DNA of 39,779 nt from an uncultured Pelagibacteraceae bacterium (GTDB taxonomy: Bacteria; Pseudomonadota; Alphaproteobacteria; Pelagibacterales; Pelagibacteraceae): positions 1-39,779 of the forward strand of contig CACKKE010000005.1 of assembly GCA_902600635.1 (NCBI GenBank), in the 5' to 3' direction. This document shows, in pieces, positions 1 through 39,779 of this stretch (the stretch's first letter is position 1; the number at the start of each line of letters is the position of its first letter). The notes under the pieces are model-generated. The model saw only the letters and a list, made by a program, of their open reading frames with translations, did no database searches and was not told the DNA's origin. A program made the position numbers and the translations under genes.

Positions 1-1
1 A

Positions 2-202
2 AATATAGATGAAGAAATTTTTATAGTAAATGAAGATAAACAAATCTTAAATCAAAAAAATTTTAATAATTGTCAAAGAGTTAGAGGTAATAAAATTAAA
101 AAAATAATTCTGGGTAATCTTGAGTTTTATTATCCAAAAGAAAAAATAAAAATTTATACTTCTATAATTGGAAATTTAAATGATGAAAATTATATTCAAT
201 AA
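2..202 (+). CDS. C-terminal fragment of a CDS truncated by the window start, function unknown
   Basis: Open frame from base 2 (NIDEEIFIVNEDKQILNQ...NLNDENYIQ*) ending at TAA 200-202 and overlapping the next CDS start. Confidence 0.55.
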   Translation, partial: NIDEEIFIVNEDKQILNQKNFNNCQRVRGNKIKKIILGNLEFYYPKEKIKIYTSIIGNLNDENYIQ

Positions 203-1184
203 TAAAGTTTATTTTTTTTTGATTTTAATTGTTGTTTTATATATTTTTGAATTTACCTTATTTCTAAAAACATTTAATGGTGGATACTTTTTAAGCAAAG
301 TAACAAATAATCAAATCGTCTCTTCAAAATTTATTAGCAACTTTGTTACACAGAATAATACTCATTTGTCGGTTTTTAATAATCAAAAAATTAAAATTTA
401 TTGTAATAAAAAAAAAAACTTAAGCCATAATTTTGATAAATACGGTTTTATAAATTCAAATCAGCAATGGAATATTTTAAATGAAAATGTAATTTTAAAA
501 TCTTATAGTGAAATTAATTGCAACGATTTCAGTTTAAAAAAATCAGAAAAATTTTCTCTAAAATCAAACAATAATTTAGATCTAGGCTCAATTTCAACTG
601 GACCACTGCATCAATATTCAATCTTAAAAGAGTATTTTGATAAGATCAAAACAAAAAAAGTTTTTTGGTTTCATTTTGAAGGCTCTGATCTTAGTGACTT
701 TAACAATCTTAAAAATTCTAAATTTAAAAAATATTTTGACAACGATAATTTCAAACAAAATTTATCATCTTATGATGTTCAATTAAAAGAAGAAGAAATT
801 AAAAGGGAGTTAAGCAAATTTGATCAAAACCTTTTAAAAAAAGAAATTAAAAATTTTTTATTTTTTTTCAGATCTATAAGTTTTTTAAAACAAAGAATTT
901 TTTTTCAAAGAAAAATATTTAAAGATTTAAAAAACTATGAAATAAACGAATTAGCAAGAATATTATATAAAACTAATATATTTTTGAATGAAAATAATAT
1001 TAAGTTTATTTTCTTTTATATACCCAGGGAAAGTGAGTCAATGAATTCGATAAAAAACTCCAAAATAAAAAAAAAATTGTTTGAAGAATTAAAAAAAAAT
1101 AATATTACATTTATTGATCTAACTAATAAAAAATATTTAAATTTTGATCAAAAAATATATTTGGACGAATTAGTGAAATCATAA
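180..1184 (+). CDS. SGNH-like protein, degenerate (no GDS block)
   Basis: 334 aa ORF; 'STGPLHQYSILKEYF...KVFWFHFEGSDLSDF' aligns with 'SNGPLIEYATLREYF...NIIWFYYEGNDISDL' of the 37296 ORF; N-terminal hydrophobic segment. Confidence 0.6.
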   Translation: MMKIIFNNKVYFFLILIVVLYIFEFTLFLKTFNGGYFLSKVTNNQIVSSKFISNFVTQNNTHLSVFNNQKIKIYCNKKKNLSHNFDKYGFINSNQQWNILNENVILKSYSEINCNDFSLKKSEKFSLKSNNNLDLGSISTGPLHQYSILKEYFDKIKTKKVFWFHFEGSDLSDFNNLKNSKFKKYFDNDNFKQNLSSYDVQLKEEEIKRELSKFDQNLLKKEIKNFLFFFRSISFLKQRIFFQRKIFKDLKNYEINELARILYKTNIFLNENNIKFIFFYIPRESESMNSIKNSKIKKKLFEELKKNNITFIDLTNKKYLNFDQKIYLDELVKS

Positions 1185-3425
1185 ATGAAAAATTTAATTG
1201 TTTTTTTAATAATATTTATTTTAAATTCAGTTTATGTTTTAGCGAACGAAAAATTACCTTTTCAATTTGCAAAATATAAATATGAACTCAAAGTTCCAAA
1301 TAAATTACATCTTAACATATCTGGTAAAAATTACATAAGATATTTGAAACAAATAAAGCTTACGGGCAAAAAAGATAATCTAAATTCAAAGGTAATTAAT
1401 TCTACAAAAAAAAAATGGGTAAATTCTGAAATAAATACAAATCAAAATGATACATATAAAATTAAGATAAAAATTCACGGTGATTGGAACGATCATATAT
1501 CATTCCCATATAGTTCATTAAGAGTTAAGGTAAGAAAAAACAACTATTTTAGTCAATTAAAAGAATTTATATTATTTAAACCTATAACAAGGAATTATAA
1601 TTCAGAAATTTTTGCCACTTTATTTCTTCAGGAATTGGGTTTTTTAGCACCCTACACTAAAGAAATAAATTTAAAGATAAATGATAATAGTCATCAGAAA
1701 TATCTATTTCAAGAAAGAATAAATAAAAATTTTATCGAGCGATCAGGTTTAAGAGAAGGTCCAATTATAGAATATGATGAGAGACATAGATGGAACGCTG
1801 TAAGACGTGATGAGAATTTAGATAAAGTGAAATTTGCAAATATATACAAATTAGACAATGAAACTTTTTTAGAAAATCCCGATAAAGAACCTGTCAATGT
1901 TAATAAACTTTTCATGGTTATGTCTGCATTATCAAGTAGTTCCAAATTGGAGACGTATTTAACTGATCAAAATGTTTTTTTTGAAATAGCTTTATCTCTT
2001 CTAGGAGCTTGTCATGGTTTAATTGACCATAACAGAAAATTTTATTTCAATGCTATAAGTGAAAAATTTATCCCTATTTACTACGATGGTATGGCTTTTG
2101 AAAAAAACTTAAACTTTTGTGAAAATGAAAGATTAACAAAAAATGAAAATTTTTTTACAATGGAAAATTTAATTATTTTTGAAGTCAAATTTTTAGACAA
2201 ATCATTTAAAGAAAAAATCAAAAAAAAATTTAATGAATTAACTATTGATAATAGTAAATTTGAAAACTACTGGAATACTTTAGAATTTAATTACTCAAAA
2301 TTTAAAGAAAAAATTTTACAAGTTAAAAGTACAAAAGAATTAGCGAAAGAAATTAAGTTAAATAAAAAAGATTATTTTAAATCACTTCAACCAAATTATC
2401 CTTTAGTTTATTACTTTGAAGACAAAGGAGAATATTTTACATGTTTTAAAAATAATAACGTAAACTATAAAAATGTAAGCTTAATTTCAAATACAGGGGA
2501 GATAATAGATTTGGAATCAGAAAATTTCTGTAAAAAAGTTAATAGAAATAAATTAGTTAAAATATTAAAAAATAAAATATTTTATACTCCAAGTAACGAT
2601 AAAGATTTACAAATTCACCCAACATTTTTATCTAATCACCAAAAACCTTTTTCAGAAAAAGTTTTTATCGATATATCAAAAAATAATGAAAAAATTATTC
2701 TTGAAAAAGAAAAAATTTACTTCCTTTATGCATCTAAAAAAGAACAAATAGAAAATTTGAGTTTATCCTCAATTTCTGCCGGAAATTCTGTAGCTATATT
2801 TTATGGTGAATTACCATTTATCAAAAATATTACATATGATGAATTAAATTCTTCAAACAAGATAAACAAAAAATTACAAAAATATAATATTACAGGATGT
2901 GTTAATTTTTATTATGCAACTGGTGATATTGATAATATTAAATTGACAAATTCTTCATGTGAAGATGGAATTAATGTAATCAGTTCTAAAATGAAATTTA
3001 AAAATATTCAAATTGATGCAGCAGTATCGGATGGGATAGATATGGATTTTTCTGATGTTAAGATTGAAAAAATTTTATCGACTAATTCAGATGGAGACTG
3101 TGTAGACTTATCTTTTGGAAACTATATTTTTAATGATTTAACAGCTAAGGATTGCAGTGATAAAGGAGTAAGCATAGGTGAAAACTCTCAGGTATTTATG
3201 GAAAATGTCGAAATAATAAGAAATAACATTGGTATAGCAATAAAAGACTCCTCTTTTGCAAGAATAAAATCAATAAATATTAATAAAGGTAACAATACTT
3301 GCTTAAGTCTTTATAATAAAAAACCAGAATTTAGTGATGGAAAATTATTCTACGAAAATATTAATGATATATGTTTAAGCAACTCACAACTGAGCAAAAA
3401 CTCAATAGTAAAAAAACTTAATTAA
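1185..3425 (+). CDS. CotH-kinase-like protein with C-terminal right-handed beta-helix
   Basis: Signal-like N-terminus; 'QERINKNFIERSG', 'GLIDHNRKFYFN...FIPIYYDGMAFEKN' resemble CotH; C-terminal repeating beta-helix rungs ('NIKLTNSSCEDGINVISSKMKFKNIQIDAAVSDGIDM'). Confidence 0.7.
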   Translation: MKNLIVFLIIFILNSVYVLANEKLPFQFAKYKYELKVPNKLHLNISGKNYIRYLKQIKLTGKKDNLNSKVINSTKKKWVNSEINTNQNDTYKIKIKIHGDWNDHISFPYSSLRVKVRKNNYFSQLKEFILFKPITRNYNSEIFATLFLQELGFLAPYTKEINLKINDNSHQKYLFQERINKNFIERSGLREGPIIEYDERHRWNAVRRDENLDKVKFANIYKLDNETFLENPDKEPVNVNKLFMVMSALSSSSKLETYLTDQNVFFEIALSLLGACHGLIDHNRKFYFNAISEKFIPIYYDGMAFEKNLNFCENERLTKNENFFTMENLIIFEVKFLDKSFKEKIKKKFNELTIDNSKFENYWNTLEFNYSKFKEKILQVKSTKELAKEIKLNKKDYFKSLQPNYPLVYYFEDKGEYFTCFKNNNVNYKNVSLISNTGEIIDLESENFCKKVNRNKLVKILKNKIFYTPSNDKDLQIHPTFLSNHQKPFSEKVFIDISKNNEKIILEKEKIYFLYASKKEQIENLSLSSISAGNSVAIFYGELPFIKNITYDELNSSNKINKKLQKYNITGCVNFYYATGDIDNIKLTNSSCEDGINVISSKMKFKNIQIDAAVSDGIDMDFSDVKIEKILSTNSDGDCVDLSFGNYIFNDLTAKDCSDKGVSIGENSQVFMENVEIIRNNIGIAIKDSSFARIKSININKGNNTCLSLYNKKPEFSDGKLFYENINDICLSNSQLSKNSIVKKLN

Positions 3426-4049
3426 ATGAAAAGAATTGAGAATAAATACATAATAAAAGATAAAGAGAACTATAATAAATTTTTAAAATTTATATTTTCA
3501 AATAATTTTGAAGAAATCTTTTCGAAAAGAAAAATTAATTCGATTTACTTTGATTATAAGAATTTATCCTTATTTGATTTCAGTGAAGAAGGAATAGCAT
3601 CAAAAGATAAAATTAGACTGCGGTTTTATGGTTCAAATCTAAACATATCTAATACAAATTTAGAGGTAAAAACTTCCAATGCTTATTCAAAAATAAAATT
3701 GACTTCAAAATTTGACAAAGATAACTTTGATAATCTTAAAATGAAGAATATCAAACAAGATATTAAGTTAAGAAAGTTAATTCCGACTGTAAAAGTTTCT
3801 TATGATAGACGTTATTTTTTCTCAAAAGAATATGGAAGATTAACATTAGATGAAAATATTTTTTATGAAAAAGCTGATTGGAAAAAATATCCCTCTAATT
3901 TATCATTTTCGAAAAAGATAAGAGAATATCGTAATGTATGTGAACATAAAATTGAAAACAAAGTTAGAGAAAAAGAAATTTTTCCTATTACAAATATTAG
4001 ATTCTCTAAATATTGTGAGGCTATTAAAAAAATCTACAAAAAAAATTAG
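3426..4049 (+). CDS. VTC-domain (polyphosphate polymerase-type) protein
   Basis: 'RIENKYII', 'INSIYFDYKN', 'KIRLRFYG', 'LEVKTSNAYSKIK', 'VKVSYDRRYF', 'CEHKIENKV', 'FSKYCEAI' follow the VTC motif order; directly follows the CotH-like gene. Confidence 0.8.
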   Translation: MKRIENKYIIKDKENYNKFLKFIFSNNFEEIFSKRKINSIYFDYKNLSLFDFSEEGIASKDKIRLRFYGSNLNISNTNLEVKTSNAYSKIKLTSKFDKDNFDNLKMKNIKQDIKLRKLIPTVKVSYDRRYFFSKEYGRLTLDENIFYEKADWKKYPSNLSFSKKIREYRNVCEHKIENKVREKEIFPITNIRFSKYCEAIKKIYKKN

Positions 4050-4050
4050 A

Positions 4051-4875
4051 TCAAATTGTAATTTTTTGTTCTACCTCAAATTTTTTTAAGAGCCATAATT
4101 TTAAAGGTTCATAATGATAAGATGAGGAAAAATCATTAATGAATTCTGAATTTATTAAATCTTTTCTAACGAAAAAAGCATTAACACCAATAATATTACA
4201 ACAAACTAAATAATAACCTTTTTTTTCTAACATTATTTTAAAAGAGTTCAGAGAAGCACCAAAGTTATCGTCTCCTGACCACTGTTTTTTTTCATCATAG
4301 TCAGCAATCCACTCAATCTTATCTCTTAATTTTGCATTATACTCTGTAACTATTACACGTGGATTCACTTTTATTTCACTCAATATGTGATACGTATTAA
4401 TACCTAAGTCTATCGATAATAAATCAATTTCATCATTATCTGAGTAAAAACCATAAATTATTTGATTGACATTTTTTTTAGTAATCCTCTCTTTTTTAAA
4501 ATTTAAATTTTCTTTTATATAATTTCTAAAATCTAATCTTAATTTATTTTCATCAGTTGACATATCAACCCATAAACCAGACCAACCAGATTTGAGTAAA
4601 TACGTCGTGTTACATTCTTTTCCATCCTGAACACCAAGCTCAATAAACTTTTTTTGACTAATTCCTATTCTTTTAAATATTTCCTCTAATATTCCATCCT
4701 CATCTGATTGTGAGTACACTTTAAAACCAAAATTTATTAAATTTTTTGGTTCAGAATATTTTTTTGATTTTATGATATTATTATAATTAATTTCTACTAA
4801 AGCTTTATTAATCAAGTGAATTCTAGTGTGTCTTCCAATAAACCAAAGTATTTTATATAAAATTTTCTTAATCAT
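4051..4875 (-). CDS. FkbM-like SAM-dependent methyltransferase family protein
   Basis: 'YSQSDEDGILEEIFKRIG...FIELGVQDGKECNTTYLLKSGWSGLWVDMS...IDLLSIDLGINTYHIL'. Confidence 0.6.
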   Translation of the reverse strand: MIKKILYKILWFIGRHTRIHLINKALVEINYNNIIKSKKYSEPKNLINFGFKVYSQSDEDGILEEIFKRIGISQKKFIELGVQDGKECNTTYLLKSGWSGLWVDMSTDENKLRLDFRNYIKENLNFKKERITKKNVNQIIYGFYSDNDEIDLLSIDLGINTYHILSEIKVNPRVIVTEYNAKLRDKIEWIADYDEKKQWSGDDNFGASLNSFKIMLEKKGYYLVCCNIIGVNAFFVRKDLINSEFINDFSSSYHYEPLKLWLLKKFEVEQKITI

Positions 4876-6610
4876 TATTTTTAATTTTTATTAAATAACC
4901 ATTATCTAATTCCATTATATAATCACATCTTTTCAAGGTTTCTCTTCTATGTGAAACTAAGATTAAAATCTTATTTTTACAATAATTAAAAATATTATCT
5001 AATATTTTACTCTCATTTTCTATATCTAGCGAAGAAGTTGCCTCATCTAAAAATAATACTTGAGGATCCTTATAAAGTGCTCGAGCTAACCCTATTCTTT
5101 GTCTTTGGCCTCCAGAAATATTTATTCCTCTTTCTCCCAATTGAGTTTCTAAACCATTTGGTAAATTTGATATAAATTCATTTAATCTTAAATCTTGAAT
5201 AATTGTTCTTAACCTAGAATTATCTACGTTATTTTCTCCTAATGAAATATTGTTTTTAATAGTATCATTAAACAATACAGTATCCTGAGGAACATATCCT
5301 AAGAAATTATATATATAGTATTTGTCTGAGCTAATATTTCTATCGTTGTATTTCACATTACCTTCATCTGGATCAATTAATCCTAAAAGCAAATTTAAAA
5401 AAGTAGATTTACCAGTACCAGACTCACCAATAATTCCAATTTTTTCATTTTGTCTAATTTCTAAGTTTAAATCTTTAATCAATAGTTTTTGATGGTCAAA
5501 ATTATATGATAAATTTTTCACCGAGATATTGCTTATATTGAACTTACTTTTATCTACCTTTAAACTTTCTAAATTCTTTTTGTTCTCTACTTTTAAATTT
5601 GTGACAAGATTTATGTGTGTCTCAACAATATCTATCGATGGCTCCATGTATTTTATAGATGAGGTTGCTGATGTAATATTTGTAAATGCCGGCACTAATC
5701 TGATTGAAGCAACAGCAATATAAGATAAGATTGAAATTAATTCTGTGTTTGAAGACTTATAAAGAATAAAATATATTGAAATTGATACTACAAATAAAAT
5801 AGCAATAATTTCTAACATTAATCTTGGTATTCTTCTTAAAATATCTACGTATAAGATTATTTTGTTCATTCTAAATGTTACTTTTGAGAATAATTCGAAA
5901 AGATAATTTTCTTTTAAATTAATTTTTACTTCTTTAATGGCTGAATGAGTTTGATTTAAAATATTTATTTGATCTTTTGTAAATTTTTGCATGTTTTTAC
6001 CTGATCTGGCTAGCCATCCTTTAATAAAAATAAGATATAATAATGAAAATAAACCAAATATAGATAATGCTATTACCGTTATAATTGGATCAATCTTAAT
6101 TGTTAACAATATTATAAATGTTAAAACTGATATTTCTAATAACAAACGAATATAATGTCCTATTAATGCAACAAACCTTGTTACTTCCGCGACATTTCTA
6201 GTAAGTTCAGCTGATGTTTTTGATGTAAAAAATAAATAATTTGAATAAAGATAATTGTTGTAAATTCCTTTAGAAAATCTGTTATGAATTTTTCTTAGAA
6301 CAACACCGTTTAAAAAATAAAAAAATCCAAGAAATAAGTTTTTAAATAAAAAAACTAAAATCATCGTAAAAGATAAAAGAAGTAAAATATCTTTATCTGA
6401 GAGTTCACTAATAAACCCAAGAAAATCAAAATCTGATGTATAATTAATTAACTTTTCAGGATCCAAAATAAAAGTGACATAAATTGGAATAGTGCCCAAG
6501 CTTATGATTTCAAGAAAAGTAACTAAAAAAGTTAAAAAAATTATCAATATTAAAGATCTAATTTCATTTACTTTCAAGACATTTAAAATACGTTTAATAT
6601 TTTTAATCAT
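4868..6610 (-). CDS. ABC transporter, fused permease/ATPase (MsbA/PglK-type exporter or flippase)
   Basis: N-terminal TM domain; Walker A 'GESGTGKST', signature 'ISGGQRQRIGLARAL', Walker B 'VLFLDEATSSLD', 'LVSHR'. Confidence 0.95.
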   Translation of the reverse strand: MIKNIKRILNVLKVNEIRSLILIIFLTFLVTFLEIISLGTIPIYVTFILDPEKLINYTSDFDFLGFISELSDKDILLLLSFTMILVFLFKNLFLGFFYFLNGVVLRKIHNRFSKGIYNNYLYSNYLFFTSKTSAELTRNVAEVTRFVALIGHYIRLLLEISVLTFIILLTIKIDPIITVIALSIFGLFSLLYLIFIKGWLARSGKNMQKFTKDQINILNQTHSAIKEVKINLKENYLFELFSKVTFRMNKIILYVDILRRIPRLMLEIIAILFVVSISIYFILYKSSNTELISILSYIAVASIRLVPAFTNITSATSSIKYMEPSIDIVETHINLVTNLKVENKKNLESLKVDKSKFNISNISVKNLSYNFDHQKLLIKDLNLEIRQNEKIGIIGESGTGKSTFLNLLLGLIDPDEGNVKYNDRNISSDKYYIYNFLGYVPQDTVLFNDTIKNNISLGENNVDNSRLRTIIQDLRLNEFISNLPNGLETQLGERGINISGGQRQRIGLARALYKDPQVLFLDEATSSLDIENESKILDNIFNYCKNKILILVSHRRETLKRCDYIMELDNGYLIKIKNND

Positions 6611-6618
6611 TAAATTCC

Positions 6619-7890
6619 TTAGACTAATAATAAAATTTTTTCTCTTTGTTTATAAATAAAGTAAAAAACCCAATAAAAAGAAAAATAGAAATAAACCAGG
6701 TTTAAGTTTTTATTAATTAAATTTAGTATCAATTTTCTATCATATAATAAAACAAAAACAATAAAGTACATTGGTTCAAAATATTTCTGAAAAATATACC
6801 AACCAGATGAGAAAGAAATTAATATAAGAGAGGTTAGAAAAATATCACTTTTATTATTTAAAGAAAAACTCAATACAATTATTGAAAGCAAAATTGATAA
6901 AAGTAGATAAAAATTATAATTATCAAATATTAAATTATTCAATTTTATAAATGCACCACCACCTATTTGTTCATCATAAATAAAATTACTATGAAATAAA
7001 AAAATATAAACTACAAAAATTAAAATAAAAAAATAGAAGCTTTTTCTTTTTAATAAATTTTCAAAATATTTTTTGTCGTAAAGTGCTTGAATAAAAAAAA
7101 AAGGAATGAGGTAAATACTAATTATAGAAACAACAACTAATATTGAAGATGAAAAATTAGTTGCAGAAAATAAAATATTCTTAAACATTCCTAGATTATT
7201 TGCTAAATATATAAAGCCTGGAATCGATAAAAAACTACTTATTATAGAAATTGGAATTACATTAAATTTAAATTTCAAAAAAAATTTGAGAAAAAATATT
7301 GGAAAAAAAATAAGATAATATTGCTTCGTATAGGTAGCTAGAAATAAAAAAAAATAAGAAGTAAATATATGAATATTTTTTTGCTTCTGATTTTTTTCGA
7401 CTTTAATCAGATATAAAATAGCAACTAAAAAAAATATTATAGCTGTATTGTGGTTATTTCCCCATATAGCAGAGGATTGGAAATTTGGTAAAATTAATAT
7501 TATAGAGGAAAAAATTACTAATTTTGTCTTTTTGATTTGGTCAAACTTTTCTGTACAACATAAATAGAATAGATAAGGAACTAATAAACTAAACAAAAAA
7601 TAAAAATTTAGATAAGCATTTAAGTTATCGTTTATAAAATAAATTTGAGAAAAAATAATATGATGAAGAGGAAAATTTAGTAATTTACTATCAACCCCAA
7701 TTGCGCTTTTTTCCCCTGTTTCAATTTCTAAAATATTAAAAAGTCCTACATCCCTTATCTTCTGAATAAAATTCCAATGGGTTTGTAGGTCTGGTATAGT
7801 TCCTCCTGCTAAATCCAACTCAAAATAAAAAGATAAGAAGTAGGTCAAAGAAAATAATAAAGGAAAATAATAATTATTAGTTTTCATCAT
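6619..7890 (-). CDS. Polytopic membrane protein, candidate GT-C glycosyltransferase or polymerase
   Basis: Many hydrophobic segments; first loop 'GGTIPDLQTHWNFIQKI'; sits in a polysaccharide operon. Confidence 0.55.
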   Translation of the reverse strand: MMKTNNYYFPLLFSLTYFLSFYFELDLAGGTIPDLQTHWNFIQKIRDVGLFNILEIETGEKSAIGVDSKLLNFPLHHIIFSQIYFINDNLNAYLNFYFLFSLLVPYLFYLCCTEKFDQIKKTKLVIFSSIILILPNFQSSAIWGNNHNTAIIFFLVAILYLIKVEKNQKQKNIHIFTSYFFLFLATYTKQYYLIFFPIFFLKFFLKFKFNVIPISIISSFLSIPGFIYLANNLGMFKNILFSATNFSSSILVVVSIISIYLIPFFFIQALYDKKYFENLLKRKSFYFFILIFVVYIFLFHSNFIYDEQIGGGAFIKLNNLIFDNYNFYLLLSILLSIIVLSFSLNNKSDIFLTSLILISFSSGWYIFQKYFEPMYFIVFVLLYDRKLILNLINKNLNLVYFYFSFYWVFYFIYKQREKILLLV

Positions 7891-8948
7891 ATGGATTTGA
7901 AATTTTTAACAATATTAATAATAAATTTTCTGGACTGAATTTTTTTTTTTTGGATTTCAGTGTTAATAAATGAATAATCTATAACATCATCATAATTAAT
8001 GGTTGGTTTGAGAATTCTATTCTCTAAATTTAGAAATTTTAAAAAAAAATCTAATTTATTTTTTCTGTAAGGATCAATTGTATACCAAAATTTTTTGTTA
8101 TATTTTACAGCAAACTGGATTCCATGAAACATTGAGGTAAAAATTATGTCAGAAAATTTTAGAAATTTTAAAAATTCAAAAGGATCTGCATCTAATATAT
8201 TTAAATCAGCCCATTCATTATGATATCCTATTGATAAAATTAACAAATTTTTATTTTTACATAATTCAATAATTTTTTTTATTTCTTCCTTTGAAAAATA
8301 TTTACCATAAATCAAGCAATATTTTTTCTCAGGAATCTTTTTATTAATTTCGGTAAATATTTCAAATTCATTATCAATTAAAAATATTGGATCTAGGACT
8401 ATCTCTGATGAAATATTAAATTTATTTTTAAGAAAATTTTGAGAATTAAAATCTCTCACGGAAATAAATTTAAAACTTTTAAGTAAATTTTCAATTTCAT
8501 TTAATATATCATAATTTAAGTTTGATACCGAAATATTTCCAAAACTTGCTGCATAACTTGTTTTAAAATTTTTGTTAGATCTTCCAAAAAAAAATGGATC
8601 AAAACCAAAAAAAGGATTATCAAAATTCCAAACTTCATCGCTTCCATATATACTTAATAAATTCTTATCATAGTCTGATGGTGCAAATTTTTTACTGGGG
8701 AAGGATTTAATATACTTTTTTTTCCACTCTCTAAGTTTAAAAAATTTTTTAATACCTAGATATGAATGTAAAATATTTTTTTTGATAATAGGTTTTATTT
8801 CCTCTCTAAACAAAAATTGCGAAGGTTGATACTTATCAAAATAAACATTTACATTAAATTGTTTTTCTAAATAAATCTTCAAAAAAAGGCTTTGTAATAG
8901 AGCCCCATAATTATTACCATAAAAAAAAGTGTGAATAGAAATGTTCAT
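7887..8948 (-). CDS. Polysaccharide pyruvyl transferase family protein (CsaB-like)
   Basis: 'NNYGALLQSLFLKIYL', 'YGSDEVWNFD', 'SYAASFG', 'ISVRDFNSQNFLKN', 'VLDPIFLID', 'FTSMFHGIQFAVKYNKKF'. Confidence 0.85.
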   Translation of the reverse strand: MNISIHTFFYGNNYGALLQSLFLKIYLEKQFNVNVYFDKYQPSQFLFREEIKPIIKKNILHSYLGIKKFFKLREWKKKYIKSFPSKKFAPSDYDKNLLSIYGSDEVWNFDNPFFGFDPFFFGRSNKNFKTSYAASFGNISVSNLNYDILNEIENLLKSFKFISVRDFNSQNFLKNKFNISSEIVLDPIFLIDNEFEIFTEINKKIPEKKYCLIYGKYFSKEEIKKIIELCKNKNLLILSIGYHNEWADLNILDADPFEFLKFLKFSDIIFTSMFHGIQFAVKYNKKFWYTIDPYRKNKLDFFLKFLNLENRILKPTINYDDVIDYSFINTEIQKKKIQSRKFIINIVKNFKSI

Positions 8949-9982
8949 TTAATTTTATCTAAAATAATATTTTCTAGCTTTATCTTTTCACCTACAATTT
9001 TTTTTATTGAGTAAACAGTTTTAATTGCATCATTAGCTTTTTGGCTACCATTATTAATTAAACAATTAATAGTTTTATCTGATAAGGAAAAATAATTATC
9101 AGTATCTATTTGAAAACATTTTCTATAAACTTTATTGATTTTTTTTCTAAAGGTTAATAAATCAATTTTTTTATAAATTTTATTATTAATCATAATCTGC
9201 ATTAATTTAAAAAAAATATATAAAATAAATAATTTTACCGATTTAAACTTTATATCTGAGTATAAATTTTTTGTAGCAAATAAACTTCCAAGATTTGGAC
9301 GGTCACTTTCTTGAATTTTTTTTCTATGAAATTTAATTTTTTCGCTTTTCGATTTAATGATATCAATATTTTTTTTTTGTGAAGTTGGGAATTGGAAAAT
9401 TGCGCTTATAATTATGTCCTCATTTTCATGGTAAATTGATTTTCTCCACTCTAATTTCGCATCTTTTTTATCTCTTACAATAATTTCTCCTTTAGCATTT
9501 ATTGATTTAATGCTTGCTAAGTAATCTGTTAATCCTGACCCATAACATGAAGCATTCATATATATTCCTCCACCAACACTTCCTGGAATACCTAAAAGCG
9601 ATTCTGTTCCAGAGTATTCTTGTTTCATTACGTAATTAGCAAATCTAGGTATTGATACTCCTGCATCAACTTTTAATTCTAATTTATCTATATAAAGTTT
9701 TTGATTAATTTGATTTAACTTTGATAAATTCAGTATTGGTGTAAAAATTACACCATCACGTATAATTATATTAGATAAATTTCCTAAAATTTTATAATCA
9801 TACTTTTCTGAGTTTAAAAAATTGACTACTTTTATGGTCTCTTGCTCATCTTTTGGAGTTATATAGGTTCTTATTATTCCACCAGCTTTTAACCAAGATC
9901 GAATTGAAATATTAAAATCATTTATATATGCAATTTTATTTTCAATTAACCATTTTGAAATTTTTTCACTTTCAGTAATCAT
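8945..9982 (-). CDS. MurB-like FAD-dependent enolpyruvyl-sugar reductase, divergent paralogue
   Basis: 'SWLKAGGIIRTYITPKD', 'ILGNLSNIIIRDGVIF', 'LLGIPGSVGGGIYMNASCYG', 'LEWRKSIYH', 'RPNLGSLF' are MurB-type motifs; C-terminus diverges. Confidence 0.85.
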   Translation of the reverse strand: MITESEKISKWLIENKIAYINDFNISIRSWLKAGGIIRTYITPKDEQETIKVVNFLNSEKYDYKILGNLSNIIIRDGVIFTPILNLSKLNQINQKLYIDKLELKVDAGVSIPRFANYVMKQEYSGTESLLGIPGSVGGGIYMNASCYGSGLTDYLASIKSINAKGEIIVRDKKDAKLEWRKSIYHENEDIIISAIFQFPTSQKKNIDIIKSKSEKIKFHRKKIQESDRPNLGSLFATKNLYSDIKFKSVKLFILYIFFKLMQIMINNKIYKKIDLLTFRKKINKVYRKCFQIDTDNYFSLSDKTINCLINNGSQKANDAIKTVYSIKKIVGEKIKLENIILDKIK

Positions 9983-9990
9983 TTAGATAT

Positions 9991-10848
9991 TTATTTGAAA
10001 AAATTTTTCACTTTTTCAAAAATATTATTATTTTTTCTAACTCTATTTTTATGAAATTTTTTATTAAATTTATTATACTCTATGTTTTTCCAAATTTTAT
10101 TATTAGATGAAATTGCTATGTAACAAGCATTTCTAGAACCATCAATTTTGGTTACAGGATTTACATCATGAAAACTTATGTTGGATTGTAAACTTGCTAC
10201 TAATGAATTTGGTTTAGGTTTTATTACATTAGTAATTTCAAGAGTGTCATTCACTTTTTTCCATATTCTTAGTTCTCCACCCTCAATATGTTTGTACCCA
10301 CCAAAATATAATAAAATAGATATTAGTCTCTGGGGGTTATCAACATGAATTCCTTTACCTCCAGTGCTTTTTCCATATCCTATTGTCCCCATACCTAAAT
10401 CAAGTCTTGGATATAAAATATCATCTAGTGAATTTTCCACTATATCTGTTTTCGATAAAATTTTTTCAGTTTCAAAAGGATCAGACTTAATTTGATATTT
10501 AAGTATATTTTTTAAGTTTTTTTTTTTTATTTCTGTCTCAATGCTATCTTTAAATAGTTTAATAAAATAGTTAATAAAATAATCGCTATATATATAATTA
10601 TGTAACTCTTTGTACTCAGTTTCGTTTTTGATTAATTGGTCATACAATTTATCTTTGAATGATGTATCATAATTCATTCTATTAATCTTATTTTTTTGAT
10701 TTTTAAAATCAATTTCGGATGGAAATTTTTTTTCTATATTTTGGTAAAATTCTTTTTCAAAAAAGTCCTCTATTACAATGTAATGATAAGGATCTTTATA
10801 ATATGTTAATTTAAAATTTCTATTTATAAAATTCATATTTATTCCCAT
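9991..10848 (-). CDS. 2-oxoglutarate/Fe(II)-dependent oxygenase (prolyl-4-hydroxylase-like)
   Basis: 'YIVIEDFFEKEFYQNI', 'KGIHVDNPQRLISILLYF' (HxD), 'GGELRIW', distal His and Arg in 'ISFHDVNPVTKIDGSRNACYIAIS'. Confidence 0.8.
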   Translation of the reverse strand: MGINMNFINRNFKLTYYKDPYHYIVIEDFFEKEFYQNIEKKFPSEIDFKNQKNKINRMNYDTSFKDKLYDQLIKNETEYKELHNYIYSDYFINYFIKLFKDSIETEIKKKNLKNILKYQIKSDPFETEKILSKTDIVENSLDDILYPRLDLGMGTIGYGKSTGGKGIHVDNPQRLISILLYFGGYKHIEGGELRIWKKVNDTLEITNVIKPKPNSLVASLQSNISFHDVNPVTKIDGSRNACYIAISSNNKIWKNIEYNKFNKKFHKNRVRKNNNIFEKVKNFFK

Positions 10849-11965
10849 CAGAAAAAAACTTTTGTTTTGAAATTTCCCAAAGATTTTTTTTCATCAAAAT
10901 GTCTAAAAATTTTTTATCACTATTCCCAATTCCAAAAATATTTTTTTTTGTTTTTTTAAAGTTGGAAATAAATTTTAAGAAATTAATCTTGTTGAGATCA
11001 TCGACTTCATAATTTTTAATTGTACTTAGCTTCAATCTTTTGTATTGCCTGTCTCCAATATTAATTGAAGGTATGTTAAACATTGGTGCCTCATAAATTG
11101 CAGAACTTGAATTTCCAATAATAAATTCTGAATTTTTAAGTAAAGTAAGAAAACTTTCAAATCTTAAACTTTTTAAAACTTTAAAGTTTTTATTTTTTAA
11201 ATTATTATAAATATTTATGATTTGATTACTTCCAGGATCATTATTTGGATAAATTACTACAATCTTTTTATTTAAAGTTTCAATAAAATTAATTAGTTTT
11301 TGAGTATCTTTTTTAATTGAAAAAACTTTAGAAGTTACAGGATGCCAAAGTAAAATTCCATATCTGTTAAAATTAATTGAATATCTTTTCTTAACATAAT
11401 TAATAGTAGGAAGTTTTTTTTTTGTAATGATATCGATATCAGGTGAGCCTATATTAAATATACTTTTTTTATTTTCTCCCATTTTCAAAACTCTTTTATA
11501 TGCAGAGTTAGATCCTACAAAATGAATATGACTTAATTTTGTTACAGCATGTCTTATGGTATCATCAATAGTGCCTGATACCTCTCCACCTTCAATATGT
11601 GCTGTAAGAATATGATTTAGGGATCCCACCAAGGCGCAACTCAAGGCTTCCACACGATCACCATGAATAACGATTAGATCAGGATTTAATTTTCTTACTA
11701 CATCGGAAAATTTTTTTGTAGTTTTGGTAAGTATTAACTCTAATCTATCATTCAAAGATTGGTTTTTAAATTTTATAACATTTTTTTTGAAAGATTTTAA
11801 AACTTCTCTATACGTATTTCCAAATTTACCAATCATATGCATGCCTGTGATGACTATGTAAACTTTAAAATTTTTTCTTTTTTTAGTTATTTTTATTAAA
11901 GATTTAAGTTTACCAAAATCCGCTCTTGTGGATGTAACAAAAATAATTTTTTTATTTAAAATCAT
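10820..11965 (-). CDS. neuC: UDP-N-acetylglucosamine 2-epimerase (hydrolysing), NeuC family
   Basis: 'TSTRADFGKLKSLI', 'VIHGDRVEALSCALVGSL', 'AHIEGGEVSGTIDDTIRHAVTKLSHIHFVG', 'IGNSSSAIYEAP'. Confidence 0.92.
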   Translation of the reverse strand: MILNKKIIFVTSTRADFGKLKSLIKITKKRKNFKVYIVITGMHMIGKFGNTYREVLKSFKKNVIKFKNQSLNDRLELILTKTTKKFSDVVRKLNPDLIVIHGDRVEALSCALVGSLNHILTAHIEGGEVSGTIDDTIRHAVTKLSHIHFVGSNSAYKRVLKMGENKKSIFNIGSPDIDIITKKKLPTINYVKKRYSINFNRYGILLWHPVTSKVFSIKKDTQKLINFIETLNKKIVVIYPNNDPGSNQIINIYNNLKNKNFKVLKSLRFESFLTLLKNSEFIIGNSSSAIYEAPMFNIPSINIGDRQYKRLKLSTIKNYEVDDLNKINFLKFISNFKKTKKNIFGIGNSDKKFLDILMKKNLWEISKQKFFSDGNKYEFYK

Positions 11966-12986
11966 TTTTTTTTATTTGTATATTTTTTTTAATGATTTTT
12001 ACCGCTTTTTTACCATACAGATTTTTCAACTTATCAGAAGTAAAATGACCAGTGCCTGGTCTCATTACCCATATATTTTTTTTGGAAAATCTTTCACCTT
12101 TAAGTATTTTTCTAGTACTAACTACAGAGGCAAATGCAAACCTTCTTGTTACCTCCTCTTCTTTGAGTAACTTATTTTTGTTGCCTTTAATTTGAATCGG
12201 TATTCTATTCGATAGATTAATAAGTTCTTTTAGTTGATTTTGATCTATAGAAGACGAAATATCTGGTCCTTTTAAATTCATTTTACTCACAAAATGTTTT
12301 TCAATAATTTTAGCTCCAAAAGATAAAGCAATTGTCGATGATAATAAATCTCCAGTATGATCTGATAAACCTATTATAGTTTTTGGGAATATTTTTTTCA
12401 ATTGCGAGATACTATTAAGTCTTAGATGTTTATCGCTAGTTGGATAGATATTTGTTGTATGGAGTAAAGCAAATTTTGTTTTTCTTTTTTTTAAAAAAAG
12501 AAAAGTTTTTTTTACTTGTCTGAGATTATGTAGTCCAGTGCTTACAATTAAAGGTTTTTTAAATTTTGAAACATAATCTAATAAAGGGTAATTGCTCATC
12601 TCTCCAGATCCAATCTTAAATGCTGATACGCCAAATTTAATTAGTCTATCAACTGCATTTCTAGAGAAAGGGGTGCTCAAAAAAATCATTCCTTTTTTTT
12701 CAACATATCTAAATAATTTAAATTCCTCCTCCTTATTTAATGAATTTTTTTTTATTATTGAAAAAATATCATTTTTTGAATTTCCAGGCCTAATTTTTTT
12801 TGCTTCTTCAGACATTTCATCATCAATAGTATGGGTTTGATGTTTTATAATTTCTGCGCCTGAATTCTTTGCTGCATCTACAATTTTAAATGCTGTCTCA
12901 ATTTTTCCCCCATGATTAATTCCAATTTCTGGTATAATTAATGGTTTAGAATTATTACTTATAATTCTATTTTTAATTTTTATCAT
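11952..12986 (-). CDS. neuB: N-acetylneuraminate/legionaminate synthase family (NeuB) with SAF-like C-terminus
   Basis: 'IPEIGINHGGKIETAFKIVDAAKNSGAEIIKHQTH', 'FLSTPFSRNAVDRL', 'FKIGSGEMSNYPLL', 'IGLSDHTGDLLSSTIALSFGAKIIEKHF'. Confidence 0.93.
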   Translation of the reverse strand: MIKIKNRIISNNSKPLIIPEIGINHGGKIETAFKIVDAAKNSGAEIIKHQTHTIDDEMSEEAKKIRPGNSKNDIFSIIKKNSLNKEEEFKLFRYVEKKGMIFLSTPFSRNAVDRLIKFGVSAFKIGSGEMSNYPLLDYVSKFKKPLIVSTGLHNLRQVKKTFLFLKKRKTKFALLHTTNIYPTSDKHLRLNSISQLKKIFPKTIIGLSDHTGDLLSSTIALSFGAKIIEKHFVSKMNLKGPDISSSIDQNQLKELINLSNRIPIQIKGNKNKLLKEEEVTRRFAFASVVSTRKILKGERFSKKNIWVMRPGTGHFTSDKLKNLYGKKAVKIIKKNIQIKKNDFK

Positions 12987-12995
12987 TAAATATTA

Positions 12996-13652
12996 TTAAA
13001 ATCGCTTTATTATAAAACTCGGCACTTTGTAGAAACTCATTTTTTTTAACTCAAGTTTTTTGTTTTTTTTCAAAAAATTGTCTACAACTTTTGTAGCTCC
13101 TTCAACTGTACCATAGTCATCTACAAGAATGATACCATTTTTTACAATTCTATCTTTAAGTTTGTTTAGCACAAAATTTGTTGAGTCAAAAACATCCATA
13201 TCCAAATGAAGAAGAGATATTCTCAAGTTTGGATTTTTGTTAATAAATTTATTGAGAGTTTTCAAAACATTTCCCTCAACTAACTCAAAGTTATCGAATT
13301 TTTTGTTAACTAAAATTTTATCAAGATTTTGTTTTGATATTGGTTTACCTGCATCCAGTGTAAACTCTCTTTTTAATTTTCTGTCACCTTTTCTTCTCTG
13401 TGCTGGGAAATTTTTAAATGTATCAAATCCATAGATTTTTCTGGAGAAATTATTTTCTATTATTGATCTAAATGTTAAAAATCTTATTAAACTGTTACCT
13501 TTGAAAACACCAAATTCAAGAATATCACCAGGTAAGTTTTTTATTAATTTAAATATTTCATATTGATAAATAAGTTTTCCTATTCTTGAAATATCAGTTT
13601 TTTGATGAAAAATATTTTCAGCTTCCCAAACAGATATGTTATTTTTTTTCAT
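12996..13652 (-). CDS. TylF/macrocin O-methyltransferase-like SAM methyltransferase
   Basis: 'GDILEFGVFKGNSLIRFL', 'IYGFDTFKNFP', 'LLHLDMDVFDSTNFVLNKL', 'GIILVDDYGTVEGATKVVDNF'. Confidence 0.85.
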   Translation of the reverse strand: MKKNNISVWEAENIFHQKTDISRIGKLIYQYEIFKLIKNLPGDILEFGVFKGNSLIRFLTFRSIIENNFSRKIYGFDTFKNFPAQRRKGDRKLKREFTLDAGKPISKQNLDKILVNKKFDNFELVEGNVLKTLNKFINKNPNLRISLLHLDMDVFDSTNFVLNKLKDRIVKNGIILVDDYGTVEGATKVVDNFLKKNKKLELKKMSFYKVPSFIIKRF

Positions 13653-13722
13653 ATTTTTATGTAAAAGAAATAATAAATAATTTATCCTTTTTTTTTCTTC
13701 ATTTGTAAACTATAAAAAATTT

Positions 13723-14673
13723 ATGTCTAAGATTGAGATAATTATGTATCATTACGTTAGAAGCAAAAACTACTCTAAGTATAAAAAATTAAATTATCTT
13801 GATTTTAAATCATTTAAAAAACAATTAGATTATCTTGAAGACAACTATAATGTCTTAGATCCATCTATATTAACTCAAAAAAAAACAAACATTCCAAAAA
13901 AGTCATGTATTTTAACTTTTGATGATGGATATAAAGACCATATAGATTTTGTTTTTCCGGAGCTAAAAAAAAGAGGGATTAAGGGTATTTTTTTTCCAAC
14001 TGGCATCACAACTTTAGAAAATAAGATACTTGATACGAATTTAGTTCAACATATTCTCTCAGTAAATAAAAATAAATATCTTTTAATTAAAGAGGTCGAA
14101 ACTCTGTGTATGGAAAATGGATTAAGTAAAATAGATTTTTATAAAAAATATATGAAGTATTCTGTGAATCCAAAAAAAAAATCTACAAAACCAACGAATA
14201 GATATGACGATCAAAATACAATCTTTTTGAAAAGAATTTTACAATTTGGTTTAGAGAAAAGTTTAAGAGAAAAAATTGTAAAAATTTTATTTAAGAAATA
14301 TATAAAAATTCCAATTAACAAATTTTCAAAAAATTTTTATCTTAATAAAGATGATATAAACAAATTACTAGATAATGAAATGATGATTGGATCACATACT
14401 TTTAACCATGTTTGGCTTGGTTACTTATCTAAACAAGAGCAATTTAAAGAAATTAAACAATCAATTGAGTTTTTGAATTATTTTAAAGTTTCCACAAATA
14501 ATTGGGTAATGTGTTATCCTTTTGGATCTTACAATTCAAATACTATAAATGTTCTCAAGAAACTTAATTGCTCAAGCGCTGTTACAACTAAATCAAAAAT
14601 TGCAGATTTAAATGCAAAAAAAATATTTGAACTTCCACGAAAAGATACTAATGATTACAAAGATCTTTATTAG
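13723..14673 (+). CDS. Polysaccharide deacetylase (NodB-homology)
   Basis: 'MYHYVRSKN', 'CILTFDDGYKDHIDFVFPELKKRGIKGIFFPTG', 'MIGSHTFNHVWLGYLS', 'CYPFGSYN'. Confidence 0.9.
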   Translation: MSKIEIIMYHYVRSKNYSKYKKLNYLDFKSFKKQLDYLEDNYNVLDPSILTQKKTNIPKKSCILTFDDGYKDHIDFVFPELKKRGIKGIFFPTGITTLENKILDTNLVQHILSVNKNKYLLIKEVETLCMENGLSKIDFYKKYMKYSVNPKKKSTKPTNRYDDQNTIFLKRILQFGLEKSLREKIVKILFKKYIKIPINKFSKNFYLNKDDINKLLDNEMMIGSHTFNHVWLGYLSKQEQFKEIKQSIEFLNYFKVSTNNWVMCYPFGSYNSNTINVLKKLNCSSAVTTKSKIADLNAKKIFELPRKDTNDYKDLY

Positions 14674-15710
14674 TTTGGTCTATCTTGGTCACAATCTCCC
14701 TTAAAAAAAATCATTTTTTCTGAGGATGGATAAAAAGCATATCTAAGTTTAATATTCTTTTGTACAAATGGTTTAAAATAGTTTGGTATAATTATTTTTT
14801 TTGTTATTTTTTTTATTTTAAATCCAGAGGAAATTATTTTTTTTTTACTGATACCAAAATTATAAAAATCAATATATTCAAAATTTCTCTCTTCACAAAG
14901 TTTTTGAAAATCATTTGTAAAATTTGATATTTCATCAATACTACCAAAGTATTCAATTAATCTTAAACATTTATAATTAGAAAATTTATCTTCTCTCGAA
15001 ATAAAAAAGCCTCTTAAAAAGTCCTTATTTTTAAGAAATAAAAAATTATACTTGTAAAACTTGTTATGATAATACTTTCTTTTGAAATACTCAAAATTTT
15101 TCTTGTAGATTTTTTCATAATTTTTAACGTTATAAATAAATTTGTAATTAGTTTTAAAGTTTAGATAAAATAATTTCGGTTTTTTTTTTTTAAAATGAGG
15201 TATTTTATTTTTTGCAAAATTTTTTACTAAATTAAAAGTTTTTTTCTTTTTGTTCAAATAATAAAAATGATTTAATTGACCACATTTAAAACCTAAAGCC
15301 TTATAAATTTTATAGGTATGAAAATTACATCCAACAGTTGCTATTGTAAGATTTTTTTGTATTTTTTTTATCATAAAATTTATTAACCTTAAGTTATCAT
15401 TTCCAAAGATTGTTTTATTAGTGCACCACAATGTAAGCCAAACAACTTGGTTTTTTAAAAGAAAAATTTTTTTTAAGTCTGAAACTTTATAATTATTAAA
15501 TAACAATCCAATGGAAGATAAAATTTTTCCTTTTGTTTCAAGGGTTAGAAAATTTAAATTACCTTTCAATTTGTATAATGAGTCAAAAAGTTTTTGATTC
15601 TTTATTAAAACATGTTCTCTTGACCAATTATTTTTCAAATGATCTATTATTTTTCTTCTTCTTTTAATTTTTTGTGGAAAATTTATCTTAATCATCCTCA
15701 ATAATTTCAA
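14670..15710 (-). CDS. GNAT-like acyltransferase candidate, last gene of the FkbH/ACP module
   Basis: 'LNFLTLETKGKILSSIGLLFNN...QVVWLTLWCTNKTIFGNDNLRLINFMIKKIQ' and 'IYKALGFKCGQLNHFYYL' are GNAT-like; C-terminal half unassigned. Confidence 0.5.
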   Translation of the reverse strand: MKLLRMIKINFPQKIKRRRKIIDHLKNNWSREHVLIKNQKLFDSLYKLKGNLNFLTLETKGKILSSIGLLFNNYKVSDLKKIFLLKNQVVWLTLWCTNKTIFGNDNLRLINFMIKKIQKNLTIATVGCNFHTYKIYKALGFKCGQLNHFYYLNKKKKTFNLVKNFAKNKIPHFKKKKPKLFYLNFKTNYKFIYNVKNYEKIYKKNFEYFKRKYYHNKFYKYNFLFLKNKDFLRGFFISREDKFSNYKCLRLIEYFGSIDEISNFTNDFQKLCEERNFEYIDFYNFGISKKKIISSGFKIKKITKKIIIPNYFKPFVQKNIKLRYAFYPSSEKMIFFKGDCDQDRPN

Positions 15711-16086
15711 TTATAAAATTTAAAGGTGTAAGAAAAAAACAAACTCTTTTTTTCTTAAATGCAATTGCTCTTGTTGGTTTAATCAAAGGTGCGAAACCAT
15801 TTTTTCGAAGATTTATAATTTTTTTATCAAAATTTTTTACTTTGTAAGCAATATGATTCAAAATATTATTATTTTCTTTAATTACTTTTTTAACAGGATT
15901 TTTTTTACCTAATGGACTTACTATTTCATAAATTATATTTGACTTATCTTTGATAAATAAAACTTTCACCCCAAGAGAAGTATCGTAATATACTTTGCTT
16001 ATATTTTTAACTGTTAAAAAACTTAATATCTGCTTTTTTCCATAACTTATACTTTTGGTAAATATCCCTATGTGATGGAATTTCAT
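15688..16086 (-). CDS. VOC-superfamily protein (methylmalonyl-CoA epimerase-like)
   Basis: 'MKFHHIGIFTKSI', 'VIYEIVSPLG'-type region ('NIIYEIVSPLGKKNPV'), 'LNHIAYKVKNFDKKIINLRKNGF', 'VCFFLTPLNFIIEIIE'. Confidence 0.82.
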   Translation of the reverse strand: MKFHHIGIFTKSISYGKKQILSFLTVKNISKVYYDTSLGVKVLFIKDKSNIIYEIVSPLGKKNPVKKVIKENNNILNHIAYKVKNFDKKIINLRKNGFAPLIKPTRAIAFKKKRVCFFLTPLNFIIEIIEDD

Positions 16087-16310
16087 TTTTTTTTAATTTT
16101 ATTAATAATCTGACTTATCTTTTTTAAAGAGGTCATTTCATCTATAGAAAATTTTATTTTAAATTTTTTTTCAACAAGTAATAAAAGATTTAAATGGGCT
16201 AAAGAGTCCCATTTTTTAAAACTACCTACTTTAAGATCGTCAATATTATTTTTAATTCTTTCCTTAGGAAAAGTTTTAATCAAACATTCTCTTAATTTTT
16301 TTTTAATCAT
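16083..16310 (-). CDS. Acyl carrier protein
   Basis: 75 aa; phosphopantetheine site in 'FKKWDSLAHLNLLLLVEKKFKIKFSIDEMTSL'. Confidence 0.85.
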   Translation of the reverse strand: MIKKKLRECLIKTFPKERIKNNIDDLKVGSFKKWDSLAHLNLLLLVEKKFKIKFSIDEMTSLKKISQIINKIKKK

Positions 16311-17955
16311 AAATTTTTATCATTTTATTATTCAATTCCTCTTGCCTTAGTGAATAAACAGAGCTACCAGGACTTTTCCATGAAAATTTTCCATTATCAA
16401 TTTTAAAAGAATGTTTTTTAAAAAAATCTTTACAAATAGTTTTGTTTTTATCAGTTACAATATGTTCACCGTAAATTTTCTTAATTCCTTTTTTTTTACA
16501 AATTTTTTTTATTTCATAAAGCATCCATGTTTCTAAATATCTTCCAAAAACCCTACAGCTAATTAGAAACGTATCTATAAAGATAGAATAATTATCAATT
16601 TTTTTTAAAATCATTAAACCAATTATCCCATGGTCTCCATAAAGATCTTTTAAACTGATCAACTTAATTTCTGTATATTCTTTTTTATTTAATTTGAGAA
16701 TATCATTCATAGAATATCTTTTTGTTCTTAAATTAAATTGATTTGTTTTTTGTGTCATTTGTGAGGCTCTTGCAATATTGTCTTTATTTAAATTTATAAC
16801 TTTTGGTTCAAGTTTTATAGATTTTAAATATTTTATTTCATCTGTGGCAATTTTTTTTTCATCAATAAATTTTGATCTAATTTTGTATTGTTTAATTTTA
16901 TTTTTGTCCTCTTTTGTAACTTTTATTTTTGAAAAAAGTTCAAAATTTTCTATTTGAGTTGGCCAATTTATTATGTTTTGATCAGGTTCAACTACGTATA
17001 CTTCTGGTAAAAACTTTTTAACCTTATTTCTTTCTAATGGATTATCATCCCAAAAAACAATACTATCCAAGGACAAATTTAAATCTTTAGCTATTTCTTT
17101 TATGTTTAAATATTTTTCTTTCCAATTAACTTTTATAGATACTAAGTCATTTTTCGATATTTGCATTTGTTTGTGATTATTGAAAACTTCCATTACATCC
17201 TTGGTGTTATTTTTACTTGATATACATAAAAGCACACCTTGTTGAGATAATTTTTTGATTTTCCTCTGAAAATCAACATATGCTTTACCTATTCCGTCTT
17301 GACCTAATAAAATATTATTAATTCCATCTTCACCAACTATTCCTCCCCATAATGTATTATCGCAATCAAGCACTAATACTTTTTTTGGGGTCGTTATAAA
17401 TTTAGTTAAAATTTTTTTTAGTGATGTGGCAATTAGTTCATGACCATAAGAACTTAACCTACAGTTTGCAAGATACCAATTTCTTTTATCGAATATGTTT
17501 TTATTTGAATTTTCAAAAATAGAATTAAAATTAAGTAAAATAAAATTTGAGTGTTTTTTACTTAAAAATAATAATTTATCATATAAATTTTCAAAATTCT
17601 CATCAATCATATTTTTCGTAGACAAATAATCAAAAATATTTTCACCTCTTTGGTTTATAAGAAATAAAATTAGTGGTGATGAAGAGTTCCTTAATCTAAA
17701 TTTTACTAAATTAATAATGGAATCATTTATCTTTTTTAAATCTTTATTTTTGTAATTTTTATTTTCGTCAATTAAATCGTTAATAAAAATTGCAGTAAAT
17801 AATGTATTTTCTTTAGGAGAATTATAAAAACCTTGGGTAAAATTATTAACAAATTTAAAATCCAATTTATTTGTGAAAGAAAATTTTTCGTTCCAAGCAT
17901 AATGATTAGGAATTAAATAAGATGTGCTAGAAATACTGATTTTGTTTTGAGCCAT
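16303..17955 (-). CDS. FkbH-like HAD-IIIC family protein (glyceryl-ACP-forming type)
   Basis: 'VLVLDCDNTLWGGIVGEDGINNILLGQDG', 'FQRKIKKLSQQGVLLCISSKNN', 'VFWDDNPLERNKVKKFLPEV', 'KTNQFNLRTKRY'. Confidence 0.93.
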   Translation of the reverse strand: MAQNKISISSTSYLIPNHYAWNEKFSFTNKLDFKFVNNFTQGFYNSPKENTLFTAIFINDLIDENKNYKNKDLKKINDSIINLVKFRLRNSSSPLILFLINQRGENIFDYLSTKNMIDENFENLYDKLLFLSKKHSNFILLNFNSIFENSNKNIFDKRNWYLANCRLSSYGHELIATSLKKILTKFITTPKKVLVLDCDNTLWGGIVGEDGINNILLGQDGIGKAYVDFQRKIKKLSQQGVLLCISSKNNTKDVMEVFNNHKQMQISKNDLVSIKVNWKEKYLNIKEIAKDLNLSLDSIVFWDDNPLERNKVKKFLPEVYVVEPDQNIINWPTQIENFELFSKIKVTKEDKNKIKQYKIRSKFIDEKKIATDEIKYLKSIKLEPKVINLNKDNIARASQMTQKTNQFNLRTKRYSMNDILKLNKKEYTEIKLISLKDLYGDHGIIGLMILKKIDNYSIFIDTFLISCRVFGRYLETWMLYEIKKICKKKGIKKIYGEHIVTDKNKTICKDFFKKHSFKIDNGKFSWKSPGSSVYSLRQEELNNKMIKIYD

Positions 17956-18578
17956 TAATTTTTTAAATCTGAATAATTGTCGATGTCTAATGAATATTTT
18001 TTTTTTGTAATATATACGTTTTGGGGTGTTTCGTATATTGAATTTTTATTAATTAACAAATTAACTTTGAACAAGTAAATGTTTCCATTAAAAGAAAGAT
18101 CTTTAATTTTAAGAAATTTTTTTTTATTTAATATATTAATTTTTTTTTTTATTGCTGTTTTTCCTAAATAATTTGAAACTGAATGAATAGAACTTAACTT
18201 ATATTTTTTTGCATAATATAACATTTGATGAATATCTCTTTGATTTCTAAGGGGACTAGTTGGTTGTAACAATAAAATATATTGTTTTTTTGAAATTTTA
18301 TATTTTTTTATTAAATACTTCAAAACACTTTCTGATTTTGTCGAGGATAAAGCTAATTTTTTTGGTCTATTATCAATTAAAAATTTTTTAGAAAATTTTG
18401 TAGAAAAATTTCTAATTTTTTCGGAATCAGATGAAACTATAATTTTTTTAACTCTTTTGAGCTTTAATGATTGTTTTAATGTCCAGTAAATTAAAGGTTT
18501 ACCTTTAAAATTTGACAAATTTTTGTTAATTATTCTCTTTGAATTTTTTCTAGCTAATATAACACAATTAAATATCAT
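17955..18578 (-). CDS. neuA: Acylneuraminate cytidylyltransferase (NeuA family)
   Basis: 'VILARKNSKRIINKNLSNFKGKPLIYWTLKQSL', 'IIVSSDSEKI', 'YILLLQPTSPLRNQRDI'. Confidence 0.9.
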   Translation of the reverse strand: MIFNCVILARKNSKRIINKNLSNFKGKPLIYWTLKQSLKLKRVKKIIVSSDSEKIRNFSTKFSKKFLIDNRPKKLALSSTKSESVLKYLIKKYKISKKQYILLLQPTSPLRNQRDIHQMLYYAKKYKLSSIHSVSNYLGKTAIKKKINILNKKKFLKIKDLSFNGNIYLFKVNLLINKNSIYETPQNVYITKKKYSLDIDNYSDLKN

Positions 18579-18582
18579 TATT

Positions 18583-20343
18583 ATGCAAGTTACAAAAAAA
18601 ATTTTCCTCTTGTTCCATTGTATTATATTTTCAGAAATAAAGTCATTCTTAGATAAAATTTATTATATTAATTATTTCTTAAAAAATATAAATTTATTGA
18701 AATATATAGGTTTTATATTTTATAGAAATAAAATTAATCCTTTCAAGTCACTCTCATTTCAAAGATATATTATCGAAAACAAAAAAAAGTGGCATAAATT
18801 AAAATTTGAAACAAACTCGAATGAAAAAATTTTAGTAGAAAATTTTATTAATCAAGCAGCCTACGGAATGAGCAACGCAATTATTTCCAAATTTTTATCT
18901 AAAATTAATAACAATGAAATTATAGGTTTTATTCGTGATGGTGATCTTAAAAGTGAAATAATTTTTAGAAGTTTTGGAATTCAAAAATTTATAAAACTAA
19001 AAAAAAAAAATATTTATCAAAGATTAAAGTATAATATTTTAGCCTTTATTAAAATTTTAAAAATCAACTCGCTAAATGATTATTGTAAAATTCAAATTAA
19101 AAATATTGATATTGGATTGCCAGCATATGATTCATTTATAAGATACACTGGCATTCCTACTGCAAAAGAAATGAGTTCTGATCTAATATTTTTTTTAGCA
19201 GAAACATTATATGTTTATGATAAATTTGAAGAAGTTATAAAAAAAGATAGATCAATTAAACATCTAATTCAATCAGAAACTGCATTTGTACCATTGAATA
19301 TTTTTTTTCAAGTTTCATTAAAAAATTCAATTAAAGTATATTCAAGACTGGGCACAGATAAATTTTCTATTCGTAGATATGACAATTCTAAGCAAAGATA
19401 TTTTTATAGAGCCAACATATCTCAGAAATTACTTGATGAAGTACATAATAATTTTTCAAAAAAGTGTAATACTGATATTCAAAAATATTATAAAGGCCTC
19501 CAAAAAAAAGGTTATTTTGGTCAAGATTTAAGAATTAGAGCAAAATTAAAAAAAAGACTTAAATTAATTTCAAAAGATGAAATTCTTAAACGATTTAATT
19601 GGAGTCGTCAAAAAAAAATTGTTGTATTCTTTTTGAATCATCTAATTGATGTTAATTTTCATTCGGGGCCAAGAACTATTTTTAAAGATAACTATACTTG
19701 GACAAATTTTTTATTAAATAAAATTAAATCAATTAAGAATGTTAATTGGATTTTGAAAGATCATCCAAGTCAGCCATTTTACAAATCAAAATTAAATTTC
19801 GAAAAAGAAATAAAATCATTAACCAAAAAATTTTCACATATAAATTATTTTAATCTTGAATGGGATGCTGCATCTTTAAAAAAGATTGCTGATTTGGCTA
19901 TTACATCACATGGCACAGTTGGGGTTGAATATCCATCATTTGGCATCGATAGTCTTTATGTGGAAAATTCTTTTTATTCGAATGTTGATATTAAGAAAAA
20001 AATTTCTAACATGAATGAATTAAATAAAAAATTAAAAAAATTAGATAAAACTAAAAGAGTAAAATCAAAAATTTGTAGAAAGGCTAATTCATTTTTGTAT
20101 ATTCGATACATTCTTCTTCAGAACAAATGTTCAATAATTCCATCACATGATACTTCCAGACAAATAGATGAAAATAAATATTGGCAAAATTCAACAAATT
20201 TAATTAAAAAATTTTCTTTTGGAAATGATGAATTTTATAAAATGTTTAAAATACAATTGAAATATAATATGAGGCATACTGTAAACTTTAATCAGCTTAA
20301 TTTAAAAAAAATTTATTATAATGATTTAAGTGAAAATTGTTAA
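18583..20343 (+). CDS. Capsule polysaccharide biosynthesis (GT-B/KpsC-KpsS-like) protein, candidate glycosyltransferase
   Basis: ORF 18523..20343, trimmed to ATG 18583 (MQVTKKIF) to avoid overlap with divergent neuA; 'NWILKDHPSQPFY', 'DLAITSHGTVGVEYPSFGIDSLY'. Confidence 0.55.
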   Translation: MQVTKKIFLLFHCIIFSEIKSFLDKIYYINYFLKNINLLKYIGFIFYRNKINPFKSLSFQRYIIENKKKWHKLKFETNSNEKILVENFINQAAYGMSNAIISKFLSKINNNEIIGFIRDGDLKSEIIFRSFGIQKFIKLKKKNIYQRLKYNILAFIKILKINSLNDYCKIQIKNIDIGLPAYDSFIRYTGIPTAKEMSSDLIFFLAETLYVYDKFEEVIKKDRSIKHLIQSETAFVPLNIFFQVSLKNSIKVYSRLGTDKFSIRRYDNSKQRYFYRANISQKLLDEVHNNFSKKCNTDIQKYYKGLQKKGYFGQDLRIRAKLKKRLKLISKDEILKRFNWSRQKKIVVFFLNHLIDVNFHSGPRTIFKDNYTWTNFLLNKIKSIKNVNWILKDHPSQPFYKSKLNFEKEIKSLTKKFSHINYFNLEWDAASLKKIADLAITSHGTVGVEYPSFGIDSLYVENSFYSNVDIKKKISNMNELNKKLKKLDKTKRVKSKICRKANSFLYIRYILLQNKCSIIPSHDTSRQIDENKYWQNSTNLIKKFSFGNDEFYKMFKIQLKYNMRHTVNFNQLNLKKIYYNDLSENC

Positions 20344-20357
20344 TTAATCCAAAATTG

Positions 20358-22379
20358 ATGTCTAAAATTGCTTACAGAAGTGAAATTGATGGTTTAAGAG
20401 CCATCGCAGTAATTTCTGTTATTTTATATCATGTCAAATTCGATATTGGGAATTTTCTTTTATTTAAAGGAGGATTTGTAGGGGTAGATATTTTTTTTGT
20501 AATATCTGGATATTTAATTTCTAAAATATTATTAGTTGAATTAAAAACAACAAATCGAATATCAATAATTAGCTTCTACATTAGAAGAGCTAGAAGATTA
20601 TTACCTGTACTGTTTTTTATTTTATCCATTATATTTGTCATCGGATATTTTTATCTTTTACCATCTTTATATTTAGAGTTATCAAAAACTTCTCTCTCGG
20701 TTTTATTTTTTTTTTCTAATATTTATTTTTTAGTAAATGAAATTAATTATGGAAATTTAGTATCTGATCTCAATCCTCTTTTACATGCTTGGACTTTGTC
20801 CTTAGAGGAACAATTTTATATAATTTTTCCTTTTATTTTAATAATTCTTAATAATTTTTTCAAAAAAAAAACTTTTTTTATTATCATTTTTTTTACTCTA
20901 GTTTCCTTTGCTTCAGGAATTCTTATAAATTATTTAGCTCAATTTGATGAAAGACTAAACCAATTTGATTTTTATTTACTACCTTTTAGAGCATGGGAGT
21001 TACTTTTAGGTTCTGTTGCAGCACTATTAGAAATAGAAAAAAAATATAAAGTTGAAAAAATTTTTAAATCGAGTTTATCATTTAGCTTAGGTCTTTTAAT
21101 AATTTTTTTTTCAATAATTTTTATTGACCTTGAGGCAAGGTATTTAAATTTACAGTTAATTTTTCCTTGTATTGGAACATTTTTGATCATCATCTCTAAA
21201 GAAAGTGGATGTTTACCATTTAAATTATTGACAAATAAAAACATATGTTTTGTTGGATTAATTTCATATTCACTTTATTTGTGGCATTTTCCTATTATTT
21301 CTCTGATTAATTTGAATGACTTAAACAATGTTAACTTTTTTAATAATAATTATCTAAAAATTTTATATCTAATAACTATTTTTTTATTATCATCCATATC
21401 TTATTTTTTTGTTGAGAAACCGTTTAGAAATAAAAAAATTTTTAGTAATAAATTATTATCAAAAATTATAATTTTTGTTTTTTTATCTCTTATTTTTATA
21501 TCTTTAATTATTAAAGAAAATGAAGGATTGAAAAATAGATTTCCAAATTATAATTTATTATTAAAAAACTTTAAAATTGATAACAATAGATTTCATAACG
21601 AATGGCGAAAAGATCTCTTCAAATTTTATTCATATAGTTCTAAAGAAAATTTAAAAAATTTAGATAATAAACAGAATGTTCTTATTATAGGCAATTCATT
21701 TGCAGTAGATTATTTCAATTTATTTAATCTAAATAAAGATAAATTTAAAAATTATAACTTTTTTATTTTAAGGGGCGGCACAAATTTTTTTATTGAAAAC
21801 TATATGAAGTTTGAGGAAATGCAGATTGCAGATATCATAATTTTAGGGACAAAATTTGACTCAAAATCAGGAAATCTTTCTTATGATGAGTCGTTTAAAT
21901 TAATAAAGGACGAAATTAATCAATTAAGAGAATTTACAAAAAAAAACAATAAAAAACTTATTATTTTTTTAAGTAGGCCAGAATTTAGTATTAACGCTCC
22001 TGAGCTAAATAAAAAAAATAAACCTCTTGAAACTCTCGATTTTAATAACAATTATACTTACTTAGATAAACTTATTCATCAAAAAATATTAAAAAAAACA
22101 AATATAACAAAAGAAAATTTTGAAGAGTGGAGTAATAAATATTTTTTACTTTTAATGAAAGATAAAATTGATTTAAACACAAAATTAAAAAAATATTTAA
22201 AAAAAGAAAATATATTATTTTTTAACCCCTTTGATTACGCCTGTGATTTTAATAAAAAAAAATGTCTAATTGTAGACGATAAATATCAAAAAATTTATTT
22301 TGATTATGGACATTATACTCTTGAAGGTGCAGAATTTTTTGGAAAGATTATAAATGAAGATTTTTTAAGTTATAGATAA
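20358..22379 (+). CDS. Acyltransferase 3 (OafA/YrhL-type) with C-terminal SGNH domain
   Basis: 'YRSEIDGLRAIAVISVILYHVKF', 'GGFVGVDIFFVISGYLIS', 'RRARRLLPVLF', 'AWTLSLEEQFYIIFPF'; C-terminal 'VLIIGNSFAVDY' and 'DYGHYTLEGAEFFG'. Start set at ATG 20358. Confidence 0.93.
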   Translation: MSKIAYRSEIDGLRAIAVISVILYHVKFDIGNFLLFKGGFVGVDIFFVISGYLISKILLVELKTTNRISIISFYIRRARRLLPVLFFILSIIFVIGYFYLLPSLYLELSKTSLSVLFFFSNIYFLVNEINYGNLVSDLNPLLHAWTLSLEEQFYIIFPFILIILNNFFKKKTFFIIIFFTLVSFASGILINYLAQFDERLNQFDFYLLPFRAWELLLGSVAALLEIEKKYKVEKIFKSSLSFSLGLLIIFFSIIFIDLEARYLNLQLIFPCIGTFLIIISKESGCLPFKLLTNKNICFVGLISYSLYLWHFPIISLINLNDLNNVNFFNNNYLKILYLITIFLLSSISYFFVEKPFRNKKIFSNKLLSKIIIFVFLSLIFISLIIKENEGLKNRFPNYNLLLKNFKIDNNRFHNEWRKDLFKFYSYSSKENLKNLDNKQNVLIIGNSFAVDYFNLFNLNKDKFKNYNFFILRGGTNFFIENYMKFEEMQIADIIILGTKFDSKSGNLSYDESFKLIKDEINQLREFTKKNNKKLIIFLSRPEFSINAPELNKKNKPLETLDFNNNYTYLDKLIHQKILKKTNITKENFEEWSNKYFLLLMKDKIDLNTKLKKYLKKENILFFNPFDYACDFNKKKCLIVDDKYQKIYFDYGHYTLEGAEFFGKIINEDFLSYR

Positions 22380-22437
22380 TTGTATTTAAAAAAAATTTGA
22401 TCAGAATTTTGAAATTAGAAGATAAAAAATTAAAAAC

Positions 22438-23016
22438 TTATTCATTACCAAATGAAGGTCTTTTATTAGATTTAATCCAATTTTCTTTTAATATTTCATA
22501 AATTACACTATCAACATATTGACCTTTATAATAATGACTTTTTTTACAAGTTCCGACTTTCCTCCAACCGAGAATTTTATTTAAATTATGTGCGTTTTTA
22601 TTTATTAAAAGTGTTGAGGAAAAAATTCTATTTAAATTTAGTCTAGTCAATCCGAATTCAGTCAATAAAGCCAATGCCTCTAGAGCATAAATGCCATTTT
22701 TATACTTAGAATTACCTATAATTATTGAGCTTTCTGCACTTCTGTGATGTGAATTTAATTTGCTGAGAGAGATAACTCCAATCATTTTAGAATTTTTGAG
22801 AATTTTAACTCCTAGTAAAAGCCTATCCTTATTTCTTCTAACATCATCTAGATATTTTTTTTGGTCAGATTTAGAATTTGGCCAAGGGTACTTGCCTACC
22901 AATGAGTTAATTTCGTCATCATTAAACCAATCATACCAATCTTTGCCTACATCCGCAGATGAAGGATAAGATAAGTATACACTGCTACCTTTAATGAACA
23001 GATTTTTTTTTTTCAT
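22438..23016 (-). CDS. GNAT-family N-acyltransferase
   Basis: 'MIGVISLSKLNSHHRSAESSIIIGNSKYKNGIYALEALALLTEFGLTRLNLNRIFSSTLLINKNAHNLNKILGWRKVG' is RimL-like. Confidence 0.85.
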   Translation of the reverse strand: MKKKNLFIKGSSVYLSYPSSADVGKDWYDWFNDDEINSLVGKYPWPNSKSDQKKYLDDVRRNKDRLLLGVKILKNSKMIGVISLSKLNSHHRSAESSIIIGNSKYKNGIYALEALALLTEFGLTRLNLNRIFSSTLLINKNAHNLNKILGWRKVGTCKKSHYYKGQYVDSVIYEILKENWIKSNKRPSFGNE

Positions 23017-23255
23017 TTTTTTATTTTTTTATTTAATACCTTTATAATATTTTTGTAACTGTCAAGCATTATCATTTCTTTATAATTAAATTTAATTTTA
23101 AATTTTTTTTCTAAATTAGAGATTAATGTAAGAAAGTTTAAACTATCCCAATTTTTACAATTTGAGGCTTTTAAATAAGGGTTTATTTTTTTTTTGGGAA
23201 TTTTAAGAGATTTTGAAATAATAGTCTTTAATAAGTCTTCGATTTTATTTTTCAT
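23013..23255 (-). CDS. Acyl carrier protein, second copy in the window
   Basis: 80 aa; 'CKNWDSLNFLTLISNLEKKFKIKFNYKEM' with the DSL phosphopantetheine site. Confidence 0.83.
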   Translation of the reverse strand: MKNKIEDLLKTIISKSLKIPKKKINPYLKASNCKNWDSLNFLTLISNLEKKFKIKFNYKEMIMLDSYKNIIKVLNKKIKK

Positions 23256-23917
23256 CTTTTTTCTATTAATTCAATTATTATATCACCTGAAGTCCTGATT
23301 AATACTAATCTTAAAATATTATTGTTTATTTTTAGCTTAAATATTTTTGAAATATAATTTATCTCTTTTTTTTTAATTCTTTTCAAATCATCTTTTATAT
23401 TTGTTGAGAAAAAGGATATAAAGTTAAAACCGAGATCATCTAAATATATTTTAGTCTTGTTAATATTTTTTTTTACAACAAGTTGAGTTTTTTTTCTTTT
23501 AAAATTTGGTAAATTTCCGTAAAATGTGTTTTTTTTAAATTTAATATTTAATAAAAAATTCATATTTTTGAATAATTTATAATCACTTAAAACATTAGAT
23601 GAGTTTAAGTATAATTTCTTTAATTTATTAATTTTAACTAAATCTAAATTAGCAGTTTTATGATTATTTATTGTATTAACATTTTGATTTTGGAAATTTT
23701 TTTTATAATTAATCAGTTCAAGGCCAAAATTCCAATTTTTATTTTTATAAAAAACAATATCATGAAATTTAAAATTTTTTCTAAGAAAAGGTTTCTTGCA
23801 ATTATCATTAATTAATTTTTTTTTTTTGAAATACAGCTCAAATTGAGTCTTTTTTAAACTTAATTTTTTTTTTGGCCAATCGTAAGTATATCCTATGTGT
23901 GAAACATAGGTTATCAT
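23252..23917 (-). CDS. Divergent VOC-like protein
   Basis: Position between ACP and cyclase genes; 'KFHDIVFYKNKNWNFGLELINY' and C-terminal 'NILRLVLIRTSGDIIIELIE' resemble VOC half-modules. Confidence 0.45.
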   Translation of the reverse strand: MITYVSHIGYTYDWPKKKLSLKKTQFELYFKKKKLINDNCKKPFLRKNFKFHDIVFYKNKNWNFGLELINYKKNFQNQNVNTINNHKTANLDLVKINKLKKLYLNSSNVLSDYKLFKNMNFLLNIKFKKNTFYGNLPNFKRKKTQLVVKKNINKTKIYLDDLGFNFISFFSTNIKDDLKRIKKKEINYISKIFKLKINNNILRLVLIRTSGDIIIELIEKR

Positions 23918-24579
23918 TTAGAAATAGCAAATACTCTTGCTGGAGCTCCATCTGCATTTTCAATTTTTAGTGGAGCAACTACTAATTCGACTTTATTTTT
24001 TTTTCTAATTAAATTTGTATTATTAAGATATTCAACAAGTAAACAATTGTTTCCTAAAAGAATTTTATGAATAGGAGAGTCTATTTCACATCCATATCCA
24101 TCTTTTGGATTATCGGGCATAGGGGTATCCATTGCTAACAATTTACATCCCATTTTAATTAAAAATCTTGCAGACTCTTTTGATAAATAAGGATGCTGTT
24201 CATAATAATTTATTGAATCAATATTTTTGCTCCAATTGTAATTAAGAACAATTCTTTTATGTTTTTTTTTTATAAATTTTTTTAATTCAGAAACGGATAC
24301 CTCTGAAAATTTTTTTTTGTAAGATAAATCAATAACTAGTGCCTCACCGGTTAATAAATCTAAATCAATTTTATCTATTGTTTTTCCCTTTTTTATAAAA
24401 TGTTTTGGAGCATCAACGTGGGTACCAGTGTGAGTACCAAAAATGATTTTTTTTACCTCTCTTTTTTCAATTCCTATTCTTCCTTGAGTAGAAATCTCAA
24501 CTTTTGGGTGCCAAGGAACAGGGAAAGTTGTCATACCATCCTTTATCGTTAGAGTTAGATCAAATGTTTTTGTTTTCAT
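23914..24579 (-). CDS. Cyclase / kynurenine formamidase-family hydrolase
   Basis: 'FDLTLTIKDGMTTFP', metal-binding 'FGTHTGTHVDAPKHF', 'AMDTPMPDNPKDG'. Confidence 0.9.
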   Translation of the reverse strand: MKTKTFDLTLTIKDGMTTFPVPWHPKVEISTQGRIGIEKREVKKIIFGTHTGTHVDAPKHFIKKGKTIDKIDLDLLTGEALVIDLSYKKKFSEVSVSELKKFIKKKHKRIVLNYNWSKNIDSINYYEQHPYLSKESARFLIKMGCKLLAMDTPMPDNPKDGYGCEIDSPIHKILLGNNCLLVEYLNNTNLIRKKNKVELVVAPLKIENADGAPARVFAISK

Positions 24580-26060
24580 GATAGTTTGAGTTTATTTTTT
24601 TTAATTTTACCTGTTTTTGTAATTTCAAAATTTTTTTTATAAATAAACTTACTAGGTTTGTAATCCTTTGGAAGATTTTTGTCACATATTTTCATCAAAT
24701 TGTTCTCGAATATTTTTTTATTAATCTTTTTTGAAGTATTGTAAAAAATAACAATATCTTCACCATATAACTGATTTTTCATACCAACAACAGCAACTTG
24801 CTTGATGTTATCAACGCTATATATTAGGTTTTCAATTTTAATAGGATATATATTTTTTCCACCTTTTATAATTATATCCTTATCTCTTCCAATTATTTTT
24901 AAATATCTATTTTTAATTAATTCTCCTATATCTCCTGTATCTCTCCAATTATTCAAACGTTTAATCGTTTTTAATTTTTCCAATTCATATACTCCTAGGT
25001 TGGGAGAATTAGTTTTAATAAAAATTTTTTTTTTTTTGGATATCAAAATTTTGACATTAGGCAAAATTCTCCCTGATGTGTCATATCTTTTACTTTCATC
25101 ATCACATGAAATAAAAAGATCTTCAGTTGTTCCATAACTTTCATAAACTTTATTTAAAAAAAATTTTTTAAAGAATATTTTTTGATTTTTTGGCAATTGA
25201 GCTGTGCCAATAAATATCTTCTCCAAATATTTTTTTACATATGACTTTACGCCAGGATACCTATTTAATTTAATTATCAAACTTAACATAGTTGGGGACG
25301 TCCAAAAGTAATTTACTTTATTATCAATAGCTTTTTCCCAAAAGGTTAAGCCAGATAATGAATTAAATTTTTCAAATAAAATTATTTTCCCACCAGCCAA
25401 AAAGGGTGAAATTATTGTATTTAAAATTCCAGCCATATAGTTCATTGAAAAAAAATGTGCCATCACACACTTATTATTAATCTTATTAAATTTGTTAAAA
25501 TTTTCAGCTGAGTTTATTAGACTTTTCAAATTATGCACAATACCCTTCGGTATTCCAGTCGTACCAGATGTTAGAATAGTTAGAAATGGTAAATTAAAGT
25601 CAATTTTTAATTCTTTTAAAATTTTTGCTAAATTTTCAAATTTCAGATCTTGTATTTTATCTAGATTAAAAAAAAATTTTCTATCTTTTATAATATAATG
25701 AGATCCTTCATAATATTTATTTTTTGAAATAATATTTATATTTCTTTTATCAACAAAAATATAATTTAAATTAAATTTTTTAATCAATTTTTTTAAATTT
25801 TTTGGATTTTCTAGATCATCAAATAATATTAAGTGATAGTTATTTATCATTGATGAAAAAAAAAATATAAATTTTAAAAGAGTATTGTTTGTTATTACTA
25901 TGATCTTTGTCTTTTTTTTTATCCCAATTTTCCTTAAATATTTTGATAGCCCGTATGCTTTAGAAAATAAATCTTTATAATCTAAGCTCTTATTAGAATA
26001 TAAATCACAAACAATAGATCTATTTAAATTTGAGATAAATGCATCAGTTATCCTGTTCAT
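24576..26060 (-). CDS. AMP-dependent acyl ligase (ANL superfamily)
   Basis: 'LTSGTTGIPKGIVHN', 'VYESYGTTE', 'WRDTGDIGEL', 'GRDKDIIIKGGKNIYPIKIENLI', 'ITKTGKIKKNKL'. Confidence 0.93.
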   Translation of the reverse strand: MNRITDAFISNLNRSIVCDLYSNKSLDYKDLFSKAYGLSKYLRKIGIKKKTKIIVITNNTLLKFIFFFSSMINNYHLILFDDLENPKNLKKLIKKFNLNYIFVDKRNINIISKNKYYEGSHYIIKDRKFFFNLDKIQDLKFENLAKILKELKIDFNLPFLTILTSGTTGIPKGIVHNLKSLINSAENFNKFNKINNKCVMAHFFSMNYMAGILNTIISPFLAGGKIILFEKFNSLSGLTFWEKAIDNKVNYFWTSPTMLSLIIKLNRYPGVKSYVKKYLEKIFIGTAQLPKNQKIFFKKFFLNKVYESYGTTEDLFISCDDESKRYDTSGRILPNVKILISKKKKIFIKTNSPNLGVYELEKLKTIKRLNNWRDTGDIGELIKNRYLKIIGRDKDIIIKGGKNIYPIKIENLIYSVDNIKQVAVVGMKNQLYGEDIVIFYNTSKKINKKIFENNLMKICDKNLPKDYKPSKFIYKKNFEITKTGKIKKNKLKLS

Positions 26061-27144
26061 TTACAACATATCTTTTAAAATTATAATTATTTTGAGTTAA
26101 ATTTCTTTTTTTTAATTTCTTTAATTTTTTTGCAATTTTTTGAGCAAGTTCTTTTGTTACATGAGATTTTTCTTTTGCTGATACAGCTATAATTAACTCT
26201 TTGGGATCAAGATTAAATTTATTTGAAACTTCATCTATTACAGGCATATAGGATGAATGAAACTGAGAATAACCAGAAATAATATCTAAAGATTTTGTTT
26301 TGCCTGGACTACTCATTAACGGAATAATATACTTTTCAGAGATTTTAAGTAGTTTTAAAGGATCAATTTTAAGTTTAAAACCATATCTCATTAATAAAAA
26401 AATTAAAGTTTCAAAGCTAGCATTACCGGCACTTCTTCCTAAGCCTTGCAAAGAGATATCAATTATTTTTGCTCCTTCAGATATACACAACAAAGAATTA
26501 AAATTGGACAAAGATAAATTATCGTGACCATGAAATCCAAAATGTATATTATTGTTTTTTTTTAAAATTTGTACGTATTGATTTAGTTCATGTGGCAACA
26601 TTCCCCCAGCTGAGTCTACGATATAAACTAAATCTGCTCCAATTTTATTGACAAATTTAGATGCTTTAAGAAAAGTAACAGGACTTGATGCATATGATTT
26701 CATAAAATTCACTGCAACAAACATAGAGTTTTCTTTTGCTATTTTAATATACTTTTCAGTTTCTTTATAATCTTCTATGTTTACTCCAATTCGAATAAAA
26801 TCCATTTTATACTTGGCTGCTTTAAAAATATCTTTTGTTGAGCCAATCCCCGGGATAAAAAACATACCCCATTTTGATTTAACACAACTTTCTGATGCAG
26901 CTTGCATATATTCTTCATCTTTTGCTGCTGCCTTTGGAAATTTGTTGGTTGAGGCGCCTAATCCTATACCATGACCAACTTCAATGAAATCCACTCCAAC
27001 TTCATCTAGAGCTGAAACAATATTTTTTGTATCTAATTTAGAAAAATTAAAATTAATTACATAACTTCCATCTCGAAGAGTACAATCTAAAAATTTAAAA
27101 TTTTTTTTTAAAGATTTAAGTTTTTTATTAGGGAATAGATTCAC
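26044..27144 (-). CDS. HMGL-like / DRE-TIM aldolase (4-hydroxy-2-oxovalerate aldolase-related)
   Basis: 'FLDCTLRDGSYVINFNF', 'FIEVGHGIGLGAS', 'VYIVDSAGGMLPHEL', 'FGFHGHDNLSLSNFNSL', 'GLGRSAGNASFE'. Confidence 0.9.
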   Translation of the reverse strand: MNLFPNKKLKSLKKNFKFLDCTLRDGSYVINFNFSKLDTKNIVSALDEVGVDFIEVGHGIGLGASTNKFPKAAAKDEEYMQAASESCVKSKWGMFFIPGIGSTKDIFKAAKYKMDFIRIGVNIEDYKETEKYIKIAKENSMFVAVNFMKSYASSPVTFLKASKFVNKIGADLVYIVDSAGGMLPHELNQYVQILKKNNNIHFGFHGHDNLSLSNFNSLLCISEGAKIIDISLQGLGRSAGNASFETLIFLLMRYGFKLKIDPLKLLKISEKYIIPLMSSPGKTKSLDIISGYSQFHSSYMPVIDEVSNKFNLDPKELIIAVSAKEKSHVTKELAQKIAKKLKKLKKRNLTQNNYNFKRYVVNEQDN

Positions 27145-27201
27145 TTTATAAATATAATATATTGATATTTTTTGTTATTATTGTATTTATACCAGCATAT
27201 T

Positions 27202-27885
27202 ATGGCTGATGTAAACGTTTGGAGCAAAAAAAATATAACTTATAACTCTTTACTTCCTCATTATCCAATTACCTCCTTTTTGAGGCTAGTTTTTACAGAA
27301 ACAAACAAATACTCAGATAATCTTAAAAAGATAAACTCACAAACTAGAGTTTTAGATATTGGAACATATTACTTAAATAATCTCCTTCCTTTCAATGATC
27401 GTAAATGTAAATTATATGGCACCGAAAGCACTGATGATGCTGTAATTTTGTCAAAAAAGCTAGCCAAAAAATTTAAATTAAAATGCAAAATCAATAAAGG
27501 TGTTAATACAAAAATTAATTACAAGAATAATTTTTTTGATTTTTGTTTATCAATTAGTACACTTCACTATGAAGAGGACCTAAAAGATATTAATAAAGCA
27601 TTAAAAGAGATGCATAGAGTATTAAAACCAGGTGGTTGTTTAATTGTTGAAACTGTTGCTCCAGGGCATTATTTCAAAAAAATGTCAAAAAAAATTAAAA
27701 GAAATATTTATGTACAGAAAGATAAAACCGACATCAGGTATGGAAATAAATTTTTCTTTTTTGAAAATGAAAACCAGATAAAAAGAATTTTTGGAAGATA
27801 TTTTAAAAAGATTGAAATTGCCAAAATTACTGAAGATTATCCTAATAGAAAATTTTGTTTTTTCGATATTAAGTGCTTCAAATAG
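27202..27885 (+). CDS. Class I SAM-dependent methyltransferase
   Basis: 'VLDIGTYYLNNLLPF', 'FFDFCLSISTLHYEEDLKDINKALKEMHRVLKPGGCLIVETV'; start trimmed to ATG 27202. Confidence 0.82.
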   Translation: MADVNVWSKKNITYNSLLPHYPITSFLRLVFTETNKYSDNLKKINSQTRVLDIGTYYLNNLLPFNDRKCKLYGTESTDDAVILSKKLAKKFKLKCKINKGVNTKINYKNNFFDFCLSISTLHYEEDLKDINKALKEMHRVLKPGGCLIVETVAPGHYFKKMSKKIKRNIYVQKDKTDIRYGNKFFFFENENQIKRIFGRYFKKIEIAKITEDYPNRKFCFFDIKCFK

Positions 27886-27886
27886 A

Positions 27887-28516
27887 TTATTTTTTCGACA
27901 ATTTTTTTGTCAATTTTGAAATATTTGAATCTTCTTTATAAATTTGTGCCATTGTTTTTGCAGTTTCATTTGGAGCATATTTAAATGCAATTTTTAATAT
28001 ATCCATCCAATTGGAATTATTTTTTTTTCTTATTTTTTCAATTTTTTGAATTAATTTTAAGTAATTAAATTTATTTAGTTCTTTTTTCATAAATATTTTA
28101 TCTTTTTCAATCTTATATATTTTATAATTCAATCCTCTAAATAATGATATAGAATTTTTATTGTATCTATTAACATTTGCATAAATAGATCTTATGTTTT
28201 TTTGAACCTCAATCTCAACATATCTTAACGCTAGTTTTGCTATTCCAAAATTTTGCCAATTTTTTAAAACTGCTATCGAGACAAAATTTTTAAATTCAAT
28301 TTTTTGAACTCTTACATATCCTACTTGTTTTTTTTTAACTGAAATAATGTATAAAAAAAAATCTTTTCTTAAATGATTTTGTTTAAACCATTTATAATGC
28401 TCTAAATATGGTATTTTTTTTTTATCAGTTGAAAATTTTCTTGAAATATTTTGATTTCTAACTTTTAGTATAAATTGAATATTTTTTTTTGTTGCTTTTT
28501 TAATTTTGATTATCAT
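27887..28516 (-). CDS. GNAT acetyltransferase (PseH-like) with C-terminal helical extension
   Basis: 'KATKKNIQFILKVRNQNISRKFSTDKKKIPYLEHYKWFKQNH', 'VGYVRVQ', 'VSIAVLKNWQNFGIAKLALRYVE'; about 50 aa tail 'KNNSNWMDILKIAFKYAPNETAKTMAQIYKEDSNISKL'. Confidence 0.75.
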   Translation of the reverse strand: MIIKIKKATKKNIQFILKVRNQNISRKFSTDKKKIPYLEHYKWFKQNHLRKDFFLYIISVKKKQVGYVRVQKIEFKNFVSIAVLKNWQNFGIAKLALRYVEIEVQKNIRSIYANVNRYNKNSISLFRGLNYKIYKIEKDKIFMKKELNKFNYLKLIQKIEKIRKKNNSNWMDILKIAFKYAPNETAKTMAQIYKEDSNISKLTKKLSKK

Positions 28517-28541
28517 AAATAGTTGTCTAATAATAATTCAA

Positions 28542-29579
28542 ATGTTCGATAAAAAAAATAATAAACCCTTTTTAATTGCAGAAATATCTTCCAATCATAA
28601 TGGAAAGATTAATAACGCAAAAAAACTGATAGATTTAGCTAAAATTTCAGGGGCAAACGCTGTAAAACTTCAAACATTTACTCCAGAAAAAATGTCTTTA
28701 AAAATAAAGTCTGATCTTTTTAAAATTAAAGAGGGTAATTGGAAAAATTATTATTTATATGAATTATATCAAAAAGCTCAAACACCATTAATTTGGCACA
28801 AAACTTTATTTGCTCATGCAAGAAAAAGAAAAATATTAATTTTTAGTACGCCTTTTGATGAAGACTCTGTTGATTTTTTAGAAAAAATAAATTGTCCTAT
28901 GTATAAAATTTCTTCATTTGAAATGACAGATATTCCACTTATTAAAAAAGTTGCATCAACAAAAAAACCGATGATTATATCTACAGGTCTATCAAATCTT
29001 AAAGAAATAGATTACACTTTTTCAATAGCAAAAAAATATGGAGCAAAAAAGATTGCATTACTTTATTGCGTAAGTAATTATCCAGCAAAAACATCAGATT
29101 TCAATCTAAATAACATTAGGATTCTGAAAGAGAGATACAAGTGTACAATAGGATTATCTGATCACTCAAATGATAACGAGATTGCACAAAATGCAATTTC
29201 TTGTGGCGCAGAGATCATTGAGAAGCATGTCGCATTAGAAAATCAGAAATCAGGCTTAGATTTAAATTTTTCAGCAAAAGGTTTAGAGTTAAAAGTTTTT
29301 AGAGAAAAAATTGATAAAGCGTACTCTTTACTTGGTAAAAAATTTTTTTATAGAACTAAGTCTGAATTAAAAAATATAAAATTCAGAAGATCTATATTTG
29401 CTAGAAAAGACATTGAAAAAAATGAAAAGTTTTGTTCAAAAAATATTGTCAGAGTACGTCCGGGTTTTGGGTTACCTCCTATTTACTATGAAAAACTTCT
29501 AAATAAAAAAAGTCCTTTTAAAATTAAGAAGGGACAACCTCTAAAAAATATTATTTTAAAAAAATTAAAGATAAAGTGA
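28542..29579 (+). CDS. pseI: Pseudaminic acid synthase (PseI, NeuB family)
   Basis: 'FLIAEISSNHNGKINNAKKLIDLAKISGANAVKLQTFTPEKM', 'YLYELYQKAQTPLIWH', 'FSTPFDEDSVDFLE', 'YKISSFEMTDIPLI', C-terminal SAF-like region; start trimmed to ATG 28542. Confidence 0.9.
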   Translation: MFDKKNNKPFLIAEISSNHNGKINNAKKLIDLAKISGANAVKLQTFTPEKMSLKIKSDLFKIKEGNWKNYYLYELYQKAQTPLIWHKTLFAHARKRKILIFSTPFDEDSVDFLEKINCPMYKISSFEMTDIPLIKKVASTKKPMIISTGLSNLKEIDYTFSIAKKYGAKKIALLYCVSNYPAKTSDFNLNNIRILKERYKCTIGLSDHSNDNEIAQNAISCGAEIIEKHVALENQKSGLDLNFSAKGLELKVFREKIDKAYSLLGKKFFYRTKSELKNIKFRRSIFARKDIEKNEKFCSKNIVRVRPGFGLPPIYYEKLLNKKSPFKIKKGQPLKNIILKKLKIK

Positions 29580-30760
29580 AAAAATTTTATAAAATAGACT
29601 ACGGAAAACAAAATATAATTTCATCTGATGTAGGAGCTGTTTCATCCTCTCTTAAACACCAGAATTTAACTAATGGTCAAATTATCAAAAAATTAGAATC
29701 AAAACTAAAAAAATATTTTTCCGTGAAAGATGCAATCGTTTGCAGTAGTGGGACTGCAGCAATTCATCTAGCCTTAATGTCGATTGATTTAAAAAAAAAC
29801 GATGTGGTAATAATGCCAGCTATAAATTTTATTTCCTCATATAATGTTTGTAAATTGATGGGGGCCAAAATTATTTTGGCTGATGTTGACAAATTCACAG
29901 GTCAAATCACTCCATCATCAATAGAAAAGATTTTAAAAAAAAAGAAATTAAAAAAAATAAAAGCAATAATTACAATGTATATGGGTGGTTTCCCAGAAAA
30001 TGTAAGAGATTTTTTTAAATTAAAAAAAAAATTGAATTGCTATCTAATCGAAGACTCTTGTCACGCATTTGGAGCAGAGATAAAACACTCATCTAAATCA
30101 TATAAAATTGGATCTTGTAAATTCAGTGATATATCAACTTTTTCAATGCACCCTGTAAAAACAATCACCTCAGGCGAAGGAGGAATTGTTACAGCAAATA
30201 ATAAAAATTTAACTAAAAAAATTAGATTATTACGTTCTCATGGTCTTTACAGATCTGAAAAATACTATTGGAAATACTATTCAAGATATGAGGGGCTAAA
30301 TTATAGACTTAGTGAAATTAATTGTGCTTTAGCGTTAAATCAGTTGTATAGAATAAATAAATTTATAAAAACTAGAAAAAGAATATTTAGGATTTATAAA
30401 AGAAAATTGTCAAAATATAATGATTATATTCAGTTTCCCCCTTATAATAATCAAATTAGCTCTTCTTACCATCTCAACATCGTGCATTTGAATTTTAATA
30501 ATATCAAAGGAAATAAAGATAATTTTATAAAGTATTTAAATAAACATAACATTTATCCTCAATATCACTACACGCCTATTTACAGACTAAAAAATATGAA
30601 AAGGTTTGGTATTCAAAATTACTCCGGATGTGAGAAATATTTTAATTCAGCAATTTCCTTGCCTATCTATGTAAATTTAAATGATAAAATGCTTTCATTT
30701 GTGATAAAAAAAATTATTAACTACTTAGATAAATTTAAAAAAAATAATGTTCAAAAATAA
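29576..30760 (+). CDS. pseC: DegT/DnrJ/EryC1/StrS aminotransferase (PseC-like)
   Basis: 'VKDAIVCSSGTAAIHLAL', 'LIEDSCHAFGAEIKH', 'DISTFSMHPVKTITSGEGGIVTAN' (PLP Lys), 'GLNYRLSEINCALALNQL'; GTG start overlaps the upstream stop. Confidence 0.9.
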   Translation: MKKFYKIDYGKQNIISSDVGAVSSSLKHQNLTNGQIIKKLESKLKKYFSVKDAIVCSSGTAAIHLALMSIDLKKNDVVIMPAINFISSYNVCKLMGAKIILADVDKFTGQITPSSIEKILKKKKLKKIKAIITMYMGGFPENVRDFFKLKKKLNCYLIEDSCHAFGAEIKHSSKSYKIGSCKFSDISTFSMHPVKTITSGEGGIVTANNKNLTKKIRLLRSHGLYRSEKYYWKYYSRYEGLNYRLSEINCALALNQLYRINKFIKTRKRIFRIYKRKLSKYNDYIQFPPYNNQISSSYHLNIVHLNFNNIKGNKDNFIKYLNKHNIYPQYHYTPIYRLKNMKRFGIQNYSGCEKYFNSAISLPIYVNLNDKMLSFVIKKIINYLDKFKKNNVQK

Positions 30761-31757
30761 AACAATATTAGTTACTGGTGGAACTGGTAGTTTTGGTAAG
30801 GCATTAATATCTAATATAATTTCTAAATACTCTAATTTTAAAAAGTTAATAGTATTTAGTAGAGACGAGTTGAAACAACATGAAATGCTTCAAAACAAAA
30901 TTTATCAACATAAAAATTTAAGAATGATCTTGGGTGATATTAGGGATTTCAGAAGTATTAAAAGAGCACTCCAGACCGTTGATATAATTATACACGCGGC
31001 AGCACTTAAACAAGTGCCTACAGCAGAATATAATCCATTTCAATTCATCCAAACAAATGTAATTGGTTCTCAAAATCTCATTGAGGCAGCATTAGACACT
31101 AATGTAAGTCAAGTCGTGGCATTGTCTACTGACAAAGCTTCATCTCCAATTAATTTATATGGTGCCACAAAATTATGCTTAGAAAAATTATTTGTTTCTG
31201 CGAACAATATAAAAGGAAAGAAGAAAATCAATTTTTCGGTTGTGCGATATGGTAATGTTATTGGAAGCAGAGGTTCAGTGATTCCTTTTTTTCTAAAAAG
31301 ATTTAAGAATGACAAAATATTAACTGTCACAGATCCAAAAATGACAAGATTTAACATTAATCTAAATCAAGCTGTCAACTTGGTTTATAATTCACTTAAA
31401 TATAGTAATTCTGGGGAAATTTTTGTGCCGAAAATTCCAAGTTTTAAAATTACAGATTTAGTCAAAGCAATAACAAATAATAATAAATTTAAAATTGTTG
31501 GCATCAGACCTGGTGAAAAATTACATGAGGAGCTTGTAAGTATTTATGAAGGATATTCAACTGTTGAGTTTAAAGATTACTATGCAATTCTTCCGTCGAA
31601 CAATAAAAACGAAATAAATGCTTATTGTAAAAAAACTAAAGCCAAAAAAGTTGGAAATAATTTTTGTTACACAAGCGATAAGAATCCAGATTTTTTAAAT
31701 GTAAATGATCTAAAAAAGATAATCAAAAAAGAATTGCCAAATATGACTGATGCTTAA
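30747..31757 (+). CDS. pseB: UDP-N-acetylglucosamine 4,6-dehydratase (inverting), PseB-like
   Basis: 'ILVTGGTGSFGKALI', 'FSRDELKQHEM', 'GDIRDFRSIKRAL', 'HAAALKQVPTAEYNPFQFIQTNVIGSQNLIEAA', 'VRYGNVIGSRGSVIPFF'. Confidence 0.95.
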   Translation: MFKNKTILVTGGTGSFGKALISNIISKYSNFKKLIVFSRDELKQHEMLQNKIYQHKNLRMILGDIRDFRSIKRALQTVDIIIHAAALKQVPTAEYNPFQFIQTNVIGSQNLIEAALDTNVSQVVALSTDKASSPINLYGATKLCLEKLFVSANNIKGKKKINFSVVRYGNVIGSRGSVIPFFLKRFKNDKILTVTDPKMTRFNINLNQAVNLVYNSLKYSNSGEIFVPKIPSFKITDLVKAITNNNKFKIVGIRPGEKLHEELVSIYEGYSTVEFKDYYAILPSNNKNEINAYCKKTKAKKVGNNFCYTSDKNPDFLNVNDLKKIIKKELPNMTDA

Positions 31758-32652
31758 TCAAGCTTATAAAAGAGGATTAATTTTAGGTGCAGCTTCTTTT
31801 AAATCTAATTACGGGCTAGATAAAAAATACAGTCTCAAAAAGAGAGAGTTAATAAAAGTTTTTAATTTCTGTTTAAAAGAGAAAATTGTATACATAGATA
31901 CTTCTAATGATTACAGACTTACTAATTTTTTCAATTATAACAAATCAATTAAAAAATTTAAGATAATACTAAAAATCAACTTTAACTTTCTAGAAAAAAA
32001 AACTCTTAGACAGTTAAAAAATGAAATCTTTTTGTTAGTGCACAATTTTTTATCAAAAAATAAAATAAAAAAATTGCATTGTGTGATGTTACATTCTGAA
32101 AATACAATGATTTCAAAAAACAAAATAAAAATCTATGAAGTTCTTAAATCATTAAAAAAAGCAAAATTGACAAACAAAATAGGGATTTCTAGTTATGACC
32201 TAAAAAAAACAATAAATATTATAAAGAAATTTGATTTTGATATTTTACAATTTCCTTATAACTTATTTGATCAAAGGATTAATAATAAATCTGTTTTAAA
32301 AATATTGAGAAAAAAAAATATTGAATTACATATTCGATCAATTTTTTTACAAGGAATTTTTTTTATTAAATTTGAAAAATTACCTTATTTCTTTTACAAA
32401 TGGAAAAATCACTTTAATTACTTAAAAAAATTTTTAGTAAAAAAAAATGTTAATATTTTAAATTTATGTTTGAGTCATGCTTTTAATCTAGGGTATCATA
32501 ACAAAAAAATAATAATTGGAATTAAGTCTTTTAAACATTTAAATGAAATAGTTAATTCAAAAATAATTAGAGATGTTGTTTTTCCAAAAACAAAAGCGTC
32601 TAAAGAAAGAAATTTGATAATACCTTATTTATGGAAAATAAAAAGAAGATAA
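31750..32652 (+). CDS. Aldo/keto reductase
   Basis: 'GLILGAASF..NYGLD', 'YIDTSNDY', 'FKIILKINF', 'HCVMLHSE', 'IGISSYDL', 'ILQFPYNLFDQR'; apparent D/Y/K/H tetrad. Confidence 0.82.
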   Translation: MLNQAYKRGLILGAASFKSNYGLDKKYSLKKRELIKVFNFCLKEKIVYIDTSNDYRLTNFFNYNKSIKKFKIILKINFNFLEKKTLRQLKNEIFLLVHNFLSKNKIKKLHCVMLHSENTMISKNKIKIYEVLKSLKKAKLTNKIGISSYDLKKTINIIKKFDFDILQFPYNLFDQRINNKSVLKILRKKNIELHIRSIFLQGIFFIKFEKLPYFFYKWKNHFNYLKKFLVKKNVNILNLCLSHAFNLGYHNKKIIIGIKSFKHLNEIVNSKIIRDVVFPKTKASKERNLIIPYLWKIKRR

Positions 32653-34670
32653 TAGCTTTTATTCAAGCAAGAGCGGAGTCGGAGAGATTTCCTAATAAAA
32701 TATTTTATAAAATTAATAATTTAACTTTAATTGAGATACTTCTTAAAAGAGTAAAAAAATCAAAATATTTGAAAAAAATAGTAATCCTAACTTATAAAAG
32801 TAAAAAAAATAAAAAATTACTCTCAATAGCTAAAAGAAATAATTGTGAAGTTTTTTTTGGAGATGAGAATAATGTTTTAAAAAGATTTTATACTGCGTCT
32901 AAAAGATTTTCAAAATTTAATCAAATTTTAAGAATTACAGGTGATTGTACTTTAAGTGATCCAGAAATAATTGATGAGGTAATATATAATCACTACAAAA
33001 CAAACTCTGATTTTACATCAAATGTTAATCCTGCAACCTTTCCTGATGGTTTTGATGTTGAAATATTCAAAAAAAAGTTACTAGTCGAGACCTATAAAAA
33101 GAGCAAATCTAAATTTGACAAAGAACACGTTACACCATTAATGAGGAAAAATAATAAGATAAAGATATCTAATTATTCACAAAAAAATGATTTTTCAAAA
33201 TATAAAATTTCAGTAGATGAATTTGATGATTACAAAAAAATAAAATATTTAATAAAAAATAATAAAAATGATATATTTGTAAATAAACTTAAAATAATGA
33301 ATTTTTTAAAAAAAAATAAAAATAAATTTAAAAGTCATTTTGACTATAATTTAGGCTCAAGATTATCAAAAGGTCAAAAAATGTGGATTAAATCTCAAAA
33401 GATAATTGCAGGTGGAAATATGTTCTTTTCTAAAAATCCTGACAATTATCTCCCAAAACTATGGCCATCTTATTTTTCAAAATCAAAAAAATGTTTTTTG
33501 TGGGACCTTTCTAATAAAAAATATACCGATATGTGTCTTATGGGTGTTGGTACAAATATATTAGGTTATGCTAACCAGAGAGTTGATAAAAAAGTTTTAG
33601 ATACAATAAACAAAGGAAATATGACAACCTTGAATTGTCCTGAAGAAGTTGAGTTTTCTGAAAAATTATTATCCATAAATCCTTGGTCTGACAAAGTTAA
33701 ACTTGCAAGAACTGGGGGTGAACTAAATTCAATAGCAATTAGATTGGCCAGGGCAGCAACAAATAAAACTAAAATTGCGATTTGTGGATATCATGGATGG
33801 CATGACTGGTATCTCGCAGCAAATTTAAAAAATGAAAATAATTTAAATAATCACCTTTTCAAAGGTCTTAAAGCTAAAGGAATCCCTAGGGAGCTGAAAA
33901 ATACAATTTTTACTTTTGAGAATAATAATTTTAAGCAAATACAAAATCTTACTCAAAAATATGATCTTGCAGCAATAAAATTAGAGGTAACAAGAAATAA
34001 TGATACAGATATTAAATTTGTAAAAAAATTAAGAAAACTTGCTACTGAAAAAAAAATAATTTTAATTTTTGATGAATGTACTTCGGGATTTAGAGAAACA
34101 TTTGGAGGAATACATAAAAAGTTCGGTGTAAATCCAGATTTAGCTTTATTTGGAAAATCTATAGGAAATGGATATCCAATCACCGCTCTTGTTGGTAAAG
34201 ATAGTATAATGGAACACTGTAAAGACACATTTATAAGTAGCACTTTTTGGTCTGATAGAATTGGACCAACTGCAGGACTGGCCACATTACATGAAATGGA
34301 AAGATTAAAAAGTTGGAATAGAATATCTGCTATAGGTAATAAGATAAAAAGAAATTGGAAGAAAATTGCTTATAATCATAAATTAGATATTTCAATTCAA
34401 GGAATTTCATCACTACCAAATTTTTATTTCAAAAATAGAAATAACCTTATTTATAAAACATTCATAACTCAAGAGATGTTAAAGAAAAACATTCTTTCCA
34501 CAATGGCAATTTATGTTTGTATAGATCATTCGGATAGCCTTCTTAAAAGATATTTTGATAGCCTTAATGATATATTTTATAAAATAAGTAAAAAAAATTC
34601 TGACAATGAATTGATCGATTCTTTAGATCAAATTGTTCTAGATGATTTCAAAAGGAGAAAAGTACTCTAA
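32631..34670 (+). CDS. SpsF/PseF-type cytidylyltransferase fused to class-III (GSA-aminomutase-like) aminotransferase
   Basis: N-terminal 'IIAFIQARAESERFPNKIFYKI', 'LRITGDCTLSDPEIID', 'FDKEHVTPLMRK'; C-terminal 'WDLSNKKYTDMCLMGVGTNILGY', 'ICGYHGWHDWY', 'LIFDECTSGFRETFGGIHKKFGVNPDLALFGKSIGNGYPITALVG'. Confidence 0.92.
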   Translation: MENKKKIIAFIQARAESERFPNKIFYKINNLTLIEILLKRVKKSKYLKKIVILTYKSKKNKKLLSIAKRNNCEVFFGDENNVLKRFYTASKRFSKFNQILRITGDCTLSDPEIIDEVIYNHYKTNSDFTSNVNPATFPDGFDVEIFKKKLLVETYKKSKSKFDKEHVTPLMRKNNKIKISNYSQKNDFSKYKISVDEFDDYKKIKYLIKNNKNDIFVNKLKIMNFLKKNKNKFKSHFDYNLGSRLSKGQKMWIKSQKIIAGGNMFFSKNPDNYLPKLWPSYFSKSKKCFLWDLSNKKYTDMCLMGVGTNILGYANQRVDKKVLDTINKGNMTTLNCPEEVEFSEKLLSINPWSDKVKLARTGGELNSIAIRLARAATNKTKIAICGYHGWHDWYLAANLKNENNLNNHLFKGLKAKGIPRELKNTIFTFENNNFKQIQNLTQKYDLAAIKLEVTRNNDTDIKFVKKLRKLATEKKIILIFDECTSGFRETFGGIHKKFGVNPDLALFGKSIGNGYPITALVGKDSIMEHCKDTFISSTFWSDRIGPTAGLATLHEMERLKSWNRISAIGNKIKRNWKKIAYNHKLDISIQGISSLPNFYFKNRNNLIYKTFITQEMLKKNILSTMAIYVCIDHSDSLLKRYFDSLNDIFYKISKKNSDNELIDSLDQIVLDDFKRRKVL

Positions 34671-34674
34671 AATA

Positions 34675-35859
34675 TTAGATAATACTAAATAATTTATCTA
34701 TTTGAAAAATTATCTCTTTATAACCATAATTGTTTTTTCCTAAATTATGTCTGGATTTAATAAAATAAGAATAGTTTTTTTTATTTTTTTTAAAATTTTG
34801 TAATAGTTTTTTTTTTGTCAAATTTTTATAGTTTTCAATATCATATTCACATAATTTTAGAGATTTACTATAGACATTATTAGGATAGTCATTGAAGGGT
34901 GAAATTAAAGAAATTATATTTTTATTCAAAATTACTGCATCAATAATAGAACTTGAGCCAAAGTCTGTTACTAAAAATGAGTTCTGGATTAGTTTTCTTG
35001 TCTTATACTTTACCACTTTAAATTTTTTAAACTTTTTTTGAGTAAGTTTTAAATCATATTTCGGATGAATTGATATAATAACTTTTTTTTTAAAGATTTT
35101 TTGTAAATTATATAAAAAATTATTTAGATGGTAATAATGTTTGGTAATTATTTCCTTTTTATACTTTCTACTAGTATCAATTTTATGTTTATAATTAATA
35201 TCAATATCGAGATGAGTAATATATTTTTGACTTAATTTAATTTTTTTCTCATTATATTCATCAGAAAATTTACTATTAATAGGAATGATTTTTTTAGTGT
35301 GAAATAAGTTGTTCGTGTAACAAAAATTTTTTATCATTGAATTTTTGATAGATTCTAACAATGATTTATTTGATAAAAATCTAATATCTATTTTGGGTAT
35401 TAAATTTAAAAATGATAAAAATGAAATTAATAAAGGACATAATTTATTATTCATTATGATTAATAAATAGCTCAAATTATATTTATCTTTTAAATTTGAC
35501 CATGTACCCTGAATTTGACCAACATTACTGATGATTATTTGCTTAGCTTTCACTTTATTTAAAAGAAAATAAATTTTTAAATAATTAAAATGTTTTGGTA
35601 TTACATTAATTATAATAGTTTTTTTATTGTTAAAATAATTAATAAATTCTCTTTCAGAACTTGGCCATTTTATTTTATATCTTCTAAGTTTTTTTTTAAT
35701 TTCGGGTGAAATTAAAGATTGGTTTTTTTTATTGAACTGGCAATTAACAAATGTAATTTCTTTATAATAATCTAACAATTTGTTGTAGGTATATTCGTTG
35801 GTGATAAAATTTGTATTTATATTTTCAAAATCTATAATTACAAAAATTTGTTTTTTCAT
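34675..35859 (-). CDS. GT-B-like protein of unknown specificity (candidate glycosyltransferase)
   Basis: 'KKVIISIHPKYDL', 'SFLVTDFGSSSIIDAVILNKNIISLISPFNDYPN' resemble nucleotide-sugar or CDP-glycerol transferase C-domains. Confidence 0.4.
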   Translation of the reverse strand: MKKQIFVIIDFENINTNFITNEYTYNKLLDYYKEITFVNCQFNKKNQSLISPEIKKKLRRYKIKWPSSEREFINYFNNKKTIIINVIPKHFNYLKIYFLLNKVKAKQIIISNVGQIQGTWSNLKDKYNLSYLLIIMNNKLCPLLISFLSFLNLIPKIDIRFLSNKSLLESIKNSMIKNFCYTNNLFHTKKIIPINSKFSDEYNEKKIKLSQKYITHLDIDINYKHKIDTSRKYKKEIITKHYYHLNNFLYNLQKIFKKKVIISIHPKYDLKLTQKKFKKFKVVKYKTRKLIQNSFLVTDFGSSSIIDAVILNKNIISLISPFNDYPNNVYSKSLKLCEYDIENYKNLTKKKLLQNFKKNKKNYSYFIKSRHNLGKNNYGYKEIIFQIDKLFSII

Positions 35860-35866
35860 TTAAGAA

Positions 35867-37153
35867 TTAAATAAATTTAGTTCTTATTATTTTTTTTTCT
35901 TTTAATAATTTTAACGATTTTATCACTTCGAATAAAGACTTATCAATTCTAAGTGCAATTTCAAAAATATTTTTCTTTCCGTCTGAAAACGCAATTAGAT
36001 CTCTAATAGTTTTTAAATTTTTCTTAAATTCTTTATTGCTCCCTGGATTATAAAATGAAATTGTCGGATATAAATTATATTTAGATAAAAAAGGTTCGCA
36101 AACAAATCTATTTTCTGGAATTATACCATTCTCAAATGCTTGTATAATTGATTTGAAAATACTTAATGATTCTTCCATCCCTTTTTGGGTAACTAAATTT
36201 AAATCATCTTTATTAGTATGGTACTCTTTAAAAGTCCCAAATTTCGATTTACAAAATGTTGAAAAGGGTAAATCAATATTTGGAAAACAATATTGTTTCT
36301 CATCTGATCCCCTGTCAAGGAAATTATAAAATTTTGCATTTTTAAATTTATATATTGATGATTTGATTGCTTTATCTGATAGATTGTCACCACTCGGACT
36401 AGAAATATGACTGTAAAATTTTTCATCTCCAACACAAGATAAATTAAAGCCACATATAACCTTTTTTTTTAAATAATTTTTAAATTTTGAAAGATAAGCT
36501 ATAGAACCAATTGTTTCAGGGGCGAGTAAAAACCTGTAGGTATAATAATTGTTTTTAAAATTTTTTTTTAGATAATCTAAAATTTCCAATGTCAGAACTG
36601 GACCAGACAATTCATTATTTGCCATGGATGGATGACATACATAAGAGCTGAACATGATTTCTTTATTTGATTTACCCTTGATTACGGCATGCGCCATTTC
36701 CATAAAACCCTTTTTAAAAGAGGATTTTATAACGACCCTGTAATTTCCTTTTGGTAATTTTTTTTTTTCATTTTCAGACATACAAAAACCCCAATCTTTT
36801 TTATAATAGGAAGTTACGTAAGGAACTGATTTTTTATAATTTGAGTTTGTGTAAATCTTTTTTTTTAGATTATAAAGACTCATAACTTTATTCATTTTTT
36901 TTGAATAACTTACAATATGAAGATTGTCTTTTTTAAACTCAGCGTATTTTTTTTTCGTTTTAAGGTGCTGAATATATGAGTCTTTAATTTCCCATTCATG
37001 GGGGATTTTCCAATCAAACACTTTTTGATTTGTTTTAAATTTTAATCTTTTGAAATTGCTATTACTTTTTTCAAAAAAGTTTAATGTTTTTCTGGTACCT
37101 GATCCAGCTAAGGTTCTGTAAATAGGTAGTAAATATTTTATTTTTTTTATCAT
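35867..37153 (-). CDS. DUF4910/DUF2172-type M28-like peptidase homologue with C-terminal winged helix
   Basis: 'LPIYRTLAGSGTRKTLNFF', 'EWEIKDSYI', 'MFSSYVCHPSMANNELSGPVLTLEILDYL', 'YRFLLAPETIGSIAYLS', 'DRGSDEKQYCFPNIDLP', 'YHTNKDDLNLV'; C-terminal 'IFEIALRIDKSLFEVIKSLKLLKEKKIIR'. Confidence 0.8.
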   Translation of the reverse strand: MIKKIKYLLPIYRTLAGSGTRKTLNFFEKSNSNFKRLKFKTNQKVFDWKIPHEWEIKDSYIQHLKTKKKYAEFKKDNLHIVSYSKKMNKVMSLYNLKKKIYTNSNYKKSVPYVTSYYKKDWGFCMSENEKKKLPKGNYRVVIKSSFKKGFMEMAHAVIKGKSNKEIMFSSYVCHPSMANNELSGPVLTLEILDYLKKNFKNNYYTYRFLLAPETIGSIAYLSKFKNYLKKKVICGFNLSCVGDEKFYSHISSPSGDNLSDKAIKSSIYKFKNAKFYNFLDRGSDEKQYCFPNIDLPFSTFCKSKFGTFKEYHTNKDDLNLVTQKGMEESLSIFKSIIQAFENGIIPENRFVCEPFLSKYNLYPTISFYNPGSNKEFKKNLKTIRDLIAFSDGKKNIFEIALRIDKSLFEVIKSLKLLKEKKIIRTKFI

Positions 37154-37295
37154 TTACTTATATGTGAAAGTATTTATATACCAGCGATTTAATAATTTTA
37201 AAGGTATTGTTTAATTTAACTAAATCTATTTTATTGTAATATATGATTTTGAGTGTTTTATATATTAACAAAATAACTTTAAGTTCTTGAGGCTA

Positions 37296-38630
37296 ATGAG
37301 ATCAGATAAAAAAATTTTTCCAATTATTTCAATAGTAATTTCAATTTCTTTATTATTTTACATATTTTATAAATCTGAAATTATTTGGAGTGGTGAAAAA
37401 AGAAATTATTATTTAATATATTATTATATCTCTACAATAACAATTATCTTCTCAATAATTACTTTCTATTTAAGTAAAAAAATTAATAGTTATTTAGTCA
37501 TTATATTAATTAGTTCTATTTTCACTATTTATCTATTTGAATTTTATTTAACTATTCTTCCTAAAGAAAAAAAAGATTTAAATAAAAAAATTAAATTTTA
37601 TGAACAGCAAACAAAAAAAGACTTTGACACCAGATCTCTTTTTGAAATTTACGAAGAATATAAAAATAAGTATGAGAATACAGCGATATTTGTAGGGCCT
37701 CAATATTATCCACTTTCTGACATTTATTCGTTATCTAATATATCAAACTCTAAAACTATTCTTTGTAATGAAAATGGATACTATTCAACTTATTTAAGTG
37801 ACAGATATGGATTTAATAATCCTGATGTAGAATGGGATGCTAATCAAATTGAATATTTACTATTAGGTGATTCATTTACTCAAGGTTACTGTGTTAATAG
37901 AGGAAAAGAAATTGCATCTATATTACGGAATCTTTTTAAAAAACCAATTTTAAATTTAGGATTTGGTAGCAATGGACCTTTAATAGAGTACGCAACTTTA
38001 AGAGAGTACTTTAAGCCTAATACTAAAAACATTATTTGGTTTTACTATGAAGGTAATGATATCTCAGATTTAAAAGGTGAATTAACGTCACCAATCTTAA
38101 CAAAATACATGACAGATTTAAAGTTTACTCAAGAATTAATTTTAAGACAAAATGAATTAGATGAGATTACAAAAATAAAAATGGAAAAAATAATAAATTT
38201 ATATGAGAAAAGAATTATAGAAAATAATTTTATTAAAAAGTTTATAAATTTTATAAAAGTAACCAATTTAAGGAATAGAGTTTTTACGAAAACTCACTCA
38301 AAAAAAAATTTAGAAGACAATCTTTATTTGGTATTTAAAGAAATTTTAAAAAATGCTAATAATTTTTCAAAAAAAAATAATGTAAAATTATATTTTGTAT
38401 ATTTACCAGAGTATGAAAGATATAAAGCTAATTATAATAACTCTTCTTATTTATTAATAAAAAAAATTGTAAATGAATTAAATATTCCGTTTATTGACAT
38501 TGATAAAGAGGTTTTCAAAAAAGAGGATTTTCCACTTGAATTATTTCCTTTTGGTATGAATGGACATTATAATGAGACTGGATACATGAAAGTATCGAAT
38601 GCAATTTATAAATTTATATTAGAAGAATAA
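37296..38630 (+). CDS. Membrane-anchored SGNH/GDSL-hydrolase-like protein
   Basis: N-terminal hydrophobic segments; 'YLLLGDSFTQGYCVNRG', 'ILNLGFGSNGPLIEYATLREYF', 'WFYYEGNDISDL', C-terminal 'NGHYNETGYMKVSNAIYKFI'; start trimmed to ATG 37296. Confidence 0.8.
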   Translation: MRSDKKIFPIISIVISISLLFYIFYKSEIIWSGEKRNYYLIYYYISTITIIFSIITFYLSKKINSYLVIILISSIFTIYLFEFYLTILPKEKKDLNKKIKFYEQQTKKDFDTRSLFEIYEEYKNKYENTAIFVGPQYYPLSDIYSLSNISNSKTILCNENGYYSTYLSDRYGFNNPDVEWDANQIEYLLLGDSFTQGYCVNRGKEIASILRNLFKKPILNLGFGSNGPLIEYATLREYFKPNTKNIIWFYYEGNDISDLKGELTSPILTKYMTDLKFTQELILRQNELDEITKIKMEKIINLYEKRIIENNFIKKFINFIKVTNLRNRVFTKTHSKKNLEDNLYLVFKEILKNANNFSKKNNVKLYFVYLPEYERYKANYNNSSYLLIKKIVNELNIPFIDIDKEVFKKEDFPLELFPFGMNGHYNETGYMKVSNAIYKFILEE

Positions 38631-38698
38631 ACTGTTTTTAAAATTTAAATAATATATTAAATCGTAGCGATTTCACATTATTGCTTGAAAAATATTCA

Positions 38699-38714
38699 AT
38701 TAACTATAGTTAAT
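38699..38714. repeat. 16-bp perfect palindrome upstream of the luciferase-like gene
   Basis: ATTAACTATAGTTAAT equals its reverse complement; ends 10 bp before ATG 38725. Confidence 0.5.
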
Positions 38715-38724
38715 CTTTATAATA

Positions 38725-39765
38725 ATGAATAAAGGAATTTTCTATATACCGTTATATCAGCAAAAAAAGGATTTTTCTGAAATCTTAGATGAAGTGGTTG
38801 CAACTTTAAAATTTGTAGATAAGAAAAAATTTTCTGAGGCTTTCTTCGGAGAACATTTAACAGACATGCATGAAAAAATAACATCAAGCATTATGATGGT
38901 TGCAGCTGCAGCACCTTTTACAAACCACTTAAAACTTGGAACCCTTACAACAAATCTCAACTTTTATCCCCCAGCAGTTTCTGCTGCTCAAATATCCCTA
39001 GCAGATAATATTTCTAAAGGCAGGCTAATGCTTGGAATAGGTTCAGGTGCAAATAACTCTGACAAAGAAGTTGTTGGAAAATTAGACTCGAATAATTATG
39101 AAATTATGATGGAAAGTTACGATGTTTTGAGAAGAATTTTGTATGAAAAAAACTTTACCGAATATAAGTCTAAAAATTTTAATATTTCTGTGAAGAAAAG
39201 CAAAAATAAATCATTAGGGCTTGGATACTTTAATAAGCTTTACAAAAATAGAAAAAATCTAGAAATTGTTATGCCAGCACTAGGAGCAAATTCTTATAAT
39301 GTCAAAATGTGTGCAAAAAGAAAATGGTCAATTGTTATTTCAAATTTTTGTTCAGAGGAAATAATAGAAAATCATATTGAAAATTATTTAAGATATTCTT
39401 CATTGAGAAAATCTGAAGCATTAAAAAAAATAAAATTGTCTAAATTTATCTTTGCCTCTGAAAATAAAAATATAGAAAAATTTTTATTCAACAAAAATTC
39501 CCCATATTTTAAGTCTGTTGAAATAATTTACAAAAAACTTAAGACATTTAATAGGCACCAATGTTTTGGTGAAAACATAAATAATGTAACTGACGCCATT
39601 GATAATGTTGTTTTGTATGGAAACGTAAAAAAAATCAAACATTATATAAAGAATAATATAGAAAAAAAATTTGGTGACATTTCCTCATTAATTTATGTCT
39701 CTGTTCCATTGAGTAAAAACAAAATTTATAATGACTCATTAAAAATTTTTGCAAATAAAGTTTAA
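38725..39765 (+). CDS. LLM-class flavin-dependent oxidoreductase (luciferase-like)
   Basis: 'FSEAFFGEHLTDMHEKITSSIMMVAAAAPFTNHLKLGTLTTNLNFYPPAVSAAQISLADNISKGRLMLGIGSGANNSD'. Confidence 0.9.
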   Translation: MNKGIFYIPLYQQKKDFSEILDEVVATLKFVDKKKFSEAFFGEHLTDMHEKITSSIMMVAAAAPFTNHLKLGTLTTNLNFYPPAVSAAQISLADNISKGRLMLGIGSGANNSDKEVVGKLDSNNYEIMMESYDVLRRILYEKNFTEYKSKNFNISVKKSKNKSLGLGYFNKLYKNRKNLEIVMPALGANSYNVKMCAKRKWSIVISNFCSEEIIENHIENYLRYSSLRKSEALKKIKLSKFIFASENKNIEKFLFNKNSPYFKSVEIIYKKLKTFNRHQCFGENINNVTDAIDNVVLYGNVKKIKHYIKNNIEKKFGDISSLIYVSVPLSKNKIYNDSLKIFANKV

Positions 39766-39779
39766 GTATGTACGTAGAC

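Follow-up and report, generated by a model that had tools for sequence, protein, structure and literature searches.

A gene for a MurB-like flavoprotein and a gene for a polysaccharide pyruvyl transferase of the PF04230 family lie joined in a surface-glycan cluster of an uncultured Pelagibacteraceae bacterium, and the same two genes were found side by side or fused in unrelated bacteria, in a haloarchaeon and on phage contigs. We consider it very probable that they form a functional two-enzyme module. We further suggest, with a probability of roughly 0.6, that the pair makes a lactyl ether by way of an enolpyruvyl ether; this chemistry is inferred, there being neither an assay nor a glycan structure. 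The initial annotation of this DNA had put forward the same coupling of the two enzymes, and the analysis presented here supports that interpretation, although the stop at an enolpyruvyl stage and the subsequent formation of a lactyl ether by reduction are still inferred.

A MurB-like gene joined to a pyruvyl transferase gene in a surface-glycan island

The window, by which we mean the whole stretch of 39,779 nucleotides that was analysed, carries the pair inside a nonulosonate/surface-glycan island, with both genes on the minus strand (Table 1). The initial annotation had described two reading frames overlapping by 4 bp in an operon without other peptidoglycan genes. Both ORFs and their ATGA junction were confirmed at these coordinates, and no other peptidoglycan gene was recognised in the ten ORFs around the pair (positions 4051 to 14673). 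Peptidoglycan synthesis genes were likewise not recognised in ten further ORFs scanned elsewhere in the window. By itself the overlap proves little and represents ordinary operon packing, since the PF04230 gene also overlaps its downstream neighbour by 4 bp (positions 7887 to 7890). It is not the overlap but the recurrence of the pair in unrelated genomes that goes beyond chance.

TABLE 1 Pair genes, their junction and the neighbouring genes of the window
Feature	Position	Strand	Remarks
PglK-like ABC transporter; candidate flippase for lipid-linked glycans	4868..6610	-	ABC transporter of similar size near the pair in loci L032 and L033
423-aa hydrophobic protein, probably multi-pass membrane	6619..7890	-	No Pfam match; 4-bp overlap with PF04230 gene
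PF04230 polysaccharide pyruvyl transferase, 353 aa	7887..8948	-	R165 and H275 occupy the PEP-binding Arg and His positions of the family
ATGA stop/start overlap joining MurB-like and PF04230 genes	8945..8948	-	Junction reads AAAATTAAATGAACATT
MurB-like FAD reductase, specialised paralog, 345 aa	8945..9982	-	Catalytic positions R180, S233 and E337
2OG-Fe(II) oxygenase-like protein, 285 aa	9991..10848	-	Pfam; same operon; not conserved with the pair
NeuC-type UDP-GlcNAc 2-epimerase	10820..11965	-	TIGR03568 above cut-off
NeuB-family nonulosonate synthase	11952..12986	-	NeuB also near the pair in loci L032, L033 and L036
TylF-type methyltransferase	12996..13652	-	Pfam

The 353-aa protein was assigned to PF04230 (PS_pyruv_trans) by Pfam, with an E value of 2.1e-19 and 70.9 bits, above the cut-off of 25.3. 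In the 345-aa protein, Pfam recognised FAD_binding_4 (PF01565, 2e-15), while MurB_C scored 21.0 bits, under its cut-off of 27. The NCBIfam models PRK13905 (2.2e-48, 164.7 bits, cut-off 259) and TIGR00179 (4.4e-35, 121.3 bits, cut-off 144.5) also matched it. As these scores lie under all curated murB cut-offs, the protein is related to MurB yet falls outside curated murB.

The pair recurs across distant genomes

Loci were gathered by MurB sequence alone, and the neighbours were read afterwards. PF04230 was adjacent to, or fused with, the MurB-like gene in 10 of 10 cellular loci of the specialised type. Besides the window, four of these belong to its genus. In L003 the gene order is that of the window and the genes are 2 bp apart, in L004 and L005 the genes are convergent and 2 bp apart, and in L006 they are 3 bp apart, with PF04230 truncated by the contig end. 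The others are Vibrio nigripulchritudo (L036), with a 4-bp overlap; a plasmid of Novosphingobium sp. P6W (L116), with a 4-bp overlap and the gene order reversed; Cetobacterium somerae (L117), with the order swapped; the haloarchaeon Natrinema pellirubrum (L118), with a 17-bp overlap and the order swapped; and Paracoccus aestuarii pAES7 (L119). In the last of these the pair is fused into one 845-aa protein, with PF04230 at aa 50-257, FAD_binding_4 at 559-679 and MurB_C at 724-820. Intergenic gaps across the pair loci ranged from -17 to +13 bp. Given the swapped order in L116 to L118 and the convergent genes in L004 and L005, the proximity of the two genes survives rearrangement.

A scan of the first 157 loci, with roughly 1.5 to 8 kb of flanking sequence and profiles built from the pair proteins, found PF04230 only at specialised loci and at none of the 132 other MurB loci. 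As the pairs themselves served to train the profiles, the scan scores are not independent; the neighbour test is. Four plasmid MurBs (L138, L139, L142 and L143) had no PF04230 within 4 kb. The PF04230 alignment contained no stretch conserved enough to serve as a scan query. The pair is rare, being carried by 4 of 297 other genomes of the window's order and by 1 of 394 genomes of the Vibrio order (V. nigripulchritudo only), and no further full-length member was detected among 399 Pseudomonadota genomes sampled.

Both pair genes are under purifying selection, as indicated by dN/dS values between L004 and L005 of 0.108 in the MurB-like gene and 0.089 in the PF04230 gene. Two relatives have the pair beside a 16S-tRNA-tRNA-23S operon. 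Together with the 23% G+C and genomes of about 1.1-1.3 Mb, we infer that this neighbourhood suggests a SAR11-type hypervariable island.

Among viral contigs, a single-protein query gave no match, and an alignment query retrieved phage loci. The pair genes are side by side on IMG/VR contigs L190, L193, L195, L196 and L197 and 1.3 kb apart on L194, with the phage PF04230 confirmed by Pfam except on L196, where it was assigned by similarity to L195. Both L195 and L196 encode a terminase-like protein. On L186 to L189 and L192 the MurB-like protein occurs without a neighbouring PF04230, and L191 has an ordinary-looking murB. PHROGs gave no match for any of the proteins. The MurB matches in INPHARED records resemble ordinary murBs of the bacteria listed as hosts.

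The MurB-like gene is distinct from the peptidoglycan murB

The MurB-like gene was the only MurB match in the source MAG (706,570 bases), as would be expected if it were the genome's own peptidoglycan murB in a displaced position. However, this MAG has a completeness of only 59.7%, and murA, murC and ddl above cut-off were absent from it along with a canonical murB, so that the murein genes are lacking together as a group. In the same genus, four relatives encode a full-length relative at 41-45% identity, and in 4 of 4 of these pair-bearing genomes a second murB, which is canonical and scores above the curated cut-off, lies between murC and ddl. V. nigripulchritudo has a second MurB homolog in addition to the paralog. 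In the MurB tree, the window protein fell into a group with the proteins of its genus relatives, of Vibrio and of Novosphingobium (100/97), and not among the canonical murBs of the order to which it belongs. In view of the canonical murB in murC-murB-ddl order in the relatives, we regard the explanation by a displaced gene as almost certainly wrong. Neither a role in murein synthesis nor a murein gene context was supported for the MurB-like protein more generally, given this separate gene and the archaeal and phage members of the group. To our knowledge archaea have no peptidoglycan, and the Natrinema protein is therefore unable to serve murein synthesis.

Two outcomes had been named in the initial annotation as refuting its proposal, namely that this was the only murB of the genome or that the pair was not conserved elsewhere. 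The first was judged not to apply in view of the incomplete MAG and the canonical murB of the four relatives, and the second is contradicted by the pair in the window's genus, Vibrio, Novosphingobium, Cetobacterium and Natrinema, by the Paracoccus fusion and by the phage contigs.

Catalytic positions are kept and substrate-site motifs are changed

The specialised proteins were aligned with 121 canonical MurBs. The column of R180 holds Arg in 121 of the 121, that of S233 holds Ser in 120 and that of E337 holds Glu in 120, and all three residues are kept in the paralogs, the Natrinema Glu being restored in alignment A2. These three columns hold the substrate-carboxylate and proton-donor residues of MurB. 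A loss of the catalytic Glu, as the C terminus seemed to indicate by eye (LENII versus LEPEV), was ruled out, since E337 sits in the Glu column of the alignment. Some phage members have Cys instead of the catalytic Ser, and the position is thus not absolute in phages.

Four other positions are replaced in the paralogs: P225 (Pro in 121 canonical MurBs), K236 (Lys in 108), P238 (Pro in 117) and H304 (His in 109). Where canonical MurB has QP, GSxFK(N/R)P and SxKH, motifs near the UDP-GlcNAc site that bind this substrate in MurB structures, the window protein has QE, GSLFATK and SDKT. Throughout the window-Vibrio group, QP, FK(N/R)P and SxKH have become QE/QD, F(A/S)T(K/R) and SxxT. The FK lysine is retained in Natrinema and Paracoccus.

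These changes bear on the possibility that the MurB-like protein supplies a surface polysaccharide with UDP-MurNAc or a similar nucleotide sugar, using MurA from elsewhere in the genome, with PF04230 merely incidental. There is a parallel in the exopolysaccharide cluster of Agrobacterium sp. MA01 (L140), where a murB copy lies, as in the pair, beside an enzyme moving enolpyruvyl from PEP. Unlike in the pair, that enzyme is a MurA-like carboxyvinyltransferase, and the product there is therefore probably a UDP-muramic-type sugar. At the pair loci, however, the neighbour is PF04230 and not MurA, one of the hosts is an archaeon, and the canonical FK(N/R)P, QP and SxKH signatures are altered, which leaves very little room for this explanation.

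Structure prediction, which had been suggested at the outset as a check, returned a MurB fold. The AlphaFold2 model of the 345-aa protein had a mean pLDDT of 89.3 and was weak only in an insert at about 240-300 and at the C terminus. In a structure search its best 18 PDB matches were all MurB, with a TM to target of up to 0.85; the PDB match 1uxy shows E. coli MurB carrying the S229A mutation, together with enolpyruvyl-UDP-GlcNAc. Weaker matches included DprE1 and alkyl-DHAP synthase, and a BFVD search yielded general FAD oxidases only.

Mapping the pair label onto the MurB tree requires no fewer than two changes where branches are well supported, and parsimony puts the number at five. Taken at face value, this would mean either that MurB was recruited to PF04230 repeatedly or that an old association was followed by losses, and either history favours a functional link. 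The tree is limited by long branches and polyphyly.

The PF04230 protein and the question of a ketal product

R165 and H275 of the PF04230 protein are invariant in cells and phages. In CsaB, the corresponding residues R148 and H308 were found by mutation to be needed for PEP use, and R306 is implicated by docking only (PMC10435577). Because CsaB was not in our alignment, its R148, H308 and R306 equivalences were placed by family motif. On this placement the position of R306 looks like M273 in the window protein, and R295 or K298 could serve in place of K328, a further PEP contact. The structure model of the PF04230 protein was poor (pLDDT 63.9), and a fold search with it gave general GT-B matches only.

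The PF04230 enzymes characterised so far form ketals (PMC6801904, PMC10435577). The window's transferase may thus form the usual cyclic pyruvate ketal while its MurB-like partner works on another sugar, for example as a VAO-type FAD sugar dehydrogenase, the two being neighbours only through a shared glycan. The varied reactions of FAD_binding_4 proteins and the weaker structural matches to DprE1 and alkyl-DHAP synthase are in keeping with such an arrangement. However, the tight one-to-one linkage over phyla, an archaeon and phages, together with the fusion, speaks against it, as do the retained Arg/Ser/Glu set for enolpyruvyl reduction and the far higher rank of MurB structures over other FAD families. 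We consider two separate activities unlikely, without dismissing them.

The MurB-like enzyme might also reduce a PF04230-bound or ring-opened pyruvyl adduct, that is, open a ketal reductively, and the same lactyl ether would result. PF04230 would then stay a ketal-type enzyme, and the pairing and the fusion would still be explained. MurB, however, reduces a C=C bond that is in conjugation with a carboxylate, and a ketal is not that type of substrate, which makes reductive opening improbable.

A proposed two-step route to a lactyl ether

We propose that the two genes form a dedicated module that would add a 1-carboxyethyl (lactyl) ether to a surface-glycan sugar. In the first step, which is inferred, the PF04230 protein would bind PEP and a glycan hydroxyl, and phosphate would be released to leave an enolpyruvyl ether, with no closure to a cyclic pyruvate ketal. 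Its membership of the CsaB/Pvg1p family suggests that the acceptor is probably a lipid-linked oligosaccharide. In the second step, inferred from the conserved catalytic residues, the MurB-like flavoprotein would use NAD(P)H via FAD to reduce the enolpyruvyl ether to the lactyl ether, with its Arg/Ser/Glu set acting as in MurB. The pair clusters contain NeuB in the window's genus and Vibrio and nucleotide-sugar (UDP-glucose) dehydrogenases in Novosphingobium, Cetobacterium and Natrinema, so that in the latter three the acceptor could be a uronic acid. The ketal products of known PF04230 enzymes, the apparent M273 at the R306 position, the rarity of the pair, the poor PF04230 model and the long branches of the tree count against the lactyl-ether proposal.

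The proposed module would be analogous to MurA plus MurB. In both, a PEP-derived group is placed on a sugar hydroxyl and flavin reduction follows, and the second enzymes are homologous. In contrast to that system, the first enzyme of the pair is a GT-B-like PF04230 protein unrelated to MurA and without the MurA/EPSP synthase fold, UDP-GlcNAc is an unlikely acceptor, the reductase has altered substrate-site signatures, and the context is that of surface glycans, with archaeal and phage members. The transferase shares its family and the PEP-binding Arg and His with the CsaB/Pvg1p/WcaK-type ketal pyruvyl transferases, but differs from them in its obligate MurB-like partner, in the open-chain ether proposed as product and in the R306 equivalent, which seems not to be kept.

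Sugars in several bacterial capsules and O-antigens carry lactyl (1-carboxyethyl) ethers. The Klebsiella K22, K37 and K66 capsules contain 4-O-(1-carboxyethyl)-glucuronic acid, a sugar with the modification proposed here for the pair. Pyruvyltransferase genes are present in the cps loci of Klebsiella K8, K22, K37 and K66, the capsules of which were reported to be non-pyruvylated; among all Klebsiella cps loci there are two nitroreductase genes and one F420-hydrogenase-type gene, with positions not given (PMC4616057). By analogy, the K22, K37 and K66 case would be consistent with PF04230 enzymes whose final product is not a ketal. In the literature searched we found no described genes for lactyl-ether formation and nothing on a MurB/PF04230 pair.

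The broader possibility is a second, non-MurA route to lactyl ethers, in which GT-B-like enolpyruvyl transferases of the PF04230 family act with a repurposed MurB and which has spread among bacteria, haloarchaea and phages; here we see the balance as even. If the proposal is true, these are the genes for the long-known 1-carboxyethyl ethers of bacterial polysaccharides, and PF04230 is a family with two reaction outcomes. A MurB match in a polysaccharide locus should not be labelled as peptidoglycan synthesis. A conserved and sometimes fused module would make the origin of lactyl ethers directly testable and would allow glycan structure to be predicted from sequence, and it would show a peptidoglycan enzyme recruited to surface decoration, including in an archaeon and in phages.

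Genomic setting of the MurB-like/PF04230 gene pair

In two relatives (L032 and L035), the genes for the MurB-like reductase and the PF04230 pyruvyl transferase lie beside an rRNA operon, a site that looks like a hypervariable-island insertion site. In the window, a second nonulosonate pathway is encoded at 28506-34670, on the same contig as the pair. Searches of Pfam at 1e-3 gave no match for the large island ORFs at 18523-20343, 16303-17955, 14670-15710, 6619-7890 and 4051-4875.

Klebsiella K8, K22, K37 and K66 carry pyruvyltransferase genes, yet their capsules are not pyruvylated; across all the cps loci, nitroreductase genes are listed twice and an F420-hydrogenase-type gene once (PMC4616057). 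The murB and MurA-like genes of Agrobacterium sp. MA01 (L140) probably represent an independent muramic-acid-type sugar route.

Coordinates of the pair in relatives and of related gene sets
Locus	Feature	Position
L032	Pair adjoining 16S-tRNA-tRNA-23S operon	11301-15921
L035	Pair adjoining 16S-tRNA-tRNA-23S operon	5541-10165
Window	Second NeuB	28506-29579
Window	DegT aminotransferase	29576-30760
Window	Cytidylyltransferase/class-III aminotransferase fusion, 679 aa	32631-34670
L140, plasmid exopolysaccharide cluster	murB adjoining MurA-like carboxyvinyltransferase	3923-6283
L186, phage-type contig	DAHP/NeuB-family synthase, GT29 protein, MurB-like protein, cytidylyltransferase	1462-5406

MurB-like genes on viral contigs

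The genes of the IMG/VR contig L186, whose GT29 protein is a member of a sialyltransferase family, give this virus contig a small nonulosonate-like pathway, and the same applies to L192; PF04230 did not adjoin the MurB-like gene in either. PF04230 and MurB-like genes were adjoining in the IMG/VR phage contigs L190, L193, L195, L196 and L197, two of which have a terminase-like gene. Given this adjoining arrangement, phages may use the same two-enzyme module for glycan decoration.
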